Made by a program: the position numbers and the translations under genes. From Limimaricola variabilis (GTDB lineage Bacteria; Pseudomonadota; Alphaproteobacteria; Rhodobacterales; Rhodobacteraceae): DNA of 64,000 bases. The stretch covers positions 27,616 through 91,615 of the forward strand of contig NZ_JACIBX010000010.1 in NCBI RefSeq assembly GCF_014195545.1, given 5' to 3'. Positions 1 through 64,000 of the stretch are shown one piece after another. How positions within the stretch are numbered: position 1 is the stretch's first letter; every line of letters begins with the position of its first letter. The notes under the pieces were generated by a model, which was given only the letters and a program-made list of their open reading frames with translations, searched no databases and had not been told where the DNA came from.

Positions 1-942
1 GTCGGCGTTCTCGCCCGCCGCGCCGTCGCCGATCTCGGTCACCGCGCCTTCCAGCGTCGAGGCCGCGATCACCGGCGCGTCATTGGTGCCGGTGATGGTG
101 ACGGTCAAAGTCGCGGTGGCCTCTGCACCATCGGCGGCCAAGGTTACGTATTCAAGAAGGATCTGGCGCTCCTCGCCCGCGGCAAGGGCATCAGCCAGTG
201 CGGTGATCCGCACTTCGCCATCCGTGTCGACCTCGATCGTCCCCAGAACCATTCCGTCCTGCGCGACCAGGTCACCGACGAACGTTGCGCCGGCCAGCAT
301 CAAACCGCTGACGGCGGCCACTTGCACCCCCCGCGCTGCCCCCCCCTCATCCGTCGTCTGGTCGTTGTCGAGCAGGTTCAGCCGGTTGCCGGAGGCCGTC
401 GGATCGGAATTCTCCAGGACAGAGGCAACGTCATGGGACGCAACCCCGACACCCGCATGGCCAAGCTTGAGCGAGCCTTTGCGGCTGCCGCCTTCATCCC
501 CGACCGAGGTGTATCGGATGCCGAAGTCCGCAAGGTTCAACATGTCGAGCGAGAGAGGGCCGCCCGACGCGCTCAGTACGAAGCTGCCGCCCCGGATATC
601 GTCCTTCGCCTCACCTGAGGTGCCGAATTCGATGCCGGCGTCGAAATCTCCGAATTCCTTGGAAACGCTGCCCTTGATGTTGGCGCCGTTCCCGAGATCA
701 TTGACGGCGCCCTCCGCATAGGCTTGGTCGGTAACGATCCCGGTGCCTCCGTCATCCACCGACAGGCCGTAAGTCGAACTGTCAATCCCACTGAGATCGA
801 AGAACAACCCACGCAGATCGCCAATGCTGGCGCTGTCATCATCGATGGCGAGATCGAATTTCAGGCGCCCATCGTCAAGTTCGGTGACGGTAATCCGGGT
901 GGCGACGTCACCGGGAATGACAAAGGTAATAGAACGGGTCAC
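1..942 (-). CDS. VCBS-repeat (RTX/cadherin-like) large protein, N-terminal part
   Basis: Minus-strand reading frame open from a GTG at 942 through the window edge (314 codons), so only the N-terminal part is visible. The GTG is chosen because GGAGA lies a few bases upstream; in-frame ATGs at 960 and 966 are alternatives and a TGA lies just above them. The visible C-terminal part reads VTLAADGAEATATLTVTITG and then TNDAPVIAASTLEGAVTE, the hallmark of VCBS repeat domains. The first ~180 residues are Asp/Gly-rich without a classical signal peptide. Such proteins are usually very large, calcium-binding and exported by type I secretion as adhesins or surface enzymes, but the export signal would lie outside the window. 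Family call is firm; function is inferred. Confidence 0.75.
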   Translation of the reverse strand, partial: MTRSITFVIPGDVATRITVTELDDGRLKFDLAIDDDSASIGDLRGLFFDLSGIDSSTYGLSVDDGGTGIVTDQAYAEGAVNDLGNGANIKGSVSKEFGDFDAGIEFGTSGEAKDDIRGGSFVLSASGGPLSLDMLNLADFGIRYTSVGDEGGSRKGSLKLGHAGVGVASHDVASVLENSDPTASGNRLNLLDNDQTTDEGGAARGVQVAAVSGLMLAGATFVGDLVAQDGMVLGTIEVDTDGEVRITALADALAAGEERQILLEYVTLAADGAEATATLTVTITGTNDAPVIAASTLEGAVTEIGDGAAGENAD

Positions 943-1854
943 GAGGCTTCTCCATGCCATGCGCATGCAGGTCCGCCATCACGCAGGCCTTGGCCTACGC
1001 GTTGATCGCGGGGGGATCGATCACGCTCCCTTTGATGCCACCTGTCGAGGGGATGATGAAGCCATCCTTAGCCTCGCCTGCCGGACGCGTGCGGAGACGG
1101 GCGAGGCCATCGACCCGGACCGAGTACGGATGGATGGTCTCCGAGGGTTACGAAGACATATCGATCAAACACGAACCTGCAAATTTGGTAATAGCTAATA
1201 GAATGACCGTTTCCGGCAGCCCTAACTATTAAGTCGCGTCATGATGAGCGTAATCCCCCATTTGGGGGAAGACTGGAGCAGGGTCTTATGTGCTGGTCGC
1301 GAATCCGTTTTCACGGCCCGGCATGGGTCAGGACTTTTTGCGCAATATCAATAGCATCGGCGGCGGGCCGATGGCGACTGCGTGAGAAAAAAATCTCCGT
1401 AAGGATGTGTCGCCCCGCCGGGATGTACGTGTTTGACACCCCAGCCGTGGTTTACTGCGGGGGAGAGGGGCTGATGATGCGCTATATCGAGAGGTGACGA
1501 GAAGTTCGCGCGATGTACCAGATAGTAGACCGTCAGACGCCACCGAATCCATTGATGGAGAGATCTCCTCTGACACGACTTGGTGGCCAACGGCGATCCT
1601 ATGGGCCGTGACTGTTAATCTTTGGGCCTAGTCTCAAACAATGAGGTCAAGGAATGACCTGCCGTCTCTCTCACTCAGGAACTCTCATTGCGACGTTACG
1701 GGGGCGAGGGAAAAAAAGGTGGTTCTGCCCGTGCTATAAGCGTCGTCCGCTCCGTTAAAGGAGCGCCCCCCGGACCGAGGGAAACTGGCAGGAGCCTCTG
1801 GGAGCGGCCGTGAAGAATATTACTGAATTCCAGGGCTGCCATGCTTCAGTCCTA
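943..1854. other. Long non-coding stretch upstream of the VCBS gene
   Basis: About 0.9 kb without a gene I recognise. Short open frames exist on both strands (for example 1289-1390 plus, 1328-1576 minus) but resemble no family known to me. The notable items are the palindrome at 1255-1268 and a small hairpin with loop GTTAAA at 1748-1765. The stretch could hold the promoter of the VCBS gene and remnants of decayed DNA between it and the scpB remnant. Confidence 0.5.
1255..1268. promoter_or_regulatory. Perfect palindrome, candidate operator
   Basis: CCCCCA-TT-TGGGGG is a perfect palindrome with 6-base arms, in the context TAAT...GAAG. It lies about 310 bp upstream of the GTG of the VCBS gene. 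Palindromes of this form look like sites for a dimeric helix-turn-helix regulator. Which regulator binds, and which gene it controls, cannot be told from the sequence. Confidence 0.35.
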
Positions 1855-2190
1855 TTCCTCCGCCAGCCCAGCATCGCGCAGCGTCTCGGCATGGGGCAAG
1901 TCCTACAGGTCCGCTAGCCCGAAGGCCGCAAGGAACCCCGGCGTGGTGACGTAAGTGCAGGGCGCGCCCCGCCGCGGCGTGCGCGGTCCCGGCGATCAGG
2001 TCGCGCTCGGACAGGCCGATTTCCCGGTCGTCGTATAGGCGGCAGCGCGGATCACCGCGTCCCTAAGCGGGTCGGGTGCACAGCGACCAGCCCTCGCCGA
2101 CCCGCCCCATCTCGCAGGGCCGATCGGTCAGTTCCGCGCCAAGGTCGTAGAGCAGTAGGTCGAGTGTTGCCCCGACCCTGCCCCACCCGG
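1855..2190 (-). pseudogene. scpB: Decayed second copy of scpB
   Basis: This stretch aligns in the same orientation with the intact scpB at 6071-6664. Bases 1855-1996 match the region around 6090-6235 (the C-terminal part), and 2000-2190 match around 6346-6530. Roughly 110 bases present in the intact gene are missing between the two blocks. One open frame still reads LDLLLYDLGAELTDRPCEM, against LDLLLDDLAAELADRPYEI in the intact copy. The 5' end is missing and stop codons and frameshifts break the rest, so it cannot make ScpB. No DUF1403 copy accompanies it. It is probably a relic of a duplicated scpB-DUF1403-integrase locus. Confidence 0.8.
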
Positions 2191-2337
2191 ACCAGGTTGG
2201 TGTGCCCGGCAGCGTCCTGCAAGTGCCCGGTGATACCTCCCGGCACGGCAAAGGTGCTCAACTTCGCGGCAATAGCGGGGTTTCGACACGTCGATCTCCC
2301 TACGCGGTCTGGGCGCGCACGTTCCTGGAATGCAGGC

Positions 2338-2349
2338 CTTGCATGCAAG
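2338..2349. promoter_or_regulatory. Palindrome CTTGCATGCAAG, candidate GntR operator
   Basis: Perfect 12-bp palindrome about 28 bp before the ATG of the GntR/FCD regulator. TTG-N4-CAA-like dyads are common operators of FCD-type GntR proteins, so autoregulation and control of the downstream amino-acid transporter is a reasonable inference. Confidence 0.45.
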
Positions 2350-2376
2350 ACTGATCGACCACGGAGCCTCACCCCC

Positions 2377-3081
2377 ATGCCGGACGGTATTGAACGCAGC
2401 CTGCTCGCCGCCATCGTCGAGGGCCGTCTCGCCCCCGGCGCGCAGCTGTCGGAGGCGCAGCTCGCCGAGGCCTTTGGCGTGTCGCGCACGTTGGTGCGCG
2501 AGGCGCTTGCCCGGCTGCAGGCGCGGCACGTGGTCGCCGTGCGCCCGCGCCGCGGCTGGTTCGTGGCCCGCCCCGACAGCGACGAGGCGGCGCAGGTCTT
2601 CGCCGCCCGCCGCGCGGTCGAGCACGGCTTTCTCGCCACTGCGCGCCCCTTCGACGCCGAACAAGTCGCCCGGCTCGAGGCGCATCTGGCCGAGGAGCGC
2701 GACGCCATCGCCCAGGGCGACAAGCCACGGCTCACCTATCTGATGGGCGATTTCCACGCCCGGATCGTGGCGCTCTCAGGCAACGAGCCGCTGACCGAGA
2801 TCATGCGCAACCTGACCGCACGCACCATCCTGATCTCGCTGTGCCGTCAGTCGTCCGACGACGCGCTGGCCTCGCATCGCGACCATGTCCGCATCGTCGG
2901 GGCGATCGCGTCGGGCGACATGGCACTGGCCGCAAGGCTCTCGGTCGAACATCTCGATGCGGTCGAGGCAGGTCTGGGGCGCGACACCGCGCCCGACCCG
3001 CTGGCCGCACTCCGCGACACCCTCCGTCTCGATCCGGCGCCGGACGGAGCGGCCTCCCCCCTCGCGCCCTCCCCCCACTGA
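2377..3081 (+). CDS. GntR family regulator, FadR/FCD subfamily
   Basis: A 234-residue protein, the usual length for FCD-type GntR regulators. The N-terminal winged helix shows GAQLSEAQLAEAFGVSRTLV followed by REALARLQARHVVAVRPRRG, the classic GntR DNA-binding pattern (about residues 15-65). The C-terminal all-helical FCD domain carries the metal/ligand-binding D-x3-H pattern in MGDFHARIVALSGN and the later His in SHRDHVRIVGAI. The ATG at 2377 is chosen because the open frame upstream has no domain content and overlaps the scpB remnant. It ends 15 bp before an amino-acid ABC transporter operon on the same strand, so it probably controls that operon in response to an amino acid or organic acid. 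A palindromic site sits just upstream. Confidence 0.85.
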   Translation: MPDGIERSLLAAIVEGRLAPGAQLSEAQLAEAFGVSRTLVREALARLQARHVVAVRPRRGWFVARPDSDEAAQVFAARRAVEHGFLATARPFDAEQVARLEAHLAEERDAIAQGDKPRLTYLMGDFHARIVALSGNEPLTEIMRNLTARTILISLCRQSSDDALASHRDHVRIVGAIASGDMALAARLSVEHLDAVEAGLGRDTAPDPLAALRDTLRLDPAPDGAASPLAPSPH

Positions 3082-3096
3082 CAACGGACCCCTCCC

Positions 3097-3879
3097 ATGA
3101 TGCACAGACGCAGCCTCCTCGTCGCCGCCACGCTGGCGCTCGGCTTCGCCGGAAACCTCGCGCGCGCCGACGCGCTCTCCGACATCCAATCCTCGGGAAC
3201 GCTGCGCGTCGCGGTGCCGCAGGACTTCCCGCCCTTCGGCTCGGTCGGCACCGACATGACGCCGCAGGGCTACGATATCGACGTGGCGAAGCTGATTGCC
3301 GGAGAGATGGGTGTCGATCTGGAGCTGGTGCCGGTCACCTCGGCCAACCGCATCCCCTATTTACAGACCGGCAAGGTCGATCTGGTGATCTCGTCGATGG
3401 GCAAGAACCCTGAGCGTGACGCGGTGATCGATTTCTCGATGGCCTATGCGCCGTTCTACAATGGGGTCTTCGCTCCCGAGGACATCGCCATCGAAGGCCC
3501 GGACGATCTCGCCGGCAAGGTGGTCGGCGTCACCCGCGGCTCGATCGAGGATCTGGAACTCAGCGAGATCGCCCCCGAGGAGGCGACTCTGCGCCGATAC
3601 GAGGACAACAACGGCACCATCCAAGCGTTTCTCTCTGGCCAGGTCGAGGCGATCGCCACCGGCAACGTCGTCGCCGCCGCGATCCTCGAACGCAACCCGC
3701 CCCAGCGGCCGGAGATGAAGTTCCTGGTCAAGGATTCGCCCTGCTACATCGGTCTGAACGAGAACGAGCCCGCGCTGATGGAGGCGCTTGACGCCATTCT
3801 CGCCGCCGCCAAGACCGACGGCCGCCTCGACGCGATCTCGCAGCAGTGGCTCGGCATGCCGCTGCCCGAAGGGCTGTGA
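3097..3879 (+). CDS. Amino-acid ABC transporter, periplasmic binding protein (family 3)
   Basis: A 260-residue family-3 solute-binding protein. The N-terminus is a signal peptide (MMHRRSLLVAATLALGFAGN, cleavage near ARA-DA). The mature part starts with the family pattern SGTLRVAVPQDFPPFGSVG, then GYDIDVAKLIAGEMGVDLEL and KVDLVISSMGKNPERDAVIDF. It captures a polar amino acid or related compound in the periplasm and delivers it to the two permeases encoded downstream. It is the first transporter gene of the operon, directly after the GntR gene. A strong stem-loop follows its stop codon. The exact ligand cannot be read from the sequence. Confidence 0.88.
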   Translation: MMHRRSLLVAATLALGFAGNLARADALSDIQSSGTLRVAVPQDFPPFGSVGTDMTPQGYDIDVAKLIAGEMGVDLELVPVTSANRIPYLQTGKVDLVISSMGKNPERDAVIDFSMAYAPFYNGVFAPEDIAIEGPDDLAGKVVGVTRGSIEDLELSEIAPEEATLRRYEDNNGTIQAFLSGQVEAIATGNVVAAAILERNPPQRPEMKFLVKDSPCYIGLNENEPALMEALDAILAAAKTDGRLDAISQQWLGMPLPEGL

Positions 3880-3883
3880 TCTC

Positions 3884-3909
3884 GCGGGGCCGCCACCGCG
3901 CGGCCCCGC
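3884..3909 (+). other. Intercistronic stem-loop after binding-protein gene
   Basis: GCGGGGCCG and CGGCCCCGC form a 9-bp GC-only stem with an 8-base loop, 4 bp after the binding-protein stop. There is no T-run, so it is more likely an mRNA-stabilising or attenuating element, giving more binding protein than permease, than a full terminator. Confidence 0.6.
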
Positions 3910-3925
3910 TCACCCGGAGACATTC

Positions 3926-4600
3926 ATGACCTACAGCTTCGATTTCGGCTGGCTGGCCAGCTACTGGCCGGTCTTCGCCGCGGGCGTGGCGATGACGCTG
4001 CAACTGATCTTCATCGGCGGGCTTCTGGGCATCGCGCTTGGCATTGCCTGCGCCTGGGCGCGCAGCCTTGGGCCACGCTGGCTCGGCACGCCGGTCGCCG
4101 TCTATGTCGAACTCATCCGCAACACCCCCTTCCTGATCCAGCTGTTCTTCATCTTCTTCGGCCTGCCAGCGCTGGGGCTGCGGCTGGGCGAGGTGCAGGC
4201 CGCGACGCTGGCGATGGTGATCAACCTCGGCGCCTATGCCGCCGAGATCATCCGCGCCGGGATTGAGGCCACGCCGAAGGGCCAGTTCGAAGCCGGGGCC
4301 AGCCTGGCGATGAGCCGCATCCAGACCTTCCGCCACGTGGTTCTGGTCCCGGCACTGGAGCGGATCTGGCCGGCGCTGGCCTCGCAGGTGGTGATCGTCA
4401 TGCTCGGCTCGGCGGTGGTCAGCCAGATCGCGGTCGAGGATCTGACCTTCGCCGCCAACTTCGCCCAGTCGCGCAGCTTCCGGGCCTTTGAGGCCTACGC
4501 GGTCTCGACCGTCATCTATCTCGGCCTCGCCATCGCGCTGCGCGCCGCGCTGATGCGCTTGGGCGGACTGATCTTCCCGGCACCGGAGACCGCGCGATGA
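3926..4600 (+). CDS. Amino-acid ABC transporter permease 1 (HisM/GlnP type)
   Basis: A 224-residue inner-membrane permease starting at ATG 3926 with GGAGA just upstream; a longer open frame would run into the preceding stem-loop. The start MTYSFDFGWLASYWPVFAAG and the block VELIRNTPFLIQLFFIFFGL are typical of polar amino-acid permeases. The EAA-like cytoplasmic loop that contacts the ATPase reads QFEAGASLAMSRIQTFRHVV. Its stop overlaps the start of the second permease by 4 bp, so the two are translationally coupled and probably form a heterodimer. Confidence 0.87.
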   Translation: MTYSFDFGWLASYWPVFAAGVAMTLQLIFIGGLLGIALGIACAWARSLGPRWLGTPVAVYVELIRNTPFLIQLFFIFFGLPALGLRLGEVQAATLAMVINLGAYAAEIIRAGIEATPKGQFEAGASLAMSRIQTFRHVVLVPALERIWPALASQVVIVMLGSAVVSQIAVEDLTFAANFAQSRSFRAFEAYAVSTVIYLGLAIALRAALMRLGGLIFPAPETAR

Positions 4601-5247
4601 CCCAGTTCACCTTCGTCGACATCCTCACGAACCTGCTCTGGGCCAGCCGCTGGACGTTGCTCCTGTCTCTCGCGGCCTTCGCGGGTGGCGGGCTTCTGGC
4701 GCTGGGGCTGTTGTTCGCGGCGATCGGCCGAGCGCGCTGGCCGGGGCGACTGGTGCGGCTCTATGTCGAGATATTCCAGGGCACGCCGCTTCTGATGCAG
4801 CTGTTTCTGGCCTTCTTCGGGCTGGGGCTTCTGGGCATCGACGTCTCGCCCTGGCTCGCCGCCTGCGCGGCGCTGATCCTGTGGAGCGCGGCCTTCCTGG
4901 TCGAGATCTGGCGCGGCTGCGTCATGGCCATCGGGCGCGGACAATGGGAGGCCTCGGCCGCGCTCGGCATGGGCTACGCCGCGCAGATGCGCCACGTGGT
5001 GCTGCCGCAGGCGCTCAGGCTCGCGGTGCCGCCGACGGTCGGCTTCTCGGTGCAGGTGGTCAAGGGCACGGCGCTGACCTCGATCATTGGCTTTCTGGAG
5101 CTGACCAAGGCCGGGACCGTGCTGTCCAACGCCAGCTTCCAGCCCTTTACCGTCTTCGGCCTCGTGGCCCTGATCTACTTCGCGCTGTGCTTCCCGCTGT
5201 CGGTGGGCGCGCGCCGTCTCGAAAGGAAACTGAATGTCGCTCATTGA
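4597..5247 (+). CDS. Amino-acid ABC transporter permease 2 (HisQ/GlnP type)
   Basis: A 216-residue polytopic membrane protein whose ATG overlaps the preceding stop (ATGA). It shows the family block VEIFQGTPLLMQLFLAFFGL and the ATPase-docking loop QWEASAALGMGYAAQMRHVV followed by LPQALRLAVPP. It should pair with the preceding permease in the membrane. Its 3' end overlaps the ATPase gene by 14 bp. No specificity can be assigned. Confidence 0.87.
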   Translation: MTQFTFVDILTNLLWASRWTLLLSLAAFAGGGLLALGLLFAAIGRARWPGRLVRLYVEIFQGTPLLMQLFLAFFGLGLLGIDVSPWLAACAALILWSAAFLVEIWRGCVMAIGRGQWEASAALGMGYAAQMRHVVLPQALRLAVPPTVGFSVQVVKGTALTSIIGFLELTKAGTVLSNASFQPFTVFGLVALIYFALCFPLSVGARRLERKLNVAH

Positions 5248-5962
5248 GATCGCCGGCCTGCGCAAGAGCTTCGGGTCGACCGAGGTGCTGCGCGGCATCG
5301 ACCTGTCGGTGGCTTCGGGCGAGGTTGTGGCAATCATCGGCCGCTCGGGCTCGGGCAAGTCGACGCTGCTCCGCTGCATCAACGGACTGGAAAGCCCGGA
5401 TGCGGGCGCCATCACCGTCGCGGGCGAGGCGCTGGGGACGGGCGAGGCGCGGCTGCGGGCGCTCAGGCTCAAGGTCGGGATGATCTTCCAGCAGTTCAAC
5501 CTCTTTCCGCACAAGACCGCCGGGCAGAACGTGATGCTGGCCCGGCAGGTGGTGCGTGGCCACCCGCGCGCCGAGGCCGAGGCGCTGGCGCGGCGGATGC
5601 TCAACCGGGTGGGGCTGGGGGCGAAGTTCGATGCCTATCCGGCGCAGCTCTCGGGCGGGCAGCAGCAGCGGGTGGCGATCGCGCGGGCGCTGGCGATGGA
5701 GCCGCTGGCGCTCTTGTGCGACGAGGTGACCTCGGCGCTCGACCCAGAGCTGGTGGGCGAGGTGCTGGGCGTGGTGCGTGAACTGGCCGCCGAGGGGATG
5801 ACGCTGATCATGGTCACCCACGAGATGGCCTTCGCCCGCGAGGTCTGCGACCGGGTGGTGTTCATGCACGAGGGTCGGGTCCACGAGGTTGGCCCGCCGG
5901 CCGAGATCTTCGCCGAGCCACGCACGCCCGAGCTGCGCGCCTTCGTGGCCCGCGGACATTGA
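5234..5962 (+). CDS. Amino-acid ABC transporter ATP-binding protein (GlnQ/HisP type)
   Basis: A 242-residue ATPase with all nucleotide-binding motifs: Walker A GRSGSGKST, Q-loop FQQFNLFPH, signature LSGGQQQRVAIARAL, Walker B LALLCDEVTSALDPE, and switch His in MVTHEMAFAREVCDRV. The Cys in LLCDE and the EVTSALDPE segment are typical of polar amino-acid importers. It is the last gene of the GntR-binding protein-permease-permease-ATPase operon. The next gene, scpB, is on the opposite strand about 110 bp away. Confidence 0.9.
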   Translation: MSLIEIAGLRKSFGSTEVLRGIDLSVASGEVVAIIGRSGSGKSTLLRCINGLESPDAGAITVAGEALGTGEARLRALRLKVGMIFQQFNLFPHKTAGQNVMLARQVVRGHPRAEAEALARRMLNRVGLGAKFDAYPAQLSGGQQQRVAIARALAMEPLALLCDEVTSALDPELVGEVLGVVRELAAEGMTLIMVTHEMAFAREVCDRVVFMHEGRVHEVGPPAEIFAEPRTPELRAFVARGH

Positions 5963-6070
5963 GCGGGTGACAAGAGCATCACGCAGCTGGCCATTGCGGC
6001 GCGTACCTTGGATGCCCCCGCGAGGGCGAGCATCCGGAACGCTGGCTCGGCGCTCAGACAGGTTTGGTCT

Positions 6071-6664
6071 CTATCGCGCGAAGTTTGAGTGCCTCCCCGC
6101 CAGCCCCGCATCGCGCAGCGCTTCGACATCCGGCAGGTCCCGCAGATCCCTCAGTCCGAAGACCGCAAGAAAGCCCGGCGTAGTGACGTAGGTGTAGGGC
6201 GCGCCGCGTCGTGGCGCGCGTGGCCCCGGCGCGATCAGTTCCCGCGCCGCCAGCCGACCGATCAGGTCGCGGGAAATCTCGCGTCCGAAGATTTCGGCCA
6301 GCCCGTCACGGGTGATCGGCTGGTGGTAGGCGATGGCGGCAAGCACCGCGAGGTCACGCTCGGACAGGCCGATCTCCCGGTCGCCGACATTGGCGGCGAC
6401 GCGGATCACCGCGCCGTAGGCGGGCCGGGTGCGCAGCATCCAGGCGTCGCCGACCCGCACGATCTCGTAGGGCCGGTCGGCCAGCTCCGCGGCGAGATCG
6501 TCGAGCAGCAGGTCAAGCGCCGCCCCCTGCCCCACGACGCGCGCGAGATCGGCCCGCAGCACCGGTCTGGGGCTGGCGAACAGCACCGCTTCGATCCTCC
6601 GCATCCACTCGCGCCAGCGCAACTCGCGAGGCAGCTCGGCCAGCTCGCGGTCGATCATGTCCAT
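6071..6664 (-). CDS. scpB: ScpB-like chromosome segregation/condensin subunit
   Basis: A 197-residue protein of the ScpB family, two winged-helix domains that normally bridge SMC-ScpA rings. The first domain includes RRIEAVLFASPRPVLRADLA; the second includes LAAIAYHQPITRDGLAEIFG and the family segment YTYVTTPGFLAVFGLRDL. It begins 2 bp after the DUF1403 stop (ATG at 6664, alternative ATG two codons on), so the two form an operon. No smc or scpA gene is in the window, so it is an accessory, probably plasmid-type ScpB rather than the housekeeping copy. A broken copy lies at 1855-2190. Confidence 0.82.
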   Translation of the reverse strand: MDMIDRELAELPRELRWREWMRRIEAVLFASPRPVLRADLARVVGQGAALDLLLDDLAAELADRPYEIVRVGDAWMLRTRPAYGAVIRVAANVGDREIGLSERDLAVLAAIAYHQPITRDGLAEIFGREISRDLIGRLAARELIAPGPRAPRRGAPYTYVTTPGFLAVFGLRDLRDLPDVEALRDAGLAGRHSNFAR

Positions 6665-6666
6665 GG

Positions 6667-7548
6667 TCAGAGCCCGTAGAGCCGGAAGCTGTCGCGCCCG
6701 GTCAGCTCGCGCAGCGCACCTAGGGCAACCAGGCGGTCGCAGAGCCGCCGCGCGGCGCGGCCCGACATTAGATTGGTCAAAGCTGTAGGCGTCAGCGCGT
6801 CCTGCGCGAGAAACAGCTTGAGGGCTGCTTCAGCCCTCTTGGCCCGCAGCTTCGGCGCCACGGCGTGCAGCCGCGCGGCGCGCTGGGTTAGATCCTGCGC
6901 CAGACCGGCCGCTCGGGTTGCGGCGCGCACCACGGCCTGGTGGCAGGCCAGCCGCAACTCGTCCCTCTCGCGCCGCAGGTCCCGCGGCGAAAGGCCGGCC
7001 GCCAGCAGCGGCACGATCCGCTCCCAGCCGAGTGCCCGGGCTAACGCCGCATCGGCGAGGATCAGTGCCGCCGCTTCGGCCCGGGGGGCCTCTGCCAGCA
7101 CAGTCTCCAGCGTGGCAGCGGCTCGCGCGATGGCGGCTCCGGGCCGTGCCAGTTCCCGCCTGATCTCCTCAAGCGCCACCCCGGGGAGAGGCGCCAAGCC
7201 GCGCGCGGTCAGCGGCCGCGTTACCGCGCGGCGCCAGACCTGGCCGATCTCCCCGGCTGGCCCGAGCGGATCGCCCGGGCGCCCCAGATGCAGCGCGTCG
7301 CGCAGTTCCACCAGCCCCTCCGATCGCCCCGAAACCCTCACAGTTGCCGCGGCGGCCTCGAGCGCCAGCCGGTCGCGCCACAACGCCAGAGTCAAGCCAG
7401 GCTGGGTTTTCACGCCGTGCAGATGCGCCAGCGCCATGCCGGCGCGGAACGCCGCGTCCTCGGGATCGGCGGCGCGGCCCGTGACGGCCCAACTCGGTGG
7501 TGCGGGCCAGGAGGGGGCGGGATAGTCGGGATGCAGGAGAACGGACAT
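6667..7548 (-). CDS. DUF1403 family protein
   Basis: A 293-residue, Ala/Leu/Arg-rich, mostly helical protein that I recognise as DUF1403, a family of unknown function found next to scpB in alphaproteobacteria. It has no signal peptide or membrane segment. The N-terminal part contains DPEDAAFRAGMALAHLHGV; the C-terminal part ends in a winged-helix-like segment with NLMSGRAARRLCDRLVALGA. Two bases separate its stop from scpB, implying co-translation and a shared task. An inverted-repeat motif shared with the integrase pseudogene at 23.5 kb lies about 80 bp upstream of its start. The family assignment is from memory. Confidence 0.7.
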   Translation of the reverse strand: MSVLLHPDYPAPSWPAPPSWAVTGRAADPEDAAFRAGMALAHLHGVKTQPGLTLALWRDRLALEAAAATVRVSGRSEGLVELRDALHLGRPGDPLGPAGEIGQVWRRAVTRPLTARGLAPLPGVALEEIRRELARPGAAIARAAATLETVLAEAPRAEAAALILADAALARALGWERIVPLLAAGLSPRDLRRERDELRLACHQAVVRAATRAAGLAQDLTQRAARLHAVAPKLRAKRAEAALKLFLAQDALTPTALTNLMSGRAARRLCDRLVALGALRELTGRDSFRLYGL

Positions 7549-7625
7549 GCTCCGCGCGTTATCGAAGCGCGGCGCTTTTGTCCATTATTCGACATTCTTA
7601 CCGCCGCGCTATGCGGATCTTCACT

Positions 7626-7665
7626 ATGTCCTATAATCTTGGTTTATCGGACATGACTGTGCCGC
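7626..7665 (+). repeat. Inverted-repeat promoter/start motif, copy A, with truncated integrase start
   Basis: Arms ATGTCCTATAA (7626-7636) and TTATCGGACAT (7644-7654) form an 11-bp inverted repeat with one mismatch and a 7-base spacer. The right arm runs into ATGACTGTGC, an ATG with codons M-T-V-P-R. The same arrangement (ATGTCC...ATCGGA.ATGACCGTGC) recurs in direct orientation at 23462-23497, where the ATG opens the decayed integrase. Here homology stops after a few codons and the GH gene follows. Copy A therefore looks like a truncated integrase start, divergent from DUF1403. Confidence 0.55.
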
Positions 7666-7717
7666 GCTGGATCTACTCCCAAATTATCTCGCGTCGGCTT
7701 GGCATTTGTAGTTCGCT

Positions 7718-8695
7718 TTACCCGGCTTTGCCGATACGAAGCTGCCCGTCGCCATCGATCTCGAGCGGCACGGGGTCCATCACGTAGCCGCCGAAAGCCT
7801 CCTTGCCGCCGTCTCGGAAGCCCATCAGCACGGGGCCCGTTTCGGTCATCAGCACCCTGGCCGCGTAGCGATAGCAGGGCAGATCGCCGTCGAGAAAGCC
7901 CGGCGCCACCCGCCATGACCCGCGCGGGCCGTCGCCGACGAGGTAGTGGTTGCCGGTGACCGGCGGCACGCCTGCCTTGGCCTTGCGCTCCTCGGACCAG
8001 TGGATGTCGGCGGTGCAGAACAGGCAGTACCAGCGCCCCTTGATCTCGAAGGCCTGCGGCACCTCGAGCTGGCCGTAATCGCCCACGAAGACCGGCGGTT
8101 GCAGGGTCCACTCATAGAGATCGGGCGAGGTCGCGAAGCCGATCGCGCCGCCGGCATTGGCTTCCTCGATGCCCGGCGCGCGGGCGGTGAAATACATGAG
8201 GTAGCCATCACCCTCGGGGTCCTTCATCACGAAGGGATCGCGCATCGCCCGGTCGGGCCAGAAGCCCACCTGCATCTCGGCCTCGTAATGGACGGCGTTC
8301 GGCCCTTCCAGGTCGAGACAAAGGCCGGAGCCGATGCGCTCCCAGGAATGCATGTCAGTCGAGGTGGCGTGGCCGATGCGCTGGTAGAGCCCGTTCTCAG
8401 CCGAACCGCCACCGGTGTAGAACAGGTGCCAGACCCCATCGGGGCCCTCGATCACCGATCCGGTCCAGGTCGTGGTGTCGTCCCAAGCGGGCTTCGGCGC
8501 GGGCCTCAGGCAGGTGCCCTTGTGCTCCCAGTTCACCAGATCGTCGGAGACGGCGTGGCCTTGGCTTACGTTGAAGTGGCGCAGATCCGGGTCGCCCAGC
8601 GACTTGTCGGCTTGCAGGAAATAGCCGTGCCAGCGCTGGCCGTCATGGGCGTACCAGCTGTCCCAGATCCATTTGTCGTCGAGCGAAAGCGGCAT
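7718..8695 (-). CDS. Clan GH-J glycoside hydrolase (GH32/68-like), putative beta-fructosidase
   Basis: A 325-residue, cytosolic (no signal peptide) five-bladed-propeller hydrolase. Candidate clan GH-J residues are visible: Asp12 in WIWDSW (nucleophile position), Asp153 in MRDPF (transition-state stabiliser) and Glu211 in QLEVPQ (acid/base position). TWTGSVIEGPDGVWHLFYTG is also typical. The start has GGGGAA 7 bp upstream. It is the last gene of the alpha-galactoside operon, 134 bp after the dehydrogenase gene, which may allow separate transcription. It would fit hydrolysis of the sucrose/fructosyl part left after MelA acts on raffinose. GH43 is an alternative family; specificity is inferred from context only. 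Confidence 0.65.
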   Translation of the reverse strand: MPLSLDDKWIWDSWYAHDGQRWHGYFLQADKSLGDPDLRHFNVSQGHAVSDDLVNWEHKGTCLRPAPKPAWDDTTTWTGSVIEGPDGVWHLFYTGGGSAENGLYQRIGHATSTDMHSWERIGSGLCLDLEGPNAVHYEAEMQVGFWPDRAMRDPFVMKDPEGDGYLMYFTARAPGIEEANAGGAIGFATSPDLYEWTLQPPVFVGDYGQLEVPQAFEIKGRWYCLFCTADIHWSEERKAKAGVPPVTGNHYLVGDGPRGSWRVAPGFLDGDLPCYRYAARVLMTETGPVLMGFRDGGKEAFGGYVMDPVPLEIDGDGQLRIGKAG

Positions 8696-8829
8696 GTGTT
8701 GTTCCCCGTTGAAATCGTGCGTTGGCCCGGCCGTGAAAGGTGCGCGAAGCTTTGCTGTTTTATGGCGTTTGAAGGGAGTGGAATCGGCTGTCCGTTCCCC
8801 CGGTTACGCGCACTTACTCTTGATTCTAT

Positions 8830-9759
8830 TCAGAAATTGAACGGCGCGACGGTCACCCGCCGCCCGAGCGTCATGGCGTCGGCGATATGGATCATCGGCG
8901 CGAGGTCGACATCGCTTTCGCCCTTCGCCACCAGCTCGGCCATCCGGGCATAGAGCGCGGGGTATTCGCCGGGATGCTCCGGCAGCGGCGCCGGTGTCCC
9001 GTCGATCTCGAGCCGCGCCCCGCCGTCGCGCAGGGCGATCGCGCCCTTGTTGGTCTCGATCTCGATGTCCCAGCTCTGCGGGCCTTCCTGCCGCCAGTCG
9101 AACACCGCGCCGACATTGCCGGTGAAGTCGAGCCGGGCCGCGATCGGGGTGTCGCGGTTCTCGGGAAACTCCAGCTCGGCGGAGACGAGATGCACCGGCT
9201 CGGGCAGGATCTCGGTCAGGATCGACAGCGCGTTGATGCCCGGGTCCATCACCCCCATGCCGCCGGGCTCGAAGACCCAGTCCTGGCCGGGATGCCATTT
9301 GCGCACATCCTCCTTCCAGGTGATGTGCACGCCCTGCACCACCCGCTCGATCAGCCGCGACTTCGCCGCCGCGACGCCCGCCGCCATGCGGCTGTGCCAG
9401 CTGGCATAGAGCGTGACGCCCTGCTTTGCGGCGAGCCGCTGCAGCGCCTGCACCTCGGCCAGCGTCTGGCCTGGCGGCTTTTCGAGCATCACGTGCCGCC
9501 GCGCCAGCAGCGCCTTGCGGGCATAGGCGAAGCGCGGCTGCGGCGGCAGGCAGAGCGAGATCACCTCGATGTCGGGACGCGCCGCGAGGAAGGCGTCGAA
9601 GTCGCGATGCGCCTCGACCCCCTCGACCGTGCCGGATCGGCTCACCGTCGCGGCGAGCTCCCAGTCGGGGCTCGCCTGCAGGGCCGGTACGTGCTGGTCG
9701 CGGGCGATCTTGCCGATGCCGACGAGGGCGATCTTGTAGGGACTGGTGCCGTGGGCCAT
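8830..9759 (-). CDS. D-galactose/L-arabinose 1-dehydrogenase (Gfo/Idh/MocA family)
   Basis: A 309-residue NAD(P)-dependent sugar dehydrogenase. The Rossmann motif is ALVGIGKIARDQHVPA, followed by MLEKPPGQTL (Glu93-Lys94-Pro95). KWHPGQDWVFEPGGMGVMDP then GINAL strongly recalls the Azospirillum L-arabinose 1-dehydrogenase and the galactose dehydrogenases; Asp172 and Asn176 sit where that enzyme has its catalytic pair. It would oxidise galactose to galactonolactone, feeding the dehydratase, DgoK and DgoA encoded upstream in the same operon. The ATG at 9759 overlaps the dehydratase stop (TGATG) with GGAGAG upstream; longer open frames above it are shadow sequence. Galactose is preferred as substrate because of melA and dgoKA; arabinose or fucose remain possible. 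Confidence 0.8.
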   Translation of the reverse strand: MAHGTSPYKIALVGIGKIARDQHVPALQASPDWELAATVSRSGTVEGVEAHRDFDAFLAARPDIEVISLCLPPQPRFAYARKALLARRHVMLEKPPGQTLAEVQALQRLAAKQGVTLYASWHSRMAAGVAAAKSRLIERVVQGVHITWKEDVRKWHPGQDWVFEPGGMGVMDPGINALSILTEILPEPVHLVSAELEFPENRDTPIAARLDFTGNVGAVFDWRQEGPQSWDIEIETNKGAIALRDGGARLEIDGTPAPLPEHPGEYPALYARMAELVAKGESDVDLAPMIHIADAMTLGRRVTVAPFNF

Positions 9760-11501
9760 CAATGGCTCTCCTTGCCGACCGCGTTGCCGCGACAGCCGAC
9801 CAGGAAGTCGAAATCGGCGCCGGTCTCCGGCCCCATCACCCGCTCGTGGTAGAGGCTGGCATAGCCCGAGGCGGGGGCCTGCACCTGCGGCGTCCATGCG
9901 GCCAGACGCGCCGCCAGCTCCTCGTCCGAGATGTCGAGATGCAGCCGCCGCGCGGCGACGTCGAGCTCGATCATGTCGCCCGAGCGCACCACCGCCAGCG
10001 GCCCGCCGCGCGCCGCCTCGGGCGAGGTGTGCAGCACCACGGTGCCATAGGCGGTGCCGGACATCCGCGCGTCCGAGATCCGCACCATGTCGGTGATGCC
10101 CTTGCGCAGCACCTTGGGCGGCAGGCCCATATTGCCGACCTCGGCCATGCCGGGATAGCCGCGCGGCCCGCAATTGCGGAGGACCATCACGCAGCTTTCG
10201 TCGATGTCGAGATCCTCGTCATTGATCCGCGCCTTGTAGTCGTCGATGTCCTCGAACACGACGGCCCGGCCCCGGTGCTGCATCAGCGCAGGCGTCGCGG
10301 CCGAGGGTTTGAGCACGGCACCCAAGGGCGCGAGGTTGCCCTTGAGCACGGCGATGCCGCCCGACTTGGCCAGCGCGCGCTCGACCGGAAGGATCACGTC
10401 CTCGTTCCAGTTCTGCACCTCCTTGACCTCGTCCCAGATCGCGCCGCCTGACACGGTCAGCGCCTCGCGGTGCAGCAGCCCCGCTTCGCCGAGCCGCTTG
10501 ATGACGACCGGCAGGCCGCCGGCATAGAAGAACTCTTCCATCAAATGCTGGCCCGAAGGCATCAGGTTGACGATGGTCGGCACGTCGCGGCCGCAGCGGT
10601 CCCAATCCTCGAGCGTCAGGTCGATCCCGACCCGCCCGGCGATGGCGAGCAGGTGGATCACCGCATTGGTGGAGCCGCCGATCGCCGCATTGGTGCGGAT
10701 CGCGTTCTCGAAGGCCTCGCGGGTCATGATGTCTGAGGGCTTCAGGTCGTCCTTGACCATGTCAACGATGCGCCGACCGGTCAGATGCGCCATGACCCGG
10801 CGGCGGCTGTCGACCGCCGGGATCGCGGCGTTGCCCGACAGCGCCATGCCGAGCGCCTCGGCCATCGAGGCCATGGTCGAGGCCGTGCCCATGGTGTTGC
10901 ACGAGCCGGGCGAGCGGCTCATCGAGGCCTCGGCCTCGACGAACTCGGCCTCGGTCATCTCGCCCGCGCGCACGGCCTCGGAGAAGCGCCACAGATGCGT
11001 GCCCGAGCCCACCCGCTCGCCGCGGAAATGGCCGTTCAGCATCGGCCCGCCCGAAACCACGATCGCCGGCAGGTCGACCGAGGCCGCGCCCATCAGCAGC
11101 GCCGGCGTGGTCTTGTCGCAGCCGGCCAGCAGCACCACGCCGTCGATGCATTTGCCGCGCACCGCCTCCTCGACATCCATGGCGCACAGGTTGCGATACA
11201 TCATCGCGGTCGGGCGCAGCGTCGATTCCGACGGGGAGAACACCGGGAACTCGACCGGCAGGCCGCCAGCCTCGTAGATGCCGAACTTCACCCGCTCCGC
11301 GAGGTCGCGCAGATGCGCGTTGCAGGGCGTCAGCTCCGACCAGGTGTTGCAGATGCCGATCACCGGGCGGCCGTCGAACAGGTCGGCGGGCAGGCCTTGG
11401 TTCTTCATCCAGCTGCGGTGATAGATCGCGTCCTTCGACGTGCCGCCGAACCATTCCTGCGAACGCAGCTTGCGGGGCCAGGGGGCGGGGGTGAAGCTCA
11501 T
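9759..11501 (-). CDS. Sugar acid dehydratase (IlvD/Edd family; arabonate/galactonate type)
   Basis: A 580-residue iron-sulfur dehydratase. Cys60 (NTWSELTPCNAH), Cys128 (AGCDKTTPA) and Cys201 (SPGSCNTMGTAST) match the three [2Fe-2S] ligands of the Rhizobium L-arabonate dehydratase, and Lys130 matches its carbamylated lysine. That enzyme family also takes D-galactonate and D-fuconate. Here, between dgoA and a galactose-type dehydrogenase, galactonate to 2-keto-3-deoxygalactonate is the most economical role. The ATG overlaps the stop of a 47-codon ORF (ATGA) and its own stop overlaps the next start (TGATG). An unrelated galactonate dehydratase, DgoD, is encoded at 61847-62995. Confidence 0.85.
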   Translation of the reverse strand: MSFTPAPWPRKLRSQEWFGGTSKDAIYHRSWMKNQGLPADLFDGRPVIGICNTWSELTPCNAHLRDLAERVKFGIYEAGGLPVEFPVFSPSESTLRPTAMMYRNLCAMDVEEAVRGKCIDGVVLLAGCDKTTPALLMGAASVDLPAIVVSGGPMLNGHFRGERVGSGTHLWRFSEAVRAGEMTEAEFVEAEASMSRSPGSCNTMGTASTMASMAEALGMALSGNAAIPAVDSRRRVMAHLTGRRIVDMVKDDLKPSDIMTREAFENAIRTNAAIGGSTNAVIHLLAIAGRVGIDLTLEDWDRCGRDVPTIVNLMPSGQHLMEEFFYAGGLPVVIKRLGEAGLLHREALTVSGGAIWDEVKEVQNWNEDVILPVERALAKSGGIAVLKGNLAPLGAVLKPSAATPALMQHRGRAVVFEDIDDYKARINDEDLDIDESCVMVLRNCGPRGYPGMAEVGNMGLPPKVLRKGITDMVRISDARMSGTAYGTVVLHTSPEAARGGPLAVVRSGDMIELDVAARRLHLDISDEELAARLAAWTPQVQAPASGYASLYHERVMGPETGADFDFLVGCRGNAVGKESH

Positions 11502-11641
11502 GGAAGGCCTTTCGAAAGCGGGGTGACGCGCGCCATGCCCGCATCGGGGGCCTGCGCGAGCGGGTTGATGAGCGGCAGGCCGAAGGGCGCGGCCTCGATC
11601 TCGAACACGTCACTGGTCAATTGGCAGGCTCGGCAAGTCAT
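11498..11641 (-). CDS. Small 47-aa ORF, translationally coupled on both sides
   Basis: An open frame of 47 codons that starts on the dgoA stop (ATGA, 11641-11638) and ends on the dehydratase start (ATGA, 11501-11498). The product starts [20 protein letters not shown] and ends [12 protein letters not shown]. It has a Cys-x2-Cys pair, no signal peptide or membrane helix, and matches no family I know. The double ATGA coupling is the same style used by neighbouring genes, which argues that ribosomes pass through it. It may be a real small protein, or an in-frame deletion remnant of a larger gene, for example a lactonase, which this pathway otherwise lacks. Confidence 0.5.
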
Positions 11642-12246
11642 GAAGCGTAAGCCTCGTCATAGGCGGCGACGATGTCGTAGGCGCGGGTAGCGAGGTCCTC
11701 GATCGAAACACCGGGCGTGTAGAGCGCGGTGCCGATGCCGAAGCCATGGGCTCCAGCTTGGCGCCATTCGGCGAAGTTCGACGGCCCGGCACCGCCCACG
11801 GCGTAGATCCGCGCCTCCTTCGGATAGACCGCACGCATTGCTTTCAGCCCGTCGGGACCGATCAAGCTGGCGGGAAACAGCTTCAATCCGGTGGCCCCGG
11901 CGGCCAGCGCGGCGAAGCCCTCGGTCGGAGTCATCACCCCCGGCCAGCTTTGCATGTCGCGCTTCACCGTAGCGCGGATCACCTCCGGGTCCATGTTCGG
12001 CGAGACGATCAGCGTGCCTCCGGCCGCGCGGACCTCGGCCACTTGCGCGGTCGTCAGCACAGTGCCGGCGCCGATCGTCGCGCGGTCGCCACAGGCCTCA
12101 ACCATGGTACGGATGCTGTCGAACGGGCGCGGCGAATTCAGCGGCACCTCGATCTCCGTGATCCCGGCGGCGATCAGCGTCTCGGCGACCGGGACCGCTT
12201 CGTCCGGGGTCACGCCGCGCAGGATCGCAATCAGGGTGCGTGTCAT
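11638..12246 (-). CDS. dgoA: 2-dehydro-3-deoxy-6-phosphogalactonate aldolase
   Basis: A 202-residue class I aldolase of the KDPG/KDPGal family (E. coli DgoA is about 205 residues). [20 protein letters not shown] is the family start, [11 protein letters not shown] carries the catalytic Glu33, and Lys122 in TGLKLFPAS is the Schiff-base lysine. It cleaves KDPGal to pyruvate and glyceraldehyde 3-phosphate, the last step of the De Ley-Doudoroff galactose route. The ATG at 12246 overlaps the dgoK stop by 4 bp and its own stop overlaps the following small ORF. The Leu-Asn in VPLNSP favours the galactonate over the gluconate enzyme, as does the dgoK neighbour. Confidence 0.88.
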
Positions 12247-13133
12247 GAGGTAATCCCTTGTTTCCAAGCAGCGGTAAGGCCGGCGAGGGTGACCGCGGTG
12301 GCGTCGGCCTGCGTGGCGGGAGCGGCCTGGGCCGCAAGCGCGCGAACATAGAGCTCGGCCAGGTCACCGGCGCCGATCACGCCGATCTGCTGACCCAGCC
12401 AGTAGGGCTTGGCGGCAGCGAGTTCCGCCCCGATCAGAAGCCCCGAAAGCCGGGCACGGGCGACGCCGGATCCGTGCCCGTGCAGCAGGTCGGCGGCGCG
12501 GATCGAGAACAGGGAAGACGCCAGTCGTTCAGGGCGCGAGAGCGTCTCGTTCACCGCGGCGGCGAACGCCTCCTCTTTCCAGTCCGTCCCCTGCACCGAG
12601 TGCCGCAGGACGGTATGGGCCGAGAGCGCGGCGAACAGCTCGCCGGTCATGAAGCTGCGGAAGCTGACCACTTCGCCGGCGCTGACATGCGCCCATTTCG
12701 AATGGCTGCCGGGCAGGCAGAGCACGCCGCTCCAGTTCGGATTCAGCGCAAGGAAGCCGGCGATTTGGGTTTCTTCGCCGCGCATCACGTCGGCCGGTTC
12801 GGCCTGAGACAGGCCAGGGATGATTGACACGTCGAGCCCGCCCGGCACTTGGGTCAGCTGTGACGCGAGCGGCGCGCAGGGCACCGCCGAATAGGTCGCC
12901 TCGACCCAGCCCTGCCGCGCGCCGACCATGCCGCAGGCGATCATCGGCACCGGGCCGTGGTCCAGCCAGTCGCCGCACATCTCGCGCAACGCCGGTTCAA
13001 ACTGGTCGGGGGACAGCGTGCCCATGCCCTTGGCCGAGCCGCGCTCTTCCAGCACCGCGCCCGAGCCGCTCATCGCCCAGCCTCGCAAATGCGTCGTGCC
13101 CCAGTCGAGGGCAATCCAGTCTGGTGTCGTCAT
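12243..13133 (-). CDS. dgoK: 2-dehydro-3-deoxygalactonokinase
   Basis: A 296-residue sugar-acid kinase of the DgoK family. The N-terminal phosphate-binding segment [19 protein letters not shown], the block [38 protein letters not shown] and [14 protein letters not shown] are characteristic. It phosphorylates 2-keto-3-deoxygalactonate at O6, making the substrate of DgoA. It lies 63 bp after the halogenase gene and overlaps dgoA by 4 bp. Length and motif order are normal. Confidence 0.88.
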
Positions 13134-13196
13134 CAGATGATCCTTGATCGCCGCGCACGGATTGCCAGCCGCTGTCGGCCGGGCCCCGACGATGTC

Positions 13197-14735
13197 TCAG
13201 TGTTGCAGTTGCTCCGCATCGGCCTTTGAACCGAGCGGTTCCAGAAGATCCAGCCATTCCCGATGCCCCAGACAGCGTTGGGAGGCTTTGCAGTATTCGT
13301 CGATGAGCTCCCCATGCAGCTCCGCTGCCGTCCTCCGGTCTGCGGGTCGTGAGCCAAGCGCCTGCTCTGCGGCCTCGCGGTCGAGAAGCCCGAGACCCGC
13401 CAGCACCGGTCGCCAGAGCTGCTCCTCGACATGAGGCAACCGCATCGGGAAATGTGCAAAATCCGATCTCTCGGGCATCCGGTTTGCCCAATCGGCAAGT
13501 CGATCGGTCAGGGCCGCCGGGTGGCTGCCGGCCACGTCGCGCCAGAAGCCGGTGTCACGTCGCTCCGAGAAGTAATGCGCGCGGATGAAATCTCGAAAAT
13601 CGTCCACCTGCCGCGCATGCGCGGCGTTGTAGCGCGCGCGGCCTTCCGGATCGTCGTGCCAACCCACGAGCAGCAACAGCTGGACGATGGTGCCATGAAT
13701 CGAGGTCGCCTCGAGCGGCTCGAGAAAGGACGAGGCGAGCCCGAGTGCGACGGTGTTGCCGATCCAGGGTGCCCGCAGTCGCCCGGCCCGGATCGGGATG
13801 TCGGCGCGCGGTTCGATCGAATGACCGAGCGCGGCTTCGATCTCGGCTTGTGCCTGATCTGGCGTTGTATGGAGGTCGGAATAGACATAGCCGCACCCCA
13901 TTCGGTCACGGGTGGGGATTTGCCACATCCAGCCTGCGCCTTGCGCCCATGCCAGAGTGAATGGCGCGACCTCGGTGTCTGGGTCATGATTGAGCCAGAA
14001 CGGCATCGCGCGGTTGACCGGCAGCACGTCGCCGTAATCGATCCACTGGGCTCCGAGCGACCCGATCAGTGTCCGGCGGAACCCGGTGCAGTCGAGAAAC
14101 AAATCGGCCTCAATGCGTCGCCCATCCTCGAGCGCCAGCGTGGTGATGCCAACCGGGCCGGTCTGGACCCCCGTGACCTGCGCATCGATCCGCGTGACGC
14201 CGCGCGCCTTGCTGCGTAGCCACATCCCCACACGGGCCTGGTCAAAGTGATAGGCATGGTGAAACGGTCCGGCGGGCACCAGCAGGTCTCCGATCCTTGC
14301 CACCGGGGCACGCCCTGCATCCATCAGCGCCTGAAACAGGTGCGCCTCTGTCAGGGGGCGCCCCGACGCCAACGCATACTGGGCCAGCGGCACGCCCGGG
14401 GCCACGAGGTGCGGATCGTCGATCGGACCGTCATAGTGATGGCCAATCCGCCGCCAGTCGCGGTGGCGGATGCCGTATTTCACCGTGGCCCCGGTGGCCG
14501 CCATGAACTCGGCCTCTTCGAGACCGAGATGCTTGAGCATTTGCCGGAACACCGCAGTGGTGCCTTCACCGACCCCGATTGTCGGGATCTTCGACGACTC
14601 CACCACGGTGACCGTTCCCACCTGTCCGCCCCCCCCCTGCCCGGCCCGCAGTTGCGCATCGCGCAGGATCAGTGCCGCGAGCCAGCCCGCGGTGCCGCCG
14701 CCGACGATGACGATGCGACCGGACAGGAGGCTCAT
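13197..14735 (-). CDS. FAD-dependent tryptophan-halogenase-like protein
   Basis: A 512-residue flavin-dependent halogenase homologue. It has the FAD-binding GGGTAGW (residues 12-18), the conserved lysine in TVKYGIRHRDW (Lys86, matching the catalytic lysine of PrnA/RebH), and the halogenase signature WMWQIP (269-274). FLEPLEATSIHG carries Glu342, matching the PrnA active-site glutamate, but the neighbouring serine is Ala. The start (ATG 14735) is 1 bp from the melA stop, so it is an integral gene of the alpha-galactoside operon. No flavin reductase is nearby. The substrate is unknown; a free or glycosylated aromatic compound is possible. A role in sugar catabolism is not established. Confidence 0.82.
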   Translation of the reverse strand: MSLLSGRIVIVGGGTAGWLAALILRDAQLRAGQGGGGQVGTVTVVESSKIPTIGVGEGTTAVFRQMLKHLGLEEAEFMAATGATVKYGIRHRDWRRIGHHYDGPIDDPHLVAPGVPLAQYALASGRPLTEAHLFQALMDAGRAPVARIGDLLVPAGPFHHAYHFDQARVGMWLRSKARGVTRIDAQVTGVQTGPVGITTLALEDGRRIEADLFLDCTGFRRTLIGSLGAQWIDYGDVLPVNRAMPFWLNHDPDTEVAPFTLAWAQGAGWMWQIPTRDRMGCGYVYSDLHTTPDQAQAEIEAALGHSIEPRADIPIRAGRLRAPWIGNTVALGLASSFLEPLEATSIHGTIVQLLLLVGWHDDPEGRARYNAAHARQVDDFRDFIRAHYFSERRDTGFWRDVAGSHPAALTDRLADWANRMPERSDFAHFPMRLPHVEEQLWRPVLAGLGLLDREAAEQALGSRPADRRTAAELHGELIDEYCKASQRCLGHREWLDLLEPLGSKADAEQLQH

Positions 14736-14736
14736 G

Positions 14737-16095
14737 TCACGATGCCTTGCGTCGCTCGACCCGCGCGAACTCGGGCAGCCAGTCGCCATGCGCTTCGAGC
14801 AGTGCGTCGGTCACCGCCCAGATCTGGTCGAGATCGAGCTCGGCCGCGGTATGCGGGTCGAGCATGGCGGCGTGGTAGATGTGCTCAGGGTTCTGCTCCA
14901 TCAACGCCGCGACGGTCAGCTCCTGCACGTTGATGTTGGTGCGCATCAGGGCGACCAGCTGCGGCGGGATGTCGGTGACCACCGTGGGCTGGAGCCCGTT
15001 GGCGTCGACCAGCACCGGCACCTCGACGGCGCAGCCTTCGGGCAGCTGCGGGATGAAGCCCTGGTTGCGGATGTTGCCGTAGATCACGCTGGGCTGGCCC
15101 GTGACCACCGAGTTGATGATCTCGCTGGCGTATTCATGGCTCGGCTTCACGGTGATGCTCTCGGCCTCGCGGTATTTCGCCGCCTGCCGCTCCCAGGCCT
15201 CGACCTGCTCGACGCAGCGCTTGGGGTATTCGTCGAGCGGAATGCCGAACTTCTCGATCAGGTCGGGACGGTCGCGCTTGATGAAATAGGGCAGGTATTC
15301 GGCGTGGTGCTCCGAGCTTTCGGTGACGAAGTAGCCCAGTCGCGACATCATCTCGTAGCGCACCTTGTTCGGGCAGCGCGGCGAATGCGAGAAGCGCGGG
15401 AAGCGGCCCTCGGCATAGCCCTGCTTCAGCGCCGGGTAGAGGTCGCGGAAGCTGCCATCGGGCTGGCGATGCTCGAAGTTCAGGAAATAGGCCATGTGGT
15501 TGATGCCGGCCGAACGGTAGCGGATCTCGTCGACGGGGATGCCGAGATCCTTGGCCAACTCCTTTGCGGTGCCCTGAACGGAGTGGCACAGCCCCACCTG
15601 CCGGATCTGCGGATACTTCGCGCCGATCGCCCAGGTGTTGATCGCCATCGGGTTGACGTATTGCAGCATGATCGCCTGCGGGCAGACCTCAAGCATGTCC
15701 TCGCAGATCGACCACAGATGCGGCACGGTCCTGAGCCCGCGCATGATGCCGCCCACACCCAGCGTGTCGGCGATGGTCTGGCGCAGGCCGAAGCCCTTGG
15801 GGATCTCGAAATCGGTGACCGTGCAGGGCTCGTAGCCGCCGATCTGGAAGCAGACCACGACGAAGTCCGCGCCGTCCAACGCCGCGCGTTGGTTGTCGAA
15901 GGTGCGCACGGTGGCGGTGCCGCCGAGCGTCTGCGCCATCTTGCCGACCACGACCTCGGATTCCTCGAGCCGCTTGGGATTGATGTCCATCAGCCGGATC
16001 TCGGCATCTTTCAGCGCCTCGCGGCTCAGGATGTCGCCGGCGATGTTCTTGGTGAAGACGGTGGAGCCCGCCCCGATGAAGGTGATTGTCGTCAT
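14737..16095 (-). CDS. melA: Alpha-galactosidase, GH4
   Basis: A 452-residue GH4 enzyme closely resembling E. coli MelA over its whole length. MTTITFIGAGSTVFTKNIAG is the NAD-binding start; ADFVVVCFQIGGYEPCTVTD and YVNPMAINTWA are MelA blocks. GLCHSVQGTA gives Cys170 and AGINHMAYF gives His200, the Mn2+ ligands. GH4 enzymes hydrolyse through an NAD-dependent oxidation-elimination mechanism in the cytoplasm, here on melibiose- or raffinose-type alpha-galactosides brought in by the adjacent ABC importer. The ATG overlaps the ATPase stop by 4 bp. A further upstream in-frame start would lie inside the ATPase gene and is rejected. Confidence 0.93.
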   Translation of the reverse strand: MTTITFIGAGSTVFTKNIAGDILSREALKDAEIRLMDINPKRLEESEVVVGKMAQTLGGTATVRTFDNQRAALDGADFVVVCFQIGGYEPCTVTDFEIPKGFGLRQTIADTLGVGGIMRGLRTVPHLWSICEDMLEVCPQAIMLQYVNPMAINTWAIGAKYPQIRQVGLCHSVQGTAKELAKDLGIPVDEIRYRSAGINHMAYFLNFEHRQPDGSFRDLYPALKQGYAEGRFPRFSHSPRCPNKVRYEMMSRLGYFVTESSEHHAEYLPYFIKRDRPDLIEKFGIPLDEYPKRCVEQVEAWERQAAKYREAESITVKPSHEYASEIINSVVTGQPSVIYGNIRNQGFIPQLPEGCAVEVPVLVDANGLQPTVVTDIPPQLVALMRTNINVQELTVAALMEQNPEHIYHAAMLDPHTAAELDLDQIWAVTDALLEAHGDWLPEFARVERRKAS

Positions 16096-17717
16096 GTCGC
16101 TATCTCGAAGGCTGCGCGGACAAGCCGCTGGGTGTAGTCGGTCCGGGGGTTCACGAGCACCTCGTTCACCGGTCCTTCCTCGACGATCTTTCCGTGCTGC
16201 ATCACCATCACGCGGTGACACAGCGCACGCACGACCTTGAGGTCGTGGGAAATGAACAAATAGCTCAGGCCTTTTTCGGCCTGGAGTTTGCGCAACAGCG
16301 CGATGATCTGCGCCTGCACGCTGAGATCGAGCGCCGAGGTCGGCTCGTCGAGCAGGATGAACTCAGGCTCGAGCGCGATCGCGCGCGCGATCGCGAGGCG
16401 CTGCCGCTGCCCGCCCGAGAATTCGTGCGGGAAGCGGTGGGTGATGGTGTCGGGCAGGCCCGCATCGCGCAGCGCCTGCTGCACACGGGCGAAGCGGTCG
16501 CGGCGGCCCGTGCCGATGCCGTTGACGATCAGCCCCTCCTCGATGATCTGCCGCACGCTCATGCGCGGGTTCAACGAAGAGAACGGGTCTTGGAAGACGA
16601 TCTGCATCCGGCTCCGGTAGGGGCGCATGCCGGCCCGGTTCAGCCCGTCGATCCGCTCGCCCTGAAACCGCACCTCGCCGCCGTCGAGCCGCCCGATCTT
16701 CAGGAGTGCCTGACCGAAGGTGGTCTTGCCCGAACCGGACTCGCCTACGAGGCCCAGCGTCTCGCCACGCCGGATGCGGATGTCGAGGCTGTCCACAGCC
16801 TTGAGGCTGTGGAAACTGCCGCGGAAGGCCCCGCCTTTGCGAAGCAGGAACTCGACCTTGACGCCCTGCCCCTCCATCACCGTCTCCGACGCATCGGCGA
16901 TCGGGTTGGCCTGCCCTTTCGGATCGGAGGCCAGCAGGCGACGGGTGTAGGGGTGGCGGGGGGCCGCAAAGATCTCTTTGGTCGGGCCCTCCTCGCGGAC
17001 CTCGCCATGCTGCATGACATAGACGTGGTCGGCGAACTGCCGCACCACGGTCAGGTCGTGGGTGATCAGGATCACCCCCATGCCGTGCTTTGTTTTCAGG
17101 TCGTCGATCAGGTGCAGGATCTCGGCCTGCACCGTGACGTCGAGCGCGGTGGTCGGCTCGTCGGCGATCAGCACATCTGGCCGGTTGGCCAGCGCCATCG
17201 CGATCATCACCCGTTGCCGCTGCCCGCCGGAGAGCTGGTGCGGATATTGCCGCGCCCGCGCCTCGGGGTCCGGCAGCCGCACCTCGTCGAGAAGCTCGAC
17301 CACACGCGCCCAGGCCGTCTTGCGCGACATCTTCTGGTGCAGGCGGATCACCTCCACCAGCTGCGCACCGACGGTATAGAGCGGGTTGAGCGACGACATC
17401 GGCTCTTGGAAGATCATTGCGATCCGGTTGCCGCGCAGCTTGCGCATTTCCCTGGCCGACAGATGCGCCATGTCGCGGCCCGCATAGGTAATGCGGGTGT
17501 CGTCGGAGACGCTGGCGCGCTTGGACAGAAGCCGCATCACCGCCCGCGCCGTCACCGACTTGCCCGACCCGCTCTCGCCCACCAGCGCGGTGGTCTGACC
17601 GGGCCAGAGCTTGAACGACACGTCGCGCACCGCCTCGACATGGCCGCCATCGACCTTGAAGGTCACGCCGACCTTGTGCGCGTCGATCAGCGGTTCGATC
17701 CTGTTCATCTCGGTCAT
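16092..17717 (-). CDS. Oligopeptide-type ABC transporter, fused double ATPase (DppD-DppF)
   Basis: A 541-residue protein with two ATPase domains in tandem. The first has Walker A GESGSGKSV and signature [15 protein letters not shown]; the second has GESGSGKTT and FSGGQRQRLAIARAI. Walker B in the two is VLIADEPTTALD and ILLDEPTSALD. Each domain ends in the oligopeptide-family tail (HPYTRRLLAS, DYTQRLVRAA). The start at 17717 has GGAGG five bases upstream; an ATG at 17729 overlaps the permease stop and is the alternative. It powers the alpha-galactoside importer together with the two permeases. Fused ATPases are common in such AgpABCD-like systems. Confidence 0.88.
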   Translation of the reverse strand: MTEMNRIEPLIDAHKVGVTFKVDGGHVEAVRDVSFKLWPGQTTALVGESGSGKSVTARAVMRLLSKRASVSDDTRITYAGRDMAHLSAREMRKLRGNRIAMIFQEPMSSLNPLYTVGAQLVEVIRLHQKMSRKTAWARVVELLDEVRLPDPEARARQYPHQLSGGQRQRVMIAMALANRPDVLIADEPTTALDVTVQAEILHLIDDLKTKHGMGVILITHDLTVVRQFADHVYVMQHGEVREEGPTKEIFAAPRHPYTRRLLASDPKGQANPIADASETVMEGQGVKVEFLLRKGGAFRGSFHSLKAVDSLDIRIRRGETLGLVGESGSGKTTFGQALLKIGRLDGGEVRFQGERIDGLNRAGMRPYRSRMQIVFQDPFSSLNPRMSVRQIIEEGLIVNGIGTGRRDRFARVQQALRDAGLPDTITHRFPHEFSGGQRQRLAIARAIALEPEFILLDEPTSALDLSVQAQIIALLRKLQAEKGLSYLFISHDLKVVRALCHRVMVMQHGKIVEEGPVNEVLVNPRTDYTQRLVRAAFEIAT

Positions 17718-17728
17718 CACCGCCTCCA

Positions 17729-18952
17729 TCAATACGGGTTGATCGCATCACGCAGCCCGTCGCCGAGCGCGTTGAAAGCGAAGACGGTCAGCAGGACGAA
17801 GCCCACCGGCGACAGGATCCACGGGTAGGATCCGATGGTCGAGAAGGTGCCGGCATCTTGAAGCATCAGCCCCCAGGAGATCATCGGCGGCTTCACCGCG
17901 AGGCCGAGAAAGCCCAAGAAGCTTTCCAGCAGCACGATGGTCGGAATGCCAAGCGTCACGGCGACGATCACGTGAGAGGTAACATTGGGGAGGATGTGGC
18001 GGGTAATGATCCGCCCGTCCCGTGCCCCCACCGCCATCGCGGCGCGCACATAGTCGACCTGCCGCAGCGACATGGTCTTGGAGCGGACCTCGCGCGACAG
18101 CTGCGCCCAGCCCAAGCCGACGATGACCAGCACCACGAAGGTGATGAACAGCCCCGAAGGCGCGGTGGCCGGGATGAGCGAAGCCAGCGCGAGGTAGAGC
18201 GGCAGCTGCGGAAAGGCGAGGATGATCTCGACGAAGCGCTGGAACCAGGCGTCGAACCGCCCGCCGATGTAGCCTGACGTGATCCCCGCCAGCGTGCCGA
18301 TGATGGTGATCAGAGCGATGGAGGACAGCGCGATCGCCAGCGTGATCCGGCTGCCCACCACCCCGCGCGAGAAGATGTCGCGCCCGAGCTTGTCAGTCCC
18401 GAGGATGTGCAGCGGCGAGCCGTCGGCCGAGAGGAACAGGTGCCGCGAGAAGGTCAGGCCGAGGAACTCGTACTCCCAGCCCTTGGCGAAGAATGCGATG
18501 CCGCGCGGGTTGTCGTAGTCCGGGCCGGTCAGCGGCTGGAAGGTGATCGGATCTAGCTCGTCACTCTCCGCGATCGGGAACACCACCGGCATGAGCCGCC
18601 AGCCGCTCTCCTCGCCCTCGCCCGGCACGTGCCAGGAGATCCGGTCGGGCGGCTGAAACGCCACGTTGGCGGCGCGCGGATCGACCGGGGCCACGAAGGG
18701 CGCGAAGATCGCAGCCAGGAGCAGCAGCGCTACCAGCACCAGTCCCAGCATCCCCGGCACCGACTTGCGCAGCCTGCGCCAGACCAAAGCGAGGTAGGAC
18801 TGCCCCTCGGTCGAAACGGTCGACACGCGGGCGTCGAGCGTCTCGGAGCCGAGATCGTGCTCCCAGTCGACGGGCGGTGTCTCGTCTCCGATGTTGCGCT
18901 CGGGGCGCTTGCCCTCGGGCAGGTGGCGGGCGGGATCGAATGTGTCCGACAT
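17729..18952 (-). CDS. Oligopeptide-type ABC transporter permease (DppC type)
   Basis: A 407-residue permease, longer than usual for DppC (about 300). After a 60-residue hydrophilic N-terminus the first helix MLGLVLVALLLLAAIFAPFV is followed by a large periplasmic loop of about 100 residues, then HILGTDKLGRDIFSRGVVGS, the family motif, and the ATPase-docking segment DYVRAAMAVGARDGRIITRH. Such a long loop is typical of the alpha-galactoside/opine-type members. Its ATG overlaps the preceding permease stop (TGATG). It forms the channel with the DppB-type partner. Confidence 0.88.
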   Translation of the reverse strand: MSDTFDPARHLPEGKRPERNIGDETPPVDWEHDLGSETLDARVSTVSTEGQSYLALVWRRLRKSVPGMLGLVLVALLLLAAIFAPFVAPVDPRAANVAFQPPDRISWHVPGEGEESGWRLMPVVFPIAESDELDPITFQPLTGPDYDNPRGIAFFAKGWEYEFLGLTFSRHLFLSADGSPLHILGTDKLGRDIFSRGVVGSRITLAIALSSIALITIIGTLAGITSGYIGGRFDAWFQRFVEIILAFPQLPLYLALASLIPATAPSGLFITFVVLVIVGLGWAQLSREVRSKTMSLRQVDYVRAAMAVGARDGRIITRHILPNVTSHVIVAVTLGIPTIVLLESFLGFLGLAVKPPMISWGLMLQDAGTFSTIGSYPWILSPVGFVLLTVFAFNALGDGLRDAINPY

Positions 18953-19956
18953 CACTGGTTCCCCACCCGAATGCGCGGGTCGAGCAGCATGAGCAGCAGG
19001 TCCGCGATGATGTTGCCGATGATCAGCGTCGCACCCAGCACCAGCAGCAGCGTCGCGGTGACGTAGGTGTCGCCGATCCCCATGGAGCCGACGATGGCCG
19101 GTCCGACAGTGGCAAGGCTGAACACGATCGCCACCTCGATCTCGCCGGTTAGCATGTAGGGCATGACCACGCCCTGATAGGCAACCAGCGGGTGCAGCGC
19201 GTTGGGCACGGCGTGGCCCATGATCACCCGGTGCTCGGGCAGGCCCTTGGCCCGCGCGGTCTCGACGTATTGCGCGCCGAGCGTGTCGAGCAGGTTCGCG
19301 CGCATCACCCGCATGTTGTAGGCGAGGCCACCGATCGCGGCGATGGCGATTACCGGCCAGATGTGCTCCATCAGGTTGACGAACTTGCCCCAGCTCATCG
19401 GCTGGCCGCCCCAATAGGAAGAATAGAAGCTGCCCAGCTCCTGCACGTCGAGCTTGAAGGCCAGGATGTAGAGCACGATCAGTGCCAGCAGGAAGCGCGG
19501 CACCGTCATGCCGATGAAGCTGATGAAGCTCAGCACCGTGTCGGTCCAGCCGTATTGCCGTGTCGCAGCGAGGATGCCGAACAGGATGCCCAGCAGGGAC
19601 GCCACGAAATGGCTTGCCAGAGCCAGCGCGATGGTGCGCGGCAGGCGCTCTCCCACGACCTCGGAGACGGGCTTGTTGTAGTAGAAGGAATGGCCGAAAT
19701 CGCCGCGCGTCACGATGCCGGTGATCCAGCGAATGTACTGCACCACCATCGGATCGTTCAGCCCGTTCTGCTCGCGATACTGCTCGGCGGCGGCCGTGGC
19801 GGCGGCGGGGCTGGCATTGCCCTGGGTGATCATCTGCGTGCGCAGGTAGTCGCCGTAGTCGCCCGGCGGCGCCTGGATGATGGCGAAGGTGATGACGCTC
19901 ATCGCGAACAGCACCGGGATCGCCTGCAAGAGCCTCATGGAGATGAAGCGGATCAT
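18952..19956 (-). CDS. Oligopeptide-type ABC transporter permease (DppB type)
   Basis: A 334-residue membrane protein. The start MIRFISMRLLQAIPVLFAMS and the segment YIRWITGIVTRGDFGHSFYY are typical of DppB/OppB permeases; YVETARAKGLPEHRVIMGHA is the ATPase-docking loop followed by VPNALHPLVAY. It lies 170 bp after the binding-protein gene, separated from it by a strong stem-loop, and overlaps the next permease by 1 bp. Confidence 0.88.
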   Translation of the reverse strand: MIRFISMRLLQAIPVLFAMSVITFAIIQAPPGDYGDYLRTQMITQGNASPAAATAAAEQYREQNGLNDPMVVQYIRWITGIVTRGDFGHSFYYNKPVSEVVGERLPRTIALALASHFVASLLGILFGILAATRQYGWTDTVLSFISFIGMTVPRFLLALIVLYILAFKLDVQELGSFYSSYWGGQPMSWGKFVNLMEHIWPVIAIAAIGGLAYNMRVMRANLLDTLGAQYVETARAKGLPEHRVIMGHAVPNALHPLVAYQGVVMPYMLTGEIEVAIVFSLATVGPAIVGSMGIGDTYVTATLLLVLGATLIIGNIIADLLLMLLDPRIRVGNQ

Positions 19957-20082
19957 GTCTCGGACCTCCTTCGGGGGATGGCCGTGGGGGGCGGGTCTGG
20001 CCGAAGTGCGCGGGATGCGGCGGCGGCCGTGGAAACGGGCCTCGGGATCAGGGCCCGGCCCGGCGGGAGACCGGGTCGGGGA

Positions 20083-20116
20083 TCGGGGACGCGCGTGGGA
20101 GGGGGCGCGTCCCCGA
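20083..20116 (-). other. Intercistronic stem-loop between binding protein and permease
   Basis: TCGGGGACGCGC (20083-20094) pairs with GCGCGTCCCCGA (20105-20116): a perfect 12-bp stem with a 10-base loop, 10 bp after the binding-protein stop. No T-run follows. It probably sets the ratio of binding protein to membrane components by stabilising the upstream mRNA or attenuating transcription. Confidence 0.6.
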
Positions 20117-20126
20117 GCAGGAAGGG

Positions 20127-22208
20127 TCAGCCCGCGGTGACGGGGCCGTCCTCGCCGGGCGCGCCCGGCAGGGTCTCGGGATGCAGCTCGTGGTTCTGCT
20201 GCTTGTCCTCCGGGACGAAGAGGCGCTCGCGCATCACGTTGTCCTCGGCCCAGTTAAACATGAAGATCGGCGTCCCCTGCGGCACATTGGCAAAGCGCTT
20301 GTTGACCACCAGCGCGCCGGGATAGGCGGTCAGACCGACGCCGTAGAGGTTCTCCGTCGCCACGGTCTGGTAGCGCTTCATCAGCTCGGTCTTCTCCTCG
20401 GCATCGTTCGAGGACATGAAGTCGCGCACGATCTGGGCCAGCTCCTCCTCGAAGGGTAGAAGGTCCATCTCGCCTTCGGCGTTGGCCATGTGCAGCTGCG
20501 AGGTGTTCGGGCCCGTCGGTGCGAGGTTGGCGGTGTTCTGCACCCCGGTCACCAGCTCGGTCCCGGTGCGCTGGATGCGCCAGTCGTAGCGGCCCGCGTC
20601 GCGGGTGGCATCGAAGTCGTTGCCGGCAAGCAAGTTCAGCGAGACGTTGATCCCCGCATCCTGCAACATCGCCACCACGCCCTCGGCCACGGTTCGGTCG
20701 GTGCCGTAATCGGTATTGGCCATCAGGGTCATCACCACGTCACTGCCCCCCATGTCCTTGGGCAGGTTGAGGATGCCATTGCCGTCCGTGTCCTCGAGCC
20801 CGGCCTCCGCGAAATGCGCCTTAGCGCTCTCGAGGCTGTAGGGATAGAAGACGGTGCTCTCACGGTCGAAATAGGTGGTGTCGGGCAGCAGGCCGCCAGC
20901 ATAGGGGGTGGTGAACGGTCCCTTCACCAAGCTCTCGCCGAGCCGCTGCCGGTCGAGCGCCTGGGCGATGCCCTTGCGGAAATGCTCGTTGCGATTCAGC
21001 TCGCGGATCGTCTGGGCCCGCTCGTCCGGTTCGCCCCAGCCATTGCCCGAGAGGTTCGGATAGAGGCCGTAGCCGATGATCCGCGGCCCGAATTCGAGGG
21101 CGGCGGGCGCATCCTCCTCGGCGGCGCGCCGCAGGCTCTCGACGAAGTTGGCCGGCTGTTCGAGGTTCGAGAAATCGCCCGTACCGGCCACCGCCTGAAT
21201 GTCGCGATCCGCCCAGGTCGAGAGGCGATAGTGCATCTCGTCGAGATAGGGCAGCTGGTTGCCGTCGCTGTCGACCTTCCAGTAGTATGGGTTGCGTCGC
21301 ATCACCACGATGTCGTCGGGACGGTACTCGACCGGCACCCAGGCGCCCATCACCGGAAAGTTCAGGAAATCCGGCGGAAACGCGTTGCGGAACTCCTCGT
21401 AGCTGTTGTCCGAGAACTCCGGATGCGCTGGCCGCAGCATGTGCTCGGGTCCGGGGCAGAAAGTGCCGTAGCCCATGGCGTAGAGGATCTGCTCGGGCCG
21501 TTCGGTGGTGAAGTCGAAGCGCACGGTGAAGTCGTCGACGCGGGTCAGCGTGGTGCCCTCGCCAAAGGTGCCTGGGTTGGCACCGTTGAGCGGCGTGACC
21601 TCTGGGTCCTGCACGATGTGGTCCCAGTAGAACATCACGTCGGCGGCGTCGAACGGGTCTCCGTCGGACCACTTCGCACCCTCGACGAGATGCACGGTCA
21701 ACGACTTGCCGTCTTCGGACCATTCCCAGCCCTTCGCGAGGTTCGGCAGTGGCGCGAGATCCTCTGGCTCGACCTGAAACAGCGGACCGACGCGGGTCAG
21801 GCACTCCATGGTGCCGATGTCGATCCCGCCCCAGCCTTGGCTGTTGCCGGCGGCATAATTCCAACCCTCGGGGCGGCCACCGATCACGTGGCGCATCACG
21901 TCGCCGTAGACACCGGCGCCGTCGGGCATGTTGGCGGTTTCCATGACCAGCGGCTCGGCGGGCAGCCGCTCCTCGACGGGGGGCAGCTTGCCCGCCTCGA
22001 CGAAGGCCTTCACGAAGTCCGGCTCGTTGTAGCTGTCGAGCTTGCGGAAACCTTGGATCGCGTCGCGCGGCACGAAGATCGGCGCACCTTGCGCGGCGAA
22101 GGCCGGCGGTTCGGGCGGGGCCGTCGGCTCGACGATCTGGGCCATGAGGGCGCCGGGCGCAGCGCCCGCCATCAGCATGGTCAGCAAGGTGCGCTTGAAC
22201 GTTGTCAT
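20127..22208 (-). CDS. Alpha-galactoside ABC transporter, binding protein (AgpA/peptide-binding family 5)
   Basis: A 693-residue family-5 (oligopeptide-type) binding protein. The ATG at 22208 follows GGGAGG; MTTFKRTLLTMLMAGAAPGA is the signal peptide, cleaved near ALMA-QI. RPEGWNYAAGNSQGWGGIDI, LAKGWEWSEDGKSLTVHLVE and FDAADVMFYWDHIVQDPEVT are family-5 features. Sugar-binding members such as Rhizobium AgpA belong to this family, and melA in the same operon makes an alpha-galactoside the likely ligand. It is the first gene of the operon. Longer upstream open frames overlap the AraC gene and are not used. Confidence 0.87.
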   Translation of the reverse strand: MTTFKRTLLTMLMAGAAPGALMAQIVEPTAPPEPPAFAAQGAPIFVPRDAIQGFRKLDSYNEPDFVKAFVEAGKLPPVEERLPAEPLVMETANMPDGAGVYGDVMRHVIGGRPEGWNYAAGNSQGWGGIDIGTMECLTRVGPLFQVEPEDLAPLPNLAKGWEWSEDGKSLTVHLVEGAKWSDGDPFDAADVMFYWDHIVQDPEVTPLNGANPGTFGEGTTLTRVDDFTVRFDFTTERPEQILYAMGYGTFCPGPEHMLRPAHPEFSDNSYEEFRNAFPPDFLNFPVMGAWVPVEYRPDDIVVMRRNPYYWKVDSDGNQLPYLDEMHYRLSTWADRDIQAVAGTGDFSNLEQPANFVESLRRAAEEDAPAALEFGPRIIGYGLYPNLSGNGWGEPDERAQTIRELNRNEHFRKGIAQALDRQRLGESLVKGPFTTPYAGGLLPDTTYFDRESTVFYPYSLESAKAHFAEAGLEDTDGNGILNLPKDMGGSDVVMTLMANTDYGTDRTVAEGVVAMLQDAGINVSLNLLAGNDFDATRDAGRYDWRIQRTGTELVTGVQNTANLAPTGPNTSQLHMANAEGEMDLLPFEEELAQIVRDFMSSNDAEEKTELMKRYQTVATENLYGVGLTAYPGALVVNKRFANVPQGTPIFMFNWAEDNVMRERLFVPEDKQQNHELHPETLPGAPGEDGPVTAG

Positions 22209-22395
22209 TCGTGTTCCTCCCCTGTCGGCGGTCCATCTCGGCCGGCCTGTTTGCGTCCCGAGCCCGCCTTCGGCTTGCTTCAGGTCCCTCCGCCTCCACG
22301 GACGGGATGCCGGCAACGTTGCGCTCGACACGCCCTTGCGGCAATGTCGGAACCGGACGATGTTTTCCGGCTTTCTCAGGTTTGCGGAGGATTTC
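22209..22395. promoter_or_regulatory. Divergent promoter region of the alpha-galactoside operon and its AraC gene
   Basis: A 187-bp gap between divergent starts must hold both promoters. A perfect palindrome GCAACGTTGC lies at 22313-22322, and a related half GCGGCAATGTCGG at 22338-22350. These are candidate AraC-type half-sites, but no clear -35/-10 pair can be pointed out. Confidence 0.45.
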
Positions 22396-23298
22396 ATGAC
22401 CAGATCGTCGCGGGATCGGGCACGCAGCATTCACGAGCGGCAATTCTACGCGCTCAACCGCGCCGTGGGACGCTTCGGGATTCGCAGCTTCAGGCCGCAG
22501 ATCATGGCGGCGCCGCATTGGCACGGGCATGTCGAGTTCAACTACCTCGAGAACGCATCGATGACCTATGACGTCGACGGGCGCGTGGTGGAACTGCCGC
22601 CCGGACGACTTGCGCTGTTCTGGGCCGGGGTGCCGCACCAGCTGACCGCGGTGACGCCGGTGGGCGAGGCCCCGCCCCGGCTGACCAATCTCTACCTGCC
22701 GCTCGACGCCTTCCTGTTCATGCCGCATGTCGCCGCCTTGCAGATCACGCTGCTCAATGGCGGGCTGGCCCTGATGCCGGAGGCGGTCTGCGACGCGGCG
22801 ACGCTCGACCGCTGGTATCGCGATTACCGCTCGAACGATGTCGAGCGGGTCGAGATCCTGAAGATGGAGCTGAACGCCATGCTCCGGCGCGGGCTTCTGG
22901 GCGGCATCGATTGGCTTCTGGGCGATCCCGGCGCGGAGAGCGGCCGGACCCAGGCCCCGGCGCATGCCCATCACGTCGTGGCGATGATCCGTTTCATCGT
23001 CGAGAACCTTGCCGAGCCGATGAGCAATGCAGACATCGCCGCTGCGACTGGGCTGCACGAGAACTACGCCACGACGCTGTTCAGCCGCGCGATGCGGCTA
23101 CCGCCGAAGCAGTTCCTGATCCGGATGCGGCTTCTCAGGGCCCGCGCTTTGCTGATGGAGAGCGGCACCCCCGTCACCGCCATCGCCGCCGCCTCGGGCT
23201 TCAGCTCGAGTAGCCAGTTCTACGCGCATTTCCGGGCCGCCTACGGCATGCCCCCTCAGGTGATGCGCGACCGGTACATGGCGATGACACTGAGGTAA
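22396..23298 (+). CDS. AraC family transcriptional regulator of the alpha-galactoside operon
   Basis: A 300-residue AraC-type activator. The ATG at 22396 has GGAGG five bases upstream, so it is preferred to the ATG at 22360. The N-terminal cupin (MAAPHWHGHVEFNYLENASM, then LPPGRLALFWAGVPHQL) is the sugar-sensing domain; the two C-terminal helix-turn-helix units are MSNADIAAATGLHENYATTL and VTAIAAASGFSSSSQFYAHF. It is transcribed divergently from the importer operon, as MelR and AgpT are from theirs. It probably activates that operon when an alpha-galactoside is present. Confidence 0.85.
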   Translation: MTRSSRDRARSIHERQFYALNRAVGRFGIRSFRPQIMAAPHWHGHVEFNYLENASMTYDVDGRVVELPPGRLALFWAGVPHQLTAVTPVGEAPPRLTNLYLPLDAFLFMPHVAALQITLLNGGLALMPEAVCDAATLDRWYRDYRSNDVERVEILKMELNAMLRRGLLGGIDWLLGDPGAESGRTQAPAHAHHVVAMIRFIVENLAEPMSNADIAAATGLHENYATTLFSRAMRLPPKQFLIRMRLLRARALLMESGTPVTAIAAASGFSSSSQFYAHFRAAYGMPPQVMRDRYMAMTLR

Positions 23299-23461
23299 TC
23301 GGATGAGCCGATTAGTGGCGGACTTGCTTCGGTCTCCGGTGAGGTTCATTCGCCATTGTGCTTACCGAGGGCCAGACTGGTATCAACCTTGCTTGTCTGA
23401 CAGGAAGTTATACTCCGCTATTCTTCAGACCCTCAGCAAAGTGGGTTTCCGATGCTCCTTC

Positions 23462-23497
23462 ATGTCCAGTAAAATCCCCTATCGGATATGACCGTGC
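23462..23497 (+). repeat. Inverted-repeat promoter/start motif, copy B
   Basis: ATGTCCAGTAA (23462-23472) and TATCGGATAT (23480-23489) form a degenerate inverted repeat that runs into ATGACCGTGC, the start of the integrase pseudogene. It matches copy A at 7626 in sequence, spacing (one base shorter) and position relative to the ATG, and has the same orientation. The two copies thus flank the alpha-galactoside cluster as imperfect direct repeats. Confidence 0.5.
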
Positions 23498-24452
23498 TAC
23501 GCCCGTCTGCATGCCGGACACGCTCGAAATCCCCCCAGATCGCCCTGCCCGACCACGTCGCGGGCTCCGGCCAGCTCGACCGGCTGGTCGACACCGCCCG
23601 GGGCTACGCCGACCACGCCATCGCCGAGAACACCCGCAGGGCCTACGCGCGCGATTGGGCCGGTTTTGCCCGCTGATGCCGCCTGAAGGGCGCCGATCCT
23701 TGCCCCCTCCCCTGAGTTGGTCCTGGGCCTACGCGCAGCGCGGAGTTCGACTCGATCGCCGCGACCGGCACATCGTCTCCGTCCTCGCTGGCATCCGCCG
23801 CCGCCACGCCCGGCCACCGGTGCAGAAGGACGCGATCGGACCCGACGATCTGCGCGCCATGCTCGCGACCCTCGGCCACGACCTGCGCGGGTTGCGCGAC
23901 CGGGCGATGCTGCTGGCCGGCTTCGCGCGGGCGCTGCGGCGCTCGGAACTCGTCGGGCTCGACCGGACCAAGGACGACACCATCGACGGCAGCGGCTGAG
24001 TCGAGATCTTGGAGGCCGGGGTGCTGGTGACGCTGCGTGGCAAGACCGGGTGGCGCACGGTCGAGATCGCGCGCGGCTCCAGCGCCGCGACCTGTCCGGT
24101 GCAGGCACTGGAGCGCTGGCTGGACTTCGCGAAGATCGACTTTGGCCCGCTGTTCACGGCCGTCAGCCGGGGCGGGACCCGGGCGTTGGAGCGCCGCCTG
24201 AACGACCGCCACGTAGCACGACTGGTGCAACGCACGGCCCTCGCGGCGGGGCTGCGGCCTGAGTTGCCCGAAGCCGAGCGCCGCGCACTGTTCGCCGGGC
24301 ACTCTTTGCGCGCTGGCCTCGCGACATCGGCGGAGATCGACGAGCGCCACGTGCAGAAGCAGCTCGGGCATGCCTCGGCCGAGATGACCCGTCGATATCA
24401 GCGAAATCGGGATAGATTTCGGTTCAATTTGACCAAGGCTGCGGGACTGTAA
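23488..24452 (+). pseudogene. Decayed tyrosine recombinase/integrase
   Basis: The N-terminus (ATG 23488) is the SAM-like core-binding part, with AIAENTRRAYARDWAGFAR followed by a TGA at 23674 where such proteins usually carry Trp. Downstream, other frames continue the protein (CRLKGADP, then YAQRGVRLDRRDRHIVSVLA) with a deletion and frameshift near 23715-23735. A second TGA at 23997 interrupts an otherwise intact catalytic domain. All catalytic residues are recognisable: Arg in ARALRRSELVGL, Lys in LRGKTGWRTVE, HSLRAGLA, GHASAEM and the Tyr in TRRYQRNRDRF. It therefore decayed recently enough to keep every motif. The last open frame, 24009-24452, could express only a catalytic fragment. Confidence 0.85.
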
Positions 24453-24551
24453 CGGGCCCCTTGCCCCAAATTTAGTGAGGACAGCGTCCACAAGACACGG
24501 GGCTATTCAGCTCGCTTAATAGGCCAAGTCCAGAATACGACTGCTCGGTCG

Positions 24552-25544
24552 CTACCACGTAGCTTGCACTTTCAGCGTCTTGTCCGGCCCCCTGCCGGAA
24601 ATGAGGTCGGGGATCTCCGAAAGCGGCAGCTGGTGCGAGACCAGTCGTCCGATATCGGGCCCGAAACTGCGGATTGCCTCCAAAGCTGCGTCGATGTTGT
24701 GGTTCAGCGAATGCGCTCCGGCCATGGTAATCTGCCGTCGGAAAATCTCGTAAGGTGAAACTGAAATCTTCGCTTCGGGCGCGCAGACACCGAAGAAGAG
24801 AACCTTGCCCCCATTCGCCGTGTAGCGCACCAGGCTCTCGGCCACCGCTGGACGTCCGGTCGCATCAACCGAAAGGTCCATCTGCCCCAGCAGAGGCTTC
24901 AGCGCTTCGCCTTCGCTGAGAAGCGGCCTGAAGCCGAATGACTCCGCGAGTTCGAGCCGCCCTCCATCGATATCCGCCACGTGAATATCCGAGACGCCGC
25001 GGGTTCTGAGCGCGATCGCCATCAGCAGGCCGATCGGCCCCGCTCCGAAGATCAGTGCCCGCTCGACGCTATTGCTACCAACTGCCTCGATACCGTTGAG
25101 CACGCAGCCCATGGGCTCCGCGAGGGCCGCGATCGCGAAAGGCATGTCGCCGATTGAGACCAGGTTGCTTTCTTGAACGACGCTGAACTCGGCGAACCCG
25201 CCGTTCCGGGTGACCCCGTAGGCCCCGAGCATTTGGCACAGGTTCGTCAGCCCTTTCCGACAGGGTCGGCAACTGCCACAGCTGATATTCGGATCCACAA
25301 CTACGCGGTCACCAGCCTTGAAGGCTTGCACCTCTTCGCCGACTTCCACGACCTCCCCGGCATATTCGTGACCGGGCACGAGGGGAAAGCGTCCCTCCCC
25401 GTAGCGGCCGTGTAGAATGTCTATGTCCGTATGGCAGACGCCACTTGCTCGACACCTGAGCAGCACCTCCTTCGCGCTTGGTTGCGGCGGAGCGATATTC
25501 GCGACCTCGGCCCGGCCGAGAGCTTCGTAGACCATTGCTTCCAT
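24552..25544 (-). CDS. Zinc-dependent MDR alcohol/polyol dehydrogenase
   Basis: A 330-residue medium-chain dehydrogenase. GVCHTDIDILHGRYGEG and GHEYAGEVVEVG carry the catalytic-zinc Cys and His-Glu; the structural-zinc cysteines are in SCGSCRPCRKGLTNLC; the NAD-binding motif is IFGAGPIGLLMAIAL. It likely oxidises a polyol or secondary alcohol on an imported sugar. It is 71 bp after the smoS stop on the same strand, with a hairpin between, and is probably the last gene of the polyol operon. It could extend the range of polyols beyond those used by SmoS. Its substrate cannot be deduced. Codon use is slightly less GC-biased than its neighbours, hinting at later addition. Confidence 0.8.
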   Translation of the reverse strand: MEAMVYEALGRAEVANIAPPQPSAKEVLLRCRASGVCHTDIDILHGRYGEGRFPLVPGHEYAGEVVEVGEEVQAFKAGDRVVVDPNISCGSCRPCRKGLTNLCQMLGAYGVTRNGGFAEFSVVQESNLVSIGDMPFAIAALAEPMGCVLNGIEAVGSNSVERALIFGAGPIGLLMAIALRTRGVSDIHVADIDGGRLELAESFGFRPLLSEGEALKPLLGQMDLSVDATGRPAVAESLVRYTANGGKVLFFGVCAPEAKISVSPYEIFRRQITMAGAHSLNHNIDAALEAIRSFGPDIGRLVSHQLPLSEIPDLISGRGPDKTLKVQATW

Positions 25545-25577
25545 CGGGGTTGATCCTGGCTCGGGAATGCAGATCCC

Positions 25578-25598
25578 CCAGCGGCAGCATGCCGCTGG
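25578..25598 (-). other. Intercistronic hairpin between smoS and the MDR gene
   Basis: CCAGCGGC and GCCGCTGG form an 8-bp stem with loop AGCAT just after the smoS stop. It has no T-run. It may weaken read-through into the MDR dehydrogenase gene. Confidence 0.45.
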
Positions 25599-25615
25599 AG
25601 ACGACGATCACGCCG

Positions 25616-26389
25616 TCAGCTCATCCACTGGCCGCCATCGACGTTGTAGGTCTGCGACACGATGTAGTCGGCCTCGTTCGAGGCCAGGAACACGGCCATG
25701 CCGGTCAGGTCGTCGGGCGTGGCGAAGCGGCCGGCGGGGACGCCGGCGGCGACCTCGGCCTTCTTCTGGCCGGGCTGCTTGCCTTCGAGCTTGGCGAACA
25801 TGGCATCGACATGCGCCCAGTGCTCGCCGTCGACCACGCCGGGGGCGATGGCGTTGACGTTGATGCCGTGCCTGATCAGGTTCAGCCCCGCCGACTGGGT
25901 CATCGAGATCACCGCGGCCTTGGTCGAGCAGTAGACCAGCACCAGGCTCTCGCCGCGGCGGCCCGCCTGGCTGGCCATGTTGATGATCTTGCCGCCATGG
26001 CCCTGGGCGATCATCTGCCGCGCCGCCGCCTGCATGGTGAACAGCGTGCCGGCGACATTGACGGCGTAGAGCCTGTCGTAGCTGTCGCGGGTGATGTCGA
26101 CCGTCTCGGCGGCGTCGAACAACGCGGCGTTGTTGACGAGGATGTCGATCTTGCCCGCCTGCTCCACCACCGTGGCGATGGCGGCGTCGATGCTGTCCTG
26201 TTTCGCGACGTCGATCTGCACCGCGTAGGCGCCCGCGCCGATCTCGGCCGCGGTGGCCTGCGCCGCATCGAGGTTGATGTCGGCAATGGCCACCGTCGCG
26301 CCTTCGGCCACGTAGCGTGCGGCGAAGGCCTTGCCGATGCCGCGTGCGGCACCGGTGATCAGGGCAGATTTTCCAGTAAGGCGTGTCAT
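25616..26389 (-). CDS. smoS: Sorbitol/galactitol dehydrogenase, SDR family
   Basis: A 257-residue short-chain dehydrogenase resembling Rhodobacter SmoS along its length. The cofactor motif is [14 protein letters not shown] is in [13 protein letters not shown], and the catalytic set is Ser in [12 protein letters not shown] and Tyr-x3-Lys in [29 protein letters not shown] and [16 protein letters not shown] are family-specific. SmoS-type enzymes oxidise sorbitol to fructose and galactitol to tagatose. With TagK and TagE encoded nearby, galactitol to tagatose is a likely use here. Its ATG overlaps the smoK stop by 4 bp. Confidence 0.88.
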
Positions 26390-27390
26390 GCTGCTCGCAG
26401 TCCTTTGCTGTCAAAGCGGTGAATCTTGTCATGTTGGGGGGTCAGGAACACGGTGTCACCGTGATGGAGGCCGACCTCGCCGCCGGCGCGGATGGTGATG
26501 GTTTCCGCCAGGCCGGTGTCGTGCACGTGGAAGAACGTGTCCGAGCCCAGATGCTCTGCGACGCCGATGCGACCCTTCCAGGTGCCCTCGCTGGCCGAGA
26601 CGTCGATATGCTCGGGCCGTACGCCGATCGTCTCGGCGCTGTGCTTCTTGGCCTCGGCGCCATCGATCAGGTTCATCTTGGGCGAGCCGATGAAGCCCGC
26701 CACGAAGGTGTTGCGCGGGTTGCGGTAGAGCTCGAGCGGGCTGCCCACCTGCTCGATGTTGCCGGCGCGCAGTACCACAATCTTGTCGGCCATGGTCATC
26801 GCCTCGACCTGATCGTGGGTGACGTAGATCATCGTGGTGTCGAGCTTCTTGTGCAGCTCGGAGATCTCCATCCGCATGCCGACGCGCAGCGCCGCGTCGA
26901 GGTTCGACAGCGGCTCGTCGAACAGGAAGGCCGCCGGTTCGCGGACGATGGCGCGACCGATCGCGACCCGCTGACGCTGGCCGCCCGAGAGCTGGCCGGG
27001 GCGCCGGTCGAGATAGTCGGTGAGGTTGAGCGCGCGCGCCGCGTTGTCGATGCGCCGCTTCTGCTCGTCCTCGGGCATGCCCGCCATCTTCATCGGGAAG
27101 GCGATGTTCTTGCGCACCGACATGTGCGGGTAGAGCGCGTAGCTCTGGAACACCATGGCCAGGCCGCGCTTGGCGGGCGGCAGGTCGGTGGCGGGCTTGC
27201 CGTCGATGCGGATCTCGCCGCCCGAGACGTCCTCGAGCCCGGCGATCAGCCGCAGCAGCGTGGACTTGCCGCAGCCCGAGGGGCCGACGAAGACGACGAA
27301 CTCACCGTCTTCGATGGTCAGGTCGAGGGGCGGGATGACCTCCACATCCCCGAATTTCTTGGTCACCTTGTCGAGCGTGATGCGTCCCAT
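26386..27390 (-). CDS. smoK: Polyol ABC transporter ATP-binding protein (MalK/SmoK type)
   Basis: A 334-residue CUT1 ATPase. Walker A is GPSGCGKST, signature [15 protein letters not shown], Walker [15 protein letters not shown], switch His [13 protein letters not shown]. The C-terminal regulatory OB-fold region begins [13 protein letters not shown] and includes [11 protein letters not shown]. The ATG at 27390 begins [19 protein letters not shown]; longer upstream frames lie in the permease gene. It powers SmoEFG and overlaps smoS by 4 bp. Confidence 0.9.
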
Positions 27391-27401
27391 GGGTATATTC
27401 C

Positions 27402-28232
27402 TTATTTCACTGCGCCGAAGGTGAGCCCGCGGACGAGCTGCTTCTGGCTGAACCAGCCGAGGATGAGGATCGGCGCGATGGCCATGGTCGAGGCGGCCGA
27501 GAGCTTGGCGTAGAACAGGCCCTCGGGGCTCGAGTAGCTGGCGATGAAGGCGGTGAGCGGAGCGGCCTTGGCGGCCGTGAGGTTGAGCGTCCAGAACGCC
27601 TCGTTCCAGGCGAGGATGACGTTGAGGAGCAGCGTCGAGGCGATGCCCGGCACGGCCATCGGCGTCAGAACATGGATGATCTCGTCGCGCAGGGTGGCGC
27701 CGTCCATCCGGGCCGCTTCGAGGATCTCGCCCGGGATCTCCTTGAAGTAGGTGTAGAGCATCCAGACGATGATCGGCAGGTTGATCAGCGTCAGCACGAT
27801 CACCAGACCGGTCTTGGTGTCGAGAAGGCCCACGTCGCGGAAGATCAGGTAGATCGGGATCAGCACGCCGACGGGGGGCAGCATCTTCGTCGACAGCATC
27901 CACATCAGCACGTCCTTGGTGCGTTTGCCGGGCACGAAGGCCATCGACCAGGCGGCCGGGATCGCGATGATCAGGCCCAGAACGGTCGATCCGAGCGAGA
28001 TCACCACCGAGTTCCAGAAGTGCCGGAAGTAGTTCGAACGCTCCTGCACCGTGGTGTAGTTCTCGAGCGTCCAGTCGAAGAACAGGAAGCTCGGCGGCGA
28101 TGAGATCGCCTCGGCCTCGGTCTTGAAGCTGGTGAGGATCGTCCAGAGGATCGGGAAGAAGATCGCGAGGCCAACGGCCCAGGCGGCGATGGTGAAGCCG
28201 ATCTTGCGGCGGGTGGAGACGGCGCGGGCCAT
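27402..28232 (-). CDS. smoG: Polyol ABC transporter permease (SmoG type)
   Basis: A 276-residue CUT1 permease with six predicted helices. The first helix is in [20 protein letters not shown]; the ATPase-docking EAA loop reads [20 protein letters not shown]; the C-terminal [14 protein letters not shown] is the standard end of MalG-type subunits. The ATG at 28232 has GAGGGAG upstream. It pairs with SmoF. Confidence 0.88.
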
Positions 28233-28303
28233 GTCAGGCGCTCCCTCTGTTCGGCGTGCGGGGCGTGCGCGGGGTCTGGCCCCGCGCGGCGAAGGTGATC
28301 TGC

Positions 28304-29176
28304 TCAGGCATCGAGGTTCTTTCCGATCATCCGCATCAGGAAGATCGCGACGATGTTGGCGAGGATGATCGCGACCACACCGCCGGCCGAGCCGCCGCCC
28401 ACGTCGAAGTTCAGCAGCGAACGGGCGTAGACGAGGTAGGTCAGGTTGGTCGAGGCGTTGCCCGGACCGCCATTGGTGGTCACCAGAATCTCGGCGAAGA
28501 CCGACAGCAGGAAGATCGTCTGGATCAGGATCACCACGGTGATGGCGCGCGAGAGGTGCGGCAAGGTGATGTACCAGAACCGCGACAGCGCCGAGGCCCC
28601 GTCCATCTCGGCCGCTTCCATCTGCTCGCTGTCGAGCGACTGGATCGCGGTGAGCAGGATCAGCGTGGCGAAGGGTAGCCACTGCCAGGACACGATGCCG
28701 ATGATCGAGGCCAATGGTGCCTGACTGAGAAAGTCGAATGGCGCCAGTCCCACTGCCTTGGAGAACTCCGCGAAGAGCCCCGAGACCGGGTTCATGAACA
28801 TGTTCTTCCAGACCAGCGCCGACACGGTGGGCATGACGAAGAAGGGCGCGATGACGAGGATGCGCACGATCCCCTGCCCCCAGATCGGCTGATCGAGCAG
28901 GATCGCCAGGAGGATGCCCCCGACCACGGTGATGATCAGCACCCCGCCGACCAGCAGCAGCGTGTTCAGCATCGCGGTCCAGAAGGCCGGGTTCTGGTAG
29001 AACAGCTTGTAATTGAGAAAGCCCACGAAGCGCTCGGTGCCCGGCATCAGCAGGTTGTAGCGCAACAGCGAGAAATACACCGTCAGCACCAGCGGCACGA
29101 TCATCCAGGCGAGCAGAAGCACGACGGCGGGCGAAATCATGATCCGCGCAGCGGAGCGGGAATGTTGGGTGGCCAT
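28304..29176 (-). CDS. smoF: Polyol ABC transporter permease (SmoF type)
   Basis: A 290-residue MalF-type permease. The first helix is ISPAVVLLLAWMIVPLVLTV; the EAA loop reads EQMEAAEMDGASALSRFWYI; FAEILVTTNGGPGNASTNLT is typical of polyol and sugar permeases. ATG 29176 follows GAGGAAC. It lies 160 bp after the binding-protein gene, with a stem-loop between, and 71 bp before smoG. Confidence 0.88.
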   Translation of the reverse strand: MATQHSRSAARIMISPAVVLLLAWMIVPLVLTVYFSLLRYNLLMPGTERFVGFLNYKLFYQNPAFWTAMLNTLLLVGGVLIITVVGGILLAILLDQPIWGQGIVRILVIAPFFVMPTVSALVWKNMFMNPVSGLFAEFSKAVGLAPFDFLSQAPLASIIGIVSWQWLPFATLILLTAIQSLDSEQMEAAEMDGASALSRFWYITLPHLSRAITVVILIQTIFLLSVFAEILVTTNGGPGNASTNLTYLVYARSLLNFDVGGGSAGGVVAIILANIVAIFLMRMIGKNLDA

Positions 29177-29288
29177 CGGAGTTCCTCTGGTCGTGTGACG
29201 GACGGGCGACGGCGCGCCACCCCATGCAGAGAAGCATCGAGGGGTGGCAGGCGGTAACCCGTGACGATGGGAGGGAAGACCGTAGGGT

Positions 29289-29320
29289 GGCGGGGCCGAC
29301 TGGGAGGAGCCGGCCCCGCC
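29289..29320 (-). other. Intercistronic stem-loop between smoE and smoF
   Basis: GGCGGGGCCG (29289-29298) pairs with CGGCCCCGCC (29311-29320): a 10-bp GC stem with a 12-base loop shortly after the smoE stop. No T-run. It is probably an expression-ratio element for the abundant binding protein. Confidence 0.6.
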
Positions 29321-29336
29321 TCTCATGCAGGCCAGG

Positions 29337-30644
29337 TTACTGGGTGTAACCGGCCGCCTGCATTTCTTGCATGGTCGACTGCTGCGCCGCCTGGAGCGCT
29401 TCTTCGGCCGACTTCTGACCCGCGAGTGCGGCCGAGAACTGCTGGCCGACCATAGTGCCGATGCCCTGGAACTCGGGGATCGAGACATACTGGATGCCGG
29501 TATAGGGCACCGGCTCGGCGGTCGGATCGGAGGGGTCAGCCGCCTTGATCGAGTTCAGCACCGTTTCGGCGAAGGGCGCCGCGTCGATGTAGTTCTGGTT
29601 CTCATAGGTCGAGACGCGCGTGCCCGGCGGTACCGCGACCCAGCCCTTTTCCTCGCCGACGAGGTTCACGTAGTCCTCGCTCGTGGCCCAGGCGAGGAAG
29701 TCCTTAGCGACCTCGGTCTTGCTCGAGCTGGTCGGGATCGCAAGGCTCCAGGCCCAGAACCAGGCATTGCCCTTGTCGGTTTCGGCGATCGGCGCGGCAG
29801 TGAAGCCGACATGCTCAGCGATGTCGGACTGAGACGGGTCGAACACCCGGCCAGCCGCCGAAGTGGCATCGATCCACATGGCGCATTTGCCGGTCTGGAA
29901 CAGCGCCTGGTTCTCGTTGTAGCCATTGGAGGTGGCACCCGGGGGGCCGTATTTTTCCATGACGTCGAGATAGTAGGTCAGCGCGTCGTTCCACGGCTGC
30001 TGGTCGAGCTGCGGCACCCAGTTCTCGTCGAACCAGCGGCCACCGAAGGTGTTCACCAGCGTGCCGATGAAGGCCATGTTCTCACCCCAGCCCGGCTTGC
30101 CACGCAAGCAGAGGCCGTAGAGCTCGTTTTCCCTGTCGGTGAGCGTCTCCGCGAACTGCGCGATCTGCTCATAGGTCGGCTGATCGGGCATCTCCAGACC
30201 AGCCTCTTCGAACAGGTCCGTGCGGTAGAGGGTGAAGGAGCTCTCGGCATAGAAAGGCAGCGCATAGAGCGTGCCTTCGTGCGAAAGGCCTTCGCGCACG
30301 GCGGGGATCAGGTCGTCGTAGTCGTAGCCCTCGATGTCGCCGACCGGCTCGAGCCAGCCCTGGGCACCCCAGATCGGTGCCTCGTAGGAGCCGATGGTCA
30401 TGATGTCGTATTGCCCACCACCGGTGGCGATGTCGGTGGTGACGCGCTGGCGCAGCACGTTCTCTTCCAGCGTCACCCAGTTGATGGTGTTGCCGGTCTC
30501 CTCCTCCCACTGCGAGGACAGTTCCTGCATGATGATCATGTCACCGTTGTTGACGGTGGCGATGGTGATCTCTTCGGCATGCGCTGCGGATGCCGCGATC
30601 GCGAGACCGGCCGCCGACACGAGCAGATTGCGCTTGATGGACAT
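29337..30644 (-). CDS. smoE: Polyol ABC transporter binding protein (SmoE type)
   Basis: A 435-residue CUT1 binding protein with signal peptide MSIKRNLLVSAAGLAIAASA, cleaved at AHA-EE. EEITIATVNNGDMIIMQELS starts the mature domain; YDIMTIGSYEAPIWGAQGWL and NAWFWAWSLAIPTSSS are characteristic of sorbitol/mannitol-type binding proteins. It begins the smoEFGKS operon, with GGGAGGAG upstream of its ATG and two LacI-type operators in front. Galactitol, sorbitol and mannitol are all plausible ligands. Confidence 0.88.
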   Translation of the reverse strand: MSIKRNLLVSAAGLAIAASAAHAEEITIATVNNGDMIIMQELSSQWEEETGNTINWVTLEENVLRQRVTTDIATGGGQYDIMTIGSYEAPIWGAQGWLEPVGDIEGYDYDDLIPAVREGLSHEGTLYALPFYAESSFTLYRTDLFEEAGLEMPDQPTYEQIAQFAETLTDRENELYGLCLRGKPGWGENMAFIGTLVNTFGGRWFDENWVPQLDQQPWNDALTYYLDVMEKYGPPGATSNGYNENQALFQTGKCAMWIDATSAAGRVFDPSQSDIAEHVGFTAAPIAETDKGNAWFWAWSLAIPTSSSKTEVAKDFLAWATSEDYVNLVGEEKGWVAVPPGTRVSTYENQNYIDAAPFAETVLNSIKAADPSDPTAEPVPYTGIQYVSIPEFQGIGTMVGQQFSAALAGQKSAEEALQAAQQSTMQEMQAAGYTQ

Positions 30645-30661
30645 TTCTGTCTCCTCCCATT

Positions 30662-30675
30662 TTTACGCGAGTAAA
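30662..30675. promoter_or_regulatory. LacI-type operator 1 upstream of smoE
   Basis: TTTACGCGAGTAAA, a dyad with 5-base arms TTTAC/GTAAA, 18 bp before the smoE start codon and followed by GTTTT. It shares sequence with sites at 30725, 31906 and 35230. Confidence 0.65.
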
Positions 30676-30724
30676 GTTTTGCGGCAGGGCAAGACAGGAG
30701 TCAACAGAAATCGGGCCAGAAACG

Positions 30725-30736
30725 TTACGTTCGTAA
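30725..30736. promoter_or_regulatory. LacI-type operator 2 upstream of smoE
   Basis: TTACGTTCGTAA, dyad TTAC/GTAA followed by AATTTTG. It lies 62 bp (about six helical turns) from operator 1, so both sites face the same side of the DNA, as needed for a looped repressor tetramer. Confidence 0.55.
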
Positions 30737-30758
30737 AATTTTGCTCGGCTGGCGTGCG

Positions 30759-31805
30759 TCAGGCGGAATCGCGCAACCGTAAAGCCGCCTCGAAGGTCTG
30801 CTCCATGGCGCTTGCGTCGCGCGGAGCGTCCGCCCGCACCCGCTGCATGAGCATCCGCATCGCGGCATTGGCGATGGCAGGGGCATCCTGCGACACCGTG
30901 GTCAGCGGCGGCGTCATGTAACGGCTGAGCGGATGATCATCGTGGCCCGCGATGCGCAGTGCCGGGGCCTCGCGCGCGTCGGGCCGAAACAGCCTGTGCC
31001 GATTGGCGGCGCGAATGGCCCCGATCGCCAGGCGGTCATTGGCGCACAGGATCGTGGCCTTGGTGTATGTCCCGTGGCTGAAATGCCGGTCGAGAAGTTC
31101 GTAGGCAAAGCCCTCGAAGTCCCAGCTGTCCTGCTGCCCCCCCGCCTCGACGAAGGCCGGCTCATGACCCAGGCGTTCCATCTCTCGCAAATAGGCCGCC
31201 TCGCGCTCCTGGCTGTTGGAGTTCAGCCGCGGCATCCTGAGGAACACCGGTGCAGGCCCCGTGCGGCAGAGATATTCCACGATCAGGCGGATGCTCTGGC
31301 GATTGTCGGTCCCGACGAAGTCGGCGTTGTCCGGCATCGAGATGGGACGCGAGTCGACGAAGACCAGCGGCAGGTTGGCGCTGAGCCGTTCGATGGCGGC
31401 CGGGTCGCTCGATGCGCCCAAGGGTGCCACGATCGCCCCGTCCGCGTTCATAGACAGCAATTTCTCGACGGCCCGGGCTTCCAGAGCCGCATCCCCATGC
31501 GAGCTCTGTGTGATGACGGTGTAGTCCGCGGCGATGGCCGCGCGTTCGATCGCCTCGAGCAGGCTCGTGTAGAACAGGTCGTTCAGGTAGGGGATGATCA
31601 CGCCGATCAGGCCGGTCGCCTTGCGGTTCATACGTGTGGCGAAGAAGTTCGGCACATAATCGACACGCTGCAAGGCCGTCTCGATCTTGGTGCGCGTCGA
31701 GCTGCGCACGCTTTCGGGGTCCTGAAAGTAGCGCGACAGGGTCGGTCGCGACACGCTGATCGCGCTCGACAACTCCTCCATGGTGTTGATCTTCGGCTTC
31801 CTCAT
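30759..31805 (-). CDS. LacI family repressor of the polyol/tagatose locus
   Basis: A 348-residue LacI-type regulator. The N-terminal helix-turn-helix and hinge read TMEELSSAISVSRPTLSRYF and then TKIETALQRVDYVPNFFATR. The periplasmic-binding-protein-like domain follows from GLIGVIIPYLNDLFYTSLLE. ATG 31805 is chosen because the DNA-binding domain begins right after it; ATG 31838 is an alternative. It sits between smoE (same strand, downstream) and tagK (divergent). Four matching operator dyads in the window lie before smoE (two), tagK and the ribose-type importer, so it probably controls all three transcription units and may repress itself. Confidence 0.85.
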   Translation of the reverse strand: MRKPKINTMEELSSAISVSRPTLSRYFQDPESVRSSTRTKIETALQRVDYVPNFFATRMNRKATGLIGVIIPYLNDLFYTSLLEAIERAAIAADYTVITQSSHGDAALEARAVEKLLSMNADGAIVAPLGASSDPAAIERLSANLPLVFVDSRPISMPDNADFVGTDNRQSIRLIVEYLCRTGPAPVFLRMPRLNSNSQEREAAYLREMERLGHEPAFVEAGGQQDSWDFEGFAYELLDRHFSHGTYTKATILCANDRLAIGAIRAANRHRLFRPDAREAPALRIAGHDDHPLSRYMTPPLTTVSQDAPAIANAAMRMLMQRVRADAPRDASAMEQTFEAALRLRDSA

Positions 31806-31905
31806 CGCCCGCCGGCCCCCGTCCTTCGCTGCGCCCATCCCTGGTCGAAACGTCATCGACGCTCTTGCAAGCGAGCGCAACAGCAGCATCATCCCACCAG
31901 ATATT

Positions 31906-31919
31906 TTGACACGCGTAAA
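31906..31919. promoter_or_regulatory. LacI-type operator upstream of tagK
   Basis: TTGACACGCGTAAA followed by GTTTTTTG, 46 bp before the tagK start and about 100 bp before the lacI-type gene start on the other strand. The right arm GTAAA and GTTTT tail match the smoE sites. Confidence 0.6.
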
Positions 31920-31964
31920 GTTTTTTGTTACATGACGGGGAAACAGCGCGCCCGAGGAGGATTC

Positions 31965-32924
31965 ATGGACGCTCCCACCCTTTGCACGATCGGCGAGCTT
32001 CTGGTCGAGTTCGTCTCCCACAAGAAGGGCTGCGGCCTCAGGACGATCGCCGATTACAGCGGGCCCTACCCCAGCGGCGCACCAGCCATCTTTCTGGATC
32101 AGGCGGCTCGTATGGGGGCTCGCACGCGCATGTATGGCGGCCTCGGCGAGGACGGTTTCGGTCAGCTCCTGCGTGACCGGCTCGACCGAGACGGCGTCGG
32201 CACCGAGGGCGTCGAAAACGTGCCTGGCCGCACGACCGGAACGGCCTTCGTGTCGTATTACGACGATGGCAGACGCGATTTCATCTTCCATCTGGCGAAT
32301 ACCGCCGCCGACGGCTTTTCCTTCGACGCGGGCACGCTGCCGGACGGCGATTTGGTGCTCCATGTCTCGGCCGCCTCCCTCGGCGCGGCGCCCCTCCGGC
32401 ATGCCATCATGCGGGGCGTCGAGGCCGTTCTGTCCCGTGGCGGCCGGATCACCTGCGACCCCAACGCCCGGCCAGAGCTGCTGCGGGACGATGCCGCGCG
32501 CGAGGCGCTGGAATACGTCGTGGCCCGAAGCTGGTGCCTGATGCCCAGCACGAGCGACCTCGGCTTTCTCTACCCCGATCTCGACGAGAGCGCCGCGATC
32601 GACAGGTTGCTGGACTCCTCGGCAGAGATCGTCGCGGTGAAGCGTGGCGCCGGCGGCGCCACCCTGGTGGGCCATGGCGAGCGACACGACCTTCCGGGCC
32701 ATGCCGTCACCGAGATCGATCCCACCGGGGCCGGTGACGGCTTTTGCGGGACGCTCGTCGCCCTGCTTCTCCAGGGCCGGCCCCTTGCCGAAGCCGGCCG
32801 CTTGGCGAACGCCGCCGGTGCCATCGCGGTCACGCGACGCGGCCCCATGGAGGGCAATTCCACGCCCGCCGAGATCGAGGCTTTCCTGGCCTCATCGCTC
32901 AATCCCGAAGGAAAATCCGCATGA
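31965..32924 (+). CDS. tagK: PfkB family sugar kinase, probable tagatose kinase
   Basis: A 319-residue ribokinase-family kinase. ATG 31965 has GAGGAGG five bases upstream. CTIGELLVEFVSHKKG starts the fold, SGAPAIFLDQAARMGARTRM is the substrate-side region, and DPTGAGDGFCGTLVALLLQG carries the catalytic Asp258 in the GAGD anion hole. It overlaps the TagE-like gene by 4 bp. In Agrobacterium a kinase of this family next to a GatZ-like protein phosphorylates D-tagatose to tagatose 6-phosphate; the same is inferred here from gene pairing. Fructose kinase activity is the main alternative. Confidence 0.75.
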   Translation: MDAPTLCTIGELLVEFVSHKKGCGLRTIADYSGPYPSGAPAIFLDQAARMGARTRMYGGLGEDGFGQLLRDRLDRDGVGTEGVENVPGRTTGTAFVSYYDDGRRDFIFHLANTAADGFSFDAGTLPDGDLVLHVSAASLGAAPLRHAIMRGVEAVLSRGGRITCDPNARPELLRDDAAREALEYVVARSWCLMPSTSDLGFLYPDLDESAAIDRLLDSSAEIVAVKRGAGGATLVGHGERHDLPGHAVTEIDPTGAGDGFCGTLVALLLQGRPLAEAGRLANAAGAIAVTRRGPMEGNSTPAEIEAFLASSLNPEGKSA

Positions 32925-34180
32925 CCGATATCCATGCCCTGATCGAGGCCAATCGCACCGGTGACACCGTGGGCCTGCCCAGCTTCTGCACCGCCAACGC
33001 GCATGTCCTGCGGGCCATCCTCGGCTGCGCCGGCCGGGTCGACGCGCCGATCGTGATCGAGGCGACCTGCAACCAGGTGAACCAGGAGGGCGGCTATACC
33101 GGCATGACCCCGGCCGACTACATGGCCTGGATCACGGAACTGGCCAGCGAGGCCGGCGTCTCCATGGATCGCCTGATCCTCGGCGGGGACCATCTCGGCC
33201 CCAACCCCTGGCGCAAGGAGACGGCGGAGAGCGCCATGGAGAAGGCGCGCGAACTGGTTCGCCAATACGCCGAGGCCGGTTACCGCAAGATCCATCTCGA
33301 CGCGAGCATGGCTCTTGGCGGTGAGCCCCAGCCGAGTTTCGAGCTGGTTGCCGAGCGCGCCGCCGAGCTGTGCGCCGTGGCCGAGAAGCATGCCCCGGAA
33401 CCAGAGGCACTGATCTACATCATCGGGACCGAGGTACCGATCCCCGGCGGCGAAACCGAGGACACCGATACGCTCGACGTCACCTCGACCGAGCGGCTCG
33501 AGAAAACGATCGAAACCCATCGTGCCGCCTTCGCCGCGCGGGGCCTCGAGGCCGTCTGGCCGCGCATCGTCTCCGTGGTCACCCAGCCCGGCGTCGATTT
33601 CAGCCACACCTCGATCTATCCCTTCGATCCCGCCCCCGCCGCCCCGCTGCGGGACGCCATAAAGGGGGTCGAGGGCCTGAGCTTCGAGGCGCATTCTACC
33701 GATTACCAGTCGACCGAGGCTCTGGCGCAGCTCGTGGCGAACCACTTCTTCTTTCTGAAGGTCGGACCCGAGCTGACCTTCCGCTTCCGGGAGGCGGTCT
33801 TCGCCCTGGCGGCGATCGAGGCGGAGCTGGGCCTGTCGGATCCGAGCCGGATCATCGAGACGCTGGACGCATGCATGGCCGAGCGGCCGGACCACTGGCA
33901 GGATTACTATCAGGGCAGCGCGCAGGAGATCAGGCTGCTCAAGCGCTATAGCTACAGCGACCGCATCCGCTATTACTGGGGCGACCCGCAGGTCGCCGGT
34001 GCGCTCGACAAGCTGCTCACAAACCTGCGGGGCGCCAGGCTCAGCGAAAGCCTCGTGTCGCAGTATTTCTCCGGGTTCGACTTCGGCACCATCCCGACCT
34101 CCCCGGACGAGATGATAGCCCGGCACGTGCAGGGATCGGTGCTGCGCTACTTCGCGGCCTGCGGGTTCAAAGCGCACTGA
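32921..34180 (+). CDS. GatZ/KbaZ family protein, probable tagatose 6-phosphate 4-epimerase
   Basis: A 419-residue GatZ/KbaZ family protein. Family blocks are CTANAHVLRAILGCAGRVDA, VIEATCNQVNQEGGYTGMTP, LILGGDHLGPNPWRKE, KIHLDASMALGGEP and YIIGTEVPIPGGE. In enteric bacteria GatZ assists GatY tagatose-bisphosphate aldolase, but no GatY is encoded here. In Agrobacterium a stand-alone homologue paired with TagK was shown to be a tagatose 6-phosphate 4-epimerase (TagE), giving fructose 6-phosphate. The pairing here supports that role. Its stop is followed by a hairpin shared with the convergent yhaV. Confidence 0.78.
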   Translation: MTDIHALIEANRTGDTVGLPSFCTANAHVLRAILGCAGRVDAPIVIEATCNQVNQEGGYTGMTPADYMAWITELASEAGVSMDRLILGGDHLGPNPWRKETAESAMEKARELVRQYAEAGYRKIHLDASMALGGEPQPSFELVAERAAELCAVAEKHAPEPEALIYIIGTEVPIPGGETEDTDTLDVTSTERLEKTIETHRAAFAARGLEAVWPRIVSVVTQPGVDFSHTSIYPFDPAPAAPLRDAIKGVEGLSFEAHSTDYQSTEALAQLVANHFFFLKVGPELTFRFREAVFALAAIEAELGLSDPSRIIETLDACMAERPDHWQDYYQGSAQEIRLLKRYSYSDRIRYYWGDPQVAGALDKLLTNLRGARLSESLVSQYFSGFDFGTIPTSPDEMIARHVQGSVLRYFAACGFKAH

Positions 34181-34199
34181 GCGAGGCGCGCGCATCGCA

Positions 34200-34227
34200 G
34201 CTCCCCGGCCCTCAGCGGCCGGGGAGC
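34200..34227. terminator. Bidirectional hairpin between tagE-like gene and yhaV
   Basis: GCTCCCCGGCC (34200-34210) and GGCCGGGGAGC (34217-34227) form a perfect 11-bp stem with the 6-base loop CTCAGC. The yhaV stop codon (complement of TCA at 34212-34214) lies in the loop. The hairpin sits between convergent genes and may serve both directions, though no long T-run is seen. Confidence 0.6.
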
Positions 34228-34730
34228 GTCTCGAGATCGTCCTCGAAACGCGCCGCAGCCAGCGCGGCCTCCTTCATCAGCGTGTCGAAATCGTCCGGCG
34301 GGTTGCCGCTGTCCAGCATGCCCTTGAACGTCGCATAGGCATCGGTCCTGCGCCCATAGGCCCGCAAGGATCGCTCGTCGTTCACCCAAGCGAGCACGAT
34401 GACCTTGGCAGAACTGTCGAAGCGGTAGAACAAGCGATACTGCTGGAAGAATTTTGCACGAAACCAGTGTTTTCGCTGTTCGCCCAAGGTATCACCCTGT
34501 CGAAAAGCCGGCGCGGCGGGATCGGCAGGAATGTTCTCGCAGACCAGTTTGAAGATCGCCGCGAGCCGCTTCGTGCAGTTCTTCTTCTGCCAGGTTTTCG
34601 GGTCACGTTGTCGGCGTGCCTCGACTTCCTCGATCAACCCTTCGAGCTGATCAAGGAAAACGGGATGGGCATAGATTGACCAGCCATTGACGAGGAGCGG
34701 CGCATTCACGTCCGGACCGCCCTTGGTCAT
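34212..34730 (-). CDS. yhaV: YhaV-type toxin of a PrlF-YhaV toxin-antitoxin system
   Basis: A 172-residue RelE-fold ribonuclease toxin of the YhaV family. LLVNGWSIYAHPVFLDQLEG is the family start; KNCTKRLAAIFKLVCENIPA and GDTLGEQRKHWFRAKFFQQY then RLFYRFDS form the conserved core; LAWVNDERSLRAYGRRTDAY is the C-terminal block. YhaV degrades mRNA unless bound by PrlF. It overlaps the prlF stop by 4 bp, in the order antitoxin then toxin. It is likely a plasmid- or island-stabilising module between two sugar loci. Confidence 0.88.
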   Translation of the reverse strand: MTKGGPDVNAPLLVNGWSIYAHPVFLDQLEGLIEEVEARRQRDPKTWQKKNCTKRLAAIFKLVCENIPADPAAPAFRQGDTLGEQRKHWFRAKFFQQYRLFYRFDSSAKVIVLAWVNDERSLRAYGRRTDAYATFKGMLDSGNPPDDFDTLMKEAALAAARFEDDLETLPGR

Positions 34731-35053
34731 TCATCCTCGGGGGAAAGCGGTTCGTCGAGATCGATCTCGATCTCGCCCACGAGCCCTGCGAGACGATCCC
34801 GCAGGCCCCCATCGAACGCACGGAGGCGTTCGGGATGCGTCTGGATATCTGCTTCGAGGAAATCGAGGAATGCTGCCAGGGCAGGATCTTTTTCCCCAGA
34901 CCGCATGGGCTCGATGTAGACCCGGCCGCTCGGCTCGATGCAATAGGCGATCTCATCGCCCTTGCCGAGTTTGAGCTGCTTGCGCACGCCCCGCGGCACC
35001 GTCGTCTGATAGCGATCCGTCAGTTTCGAGCGTTCCTGAGCGAGCGGGGTCAT
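34727..35053 (-). CDS. prlF: PrlF-type antitoxin (AbrB/MazE fold)
   Basis: A 108-residue antitoxin. SKLTDRYQTTVPRGVRKQLK is the swapped-hairpin AbrB/MazE DNA-binding start, followed by LGKGDEIAYCIEPSGRVYIE. The acidic C-terminus (EIEIDLDEPLSPEDE) probably wraps the toxin. ATG 35053 has GGGAGG five bases upstream; the frame extends to 35086 but those codons overlap the operator. A perfect inverted repeat lies 33 bp upstream, so autorepression by PrlF or the PrlF-YhaV complex is expected. Confidence 0.85.
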   Translation of the reverse strand: MTPLAQERSKLTDRYQTTVPRGVRKQLKLGKGDEIAYCIEPSGRVYIEPMRSGEKDPALAAFLDFLEADIQTHPERLRAFDGGLRDRLAGLVGEIEIDLDEPLSPEDE

Positions 35054-35085
35054 GGCAACCTCCCAAGGCGAGCGTGTGGCCGACA

Positions 35086-35107
35086 ATGTAATGCAACCGC
35101 ATTACAT
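35086..35107. promoter_or_regulatory. Perfect inverted repeat, prlF-yhaV operator
   Basis: ATGTAATGC-aacc-GCATTACAT: 9-bp perfect arms with a 4-base spacer, just upstream of the prlF ribosome-binding site. Typical position for toxin-antitoxin autoregulation. Confidence 0.65.
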
Positions 35108-35229
35108 CATCAAGCGGGCCTTCACTTCCGATTTCAGAGTTTTCGGCAGCCGCCCGTTCAACCCCAATCCAGAGTTATCCAGCGCTGGAGACAAGCTTTC
35201 CTCGCAACAAAAGCACCGTTGCATACAAA

Positions 35230-35243
35230 TTGACGCGCGTAAA
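35230..35243. promoter_or_regulatory. LacI-type operator upstream of the ribose-type importer
   Basis: TTGACGCGCGTAAA followed by TTTTATA, about 100 bp before the binding-protein start. It matches the operators before smoE and tagK (core ACrCGnGTAAA), linking this importer to the same LacI regulator. Confidence 0.6.
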
Positions 35244-35341
35244 TTTTATATGATACACATGATTCATTCGAGGCTGGGGAGCCCTCGATCACTTCGACCA
35301 TGCGCTCCCCTTCAGCATTCATCGCAGGGAGGAGAACCCGC

Positions 35342-36226
35342 ATGTCCCGTATTCTCATCAAGAGCCTTGCCACCGGGGCTTTCGTTCTGGCCGCAGGTGC
35401 AGCCTGGGCCGACGGCATCGGCGCATCGCTGCTGACGCAGCAGCATCCGTTCTACATTGAAATCGCCAACGCGATGACGGCCGAGGCCGAGGCTCGTGAG
35501 GTCGATCTCGAGATCTCGATCGCCAACCAGGACCTGTCCAAGCAGCTTGCCGATGTCGAGGACTTCATCGTCAAGGGCGTGGACGTTCTGGTGATCTCGC
35601 CGGTCGACAGCCAAGGCGTTCTGCCCGCGATCCTCAAGGCCCAGCAGGCAGGGATCGAGGTCATCACCGTAGACGTCCCGGCTCAGGGCGTCGAGGTCAC
35701 GTCCTATGTCGGCACGGACAACTACACCGGAGGCGTGAAGGCGGCCGAGCTGATGGGTGAGGTTCTCGGGGGCGAAGGCAAGGTGGCGATCATCGACTAT
35801 CCAACCGTGCAATCGGTGGTCTCGCGCATCGAGGGCTTCAAGAAGGGGCTCGAGGATTTCCCCGGCATCGAGATCGTTGCGCAGCAGACCGGCATTACCC
35901 GCGCCGAGGCTCTGGCGACGGCCCAGAACATGCTTCAGGCCAATCCCGAGATCACCGGCATCTTCGGCTTCGGCGACGATGCCGCGCTTGCGGCGGCCGT
36001 GGCGGTGAAATCGGCCGGGCTCGAGGAGCAGGTCAGGGTCATCGGCTTTGATGGCATGGAAGAAGCCCGCAATGCTGTCGACACCGACCCGGTGATGGTC
36101 GGCGTGATCCAGCAGTTCCCCGATCAGATGGGCAAGATCGCGGTCGAGACCGCACTCAAGGTCGCGAGCGGCGAAGCCGTCCCGGCAGAGCAGCCGATCG
36201 TGCCGGGCGTCTACACCAAGGAGTGA
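35342..36226 (+). CDS. Ribose-type (CUT2) ABC transporter binding protein
   Basis: A 294-residue periplasmic sugar-binding protein of the ribose class. MSRILIKSLATGAFVLAAGA is the signal peptide, cleaved at AWA-DG. DGIGASLLTQQHPFYIEIAN, GVDVLVISPVDSQGVLPAIL and FGFGDDAALAAAVAVKSAGL are class-typical. ATG 35342 follows GGGAGGAG. The operator shared with the polyol locus suggests a ligand from the same pathway, for example tagatose or another ketohexose, but ribose-like sugars are possible. A long stem-loop follows the stop. Confidence 0.86.
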   Translation: MSRILIKSLATGAFVLAAGAAWADGIGASLLTQQHPFYIEIANAMTAEAEAREVDLEISIANQDLSKQLADVEDFIVKGVDVLVISPVDSQGVLPAILKAQQAGIEVITVDVPAQGVEVTSYVGTDNYTGGVKAAELMGEVLGGEGKVAIIDYPTVQSVVSRIEGFKKGLEDFPGIEIVAQQTGITRAEALATAQNMLQANPEITGIFGFGDDAALAAAVAVKSAGLEEQVRVIGFDGMEEARNAVDTDPVMVGVIQQFPDQMGKIAVETALKVASGEAVPAEQPIVPGVYTKE

Positions 36227-36234
36227 CGCCCGCG

Positions 36235-36267
36235 GGCGGCTGCGGGCTCCTCCCGCCCGCAGCCGCC
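36235..36267 (+). other. Intercistronic stem-loop after binding-protein gene
   Basis: GGCGGCTGCGGGC (36235-36247) pairs with GCCCGCAGCCGCC (36255-36267): a perfect 13-bp stem with a 7-base loop, 8 bp after the stop. No T-run. Probably stabilises the binding-protein message relative to the ATPase and permease. Confidence 0.65.
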
Positions 36268-36305
36268 TTGTCGCCCCCAGGCCTGCAAACCGAAAGGAGG
36301 CCTCC

Positions 36306-37817
36306 ATGTCGCAACCCGATGCCAGCGCCGTGCTCACTCTGAAGGATGTCGAGAAAACCTTCGGCCCGGTCGTCGCGCTGAAACGCATGAGCCTCACCGT
36401 TCGGCCAGGCCGGGTTCACACCCTTCTCGGCGAGAACGGCGCCGGCAAATCCACGCTGATGAAGATCCTGGCCGGGGTGCATGCGCCATCCGCTGGCACC
36501 ATCACCCTTGAGGGTCGGCCCTTCGTCCCGCTCTCGCCGCAGGATGCGGCGGCACGCGGGCTGGCGATCGTTTTCCAGGAGCTGAGTCTTTGCAACAACC
36601 TGACGGTGGCCGAGAACATCCTCGCCACGCGCGAGCCGGCTGTCGCGGGGTTTATCTCCGACCGCAAGCTGATTGCCCGGGCGCGTCAGCTGGTCGAGGA
36701 GCTCGGCCTACCCGTCAGCGTCACCGCGCGCGTTGCCGACCTGTCGATCGCGCAGCGCCAACTTGTGGAGATAGCCAAGGGGCTCAGTCACGACGCGAAG
36801 GTTGTCATCTTCGATGAACCAACGTCTTCGCTGTCGGACTCCGAAGCCGAGATCCTGTTCCGGATCATCGGCCGGCTGAAAGCCCAAGGAAAGGCGGTCA
36901 TCTACATTTCGCACCGCATGGAAGAGATCATGCGTCTCTCCGACGACATCACCGTCATCCGCGACGGCGAATACATCACCACCGTCGAGGCCCGCGAGAC
37001 CACGATCGATCACCTGATCGCGCTGATGGTGGGACGGCGGATGGACGAAATCTATCCACCTCGGATCGGAGATGGGCCCAAGCTCCACGTGGCGCCGGTG
37101 CTGGCGGTCAAAGGTCTGACCCGCATGGGCGATTTTGAGGATGTGAGCTTCGACCTGCACGCCGGCGAAATCCTCGGCGTCTTCGGTCTTGTGGGTTCCG
37201 GCCGCTCGGAGGTGATGAACGCCCTCTTCGGCATGCGCCGCGCCTCCGGCGAAATTCGGCTGGACGGCAAGCCGGCAACGATAGGATCGGCGACCGAAGC
37301 AATCCGGCACGGGATCGGGTTCGTTACCGAGAACCGCAAGGAGCAGGGGCTCGTGCTGTCGCACGCCCTGCGCCCCAACATCTCCATGGCGGCCCTGCCC
37401 CGTTTCTCGGCGAAGGGATTTCTCAAGCCCCGCGACGAGTGCGCCGAAGCGCGGGCCGAGGTCGCCCGGTTGGCGATCCGGACCAACTCGATCGAAACCA
37501 TCACCGGCACCCTGTCCGGCGGCAACCAGCAGAAGGTCGTGCTGGCCAAGTGGCTGGCGACGCATCCGCGCGTGCTGATCCTCGACGAGCCCACCCGCGG
37601 TGTCGATGTCGGCGCCAAGTTCGAAATCTACCGCATCATTCGCCAGCTCGCGGCGGAGGGCACCGCAATCCTCATGGTTTCCTCCGAGCTGCCAGAGGTT
37701 CTGGGTCTCTCCGACCGCGTGATGGTCATGTCCGAAGGACAGGTCAAAACCATAACACCGCGCGAGGAACTGACGCCCGAGCGGGTCATGTCCTTTGCCA
37801 CGGGAGGCCAGAAATGA
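36306..37817 (+). CDS. Ribose-type ABC transporter, double-domain ATPase (RbsA type)
   Basis: A 503-residue ATPase with two domains. The first has Walker A GENGAGKST, Q-loop FQELSLCNN and Walker B VVIFDEPTSSL. The second has the degenerate Walker A GLVGSGRSE, signature LSGGNQQKVVLAKWL and Walker B VLILDEPTRGVDVG, the usual asymmetry of RbsA-like proteins. Start at 36306 has AAAGGAGG upstream. It overlaps the permease by 4 bp (ATGA). Confidence 0.9.
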   Translation: MSQPDASAVLTLKDVEKTFGPVVALKRMSLTVRPGRVHTLLGENGAGKSTLMKILAGVHAPSAGTITLEGRPFVPLSPQDAAARGLAIVFQELSLCNNLTVAENILATREPAVAGFISDRKLIARARQLVEELGLPVSVTARVADLSIAQRQLVEIAKGLSHDAKVVIFDEPTSSLSDSEAEILFRIIGRLKAQGKAVIYISHRMEEIMRLSDDITVIRDGEYITTVEARETTIDHLIALMVGRRMDEIYPPRIGDGPKLHVAPVLAVKGLTRMGDFEDVSFDLHAGEILGVFGLVGSGRSEVMNALFGMRRASGEIRLDGKPATIGSATEAIRHGIGFVTENRKEQGLVLSHALRPNISMAALPRFSAKGFLKPRDECAEARAEVARLAIRTNSIETITGTLSGGNQQKVVLAKWLATHPRVLILDEPTRGVDVGAKFEIYRIIRQLAAEGTAILMVSSELPEVLGLSDRVMVMSEGQVKTITPREELTPERVMSFATGGQK

Positions 37818-38809
37818 ACCAGACACCCGCGACCACGTCCCGGCCGACGCTCGATCGATCCGCGCGGCAGGATCTCTTTCGCTCGATGCTGCGCCAGTAT
37901 GGCGGCATCCTGCTCGCACTTCTGGTGCTGTGCATCTTCTTCTCGGTCGCCAACCCGCGCTTCATGTCGGTAGCCAACTTCATGAACGTGTTCCAGCAGG
38001 TCGCGGTCATCGCCATCGCCGCCTTCGGCATGACCTGGGTCATTCTCCTGGGCGAGATCGACCTGTCGGTGGGCTCGATCATCGCGGTCGCCGGCATGGT
38101 CGGTGCGCAGATGTTCGCCTTGGGCTGGGGCTTCGCGCCGGCCCTACTCGTGACGCTGCTGACCGGGGCGGTGATGGGCTTGGTGAACGGCATGCTTACC
38201 GCGAAGCTGCTTCTGCCCTCCTTCATCGTGACGGTGGCCACGATGAGTATCTATCGCGGGATGGTCAGCCTGCCGACCAACGGCGCACCGGCGATGATCA
38301 CCGACCCGACCTGGACGGCGATCGGCGCCAACGCCTTTCTCGGCCTGCCAATCATCATCTGGATCGTCGTCGCGCTTTTCCTCGTCAACCACATAGCGCT
38401 GTCGCGCACGACCTTCGGACGCAAGACCTATCTGACCGGCGGCAACCGGGAGGCGGCGCTCTATTCCGGAATCAAGGTCGACCGGATGAAGATCGTCATC
38501 TTCATGATCTCGGGCCTGATGGCCGCGATATCCGGAATCCTGCTGTCCTCGCGTCTCTATTCGGCGCAGACCAACGCCGGAATGAGCTATGAACTCGACG
38601 CCATAGCCGCGGCCGTTCTCGGCGGCACGTCGTTGGCCGGCGGCGTTGGGACCATGGTCGGCACGCTGATCGGGGCGCTCATCATTGGAGCGCTGAACAA
38701 CGGCATGAACATGATGTCGGTGCCCTACTTCTACCAGCTGATCGTGAAGGGCCTGGTCATCATCGTGGCCGTCTGGCTCGATGTCCGGTCGAAGCGGAAA
38801 AATGCCTGA
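37814..38809 (+). CDS. Ribose-type ABC transporter permease (RbsC type)
   Basis: A 331-residue permease. YGGILLALLVLCIFFSVANP is the first helix; WVILLGEIDLSVGSIIAVAG and AVLGGTSLAGGVGTMVGTLI are the signature blocks of RbsC-like permeases. The ATG overlaps the ATPase stop. It is the last gene of the three-gene importer operon; no catabolic gene follows on this strand, which fits a shared pathway with the LacI locus. Confidence 0.89.
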   Translation: MNQTPATTSRPTLDRSARQDLFRSMLRQYGGILLALLVLCIFFSVANPRFMSVANFMNVFQQVAVIAIAAFGMTWVILLGEIDLSVGSIIAVAGMVGAQMFALGWGFAPALLVTLLTGAVMGLVNGMLTAKLLLPSFIVTVATMSIYRGMVSLPTNGAPAMITDPTWTAIGANAFLGLPIIIWIVVALFLVNHIALSRTTFGRKTYLTGGNREAALYSGIKVDRMKIVIFMISGLMAAISGILLSSRLYSAQTNAGMSYELDAIAAAVLGGTSLAGGVGTMVGTLIGALIIGALNNGMNMMSVPYFYQLIVKGLVIIVAVWLDVRSKRKNA

Positions 38810-39427
38810 ACCTGGCACAGCGGGGATCCGTCATTCTATCGCTAACAGCGACTAAGATTCAGGTGCGCCATTCTCAATGGCTTGACCGTGGTCTACCTAT
38901 CGGGGTTTGAACTGCCCCCTGCCTCACTTGCTTTGCCAGCCCATACCGCGCACTCAGGCAGGCCCAACCGGCAGGTCAGCATAGCGGCCATGCTGACCTG
39001 GTGGCTACCGAAATCGCCCACACGTCTTTTTCCTGTGACTGAGCCGCTATGCTTTTGGTAAATTTTGCTCAGAACTCCTCCAGGTCTCGGAGCGATTTTT
39101 CTGCCGTCTTTTTGATCGACACTGCTCGAGGAGGTTGGATGCGTCACGCGGATGGAATGACGAGCAAGCGCTTGCAGCGAATATTCATGGCACGGGCACG
39201 TTTGGCGGTAGCTACCATCACCTCATGGCGCTCCTTCCATGCTCCGGATGGTCAGTAGGCGCGAAACGCGTCGAACGAACTGGACCTGACACTCATGAGC
39301 GCAACGCAAGCTATGGCCGTACGGATCACTTCTCGTGTCCCTCAACGCGCATGCCCGACGGCCAGCCTGCCGCCCACTAAGTAGGTTAAGCATTTGAATT
39401 TAATGTGTTTTACATGAAATAAGCAAA
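38810..39427. other. 618-bp gap with a strong hairpin, no recognisable gene
   Basis: No open frame here resembles a known protein; short frames at 39049-39258 and 39135-39380 have no supporting features. The main element is a hairpin at 38972-39000. The last 50 bases before the tal pseudogene are AT-rich. The stretch separates two convergent sugar loci. Confidence 0.5.
38972..39000. terminator. Strong hairpin, possible terminator between convergent loci
   Basis: CAGGTCAGCAT (38972-38982) pairs with ATGCTGACCTG (38990-39000): a perfect 11-bp stem with loop AGCGGCC, 160 bp after the permease stop. No T-run, so it may instead be a REP-like element or the end of a lost mobile element. Confidence 0.4.
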
Positions 39428-40206
39428 TCAGCCTCTATGATCGGCGTCGAAGTTCCGGAGGCCTTCCGCCAAGTTCTCAGTCGCCATCGCGTCGACTTTT
39501 ATTTCCCCGCGAAACCTGGCTTCGCCCACCTCCCGGACCTCCATCTCCACGACCTGTTCCTGTCTCAGAGCATGGGGCAGTTCAGAGGTATCTTGCGACA
39601 GCTCGCACAGAAGGGCCGGAGCGATGGTCAGCCTGTCATACCCAGCCAACGCCTTGATCTGCGCCACGTTGCGGAACGACGCTCCCATGACAATGGTCCC
39701 GATGCCACTGGAATTGTAGTAGTCGAAGATCCGCCGCACCGACCGCACCCCTGGATCGACGTCGGAGGCATAGCCATCGACGCTGTCGGCTTTCCAATGC
39801 CAGTCGGTGATCCGCCCTACGAAGGGCGAGATCAGATAGACCCCGGCATCAGCACAAGCGGCCGCTCGGACCAGTAAAAACAGTAGCGTGAGGTTGCAAT
39901 CGATGCCCTTGGCCTGGAGGATATCCGCTGCACAAATACCCTCCCAGGTCGCCGCGAGCTTGATGAGGGCGCGATCCTGCGGCATGCTACGCGCTGCGTA
40001 ATCAGTGATGATCTCATGCGCGCGGACCACCGACCCGGCGGTGTCGAAGGACAGACAGGCATCGACCTCAGTCAACATCCGGCCAGCACCAGTAACGGGT
40101 TGGTGGTGCAGTCGACCGGCGCATATCGCCGCATCGCCATCAGATCGCCGGTATCTGCAACCGCCGTCGTTATCTCGCGCAGTTGATCGAGAACGCTTGC
40201 GATCAA
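39428..40206 (-). pseudogene. tal: Transaldolase, broken by an internal deletion
   Basis: The 5' part, from TTG 40206 overlapping the kinase stop (TTGA), reads [20 protein letters not shown] then [11 protein letters not shown] and hits TGA. The rest, in another frame from ATG 40078, reads [15 protein letters not shown] to the C-terminus. Compared with TalB (about 317 residues) some 50 codons between TNPSLIL and STEVDARLS are missing and the frame has shifted. The catalytic residues survive but on different frames: Asp in DTGD, Glu in TEVD, Lys in ALIKLAATWEG. The 216-codon C-terminal frame cannot form an active barrel. It was the last gene of the kinase-transketolase operon. Confidence 0.85.
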
Positions 40207-41843
40207 TCGGCCTCCAAGGTGATCTGTTGAAGGCGAGCGCGGGAGTCCTCTACCCGTTCCGCGCTCTCCCTGATCCCGGCGGGACCGGTCGCCGCCAGGT
40301 CGCCGAGCGCGGTCATTGCGGCGATCAGTACCGGATCACGAGTTAGCGCCTCATACTGGCGATAAAGCCGGGTATACACGGAATGGGCCCCGGGATCGGA
40401 GCGGTATCTTCGCGCGGTGGTGGTGCCGAACCGCGCGGCGCCTTCACCGAAATCCGCGACGAGACCCGATGCGACCGCGCCATGTATCGCGGCACCGACT
40501 GCGGTGGGATTAGCGATCTCGGGAACCTCAACATCGCGTCCCAGCACATCGGCCATGATCTGAATCAGCAGCGGATTGCGAGCCGCCAGCCCGCTGGTCA
40601 TCACGACGCGATTGATCTCGAACCCACCCGCCTCGTAAAGCTCGACCATTAGCCGCATTCCGAAACACAGCGACTCGAGGAGCGCTCTGTACATACCCAC
40701 GGGGTCGCTGCGGTGGGTCAGTCCCACGAACAGGCCGCTCAACGCGGAATTGGCATGCGGCACCCGGTTACCGTTCCACCAGTCCAAGGCCAGAAGCCGG
40801 TTCTCGCCCGGTGCAAGCCAGCCGGCGGCGGCGTTGTAATGGGCGAAACTCTCATCGCGATCAGCGCCACGCGGAAACGCATTAACGAACCAGCTCAACA
40901 TGTCGCCGAAGCTGGCCTGCCCGGCCTCATAGCACCACAGGCCGCGGATCGACCCGTCATGGGCCGTCCCTTCGATCCCCTCTGGCAGCGGGCGATAGGC
41001 GTCGGTGAGCATGAGCGAAACTGCCGAGGTGCCGAGTGCACCGACAAAGCAACCATGATCGACCGCTCCGATGGCGGGCAGCACGACATGGCTGTCGATT
41101 ACCGCCACGGCGACGGCGCAGGGACCGATGATCCCGGTCCGCGCCAGCCACTCCGACGACAGGTGACCGGCTATGTTGCCAACGGGTTCGGGCCGGCCCA
41201 GCCGCGTCGCCAAGCCCGGCACGACATTGTCGGGATAGCCCGTGTCCGGGTCGTATTGCGCCTTGTAGGCGGCGAAGCCGAGGCTACGCACCTCGTGCCC
41301 GGTCAGTTGCCAGACCAGCCAGTCGCCCGCCTCAATGAAACGCTCCGTGCGATCCCAGCTCTCAGGACTTTCCTCGGCGATCTGGGCGGCCTTGGCCAAC
41401 AGCCATTCGCCCGACACCTTGCCGCCGAAGCGATCCATGAAAGCCCCGCCCGTCGCGTTGATGCGATCGGCCTGGCCCTGGGCGGCGCCGTGCTTCCACA
41501 GCTTGACATAGGCATGCGGATCCTCCGGGTGCAGTACTGACAATGGAGTGCCGTCGGCCAGCGTCGGCATTGGCGAGCTGGCGGTGAAGCCGATACCGAT
41601 GCCCGCCACCTCGCGGCCCCTGCCGATTGCACTGAGAATCGCTTCGGCGGCCTCGGTGTAATCGGTGGCAACCTGAAGTGCCCAGCCATGCGCCAGCGGT
41701 TCTCCGCACGGCAATCCGGTGGTCAGCGTATCATGACGATACGCATGCACATGCGATGCGATCTGCCGGCCGGTGTCGGCCTCGAGCAGCACGCCACGGG
41801 CCGAGGCCGAGCCGAAATCGAGGCCGATGACGTGACGGGTCAT
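40203..41843 (-). CDS. FGGY family carbohydrate kinase, ribulokinase-like
   Basis: A 546-residue FGGY kinase of the AraB-like branch. The first phosphate loop is [59 protein letters not shown] and [15 protein letters not shown] are characteristic, and [20 protein letters not shown] is the C-terminal ATP-binding block. It would phosphorylate a ketopentose or pentitol entering through the adjacent importer. Its ATG overlaps the transketolase stop and its stop overlaps the TTG of the tal pseudogene. D- or L-ribulose is the best guess. Confidence 0.82.
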
Positions 41844-43834
41844 GATCCGAGGCTTTCCACGGCTTGGATGACCGCCTCAGGCGTCAGCCTGAAATAATCG
41901 AACAACGCATCGGGTGCGGCGGATTCTCCGAAGCTGTCGATGCCGATGCAGCGCCCGTTCGGCCCGACGTATTTGTGCCAGCCGCCGGTGGCCCCCGCCT
42001 CGATGGACACCACGGGAACGCTCGCGGGCAGCACCGAATCGCGGTATTCCGCTGGCTGGCTGTCGAAGCGGCCGGTCGACGGCATCGACACGACGCGCAC
42101 ATGGACATTGCGTTCTGCCAGCCGCGCGGCGGCGGCGGTCGCGATCTCGACTTCCGAACCAGTGGCCAGCAGGATCGCCGCCAATGCGCCCTCTTCGCGA
42201 CGGAGCACATAGCCGCCCCGGCGGATCTCGCAGACAGTCTCGGGGGTGCGATCCTGCCGGGTCAGACCCTGACGGCTGAGCGCGAGCACGGTCGGCTTGG
42301 CCCTGTTCTCGATCGCGACAGTCCAAGCGACCGCGGCTTCCACCGCATCGCAAGGTCGCCAGAGGTCAAGGTTCGGCATTAGTCGCAGGCTGGCGAGATG
42401 TTCGATCGGCTGGTGCGTCGGACCATCCTGCCCCAGTGCGATGGAGTCGTGGGTCAGCACGTGGATCGTCCCGAGCTTCATCAGTGCGGCCATACGGATC
42501 GCGTTGCGGGAGTAGTCCGAGAAGGTCAAATAAGTGGCACCAAAAGGCCGCATCCCGCCGTGGGCGGCAAGGCCGTTCATGATTGCCGCCATGCCGAATT
42601 CGCGCACGCCGTAGTAGATGTAGTTGCCGCCTTGCTCCGCCGTGATCGGATCCATCCCGGACCAGTTCGTTAGGTTGGAACTGGCCAGATCGGCCGAACC
42701 ACCAATCAATTCCGGCAACAACGGGGAAAAATGGGTGATCGCATCGAGACTGGTCTTGCGAGTGGCCACGGAGGCCGTCTCGGCCCCGATCCGAGCGATA
42801 AAGGCCTCGGCCTGCGTCTCGAAGTCCACGGGCAAGTCTCCCGCCATCCGCCGCTCGAGAGAGACCGCCAGATCGGGGAACGCTCGACGGTAGTCGGCGA
42901 AGCGCTCAGTCCATTCCGCCTCGCGGATTTCGCCCTCACTGCGCATGTCCCACGCCTCGGCAATCTCGCGGGGGATCTCGAAGGGTTCGTGCGGCCAGCC
43001 GATGGCGGCGCGCGTCGCGGCGATCTCGGCATCGCCCAGCGGCGAGCCGTGGCTGTCATGACTGTTGGCCTTGTTGGGGGCGCCCTTGCCGATCGTGGTC
43101 TTGCAGCAAATCAAGGTTGGGCGCGATGCATCGGCCCGGCCCTCGGCGATGGCGCGGTCGACCGCATCGACATCGTGGCCATCGACATCGGCGATGACCT
43201 GCCAGCCGTAGCTGGCAAAGCGTCGTGGCGTGTCGTCGGTGAACCAGCCATCGACATGGCCATCGATCGAGATGTTGTTGTCATCGTAAAGCACGATTAG
43301 CTTGCCCAACCCCAACGTACCGGCGAGCGAGCAGACCTCGTGCGAGATGCCTTCCATGAGGCATCCATCGCCGAGAAAAACATAGGTGTAATGGTCGACG
43401 ACGTGGTGGCCGTCGCGGTTGTATTCCGCAGCCAGCGCCTTCTCCGCGATAGCCATGCCGACGGCGTTCGCGATCCCCTGCCCCAGCGGTCCGGTCGTAG
43501 TCTCGACGCCCGGGGTATAGCCGCGTTCGGGATGGCCGGGCGTCTTGCTGTGCAAGCTCCGAAAGGCCTTGAGATCGTCAATCGAAAGATCGTAGCCACT
43601 CAAGTGCAGCAGCGCATAGATGAGCATTGAGCCGTGCCCGTTGGACAGGACGAACCGATCGCGGTTTATCCAGTCCGGGTTGGCAGGATTGTGACTCAGA
43701 TGCCGCCGCCACAGCGCCGTGCCGATCTCAGCCATGCCCATCGGCATACCGGGGTGGCCAGAATTGGCCCTTTGGACTGCGTCCATGCTGAGCGCACGAA
43801 TGGCATTAGCCATATCTGTCGTGTTGCTGGTCAT
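41840..43834 (-). CDS. tkt: Transketolase
   Basis: A 664-residue thiamine-diphosphate enzyme of normal length. [60 protein letters not shown] and the ThDP motif [20 protein letters not shown] then [11 protein letters not shown] are all present; the C-terminal domain has [17 protein letters not shown] and [20 protein letters not shown]. It interconverts pentose and hexose phosphates. Being between the importer ATPase and the kinase, with 4-bp overlaps on both sides, it is a dedicated operon copy for pentose use rather than the housekeeping gene. Confidence 0.93.
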
Positions 43835-44628
43835 TGAACTGGCTCTCCTTCGGGAATCTTATGGACGACCGGGGGCGCCATGGCGCCGGTCATCATGGCC
43901 ACGACATCGGGCATGGTCGTTTCGGACGTGGGCAGAACGCACAGGCGGCGCCCCAGCCGATGGATGTGGATGCGGTCCGCGATCTCGAAGACATGTGGCA
44001 TGTTGTGGCTGATCAGCACGATCGGCAGTCCACGAGCGCGCACGGCGAGGATCAGGTCGAGAACCCGGCGCGATTCCTTGACGCCAAGGGCAGCGGTAGG
44101 CTCGTCGAGGATCACCACCTTGCTGCTAAAGGCACAGGCACGGGCGACCGCGATGCCCTGCCTTTGCCCGCCCGACAGCGTCTCGACCCGCTGGCTGATG
44201 TTCTGCACGGTAGTCAGGCCCAGAGCCGTGAGCTGTTTTCGGGCTTCGGCATCCATCGCTTTGCGGTCGAGATCACGGGACAGTCGGCCCCAGATCCCGC
44301 CCTTGCGGCGCTCCCGGCCCAGGAACAGGTTGTCCGAGATCGACAGCGCCGGCGACAGGGCCAGGCCCTGATACACGGTCTCGATCCCGGCATCCCGCGC
44401 CTCGAGCGGCGACGCGAACTGCACCGGCTTGCCCTCCAGCCAGACCTGACCAGCCGAGGGCTGCACCGCGCCCGACAGCGCCGAGATCATCGTCGACTTG
44501 CCGGCGCCGTTGTCGCCGACCACGGCGAGGATCTCGCCGGGCATCAGGTCGAAATCGGCATGGTCGATGGCTGTGACGCGTCCGAATTTCTTGACGAGGT
44601 TGCGGGCCTTGAGAACGGGAGTGCTCAT
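43831..44628 (-). CDS. CUT2 sugar ABC transporter, single-domain ATPase (FrcA type)
   Basis: A 265-residue ATPase, half the usual RbsA size but like FrcA of rhizobia. Walker A is [10 protein letters not shown]-loop [15 protein letters not shown], signature [15 protein letters not shown], Walker [14 protein letters not shown] with Gly-Val where Asp-x is usual, and switch region [19 protein letters not shown] 44628 overlaps the permease stop by 4 bp; its stop overlaps tkt. Confidence 0.86.
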
Positions 44629-45713
44629 TGCGACACCTTTCGGATCCACTGGTCGAGAAGCACGGCGAGGATGACCAGCAGGCCGACCGCGAATTCCTGC
44701 CAGAGGATGTCGGCGCCCGACAAGGCCAGGCCGTTGCGGAACACTCCGACGATCAGCGCGCCGATCAGGGTGCCGAGCACCGAGCCCCGCCCGCCGAACA
44801 GGCTGGTGCCGCCGATCACCACGGCGGTGATGGAGTCGAGGTTGGCGAGCGCGCCGGAGGTCGGCGAGACCGCGCCCACCCGGCCGATCATCAGCCACCC
44901 GGCGAAGGCGCAGATGGCGCCCGCCACCACGTAGACCGCCAGAAGCGTGTTACGAACGTTGATGCCCGACAGGCGCGCGGCGTCGGGGGCGTCGCCCACC
45001 GCGTGCACGTGGCGGCCGAAGGCGGTGCGGGCGAGCACGAACCACAACACCGCCGCCAGCACGAGCAGCAGGATCGAGCCCACGGTCAGCTGCGCGCCTC
45101 CGATCCGGAACGATGTCCCGGTCAGCAGCAGGCTCGGCGTGGTCTCGGCCAGCTCGCGGCCGCTGATCGTCTGCGAGCCGGAGACATAGAGAACCATCGC
45201 GCCGATCATCGCGAAGGTGCCCAGCGTGACGATAAAGGGCGGCAGGCGGAACACGGCCACCAGAAGGCCGTTCAGCAAGCCGCAGCCCAGGCCCACGGAC
45301 AGCCCGATGGCGAAGATGAACTCGGCGGGCAGTCCGAAGCTGACCGCGGCGCGCCCGGCGACGACCGTGGTGAGGATCATCACGACGCCGACCGAGAGGT
45401 CGATGCCGGCGGTCAGGATGATCAGCGTCTGCGCCATCCCGACGGTCCCAATGATCGTCACCTGCTGGAGGATCAGCGACAGGTTGTAGGGATGCAGGAA
45501 GGTCCGCCCCGAGATCCAGCTGAACAGCACGACACCCAGCAGCAGCACCAGCAGGGGAACGGTGGTCGGATACTCGTTCAGGAAGGTCTGGATCCGACGC
45601 AGCCACCCGCCATCGGTTTCGGCGAACTGTGCGGTGTCGCTGGAGGCTCCGGCAGCCGCAACCTCGTAATCCGCAGGCCCGCGCCGCAGCACGGCGAGCT
45701 TTTCATCAGTCAT
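44625..45713 (-). CDS. CUT2 sugar ABC transporter permease (FrcC type)
   Basis: A 362-residue permease with a 45-residue hydrophilic N-terminus before the first helix (TTVPLLVLLLGVVLFSW). ILTAGIDLSVGVVMILTTVV and AVVIGGTSLFGGRGSVLGTL are the conserved CUT2 blocks. It lies 83 bp after the binding-protein gene, with a stem-loop between, and overlaps the ATPase by 4 bp. Confidence 0.87.
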   Translation of the reverse strand: MTDEKLAVLRRGPADYEVAAAGASSDTAQFAETDGGWLRRIQTFLNEYPTTVPLLVLLLGVVLFSWISGRTFLHPYNLSLILQQVTIIGTVGMAQTLIILTAGIDLSVGVVMILTTVVAGRAAVSFGLPAEFIFAIGLSVGLGCGLLNGLLVAVFRLPPFIVTLGTFAMIGAMVLYVSGSQTISGRELAETTPSLLLTGTSFRIGGAQLTVGSILLLVLAAVLWFVLARTAFGRHVHAVGDAPDAARLSGINVRNTLLAVYVVAGAICAFAGWLMIGRVGAVSPTSGALANLDSITAVVIGGTSLFGGRGSVLGTLIGALIVGVFRNGLALSGADILWQEFAVGLLVILAVLLDQWIRKVSQ

Positions 45714-45739
45714 CTGCGTGTCCGATCATGAGAGGGGAC

Positions 45740-45763
45740 GGGGCCGCGCGGTGGCACGGCCCC
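45740..45763 (-). other. Intercistronic stem-loop after the FrcB-type gene
   Basis: GGGGCCG (45740-45746) pairs with CGGCCCC (45757-45763) around a 10-base loop. It is the weakest of the seven binding-protein/permease stem-loops in this window (7 bp), in the same position relative to the genes. Confidence 0.5.
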
Positions 45764-45796
45764 CGGGGAGGTGGAGGGATGCTCGGGCGGGCCCGA

Positions 45797-46828
45797 TCAG
45801 CCCCAGCATTCCTCCAGCGCTTCCTCGGAGGTGATCGAGGGCACGCCCTCGACCGGCGCATCGGTCACCAGCTTCACGCCGGTGTCGAAGAAATCGAGCC
45901 CCTCGGTCGGCGTCGGCTTCTCGCCGGTCCGGGCGAACTCGACCACCGCCTCGACGCCGAGCGCCGCCATCTTCAGCGGGAACTGCATTGCCGTGGCGCC
46001 AATCACCCCGGCCTGCACGTCGCGCACGCCAGGACAGCCGCCGTCGACCGAGGTGATCAGCACGTCGTCCTGCACGCCGGCGGCCTTCAGCGCCTCGAAG
46101 GCCCCGGCCGCGGTCGGCTCGTTGATGGTATAGACCACGCCCAGATCGGGTGCCTGCTGGAGCAGCATCTCCATACCGGTGCGCCCGCCCTCCTCGGAGC
46201 CTTGGCCCCAGCGATGGCCGACGATGCGGGGATCATCCTCGTCGAGATATCGGCTCGGGTCCTTGGCGTCGATTCCGAAGCCCATCATGAAGCCCTGGTC
46301 GCGGGCGACGTCGACCGTGGGCTGGTTCTCGAGCGCATCGAGGAAGGCGACCTTGGTGGTCTCGGCCGCGTCACCCAGCGTGCCGGCGGCCCACTGGCCG
46401 ATCAGCCGGCCCGCCATCACGTTGTCGGTGGCGAAGGTCGCGTCGGCGGCCTCGGCCGGATCGAGCGGCGTATCGAGCGCGATCACGAGGATACCTGCGG
46501 CCCGTGCCCTCTCGATAGACGGCACGATGGCCTTGGTGTCGCTGGCGACGATCAGGATGCCGCTGGCACCGGCCGCGATTAGGTTCTCGATGGCGGCGAT
46601 CTGGGTCTCGTTGTCGCCATCGAACTTGCCGGCGAATGAGCGAAGCTCGACGCCGAGCCTGTCGGCCTCGGCCTGGGCGCCCTCGTCCATCTTGGCGAAG
46701 AAGGCGTTTGAGGCGGTCTTGGTGATCAAGCCGACGATGATCGGTTCCTGTGCAGACGCACTGCTTGCAAGAATGCCCAGGCTCAGCGCGGCCGCCGCAG
46801 TGCGGGCGACGGTTTTCTTGATGTTCAT
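45797..46828 (-). CDS. CUT2 sugar ABC transporter binding protein (FrcB type)
   Basis: A 343-residue binding protein much like rhizobial Frc[21 protein letters not shown] is the signal peptide, cleaved at [65 protein letters not shown] and [20 protein letters not shown] are distinctive; the C-terminus EALEECWG is also FrcB-like. FrcB binds fructose, ribose and mannose; here kinase and transketolase genes in the operon favour a pentose or pentulose. GGGAGGAG precedes the ATG and a 20-bp palindrome lies 70 bp upstream. Confidence 0.87.
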
Positions 46829-47131
46829 TTGGGTCTCCTCCCCAGAAATCTCCCGGCTTACCGGGATGAGCGGAGTAGATCTTCAGTTTATGATAAAATC
46901 AATACATAAGTATTGATGCTAAAGTATTATATTTTTCATAAGCATGGGTTTATATTGTAAGTCAGTAGGATAAGGCGAAGCTCTTCCTCGATGACTTTCA
47001 CCCCTGACAAGCTTTTCCAACCATCTATGCAGCCTAACCGTGCACACCGGCAGCTGGCAGGCGGCAGCGCCGGACTTTTGTAAAGAATCGTATATATCTC
47101 CTTTCCGTGACGCGCGCGGGCCTTTACACTC
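46829..47131. promoter_or_regulatory. Divergent promoter region, FrcB operon and ROK regulator
   Basis: A 303-bp AT-rich gap between divergent genes. It holds the palindrome at 46898-46917 and AT-rich stretches around 46880-46960 suited to promoters of both directions. No gene is seen in it. Confidence 0.6.
46898..46917. promoter_or_regulatory. 20-bp palindrome, probable ROK operator
   Basis: ATCAATAC-ATAA-GTATTGAT: perfect 8-base arms with a 4-base centre. It shares the core TACATAAG with a palindrome at 52785-52798 before the CUT1 importer. The ROK gene starts 215 bp away on the opposite side. Confidence 0.6.
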
Positions 47132-48385
47132 ATGTCGATGCAGAATGACAGGTGTGACTTGCCCTCCTCCGACAAGACGTCCGCTCATCCCTCTCACGGG
47201 GCATTGTCATTGTTGACTCATATCGCATTGGCCCGCGGGGACATGTCGCGGTCCGATCTGGTCGATACCACCGGCCTCAGCCGCGTCACAGTGGGCCAGC
47301 GGCTCAACGAGCTTTTCGAGCATCGGCTGATCGTGGAGGCAGAGCGGACCAAGTCGTCCGGCGGACGCCCGACCCGGCCGGTCACCCTCAATCAGGATGC
47401 CGGGCTGATCGCGGTGGCGGATCTGGGAGAGACCCATGTCCATTTCGGACTGACGGATCTCGACGCGCGGCTGTTGATCGAGGACACGACTGCCTTCGAC
47501 ATCCGCCAGCCGCCTGGTGAGACCCTCGACCTGATCTCCGACGGCATCGGAGACCTGATGTCACGGCTGGGCGGCGACGGTCGGCGGCTGGCTGGCCTCG
47601 GCCTTTCCCTTCCTGCACCGGTCAACTTTCAGGCCGCCACGGTCGAGGGGCCGTCGGTCATGACCGGATGGGACAATTTCGACATTCGCGGACATCTCGC
47701 CCGTCGCCTTCCGGTGCCGGTCATGGTCGACAACGACGTGAACCTCTTGGCCATCTCCACCGTCGCGGGCATGCAGGACCGCTCCGCGCAGATCGTCTTC
47801 ATCAAGGTCGGGACCGGCATCGGCTGCGGCATCATCGCCGATGGCCTCGTCTTTCGCGGCGCCAACGGCGCGGCCGGTGATGTCGGCCACATGCAGCTGA
47901 CGGCCGAGCCGGACAAGCTGTGCCGCTGTGGCAAGCTCGGCTGCGTCGAGGCCGTGGCCGGCGGATGGGCGATCGCCCGCGATCTCCGGGCGCTGGGAAT
48001 CGAGGCTGAAACCGCCCGCGACGTGGCCGATCTCGTGCGTCAGAACGTACCCGAGGCGATCCAGCTTGTGCGCCGCGCCGGCCGCGTCGTGGGCGAGGTC
48101 GTCGCCAGCCTCGTCAGCGTGCTCAATCCCGGGCGGATCGTCGTCGGCGGGATGATGGCGGAAACCGGCGAACACCTGCTCTCCGGCGTGCGCGAGATCG
48201 TCTACCAGCGCTGCCTGTCGCTGGCGACACGCGACCTGACCATCTCGATGGCCCCCCACGATCCGTCCGCCGGCCTGCATGGCGCGGCGTTGCTGGTGCG
48301 GGAGACCATCTTCACCCCGGCCAACGTTGCAGAAACGACGATCCGGCTCCTGTCCCCCCCGGAGGCCGCGCGGCAGTCCGCTTGA
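47132..48385 (+). CDS. ROK family transcriptional repressor
   Basis: A 417-residue NagC/XylR-type regulator. A helix-turn-helix sits at about residues 38-66 (MSRSDLVDTTGLSRVTVGQR), then the ROK fold: IVFIKVGTGIGCGIIADGLV, GAAGDVGHMQL and the zinc motif CRCGKLGCVE. MVDNDVNLLAISTVAG carries the sugar-kinase-like Asp. It is divergent from the FrcB operon and convergent with the CUT1 importer operon, so it may control both; both carry a TACATAAG palindrome. The ATG at 47132 has only a weak ribosome-binding site; ATG 47138 is possible. Confidence 0.85.
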   Translation: MSMQNDRCDLPSSDKTSAHPSHGALSLLTHIALARGDMSRSDLVDTTGLSRVTVGQRLNELFEHRLIVEAERTKSSGGRPTRPVTLNQDAGLIAVADLGETHVHFGLTDLDARLLIEDTTAFDIRQPPGETLDLISDGIGDLMSRLGGDGRRLAGLGLSLPAPVNFQAATVEGPSVMTGWDNFDIRGHLARRLPVPVMVDNDVNLLAISTVAGMQDRSAQIVFIKVGTGIGCGIIADGLVFRGANGAAGDVGHMQLTAEPDKLCRCGKLGCVEAVAGGWAIARDLRALGIEAETARDVADLVRQNVPEAIQLVRRAGRVVGEVVASLVSVLNPGRIVVGGMMAETGEHLLSGVREIVYQRCLSLATRDLTISMAPHDPSAGLHGAALLVRETIFTPANVAETTIRLLSPPEAARQSA

Positions 48386-48407
48386 CCGGCCCGCGCGCTC
48401 CGACGGC

Positions 48408-49466
48408 TCACCGCCGCAGTTCGGTCCGCGCGTCGAAGACGTGCAGCGTCGCCAGGTCGGGGCGCAGGCCGACGCGCTCGCCTACCGCGACCGGGCGCCG
48501 GTCGCGATAGAGGACCGTGAGTTTCGCCTCACCCACCGCGACCGTCGCCACCGTCTCGCCCCCCATCGGCTCGATCGCGTCGATCACGCCGTCGATGCCG
48601 TCCTCTGGCGCGCAAAGCTGAAAGTTTTCCGGGCGAACACCGCAGACGACATCCTCGGGAAGCGTTTCGGCCTGACGCCTTTGCTCCCATGGAAACGTCA
48701 CGCCGAACAGCGTGAGACCTGTGTCGTCGGTCGTGGCCGGCATCAGGTTCATTGAGGGCGAGCCGATGAACCCCGCGACGAAGACGTTGCGCGGTGCATC
48801 GTAGACGTCGATCGGTCGGCCAGCCTGCTGGATCTCTCCGCCGCGCATGACCACGATCTTGTCGCCCATCGTCATCGCCTCGACCTGATCATGCGTCACG
48901 TAAATTGAAGTTGCCCCCAGCCGCCGATGCAGCGCCTTGATCTGGGCACGCATCTCGACCCTCAACTTGGCGTCGAGATTGGACAACGGCTCATCGAACA
49001 GGAACACGGAAGGATCGCGCACGATCGCCCGCCCCATCGCGACCCGCTGCCTCTGCCCGCCGGACAGGGCGCGCGGCGTGCGATCCAGCAGCGGGGTGAG
49101 CGCGAGAAGCTCGGCCGCCTCGGCGACGCGACGTTCGATCTCGGCCTTCGGAAACTTCCGCATCTTCAGCGAGAACCCGATGTTCTGACGAACGGTCTTG
49201 TGCGGGTAGAGCGCGTAGTTTTGGAACACCATGGCGATGTCGCGGTTCTTGGCCGCGACGGTGTTGACCACCCTGTCGCCGATCCGCGCCTCGCCGCCGG
49301 TGATCGCCTCGAGCCCGGCGATCATGCGCAGAAGTGTCGATTTTCCGCAGCCGGACGGGCCGACCAAGACGACGAACTCGCCATCCGCGATTTCGAGATC
49401 GAGGTTCTGGATCACCTCCACCATGCCATAGGTCTTGTTGAGGGCCGATAATGTCACCGAGGCCAT
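48408..49466 (-). CDS. CUT1 sugar ABC transporter ATP-binding protein (UgpC/MalK type)
   Basis: A 352-residue ATPase. Walker [11 protein letters not shown]-loop FQNYALYPHKTVRQN, signature [15 protein letters not shown], Walker [16 protein letters not shown], switch His [14 protein letters not shown], and the C-terminal regulatory domain from [16 protein letters not shown] 49466 is preferred to ATG 49472 because AGGAG lies six bases before it. It is the last gene of the CUT1 operon, ending 22 bp from the convergent ROK gene. Confidence 0.9.
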   Translation of the reverse strand: MASVTLSALNKTYGMVEVIQNLDLEIADGEFVVLVGPSGCGKSTLLRMIAGLEAITGGEARIGDRVVNTVAAKNRDIAMVFQNYALYPHKTVRQNIGFSLKMRKFPKAEIERRVAEAAELLALTPLLDRTPRALSGGQRQRVAMGRAIVRDPSVFLFDEPLSNLDAKLRVEMRAQIKALHRRLGATSIYVTHDQVEAMTMGDKIVVMRGGEIQQAGRPIDVYDAPRNVFVAGFIGSPSMNLMPATTDDTGLTLFGVTFPWEQRRQAETLPEDVVCGVRPENFQLCAPEDGIDGVIDAIEPMGGETVATVAVGEAKLTVLYRDRRPVAVGERVGLRPDLATLHVFDARTELRR

Positions 49467-49496
49467 GGCCATCTCCTGAGTTAGGTTCCGCGAGGG

Positions 49497-50336
49497 TTAC
49501 TTGACGGCGCCGCTGGTCAGGCCGCTGACGATCTGCCGCTCGAACAGCAGGTAGAGAAACAGGATCGGGATGATCGTGGTGATCGTGAATGCATTGATTA
49601 GCGGCCAGTCGGTCAGCCCCATGTTGTCGCGCATGGCAAACAGCTGGAACGGCAGCGTGCGCATGTCGCCCGAGGTAGTGAAGGCCAGCACGAAGGGGAA
49701 TTCGTTCCATGCCTCGCGCAGCGACAGGATGCCGGCCGTCACCATTCCCGGCAGCGAGATCGGCACCACGATCCCCCAGATCCGCTGCCAGATCGAAGCG
49801 CCGTCGATCGCCGCCGCTTCCTCGAGTTCACGCGGCACGGCTTGGAAGAAGCCGATCAGGATCCAGGTCGCCATCGGGACTGCGGTGGCGGTGTAGGTGA
49901 CGATCAGCACCGTATAGGTATCGAGCAGGTCGAGCCGAGCGATGACGTCGTAGAGCGGGATGATCAGGCTGGCACGCGGCAGGATGCGCGGCACCAGGAT
50001 GAACAGCAACAGGACATGCCGCCATGCAAAGGCGTATCTGGCGAAGCCGTAGGCTGCCAGCACGGAGACAAACAGTGTCAGGACGGTGGAGGTGATCGCG
50101 AGATACAGGCTGTTGCCGAGATACTGATAGAACCCTTCCGAGGAGAGGACCCGGCCGTAATTGTCGAGTGTCGGATTCTCGGGGATGAAGCCCTCGGAGT
50201 AGAGCGTCAGCGGCGTCTTGAACGAGGCCGACAGCGACCACAGGATCGGCAGCACGGCCCAGATCGTCAGCAGGACAAGGGCGGTCCAGGCTGCGAAGCG
50301 CGTGCCCTTGGAGGCGATGCCGGTTTCACTTGTCAT
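49497..50336 (-). CDS. CUT1 sugar ABC transporter permease (MalG type)
   Basis: A 279-residue permease. WTALVLLTIWAVLPILWSLS is the first helix; RELEEAAAIDGASIWQRIWG is the EAA loop; FERQIVSGLTSGAVK is the usual MalG-type end. ATG 50336 has GGGAGGG six bases upstream, and the gene overlaps the preceding permease by 11 bp. Confidence 0.88.
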   Translation of the reverse strand: MTSETGIASKGTRFAAWTALVLLTIWAVLPILWSLSASFKTPLTLYSEGFIPENPTLDNYGRVLSSEGFYQYLGNSLYLAITSTVLTLFVSVLAAYGFARYAFAWRHVLLLFILVPRILPRASLIIPLYDVIARLDLLDTYTVLIVTYTATAVPMATWILIGFFQAVPRELEEAAAIDGASIWQRIWGIVVPISLPGMVTAGILSLREAWNEFPFVLAFTTSGDMRTLPFQLFAMRDNMGLTDWPLINAFTITTIIPILFLYLLFERQIVSGLTSGAVK

Positions 50337-51225
50337 GTTGCGCCCTCCCGGCGGCACGGAGAAAGACCGCGCTCAGAGCGATGTTGATGATCAGGATCAC
50401 GATCATCACCGCCGCCCCGGTGGAATAGTTCAGGTCGCGGAACGCCAGCTGGTACATGTAGACGGCCAGCACTTCGGTCGACCGGCCCGGGCCGCCGCCG
50501 GTCAGCGGCAGGATGATGTCGAACATGTTGAAACTCGCGAAGCTCAGCCACATCAGCGCCAGCGACAGCATCGGCACGATCGAGGGAACCGTGATATGGA
50601 CGAATTTCTGCGGTGCGGAGGCTCCGTCGATGTCGGCGGCGGCATAGAGCTCGGGATCGATGGTCTGCAGCCCGGCCAGCAGGATCAGCGTCGAGAACGG
50701 CGCGATGAACCAGACATTCGCCATGGTGATCACCATTAGCGCCTTGGTCGGATCGGCCAGCCAGGAAACCGTGGAATAGCCGAGTGCGCCGGAAATCTGG
50801 GTGACAATGGCGTTGTCGCCGGTGAATAGGAACCGCCACATGACGGCCGTCGCGACACCGGAAACGAGATAGGGGATCAGCGCGATGGCGCGAAACAGGC
50901 TGCGCGCGAAACGGATCTGGTTCAGGGCAAGCGCATGAACCAGCGACATCAGCACGCCGATCACGATGGTGGCGCCGACGAAGATCAGCGAGATGACCAG
51001 CGAATTGCGGAACCCGTCCGATCCGAACAGATCCCTGTAATTGCGCAACCCCACGAAAGGTTGGCCCGGCTCCCAGACCTCGATCTGGTAGAATGACATC
51101 AATATGCCCCGCACTACCGCGTAGCCCAGTACCCCGGCGACGATGGCGATGGCGGGAAACAGCAACAGATAGGGCGTCAGCCCTTGGGCCAACCGGTCGC
51201 GGAAGCTTGGTTGGATCGTGTTCAT
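50326..51225 (-). CDS. CUT1 sugar ABC transporter permease (MalF type)
   Basis: A 299-residue permease. TPYLLLFPAIAIVAGVLGYA is the first helix; ELYAAADIDGASAPQKFVHI is the EAA loop; MFDIILPLTGGGPGRSTEVL is the conserved block near the C-terminus. It lies 79 bp after the binding-protein gene, with a stem-loop between. Confidence 0.88.
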   Translation of the reverse strand: MNTIQPSFRDRLAQGLTPYLLLFPAIAIVAGVLGYAVVRGILMSFYQIEVWEPGQPFVGLRNYRDLFGSDGFRNSLVISLIFVGATIVIGVLMSLVHALALNQIRFARSLFRAIALIPYLVSGVATAVMWRFLFTGDNAIVTQISGALGYSTVSWLADPTKALMVITMANVWFIAPFSTLILLAGLQTIDPELYAAADIDGASAPQKFVHITVPSIVPMLSLALMWLSFASFNMFDIILPLTGGGPGRSTEVLAVYMYQLAFRDLNYSTGAAVMIVILIINIALSAVFLRAAGRAQHDK

Positions 51226-51259
51226 CGGATCACCTCACATGCGTGCGGCGGACAGGGCG

Positions 51260-51281
51260 GGGGCCGGATGTCTCCGGCCCC
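51260..51281 (-). other. Intercistronic stem-loop after the CUT1 binding-protein gene
   Basis: GGGGCCGGA (51260-51268) pairs with TCCGGCCCC (51273-51281) around the loop TGTC: a perfect 9-bp stem with a 4-base loop. No T-run. Confidence 0.6.
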
Positions 51282-51304
51282 TGACTGGCGTAGCGTTGCG
51301 CGGA

Positions 51305-52585
51305 TCAGCCGCCGACGAGATCGCGGATGGCGGCCTGATGCTTGGCCGCGATCGCGGCCGGATCGCCGTCGGGCGTGTTCAGCGCCTCCTGCATCGCGTC
51401 GAGCAGGATCTGGTAGATTTGCGTCTGGCGCGGATGCGTCGGCAGCGGCGCCAGATCGGAGAAGGCTTCCGCGAAGCTGGAGGCCCAGGGTTTGACCCCG
51501 TTGTAGTCCTCGGACTCGAACACCGACAGAACCGTGCCCGGCTGGTAACGCGCCGAGACCTCGCCGACATTCTCCGGGTGGGCCAGATACTGCATGACCT
51601 TGAGGATAGCCGCGTCCTCGGCCGCGTCCGTCGTCACCAGGAACGGCCAGCCGAGCGTCATGGTGCGGGCCGCCTCCTCCGCGCCCGGGCGCGCCGGCGG
51701 ACGCGCGCCCGCCCATTGCGCATCCCACTCCAGGCTTTCGTTCAAGGTCGGATAGATGTTGTCGCCCAGCAGCGCCTGCGCCGCCTCTCCGCCGATGAAG
51801 GCCGTGCGCATGGCGCTCGAATCCCAGGCCAGCACATCGGGAGAGGTCAGCTCTTCGCGCACAAGCGTCTGGTAGAAGCCCAGCAGGTAGTGCCCGGCCT
51901 CGCTGTCGAGCTGCGGCACACCGTTCTCGAACTGCCCGCCCATAGACATGAAGGCCGACAGGAACCAGACCGGATCATGCGCCCTGCTGCCGATGAGCGC
52001 AAAGCCTGTATAACCCTCGGCCTTGGCCGCACGGGCGAACTCAAGGACATCGTCCCAAGTCTGCGGCTCATCCAAGCTGACCTCGTTCAACCAATCCTTG
52101 CGATAGGTGTACCAGAACGGACCCGCATAAAGCGTCACACCATAGGGCGTGCCATCGAGGGAGGCCATCTCAAGGCCGACCGAGGAGATATCGTCGAGTG
52201 CCGCCGGATTTTCGGCCCGCCAAGCCTCCAGTAGGCTCGAGACGTCCCTGACTGCGCCCTGCGCCACCAACGGGGCAAGCCCGTCAGCTGGAACCTGCAC
52301 AATATCCGGCGCCCTGTTAGATTGCGCCGCCCGGAGCGTGTCGGCTACGGCCTGCTCAAGCCGTACCACGTCGGTGGTCACCTGAATATCAGGGTTGGCC
52401 GCGTGGAAGCTCTCGAACGCATCAGCAGGGATGAAATTTTCGCGGCCGAACCACACGGTGATCTCCGTCGTTTCCTGCGCCAGCGCGCTCTGCGCAAAGC
52501 CCATGAGCATCGCGCCCGAGATCATCAATCTGTGCGCTATCGGTCGCCAACGTCCCAGTACGGTGGTGGTCTGAATCTGCGTCAT
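51305..52585 (-). CDS. CUT1 sugar ABC transporter binding protein
   Basis: A 426-residue family-1 binding protein with a long signal sequence (residues 1-36, ending QSALA-QE). EITVWFGRENFIPADAFESF starts the mature part; PDIVQVPADGLAPLVAQGAV and TPYGVTLYAGPFWYTYRKDW are typical of this class. It begins a four-gene importer operon with no enzyme of its own, so the ligand must be handled by enzymes elsewhere, perhaps the neighbouring kinase-transketolase operon. GGGAGGAG precedes the ATG. Ligand unknown. Confidence 0.86.
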   Translation of the reverse strand: MTQIQTTTVLGRWRPIAHRLMISGAMLMGFAQSALAQETTEITVWFGRENFIPADAFESFHAANPDIQVTTDVVRLEQAVADTLRAAQSNRAPDIVQVPADGLAPLVAQGAVRDVSSLLEAWRAENPAALDDISSVGLEMASLDGTPYGVTLYAGPFWYTYRKDWLNEVSLDEPQTWDDVLEFARAAKAEGYTGFALIGSRAHDPVWFLSAFMSMGGQFENGVPQLDSEAGHYLLGFYQTLVREELTSPDVLAWDSSAMRTAFIGGEAAQALLGDNIYPTLNESLEWDAQWAGARPPARPGAEEAARTMTLGWPFLVTTDAAEDAAILKVMQYLAHPENVGEVSARYQPGTVLSVFESEDYNGVKPWASSFAEAFSDLAPLPTHPRQTQIYQILLDAMQEALNTPDGDPAAIAAKHQAAIRDLVGG

Positions 52586-53231
52586 ATGGGTCTCCTCCCA
52601 GCAATGGTCGCTTCACTCTGTGTCGGAGAAGACCGAGACAATGCGCTTAACCAGGGCTACCTGCACAGGCACCTACGGCACCCCCTTTCGTTGCCGCCCC
52701 CTCGACCTCTCCGGGTCGGCCCTCCTGCCAACAGAACCAAAGTTACCCCAAGGATTTTCATATATGCAATATGTTCTATCATTTTTCTTACATAAGAATA
52801 CCATATCATGTCTGTTTTTTTCGTAAGTGGCCCGGATTTGAAGACTTGGTAAGTTTCCATGCTCGGCTCTCCCGCTCGGTCAGTGCGTCGACACCATCCG
52901 CAGGCATGCCGCCGTCGGCGCAAAAGACGCGGGCAACCGACGTGCGTGACCGCGCTATGACTTGCAACGCCCAGCGATGTTCTGCGTCGGTTGCGTGAGT
53001 GGGAGGTGCTGCTGATAGGCTATTCGGTCAGAGCCCGAAGTAGCAGCTCGATTACTACCTGCACCGCCCCACTCGGCTCTGAAAAACATCTCATCCGCCA
53101 AATTTGCCATGAAAACGACATTGGACCAGTAGGCCACATAGCCTTAGATCGTGACCTGCTTCCGGGAAATTGGACCGCTGGCATTGGGAAAAGTCTCGTA
53201 AACTGCCGAGCAAACAACGCAAGGAAGACCG
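52586..53231. other. Promoter region of the CUT1 operon and non-coding stretch
   Basis: The first ~230 bp should hold the CUT1 promoter and contain an AT-rich segment (52755-52830) with the palindrome at 52785-52798. The rest has several short frames (52771-52998 plus, 53020-53241 minus) with no recognisable domain; they may be mobile-element debris, since an IS3 orfA remnant follows. Confidence 0.5.
52785..52798. promoter_or_regulatory. Palindrome TTCTTACATAAGAA, candidate ROK operator
   Basis: Dyad TTCTTA-CA-TAAGAA in an AT-rich region about 200 bp upstream of the CUT1 binding-protein gene. The centre TACATAAG is identical to that of the 20-bp palindrome at 46898, suggesting a common regulator. 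Confidence 0.45.
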
Positions 53232-53342
53232 ATGCGGACATTTTGGTTCAGCAAACAGCAGATCGCCTTCATCCTGAAGAAGGCGGATGACGGGCTCAGG
53301 TCAGAGTCTCAAGAAAGGCGGGTTTTATGTCATCAGGCATAA
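53232..53342 (+). pseudogene. IS3-family transposase orfA fragment
   Basis: ATG 53232, with AGGAAG upstream, opens 36 codons starting MRTFWFSKQQIAFILKKADD, the N-terminal helix-turn-helix start of IS3-type OrfA proteins (usual form FTEEQIAFALRQAE). After about 23 residues the similarity ends and the frame stops. No orfB or inverted terminal repeat is evident, so it is a scar of an old insertion next to the replication region. Confidence 0.6.
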
Positions 53343-53519
53343 TGGCCATACGCCCGACAGCATGACCGGATCGGCAGAACGGCTGGCCTCCACCACTACG
53401 CCGCGAGATTTCTTCTGACTTGCCCTCGCGAAGAATGAGAAATCCGGGGGATGTGGCATCAGCCTTAAACCAAGCTACAGGAAGCCATAGGTTGGAGCTG
53501 ACAACCTTCTGATACGGTA

Positions 53520-54407
53520 TCAGCTATCATCCAATAGTGAGGAATCCGGGGTAGCCTTCCGCCTTAGGCGCTCTTTGCGCAAAGAGATTGCTATAGAGGG
53601 CAAGGGTGCAATGTGCTGCACCTGTCCTGCGATGCGGGCACGTCGACCGACCTTGGGCCTCTGCGCTTCTGCCCAAGCCGCCTTGAGCTCTTCTTCCGAC
53701 TTCCGCCACCAACCGACACGGATATGCGTGACCCGTCGCCCGGTCTTCAAGGGCGCGACCGTGATATTGAAAGGCGCAAGGGCGTTGATTTCGTCTACTG
53801 CCGGTTTCAGCACATGCTTGTTAAGTGCGCCGAAGGCCGGATACTTGCCCTCTTCTACGCCCAGCATCTGCCGGAAGTCGTCCAGCCCGATCTCTTGAAA
53901 CACCTTGCGGCTCAGATTTGACCACTGAGAAGCGTTTTCATAAAGTGAAACCGCATACTTAGAGCTGAACGCCATCAGTACCGGCAGTGCGATCTTGCCC
54001 CAGATCGAACTATCGCGAAGCATCTCCACCAACCGCTTGTCGAAGGAGTAGCTAAGCGTTCCGGCTCGGCGGTCAGGGTCATCCATGTCGTTGCCACCGA
54101 GAAACTGTACCCGGCGCGTCCGCCCCCCCGAAAGCTTCACAGTTAGAATCGTCTGCATCAGCGAAACGATCGCTTCCTCGACCATTTCAGAGCCTTTATG
54201 CCCATCCGGCCGCAACTCAGCCAGCTCGATAGTATAATCCTTACCCTCGCGGATCCCCTGCTGGTGGGCATTGTGCCAAAGGATCGTGATCGCCCGGCGC
54301 GCGTTTAGTGTAAGCGTCTGATGGCCCGTGATTTGAATCAGTTCGGAGGGCTTAATGGCCTCATCACGGGATGGCGTTAAGGCCAAGACACGGAGCTCTT
54401 CAGACAT
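53520..54407 (-). CDS. Plasmid replication initiator, Rep_3 superfamily
   Basis: A 295-residue initiator. ALPVLMAFSSKYAVSLYENA in the middle and LKPAVDEINALAPFNITVAP then RRVTHIRVGWWRKSEEELKA near the end are typical of the Rep_3 (RepB/RepE-like) two-winged-helix fold. It would bind the iterons upstream of its gene and open the origin. ATG 54407 has AAGG just upstream. The basic C-terminal tail may be host-specific. The origin, partner genes and same-strand order (parA, RHH gene, iterons, rep) are those of a small plasmid replicon carried on a larger molecule. Confidence 0.82.
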   Translation of the reverse strand: MSEELRVLALTPSRDEAIKPSELIQITGHQTLTLNARRAITILWHNAHQQGIREGKDYTIELAELRPDGHKGSEMVEEAIVSLMQTILTVKLSGGRTRRVQFLGGNDMDDPDRRAGTLSYSFDKRLVEMLRDSSIWGKIALPVLMAFSSKYAVSLYENASQWSNLSRKVFQEIGLDDFRQMLGVEEGKYPAFGALNKHVLKPAVDEINALAPFNITVAPLKTGRRVTHIRVGWWRKSEEELKAAWAEAQRPKVGRRARIAGQVQHIAPLPSIAISLRKERLRRKATPDSSLLDDS

Positions 54408-54435
54408 GGCGCCACCTTAGGGTGAGTCGGATTTA

Positions 54436-54448
54436 TTGTGAAACACAA
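54436..54448. promoter_or_regulatory. Inverted repeat before rep, candidate autoregulation site
   Basis: TTGTG-AAA-CACAA, about 30 bp upstream of the rep start within an AT-rich segment. Iteron-type Rep dimers commonly bind such a dyad to repress their own gene. Confidence 0.5.
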
Positions 54449-54488
54449 TTTTGCTCAAGATTCACATTTTAAGCCCAGCAAAGACGTC

Positions 54489-54497
54489 TGTGGATAA
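54489..54497 (-). promoter_or_regulatory. DnaA box
   Basis: TGTGGATAA is the exact complement of the consensus DnaA box TTATCCACA. It lies between the iterons and the AT-rich segment before rep, as in iteron plasmid origins. Confidence 0.75.
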
Positions 54498-54511
54498 GTC
54501 GAGCCGCGTTC

Positions 54512-54617
54512 CCCCGGAAACCTCACATTTAGGCCCCGAAGTCCTCATCCGTCGCCCCGGAGACCTCACTTCTTGCCCCGAGAACCTCACCGCAAACCCC
54601 GAAAACTTCACAGATTG
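54512..54617. repeat. Iteron array, replication origin
   Basis: Five direct repeats with consensus CCCCGrrrACCTCAC begin at 54512, 54534, 54555, 54576 and 54597, a period of 21-22 bp (two helical turns). The second and fifth are the least conserved, and a degenerate sixth start (CCCGTAGC) follows at about 54619. With the DnaA box and AT-rich DNA next to them this is very likely oriV, bound by the Rep protein encoded immediately downstream. Confidence 0.82.
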
Positions 54618-54697
54618 GCCCGTAGCATCCTGAATACATGAGAAAAAAAGGACCCTGAATCTATGAATCTATGAATCCCGAAAGGGATAGAAGTGAC

Positions 54698-55015
54698 TCA
54701 CCGCCGCCCCTGCCCTTCAAACTCACGCATCAGGATGTCGAGCATATCGGCATAGGTCCGACGATCGGATTTGCAAAGAAGCTTGAAGCGCTCGATGATA
54801 TCGAGCGGCGCCTTGATAGAGATCTGACCATCTCGAACTTCTTGGCGGCTTGGCCATCGTGCTGGTGAGGCCGCGTAACTTCCTTCCCGAGATGATTCGG
54901 AAAATGAGGAATCCGGGGCCTCTCGTCGCGGTCGTACCTCATCACGTGGCGCCGTCCGCTGGCGAGACTCGGGTTCGAACTGTTGCAAGCGGCTGAAATC
55001 AAGCGACTTGGGCAT
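54698..55015 (-). CDS. Small partition protein with ribbon-helix-helix domain (ParG-like)
   Basis: A 105-residue protein. The first ~60 residues are polar, Ser/Arg/Glu-rich and probably disordered; the C-terminus GQISIKAPLDIIERFKLLCK then SDRRTYADMLDILMREFEGQ fits a ribbon-helix-helix DNA-binding fold. Its start overlaps the parA 3' end by 17 bp. Such ParA-RHH pairs are partition systems in which the small protein binds the centromere and stimulates ParA through a flexible N-terminus. Confidence 0.68.
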   Translation of the reverse strand: MPKSLDFSRLQQFEPESRQRTAPRDEVRPRREAPDSSFSESSREGSYAASPARWPSRQEVRDGQISIKAPLDIIERFKLLCKSDRRTYADMLDILMREFEGQGRR

Positions 55016-55679
55016 TCATGGCCTCCTCAAGCATGTCTATCACCTCGGACGCGAAGCGCTGCGCGTTCTCGACCGCTTTGTCGATGCCATTCACATCGGC
55101 AGGGTTGAGATCGCGAAGTCCAGCGCCGGCATTGTGCAGCGATGAAAACGCCGTGCGGCGGTGCAGTTGCGTGGCAAAGACTGGAGCCGCGGCCTTTAGT
55201 TCGGCTTGAATATGGCGCTCCAGCTTACTCTTTACAGCAGCAGAGGTGCGCGCGAACAAGATGGCCGCAGGAATGTCTCGACGGCGAGCCCTGCCCTCCA
55301 TGGCTACTTCAGCCAAGGTCTCGATCGCGGCATCTGCATCCTGTTGTTCCTCACCAGCAGGAATGATGACGAGATCGGACTCGGAGATAGCAAACGACGT
55401 CAATCGGCTGGCGGTCCCTTCCAAGTCAATCAGTACGAACGGAGCGCGGCCTCGTGCGACAGCAATCTCATCCTGAATGTGACGTTCTCCAGCGCTCGCG
55501 ACCACCTCGATGCCCTGCGGTAGCGGCGCAAGCTGCGACCACCGTTTCAGACGCTGCGCCGGATCAGCGTCTATGATGACGACTTGTGTGCCTTGTGCCG
55601 CAAGTTCAGTGCCCAGGACGATGCAAGACGTGGTCTTGCCTGCGCCACCCTTTGAACTGGCGAATGATATGGTAGGCAT
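54999..55679 (-). CDS. parA: ParA family partition ATPase
   Basis: A 226-residue small (type Ib-like) ParA without N-terminal DNA-binding domain. The deviant Walker A is SSKGGAGKTTS (Lys10 and Lys15), Walker A' is VVIIDADPAQRLKRW and Walker B is PFVLIDLEGTASRL. ATG 55679, with AGGGA upstream, is chosen since the longer open frame upstream has no domain content. It would segregate the replicon together with the following RHH protein. Short ParA, small RHH partner and a centromere upstream fit together. Confidence 0.88.
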   Translation of the reverse strand: MPTISFASSKGGAGKTTSCIVLGTELAAQGTQVVIIDADPAQRLKRWSQLAPLPQGIEVVASAGERHIQDEIAVARGRAPFVLIDLEGTASRLTSFAISESDLVIIPAGEEQQDADAAIETLAEVAMEGRARRRDIPAAILFARTSAAVKSKLERHIQAELKAAAPVFATQLHRRTAFSSLHNAGAGLRDLNPADVNGIDKAVENAQRFASEVIDMLEEAMNAQVA

Positions 55680-56305
55680 GAACCAGCTTCCCTGTTCTTG
55701 ACTGCTCTGCCTCAACCTACCCATAGGAAGGAGTAGCATGGCAAGGCCAGGACTGCACCGACATGGCTGACCATTGGTATCGTGTGGCTTGAATGCCATT
55801 GGTTGGATACCCACGGGTACCCTACGGTACCGCGGGGAACGGTACAGTATCGAAAATCGGCGGATCAATAAGCAGTCACTCCTGATGTAATAATGCAGGT
55901 TCGCGACGTATAGTATTGTTATAAGATAGTATTATTCTGTCAACGTTCACGCGACGCACAGCATGATCGCGAATGTCTACACAAGTGTAGGGTAGGGTCC
56001 GAATGCTACGGATACTCTTGGCTGTCCCTGGATATCCTATGGTACCAAGTAGTGCTCATTGGAGGAATTGAACTGACGCGCATTGCAATCGAAAGAAGTG
56101 ACGGACACCTCCCAACCAAAGCCGAAAATCTAAAATTATGACAGGCGATTTGGCATGGCTCGCCTGTTGATGCCATGCAGAGCAGTGCTTCGATGTCGCT
56201 CGTGTTCCATCCAAAAAAGGGCAGGGAACAACCGAAGAAAAACCATCATACTCACGCTTACCTCCATGTCGGTTTAGTTCGAAGCATATCCAAGGCCGCC
56301 CTCTA
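55680..56305. other. Promoter/centromere region upstream of parA
   Basis: No gene is recognisable in these 626 bp. The part near parA holds repeated GGTAC motifs (see 55805-55845); 55890-55960 is AT-rich; further GGATAC/GGTACC elements occur near 56010-56046. The remainder is non-coding up to the LysR remnant. Confidence 0.5.
55805..55845. repeat. GGTAC repeat cluster, candidate parS centromere
   Basis: GGATAC at 55805 and GGTAC at 55816, 55826 and 55841 recur every 10-15 bp, roughly one helical turn, about 130-165 bp upstream of the parA start. Regular short repeats upstream of small parA genes are the usual binding site of the RHH partner. Confidence 0.5.
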
Positions 56306-56905
56306 TTAAGTACTTGGTTCAGGAAGCGGAGAGAGATCTGCCTTTGGGCGAGAGCGCTGCACCCCGTATGACCCACAAAGCTCAACAAGGGCGCCATGGA
56401 TGCGCTCGATGATCTCGCCACGCGTCGAGACTTGCCGTTCCACCAGTCCGATCCGTCGGGTCAGTTGGGGCTCGCCGAACGGAATGCGTACCAGCGCCTC
56501 GTTCTCTGGTTCCTGCAATGCAACGTGGGGCACCACCGAGATACCAAGGCCTTGGCGCACGCAGGTCATGATCGCGCCGATCGTGTCGATAGCGGCCACG
56601 TCCTGTGTCACCACCCCCAAGCGCGACAGTTCGGTGTCGATCAGGTTGGCCAGCGGTACTGGACTCTGGAACCGGACGAAGGGCAGGGTAGCAAGCGCCT
56701 GCGCCGCGCCCTCGATTTCAGTGCCCGGCGGCGCAACCAGCCAAAGGGGCTCGCAAAGGAAAGGGCTCCAGCGTAGGGCAGGGGGGAAGCCGACATGCTC
56801 GGCCACCACAGCGGCGTCGAGCCGGCCCGCCGCCACGTCGGAGATAAGCGTGGTGGAGTTAGCGACGACGAGGCTCGTCTTCAGCTCGGGATAACGTGCC
56901 CGCAT
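56306..56905 (-). pseudogene. LysR family regulator, C-terminal fragment
   Basis: The frame encodes about 200 residues of a LysR effector-binding domain: ARYPELKTSLVVANSTTLIS, LDAAVVAEHVGFPPALRWSP, and TCVRQGLGISVVPHVALQEP. The helix-turn-helix half is missing. At about 56895-56905 the sequence changes abruptly to a hydroxyacid dehydrogenase fragment on the opposite strand. The open frame continues to 57025 only as antisense of that gene. It is therefore a truncated gene at a rearrangement junction. Confidence 0.8.
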
Positions 56906-57711
56906 CTGCACGTCATTTCGAAGCACGGGGTCGGGGTGGACAACATCGATCTCGAGGCCGCGGCGCGGCGGGGCATCCCGGTGCTGGTGGCCACCGGAGC
57001 GAACGCCGTCTCCGTGGCCGAGCATGCCATTGCGCTGTTGCTGGCCGTGGTGAAACGGGTCGTGCCGCTGGATGCCGGCCTACGCGCAGGTCGCTGGGAG
57101 AAGCCAGGGTTCCAAGGGCGTGAACTGGCAGGGGCGACGCTCGGTCTCGTCGGCATGGGAGCCATCGCTCAAGCCACCGCGCGGTTCGCCAAGGCCCTCG
57201 GCCTCGAACTGGTGGGCTTCGACCCCTATGCACCGGACGAGGCGTTTCGCGAGATCGACGCCACCCGCTGCGAGACGCTGGCCGAACTGCTGCCGCGCGC
57301 CGAGATCCTCAGCCTTCACTGCCCCTGACCGAAGAGACCCGCGCCATCGTCAACGCCGATACGCTTGCACAGATGCCGAAGGGAAGCTTCGTCATCAATA
57401 CCGCACGCGGCGGGCTGATTGACGAGGTGGCGCTCCTGGAGGCGGTGCGCTCGGGCCAGCTGGCCGGGGCGGGGCTCGACAGCTTCGCCACCGAGCCGCC
57501 GGGCGCCGCCCACCCCTTCTGGGCAGAGCCGCGCATCACCGTCACCCCGCATATCGGCGGCGTGACGCGCGAGGCCGGCGCCCGGGTCGGTGTCGAAGCT
57601 GTGCGCGGCATCATCGACATCCTGGAGGGCCGCCCCGTGCCGCCCGCCCGTATCGTGAACCGAAGGCTGCTGGAGGCGTCGAGGGCGCCGCTGGCCAAGA
57701 TGGAGGACTGA
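56895..57711 (+). pseudogene. D-2-hydroxyacid dehydrogenase (SerA-like), truncated and frameshifted
   Basis: The sequence starts abruptly at CPHLHVISKHGVGVDNIDLE, so roughly the first 60-70 residues are missing. It continues with TLGLVGMGAIAQATARFAKA (NAD-binding motif) to LSLHCP, where TGA at 57327 stops the frame. One base is missing from a C-run: with an added C the next codons read LTEETRAIVNADTLAQMPKG and join the intact last part INTARGGLIDEVALLEAVRS, TPHIGGVTREAGARVG. The gene is therefore both 5'-truncated and frameshifted. The rraA-like gene begins 1 bp after its stop, so they were one operon. Confidence 0.85.
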
Positions 57712-57712
57712 C

Positions 57713-58387
57713 ATGTCCCAGGGATTTCGCATCCTAACCCGCCACCGTACCGCCTCGCGCGCACTGGTCGAGGCCTTTGCCCGGCTGCCGGTCGCCAACG
57801 TCTCGGACGCCATGGCACGGATGAGCGGCGCCGGGCCGCGGCTGCGGCCGATGCACCGCTCGGGTGGCATGGCTGGCGTGGCGCTGGCCGTGAAGTCGCG
57901 GCCAGGCGACAACCTGATGCTGCACAAGGCGATCGACATGGCCGTGCCCGGCGACGTGATCGTTGTCGATGCCGCCGGCGACCTGACCAATGCGCTGATG
58001 GGCGAGCTGATGTTGGCTTATGCCGTCAGAAAGGGCGTCGCGGGCTTCGTGCTCGACGCGGCGATCCGCGATGCGGATGCGTTTCTTGAGACCAATCTGC
58101 CTACATTCGCTGCCGGTATTACACATCGCGGCCCCTACAAGGACGGGCCCGGCGAGATCAACGTGCCTGTCAATCTGGGCGGGATGATCGTGTCCCCAGG
58201 CGACATCGTGCTGGGCGACAGCGACGGCGTGCTCGCGGTGCCGATCGACGATGCCGAACAGGTTCTGGCCCGCACCGAGGCCAAGCAGGACGCCGAAGCG
58301 AAGCAGATGCAGGCTATCGCCGAGGGGCGCAATGACCGGTCCTGGGTGGACGCGGCGCTGGCGCAGCGCGGCTGCGCCTTTCCATAG
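57713..58387 (+). CDS. RraA-like / class II pyruvate aldolase family protein
   Basis: A 224-residue RraA/HMG-CHA-aldolase family protein. VANVSDAMARMSGAGPRLRP is the family start; GELMLAYAVRKGVAGFVLDA then AIRDADAF carries the Gly-Glu and Arg-Asp residues that bind Mg2+ and oxaloacetate/pyruvate in the aldolases; GDIVLGDSDGVLAVP is the C-terminal block. It may cleave or decarboxylate a hydroxy-oxo acid. Situated between a hydroxyacid dehydrogenase remnant and a TctCBA importer, it probably handles an imported organic or sugar acid. The aldolase residues argue against a pure RNase E inhibitor. Confidence 0.75.
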   Translation: MSQGFRILTRHRTASRALVEAFARLPVANVSDAMARMSGAGPRLRPMHRSGGMAGVALAVKSRPGDNLMLHKAIDMAVPGDVIVVDAAGDLTNALMGELMLAYAVRKGVAGFVLDAAIRDADAFLETNLPTFAAGITHRGPYKDGPGEINVPVNLGGMIVSPGDIVLGDSDGVLAVPIDDAEQVLARTEAKQDAEAKQMQAIAEGRNDRSWVDAALAQRGCAFP

Positions 58388-58417
58388 ATCTGACATCAAC
58401 CGATAGGGAGGAGAACG

Positions 58418-59371
58418 ATGTCCAACTTCATGCACAAGGCGGTCCTGACGGGTGCCGCGATCATGCTGGCCGGAGCCGCATGGGCCGAATATCCCGAGAA
58501 GCCGATCGAGGTCATCGTCGGCTATTCCGCCGGCGGCGGCACCGATGTGATGGCGCGCACCGCCGCGCCCTTCATCGAAAAGTATCTTGGCGATGGCGCC
58601 AGCGTCGTCGTCAAGAACATGCCCGGCGCCTCCGGCCAGATCGGCATCACCGAAGCGGCGCATGCCGATGCCGACGGCTACACGCTGGGCACGTTCAACC
58701 TGCCGGGGATGATGGCACGCACCATCGACCGCGAGGCCGAGTACGACACCGAGAGCTTCACCTATCTCGCCAACGTCGTGAACGACCCCAATGTCATCGT
58801 CACCCGCAAGGGCAGCGGTCTCGACAGCATCGACAAGCTGATCGAGGAGGCTACGGCCAATCCCGGGGCCGTCACTGTCGGCATGTCGAGCTTGGGTGGC
58901 GACGACCATTTCATGCTGATCAAGCTCCAGGAGCTGACTGGTGCCGAGTTTACCATCGTGCCCTTCAAGGGATCGGCTCCGGCGCGCACCGCGCTGATGG
59001 GCGGTCACGTGGCGATGGGCATCCTCAACATCTCCGAGGTCGCCGAATTCCAAGAGGAACTCAACCTGCTTGGCGTCGCCACCGAAGAACGGTCGGAATT
59101 CGCGCCCGACTTGCCGACCTTCAAGGAGCAGGGCGTCGATCTGGTGAACGGCTCAATGCGCGGGTTTGTCGCGCCGGCCGGCCTGCCGGAAGAGGTCGAG
59201 GCCAAGCTGGTAGAGGCCTTCGCCCAGCTCGAGGCTGATCCCGAGTTCATCGAGGCGATGAACGCCACTGCCAACCCGGTCGAGGTGGTGACCGGCGCGG
59301 AGTTCAAGGCACTGACGCAAGAGCTCCATGACCTCGCCCAGGGCGTCTGGGAAACATCCCCCTGGAACTGA
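58418..59371 (+). CDS. tctC: Tripartite tricarboxylate transporter binding protein
   Basis: A 317-residue TctC (Bug family) binding protein. A signal peptide ends at AWA-EY; YPEKPIEVIVGYSAGGGTDV, VKNMPGASGQIGITEAAHAD and LPTFKEQGVDLVNGSMRGFV are the family blocks. It captures an organic acid for TctB/TctA. ATG 58418 follows GGGAGGAG. Given the nearby SMP-30 remnant and DgoD, galactonate or a related sugar acid is a plausible ligand. Confidence 0.88.
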   Translation: MSNFMHKAVLTGAAIMLAGAAWAEYPEKPIEVIVGYSAGGGTDVMARTAAPFIEKYLGDGASVVVKNMPGASGQIGITEAAHADADGYTLGTFNLPGMMARTIDREAEYDTESFTYLANVVNDPNVIVTRKGSGLDSIDKLIEEATANPGAVTVGMSSLGGDDHFMLIKLQELTGAEFTIVPFKGSAPARTALMGGHVAMGILNISEVAEFQEELNLLGVATEERSEFAPDLPTFKEQGVDLVNGSMRGFVAPAGLPEEVEAKLVEAFAQLEADPEFIEAMNATANPVEVVTGAEFKALTQELHDLAQGVWETSPWN

Positions 59372-59386
59372 GCCGGCATCGGTTCA

Positions 59387-59412
59387 CGCGCGGGCGGCTC
59401 GTCGCCCGCGCG
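59387..59412 (+). other. Intercistronic stem-loop between tctC and tctB
   Basis: CGCGCGGGCG (59387-59396) pairs with CGCCCGCGCG (59403-59412): a perfect 10-bp GC stem with a 6-base loop, 15 bp after the tctC stop. No T-run; probably an expression-ratio element. Confidence 0.6.
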
Positions 59413-59445
59413 CCCAGTTCACCCCTAACTCGCGGAGCCTGCGCC

Positions 59446-59904
59446 ATGTCGGACCACCGACCCAGCCGCCTTGTCCGGCCCGAGACGCTCACCGCGCTCG
59501 GCATCATCTTCCTTGCCCTCGCCTTTCTCGTGCCAACCACCGGGTTGCGCCCGATTTCGGCACTTCTACCGGCGGCCATGCTGGCGGGGCTCATCCTTCT
59601 ATCGGCGATCCTGTTGATCCGCGACCAGCGCCGGGCTTCTGCCGGCAGCAAAACGGCGCCCCTGACGCAGGCACCCCGTCGGGTGATCGGCGCCTTCGCG
59701 TTGATCGCAGGCTATGCCGTCGCCACGGATCTCGCTGGCTTCTACCCCGCTACCGCCATCGCCATTCCGCTGGTGGCTTGGCTGTTCGGCTATCGCAGCC
59801 CGGCGGGCCTTGCGCTGGCGACTACCATCGTTGTGGGCAGTGCCTGGGCGATCTTCGATCTCGGGATGTCACAGGATTTCCCCGCCGGCCGGCTCTGGCA
59901 GTGA
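59446..59904 (+). CDS. tctB: Tripartite tricarboxylate transporter, small membrane subunit
   Basis: A 152-residue protein with four predicted membrane helices, e.g. TLTALGIIFLALAFLVPTTG and VIGAFALIAGYAVATDLAGF. Size and gene order (C-B-A) fit TctB, which is poorly conserved in sequence. It assembles with TctA in the inner membrane. It is 7 bp from tctA. Confidence 0.8.
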   Translation: MSDHRPSRLVRPETLTALGIIFLALAFLVPTTGLRPISALLPAAMLAGLILLSAILLIRDQRRASAGSKTAPLTQAPRRVIGAFALIAGYAVATDLAGFYPATAIAIPLVAWLFGYRSPAGLALATTIVVGSAWAIFDLGMSQDFPAGRLWQ

Positions 59905-59911
59905 GGCTCAC

Positions 59912-61429
59912 ATGTATTCCGATCTTCTGAACGCGCTGCCCGAGGTTCTCGGGCTCAGCAACTTCCTTGCTGTGATCATCGGCGTGATCGCCGGCATCGT
60001 GGTGGGCGCTATGCCCGGCCTCTCGGCCACCATGGCGATCTCGGTGCTGGTGCCCTTCACCTTCGGTCTGGAACCGCTGGTCGCCCTCGGCCTGATGGCG
60101 GGCATCTACAACGGTGCCATGTATGGCGGTGCGATCCCGGCAGTGTTGCTGCGCATCCCCGGCACGCCGGCCGCCGTCGCCACCACCTTCGACGGCTATC
60201 CGATGGCGCAGAAGGGCGAGGGCGGCTACGCGCTACAGGTGGCAGTGGTCTCCTCGGCGGTGGGCGGCATTGCCTCGGCCTTCGCGCTGATGCTGCTGGC
60301 GCCGCCGCTCTCCAAGGTAACATTGTTGTTCGGCCCCTCGGAGGTGTTCTGGGTCGCGGTCTTTGGCCTTGCCTCGATCATCTTCCTGCTCGGCGGCAAC
60401 CCGATCAAGGGGCTGATCAGCGCCTGCTTCGGGGTCTTCGTTTCGGTCATCGGCTCCGACCCGATCTTCGGCACCGATCGCTACACCTCCGGTCAACTCG
60501 AATTGCTCGACGGCATCTCCATCGTCATCCTGCTGGTCGGTCTTTACGCACTGCCACCGGTAATCGACCTGCTGGAGACGCCGCTGAAGACCGACGGCGT
60601 CAACAGTTCCAAGCTTGGCACCGAGCCGATCTGGAAGACTCTGCCGCGCATGGGCCGCTTCTGGAAAACTTGGTTGCGCTCGTCCTTCATCGGCATCTGG
60701 ATCGGCATCCTGCCGGGTGCGGGCGGCTCGATGGCGGCCTTCATGTCCTACAATGAGGCGCGCCGCGCCAGCCGCACCCCCGAGACCTGGGGCGAAGGCG
60801 AGCCCGAGGGCGTCGCCGCCTCGGAGACGGCGAACAACGCCGACACCGCCTCGGCACTGATCCCGGCTCTGACACTGGGCATCCCCGGCACCGCGGTCGC
60901 CGCGGTCGCCGCGGTCATGCTGGGCGGGCTGCTGGTGCACGGGCTGCAACCGGGGCCGATGCTGTTCCGCGAGAACCCGGACGTGGTGTTCGGCTTCATG
61001 TGGCAGTTCCTGTTCGGCGCGATCCTGCTGATTTTGCTCGGCGGCTCGCTGGCTACCAACAGCTTCGCGCGGCTCCTCAACCTGCCGCGGCCGCTGCTGG
61101 GCTCGGTGATCATCGTGCTGATGCTGATCGGCGTCTACTCGATCCACGGGCGGATGTTCGACGTCTATCTGATGCTGGGTTTCGGTGCGATCGGTTGGGT
61201 GATGGACAAGCTGAAGTTCCCGCTGCCGCCAGTAGTGCTCGGCCTGATCTTGGGCGGTTTCGCCGAGGAGAACCTGCGGCTGGCGCTCCGCATCGGCCGC
61301 GGCGACTGGACGGTGCTTTTCGCCAACACGACGAGTCTGGTGCTGGTGGCTCTGACCGTGGCTGTGGTGGTGGGGCCGATGGTGAAGCGTCGCCTGGCGA
61401 AGAGAGACCTCAGGACCAAGGAAACCTGA
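59912..61429 (+). CDS. tctA: Tripartite tricarboxylate transporter, large membrane subunit
   Basis: A 505-residue membrane protein with about a dozen helices. VIAGIVVGAMPGLSATMAIS, GLMAGIYNGAMYGGAIPAVL, IPGTPAAVATTFDGYPMAQK and ALTLGIPGTAVAAVAAVMLG are the two repeated TctA signature regions. It uses the ion gradient to carry the acid delivered by TctC. ATG 59912 lies just after the tctB stop; a longer frame overlapping tctB is rejected. A stem-loop follows. Confidence 0.9.
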   Translation: MYSDLLNALPEVLGLSNFLAVIIGVIAGIVVGAMPGLSATMAISVLVPFTFGLEPLVALGLMAGIYNGAMYGGAIPAVLLRIPGTPAAVATTFDGYPMAQKGEGGYALQVAVVSSAVGGIASAFALMLLAPPLSKVTLLFGPSEVFWVAVFGLASIIFLLGGNPIKGLISACFGVFVSVIGSDPIFGTDRYTSGQLELLDGISIVILLVGLYALPPVIDLLETPLKTDGVNSSKLGTEPIWKTLPRMGRFWKTWLRSSFIGIWIGILPGAGGSMAAFMSYNEARRASRTPETWGEGEPEGVAASETANNADTASALIPALTLGIPGTAVAAVAAVMLGGLLVHGLQPGPMLFRENPDVVFGFMWQFLFGAILLILLGGSLATNSFARLLNLPRPLLGSVIIVLMLIGVYSIHGRMFDVYLMLGFGAIGWVMDKLKFPLPPVVLGLILGGFAEENLRLALRIGRGDWTVLFANTTSLVLVALTVAVVVGPMVKRRLAKRDLRTKET

Positions 61430-61437
61430 AACGCCTC

Positions 61438-61457
61438 CGGGCGGCGGATGCCGCCCG
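61438..61457 (+). terminator. Stem-loop after tctA
   Basis: CGGGCGGC (61438-61445) and GCCGCCCG (61450-61457) form an 8-bp stem with the loop GGAT, 8 bp after the tctA stop and followed by CATAAAG. A weak terminator or attenuator before the SMP-30 remnant and dgoD. Confidence 0.5.
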
Positions 61458-61491
61458 CATAAAGCATGCATACATCTGGGAGGAGAACGAG

Positions 61492-61734
61492 ATGGGCGGC
61501 GTCGTTGTCTGCTAAACTGGAATGGGTCTCGTCTGGGTGCATGACGCGCTCGGTCGGCCCGTGGCCGTCGTGCGGTCGCCGCGGGGTCTTGGCACCACGA
61601 ACTGCGCTTTCGGCGGCCCCGATCGGCGCAGCCTGTTCATTACCGAGTCCGATACCGGATCGATACTGAAGGCCGAGTTCCCGCCTGAGCTCGGAATTGC
61701 CGGTGCGCCGATCTTCGGTCTCGACAGCGCCTGA
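61492..61734 (+). pseudogene. SMP-30/gluconolactonase family, remnant
   Basis: A good ribosome-binding site (GGAGGAG) precedes ATG 61492, which gives only MGGVVVC and a stop. From 61522 another frame reads VRSPRGLGTTNCAFGGPDRR then SLFITESDTGSILKAEFP, the C-terminal end of SMP-30/gluconolactonase proteins. Most of the ~290-residue gene is thus deleted, leaving its start and its end. It probably once encoded a galactono- or gluconolactonase working with DgoD. Confidence 0.7.
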
Positions 61735-61846
61735 TCCCGGCGGACCGAGCCGCTGCCGGTGACGCGCGCCGTGGCCCAGTCTATGATACACGCAGTCGAC
61801 GGGTGATATGGCCGCCCCATACTCCATCACCAGAGTCGGAAACGAC

Positions 61847-62995
61847 ATGAAGATCACCGCCCTCAAGACATTCATCGTTCCGCCGCGCTGGCTGTTTCTG
61901 AAGATCGAAACGGATGAAGGCATCTGCGGCTGGGGCGAGCCGGTGGTGGAGGGCAAAGCGCAGACCGTCGAGACCTGCGTCCACGAGATGGCCGATCATC
62001 TGGTCGGTAGCGATCCGGCGCGGATCGAGGATCACTGGCAGGCGCTCTACCGCGGCGGCTTCTACCGTGGCGGGCCAATCCTAATGAGCGCCATCGCCGG
62101 CATCGACCAAGCGCTCTGGGACATCAAAGGTAAGGCACTTGGCCAGCCGGTGCATCAACTTCTCGGCGGGCCGTGTCGCGACAATATCCGGGTCTATTCC
62201 TGGATTGGCGGCGACCGGCCTTCGGACGTGGCGCAGAACGCACGCGAGGCGATCGCGCGCGGCTTTACCGCGCTGAAGATGAATGGCTCGGAGGAGATGC
62301 AGATCGTCGATGGCCACGCCAAGATCGACGCGGTGGTGACCAATGTCGCGGCGGTCCGCGAGGCGGTTGGGCCGCATGTCGGCATCGGCGTCGACTTTCA
62401 CGGCCGGGTGCAGCGCCCGATGGCCAAGGCGCTGATCCGCGAACTTGAGCCGTTCCGTCTGATGTTCATCGAAGAGCCGCTTTTGTCCGAGAACCTGGAG
62501 GGCATAGCCGAGGTGGCGCGTGGATCGGCGACGCCAATCGCACTCGGCGAGCGACTCTATTCGCGCTGGGATTTCAAGCGGGTGTTCGAGGCGCGTTGCG
62601 TTGACATTATCCAACCCGACCTGAGCCATGCGGGCGGCATCACCGAGTGCCGCAAGATTGCTGCCATGGCCGAGGCCTATGACGTGGCGCTGGCACCGCA
62701 TTGTCCGCTGGGCCCGATCGCGTTGGCTGCCTGCCTCCAGGTCGACGCGGTCAGCCACAACGCCTTCATTCAAGAACAAAGCCTCGGCATTCACTACAAC
62801 ACAGGCAGCGACATCCTCGACTACCTCGTCGACCCGTCGGTGTTCCACTACAAGGAGGGCCGCGTTCAGATCCCTCAGGGGCCCGGTCTGGGCGTCGAGA
62901 TCGATGAGGCCGCTGTCATGCGCGCCGCGCAAACTGGCCATCGCTGGCGCAATCCGGTCTGGCGCCACGCCGACGGTTCGATTGCGGAGTGGTAG
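61847..62995 (+). CDS. dgoD: D-galactonate dehydratase (enolase superfamily)
   Basis: A 382-residue protein, the same length as E. coli DgoD and very similar throughout. [40 protein letters not shown] and [20 protein letters not shown] are DgoD blocks. The Mg2+ ligands Asp183, Glu209 and Glu235 and the catalytic His185 and His285 all fall at the DgoD positions. It dehydrates galactonate to 2-keto-3-deoxygalactonate, the substrate of DgoK encoded 49 kb away. ATG 61847 starts MKITALKTF as in E. coli; an upstream ATG at 61808 is less likely. Confidence 0.93.
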
Positions 62996-63117
62996 GGAAC
63001 CGAGCGGTGGCCCCAATCTGGGCCGGCGTCGGCGCGGCTTGCGACGGCAGTGTCGCGCAGGCAGGATGAAACCTCCGCGATGGGGCGCGGCCATGCGCAG
63101 AAGGGGGTCGCGCCATC

Positions 63118-64000
63118 ATGGATGACATGGATCCGAAGAAACTGATCTATCTGGCCACGGTAATCGAGCATGGCAGCTTGAACCGTGCGGCGCACAGACT
63201 CGGCATATCGCAACCTGCATTATCGACGTCTATGGATCGTCTTGAGGCCGCGCTCGGGATGCAACTGCTTGATCGCGGGCCGCGCGGCGTCGTGCCGACG
63301 GGCTATGGTGAAATCCTCTACTGTCATGCGCGGCTGATCCGCGAGGAGATCGAACTGGCTCGACGCAATCTTGAGAACGCGCGCGACGGCGTCTCGGAAT
63401 CGTTGCGCGTCGGTGTCCTGCCGAGCCTCGCTGGGTCGATCATGCCGATGGCATTGAGCCGATGGCACGATACCTATCCGGAGGGGCAGTTACAGATTGT
63501 GGAGAGCGCGCAGATCGACCTGCTGACCGGATTGCTGCGGCGCGATTTCGATCTGGTGATCGGTTATACCGAAGTCTTCGACATGCTCGACGGGTTGCGC
63601 CAGCAAGTGCTGTTCCGCGACATCCTGTGCGTCATCGTCAGACCGGGCCACCCGCTCTTCGAACAGGGCCGTCCGAACTGGGACGATCTGATGCGCTACC
63701 CGTGGGTGTCGCCGACATCGCGGCGTTCGCACACGGTGCTCGACCAGATCATGGCCACCATGCATGTCGGTCCGCCGACGCAGGTTACCGTCTGCGGCTC
63801 GGCCTCGCTGCTGAAATCGGTGGTCGGGCAGACTGATCACATCGCGGTTCTGCCGCTACACGCGGTGCGCGCCGATCTCGAGGCGGGACGGATTGCGGTG
63901 CTACCCTTCGAGGATCCGGTCCTGCACCGCAACATCGCGGTCTTCTTCCGTGAGGGCTATGTCATGGACCAGCCGCGTCGCGATCTCGTGGCAGTCATCA
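63118..64000 (+). CDS. LysR family regulator (partial, runs off the window)
   Basis: 294 codons are visible. The N-terminal helix-turn-helix reads LIYLATVIEHGSLNRAAHRL then GISQPALSTSMDRLEAALGM, followed by the effector domain from SLRVGVLPSLAGSIMPMALS. ATG 63118 is used; ATG 63127 is possible. It follows dgoD on the same strand, 122 bp away, so it may regulate the tct-dgoD genes in response to galactonate or another acid. The missing part should be only a short C-terminal tail. Confidence 0.85.
   Translation, partial: MDDMDPKKLIYLATVIEHGSLNRAAHRLGISQPALSTSMDRLEAALGMQLLDRGPRGVVPTGYGEILYCHARLIREEIELARRNLENARDGVSESLRVGVLPSLAGSIMPMALSRWHDTYPEGQLQIVESAQIDLLTGLLRRDFDLVIGYTEVFDMLDGLRQQVLFRDILCVIVRPGHPLFEQGRPNWDDLMRYPWVSPTSRRSHTVLDQIMATMHVGPPTQVTVCGSASLLKSVVGQTDHIAVLPLHAVRADLEAGRIAVLPFEDPVLHRNIAVFFREGYVMDQPRRDLVAVI

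Follow-up and report, generated by a model that had tools for sequence, protein, structure and literature searches.

Introduction

Described flavin-dependent halogenases with a fold close to that of the protein studied here (termed HAL in the following) include BrvH, Xcc4156 and a Pseudoalteromonas halogenase (9luq), which match its model with Z scores of 49.1, 46.9 and 50.0, respectively. Like HAL, these three enzymes carry the catalytic Lys and Glu residues, the WxWxIP motif, and Ser or Asn in place of Gly in the halide loop; unlike HAL, they belong to a separate supported clade and have kept the clamp residues His and Phe, where HAL has Gly and Ile. For BrvH, the passages cited here describe weak indole bromination, a natural substrate that is not known and the retention of most indole contacts (PMC5945002), and it too lacks the Gly of the Fx.Px.Sx.G motif according to the corresponding passage (PMC7336383). 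According to the passages cited, monooxygenation is, or may be, prevented by the WxWxI motif (PMC12871659). The tryptophan halogenases PrnA, RebH, PyrH, Thal and SttH likewise share fold and catalytic residues with HAL, whereas the sequence identity is ~30% and the surroundings of HAL are catabolic. In Thal, the residues H110 and F112 make aromatic contacts according to the passage considered (PMC12247023).

With regard to sugar uptake, the Agrobacterium mel operon and its rhizobial equivalents encode, like the locus described here, a MelB binding protein, and for the uptake gene of Agrobacterium the cited passage reports a range of melibiose, galactinol, raffinose and stachyose (PMC6683767). 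Rhizobium sp. L51/94 shares the ABC genes, which are accompanied by two GH4 genes, yet no halogenase is present there.

Among the literature matches listed, a scope that most subscription papers lie outside of, we found none that links a halogenase to galactoside uptake. The words 'TonB' and 'carbohydrate' are absent from the main text, the part considered here, of two halogenase surveys (PMC12871659, PMC8269204), and tryptophan halogenase transcripts in oil-treated seawater are treated as antimicrobial or phage-linked, not sugar-linked, in the passage cited (PMC11337851). PF04820 proteins and MelB operons are already known, and it is the link between them that we did not find described.

Results

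The window, i.e. the whole stretch of 64,000 nucleotides from Limimaricola variabilis that was analysed, contains a MelB-type alpha-galactoside uptake system. Its operon runs in the order binding protein, two permeases, ATPase, GH4 enzyme, HAL, dgoK, dgoA, dehydratase, Gfo/Idh protein and GH32-like protein, with a MelR-like gene oriented divergently:

22360..23298 (start approximate), plus strand: AraC-type regulator, MelR-like (MelR model 151 bits, below the cut-off of 253)
20127..22208, minus strand: MelB-type periplasmic alpha-galactoside-binding protein, SBP_bac_5 (match to 6epy with E 7e-298, 993 bits, 671 residues)
18952..19956, minus strand: ABC permease in the OppB position, binding-protein-dependent
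17729..18952, minus strand: ABC permease of the OppC type, binding-protein-dependent
16092..17732, minus strand: fused two-domain ABC ATPase of the oligopeptide type
14737..16095, minus strand: GH4 alpha-galactosidase, melA (active-site motif CHSV; model 667 bits, cut-off 486)
13197..14735, minus strand: HAL, PF04820 halogenase-like protein of 512 amino acids without internal stops
12243..13133, minus strand: dgoK, 2-keto-3-deoxygalactonokinase
11638..12267, minus strand: dgoA, 2-dehydro-3-deoxy-6-phosphogalactonate aldolase (278 bits, cut-off 207)
9759..11501, minus strand: IlvD/EDD sugar-acid dehydratase (L-arabinonate dehydratase model 915 bits, cut-off 882), with a probable role on galactonate
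8830..9759, minus strand: Gfo/Idh/MocA oxidoreductase, putative galactose dehydrogenase
7718..8695, minus strand: GH32-like protein that may act on the sucrose half of raffinose-type sugars

Since the binding protein matches 6epy, which we take to be the binding protein (MelB) of Agrobacterium alpha-galactoside uptake, at 993 bits, and given the uptake range of the Agrobacterium system, the operon most likely imports alpha-galactosides of the melibiose, galactinol, raffinose and stachyose kind. Galactose can be used through the De Ley-Doudoroff pathway, and the dgoK, dgoA, IlvD/EDD dehydratase and Gfo/Idh genes are consistent with this route; judged from these dgo-type genes, the operon would also provide for galactose release and use. 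A sequence-only reading had already assigned the operon to alpha-galactosides, and the GH4 model, the MelB-type binding protein, the two permeases and the dgo-type genes all agree with this assignment. An adjoining cluster (24552-30644) appears by eye to serve sugar alcohols and comprises a zinc dehydrogenase, an SDR protein, a TOBE-bearing ABC ATPase and an SBP_bac_1 binding protein, and the stretch 23720-24445, which is 88% identical to positions 5364-6089 of locus L002 and has no Pfam match in one frame, looks by eye like a broken recombinase.

HAL matches the PF04820 profile with 344 bits (cut-off 21, E 2.2e-102) and is the sole PF04820 match in the genome of the window. Its ATG lies 1 bp past the TGA of the GH4 gene, and dgoK starts 63 bp past the stop of HAL. 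The residues K86, WMWQIP (269-274), E342 and A343 are present at the positions given in the sequence-only reading, which was right about the complete halogenase-like protein with its catalytic residues, about its position 1 bp from melA and ahead of dgoK, and about the Ala in place of Ser beside the key Glu. The AlphaFold model has a pLDDT of 91.9, and its best structural matches, with Z scores of 50 to 37 in the first 48 entries, are PF04820-type halogenases. Across 49 sequences, i.e. that of the window and those of 48 relatives, W269, W271, I273 and E342 are invariant and P274 occurs in 48; K86 is kept in all 48 that cover the position, the sequence of L027 being cut by an N gap. The flavin-binding motif GxGxxG is present, with G12, G14 and G17 invariant in an alignment of 34 sequences. 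From this residue conservation, a dead enzyme can be ruled out.

At position 343, 30 of the 49 sequences have Ala and 19 have Ser, and the latter group together in the tree as a single clade, that of Devosia and its kin. As the Ala is confined by lineage, it represents a lineage variant and no mark of a disabled enzyme, and the Ser-to-Ala change, which tracks clades, was rejected as a sign of lost function. With regard to the Fx.Px.Sx.G motif, HAL of the window carries A343 and S345 where PrnA has Ser and Gly; if the motif is read with any spacing, as it is written, S345 and G348 fit. No flavin reductase was found in the operon, and two PF01613 genes elsewhere in the genome, unlinked to HAL, are candidates for this role. 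The model of the flavin-dependent monooxygenase QhpG matches HAL weakly (22.5 bits, cut-off 240).

In a tree of 77 rows, from which L027 was left out as it was from the residue alignment and the clamp comparison, the HAL sequences together with L117 form one supported clade of 49 rows, and BrvH, Xcc4156 and 9luq fall into another. We assume that Thal H110 and F112 correspond to PrnA H101 and F103, and likewise take as given the PrnA and Thal numbering beyond the aligned clamp positions and the cited passages, as well as the specialised meanings of the motifs CHSV and CHGV. At the position of PrnA H101, all 48 HAL rows have Gly (G103), and at that of F103, 47 of the 48 have Ile (I105); the clamp residues of PrnA and SttH, the two enzymes compared, are lost in HAL, and the register is ungapped against SttH (5hy5). 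The His and Phe indole contacts of tryptophan halogenases are accordingly not found in the window's HAL. Among 29 comparison rows, whose 24 genomic members do not include the PF04820 genes of L077, L081 and L108, the first clamp position is occupied by His in 23, Asn in five and Gly in one, and the second by Phe in 28 and Ile in one. The lone row with Gly and Ile is L117, by tree a member of the HAL clade. Polar residues are fixed within the clade, namely H91, D106, N241, D287 and R310 in 48/48 HAL rows, D107 occurs in 47/48, and five further small-genome sequences agree with these clade residues. The aromatic substrate clamp is thus replaced in the HAL clade and the catalytic residues are kept, as read from the aligned sequences. 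The sister of the clade, L116, is intermediate with N, F and E at positions 103, 105 and 106; in L116 (7161-11759), this gene is flanked by a sulfatase gene and a gene for an M81/MlrC-type peptidase.

One scan of a genome collection yielded 48 HAL loci, mainly from Rhodobacterales and Devosia, with metagenome-assembled genomes that include two Trueperaceae and one Oceanospirillaceae. A GH4 gene is found within 5 kb of HAL at 40 of these loci, and ABC genes of the operon's type (ATPase at least 50%, permease 1 at least 40%) are in reach at 36. The sequence-only reading would have taken absence of the gene from the operon in all relatives as a sign of chance insertion; given the conserved linkage and the selection described below, chance insertion can be ruled out. 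The exact melA-halogenase-dgoK order, which it suggested looking for, is not what is conserved, since dgoK is present at seven loci (L002, L018, L019, L026, L031, L033 and, reversed and at a distance, L039) and directly behind HAL at two, L002 and L018. The conserved unit combines HAL, the MelB-type ABC transporter and GH4 enzymes, and it persists in at least three gene orders that vary by lineage. A plain form is found on a Sulfitobacter mediterraneus plasmid, with the order binding protein, permease, permease, ATPase, GH4, HAL, GH4, 4-base overlaps on both sides of HAL, and the annotation 'tryptophan halogenase family protein'.

The 12 loci without ABC genes in reach are L002, L006, L019, L022, L026, L027, L035-L038, L040 and L046. 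The contigs of L006, L019 and L026 end within 0.6 kb upstream, and L022 has no transporter within 10 kb. The nearest relative, L002 (1-9010), lacks the transporter genes as well as the 5' part of melA and has an IS110-type transposase near by; its HAL is still open and shares 95% identity with that of the window. One plasmid copy of HAL is surrounded by IS elements. Neither GH4 nor ABC genes are in reach at seven loci. One is L027, which contains an N gap; the other six (L035-L038, L040, L046) are Devosia-type and form one nested clade of the tree, compatible with a single later loss of linkage. A gene fusion in L027 was ruled out, as the long frame spans a run of N.

Genes for PhyH-family Fe/2-oxoglutarate oxygenases recur near HAL loci (L067 12763-13593, L014 13915-14727, L142 17686-18528 and 5348-6085, L010 2493-3518, L032 13639-14457), and a second oxygen-using pathway step is possible. 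One type, that of L142, is 58-59% identical to L014 or L067, the latter two assigned by sequence match only and the rest by Pfam; the other types are distant.

In the window's family (198 genomes), the HAL query gave matches in 27 genomes at E 1e-30 or better, of which eight have a clade member (at least 51% identity) and the other 19 show 34 to 39%. The MelB-type binding protein gave 12 matches, nine of them strong (at least 43% identity) and three at 29 to 36%. All eight HAL genomes are among the nine with a strong binding protein (Fisher p 1.8e-13, with kinship ignored), and in seven of the eight both are found at one locus; in G165, HAL lies on a contig apart from the transporter and has an in-frame stop. 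The ninth genome, G094, has the transporter and two GH4 genes and no HAL. Matches to melA occur in 51 of the 198 genomes, compared with eight for HAL, and melA was therefore set aside as the linked partner, being weaker than the transporter. The second GH4 enzyme (CHGV motif) was ruled out as a HAL-specific partner, because it is present in G094 (83% identity), where HAL is lacking; the HAL-free Rhizobium mel operon, which has two GH4 genes, may speak against it as well.

In a family of small genomes (that of G357; 80 genomes of 0.9 to 1.6 Mb, ten of them at least 90% complete, three of these with HAL), 23 have HAL and 24 the binding protein, with all 23 shared (Fisher p 3.5e-19, with kinship ignored and all 23 from one genus). 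In G917, which has the binding protein without HAL, the contig ends inside the ATPase gene, the neighbour of HAL in the nearest relatives. Two orders are found among the loci examined, GH4-SBP-perm-perm-ATPase-HAL in L117 and L146 and GH4-HAL-SBP-perm-perm-ATPase in L142-L145, and L142-L146 carry a second, divergent GH4 gene. Across the two family surveys (198 and 80 genomes), there is no case of HAL in a genome without the transporter. The distribution of HAL is patchy, with two of eight genus members and two of 398 genomes of a phylum sample, the window's genome being counted in both. Among 248 plasmid records with the binding protein (149 Rhizobium, 79 Sinorhizobium), a survey of plasmids only, clade HAL occurs in one, and alpha-galactoside use hence needs no HAL. 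From the co-occurrence surveys and this plasmid count, it follows that HAL is an add-on to a known module.

Thirteen HAL pairs were compared for dN/dS, and 12 gave a ratio, L015-L016 being saturated. Selection on HAL is strongly purifying in nine of the 12 (0.04 to 0.11), and constraint is weaker in L003-L004 (0.24), window-L002 (0.30) and L031-L033 (0.63, with almost no change). Values for both HAL and the second GH4 enzyme are available for seven pairs, and in six of these the constraint on HAL is the weaker one.

Beyond the HAL clade, a homologue of a TonB-dependent receptor (the receptor being identified in L106) is found in seven of 16 regions around class-level hits, from five genomes. 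In these regions (L106-L112), PF04820 genes occur singly or in tandem with the receptor homologue, assigned by Pfam in L106 and by BLAST cluster elsewhere, and some also contain Cupin_8, GH3, GH5, GH13, GH29 or sugar transporter genes.

Discussion

Based on its family and predicted fold, the catalytic residues that are intact, the conserved transporter linkage, purifying selection in most pairs and the replaced clamp, we tentatively favour, with a confidence a little short of an even chance, that HAL is an accessory enzyme of a module for MelB-type alpha-galactoside uptake and GH4 cleavage, with putative halogenase-type chemistry on a polar, non-indole molecule. As such, this proposal would keep the known two-component chemistry and change the substrate. 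A separate flavin reductase would supply FADH2, which together with O2 and halide would give hypohalous acid, and this would pass through the WxWxIP tunnel to K86 with the assistance of E342, as in other two-component halogenases. The oxidant may then act on a polar, non-indole molecule that enters via the MelB-type transporter. This could be an unusual alpha-galactoside, or the aglycone that GH4 cleavage sets free from it. With such a step, the cell could use or disarm a wider set of galactosides, and plain melibiose or raffinose would not require it. One could go further and speculate that halogenase chemistry serves catabolism here, with the pocket of the clade remodelled to accept a non-aromatic molecule, either sugar-derived or polyol-like, so that a specific alpha-galactoside can be assimilated or disarmed in several lineages, including small-genome ones; in this strong form, the idea is possible, if somewhat unlikely.

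From our point of view, the main rival is that HAL no longer halogenates and is instead a flavin-dependent oxidase or monooxygenase acting on a sugar, polyol or aglycone of the pathway; the sequence-only reading, too, had named a flavin enzyme with another reaction as its second idea. The loss of the aromatic clamp with fixed polar residues, the Ala beside the Glu in 30/49 sequences and the weak QhpG match would all agree with this, and the PhyH-type oxygenases near some loci would suit an oxidative pathway. However, the halogenase Lys and Glu are fixed and the WxWxI motif, with its proposed role against monooxygenation in the passage cited above (PMC12871659), is intact, and we regard an oxidase as unlikely. 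According to the main idea of the sequence-only reading, HAL would be an ordinary halogenase of aromatic compounds, with the phenolic or indolic aglycones of imported alpha-galactosides as its substrates. Such an enzyme would show the family, the predicted fold and the catalytic residues observed, but the ring-contact residues of tryptophan halogenases are replaced in HAL, whereas BrvH retains most of its indole contacts in the passage cited (PMC5945002), and this loss of the clamp makes an aromatic aglycone less likely as the substrate; we regard an ordinary aromatic halogenase as improbable.

It could also be imagined that, in the presence of galactosides, HAL produces a halogenated signal or deterrent or else modifies a protein, with the operon merely acting as its switch. 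Galactoside use can do without HAL, and one Devosia-type clade keeps HAL with no module in reach; in L035-L037, HAL comes after two paired ABC-2-type membrane proteins and an ATPase, and in L032, L045 and L049 there is a LysE-type exporter downstream of it. In the cluster table, however, such exporters do not occur beyond these few loci, and in the two families surveyed the genomes with HAL all belong to those with the transporter, so that a function of this kind seems quite improbable to us. The patchy distribution (2/8 in the genus, 2/398 in the phylum sample) and the IS elements flanking one plasmid copy are what one would expect of a passenger riding in a mobile operon, but strong constraint in 9/12 pairs and the retention of HAL in small genomes and after rearrangement render this explanation very improbable.

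Flavin-dependent halogenases act on aromatic compounds, mostly in biosynthesis, in the passages cited here. If the accessory role that we favour is true, the HAL clade would represent a catabolic use of this oxidant-making chemistry, without the aromatic clamp and travelling with a sugar importer, and the linked transporter would narrow the candidate substrates of HAL to a short list. The clade further bears on the wider question of why PF04820 genes sit in glycan-uptake loci.
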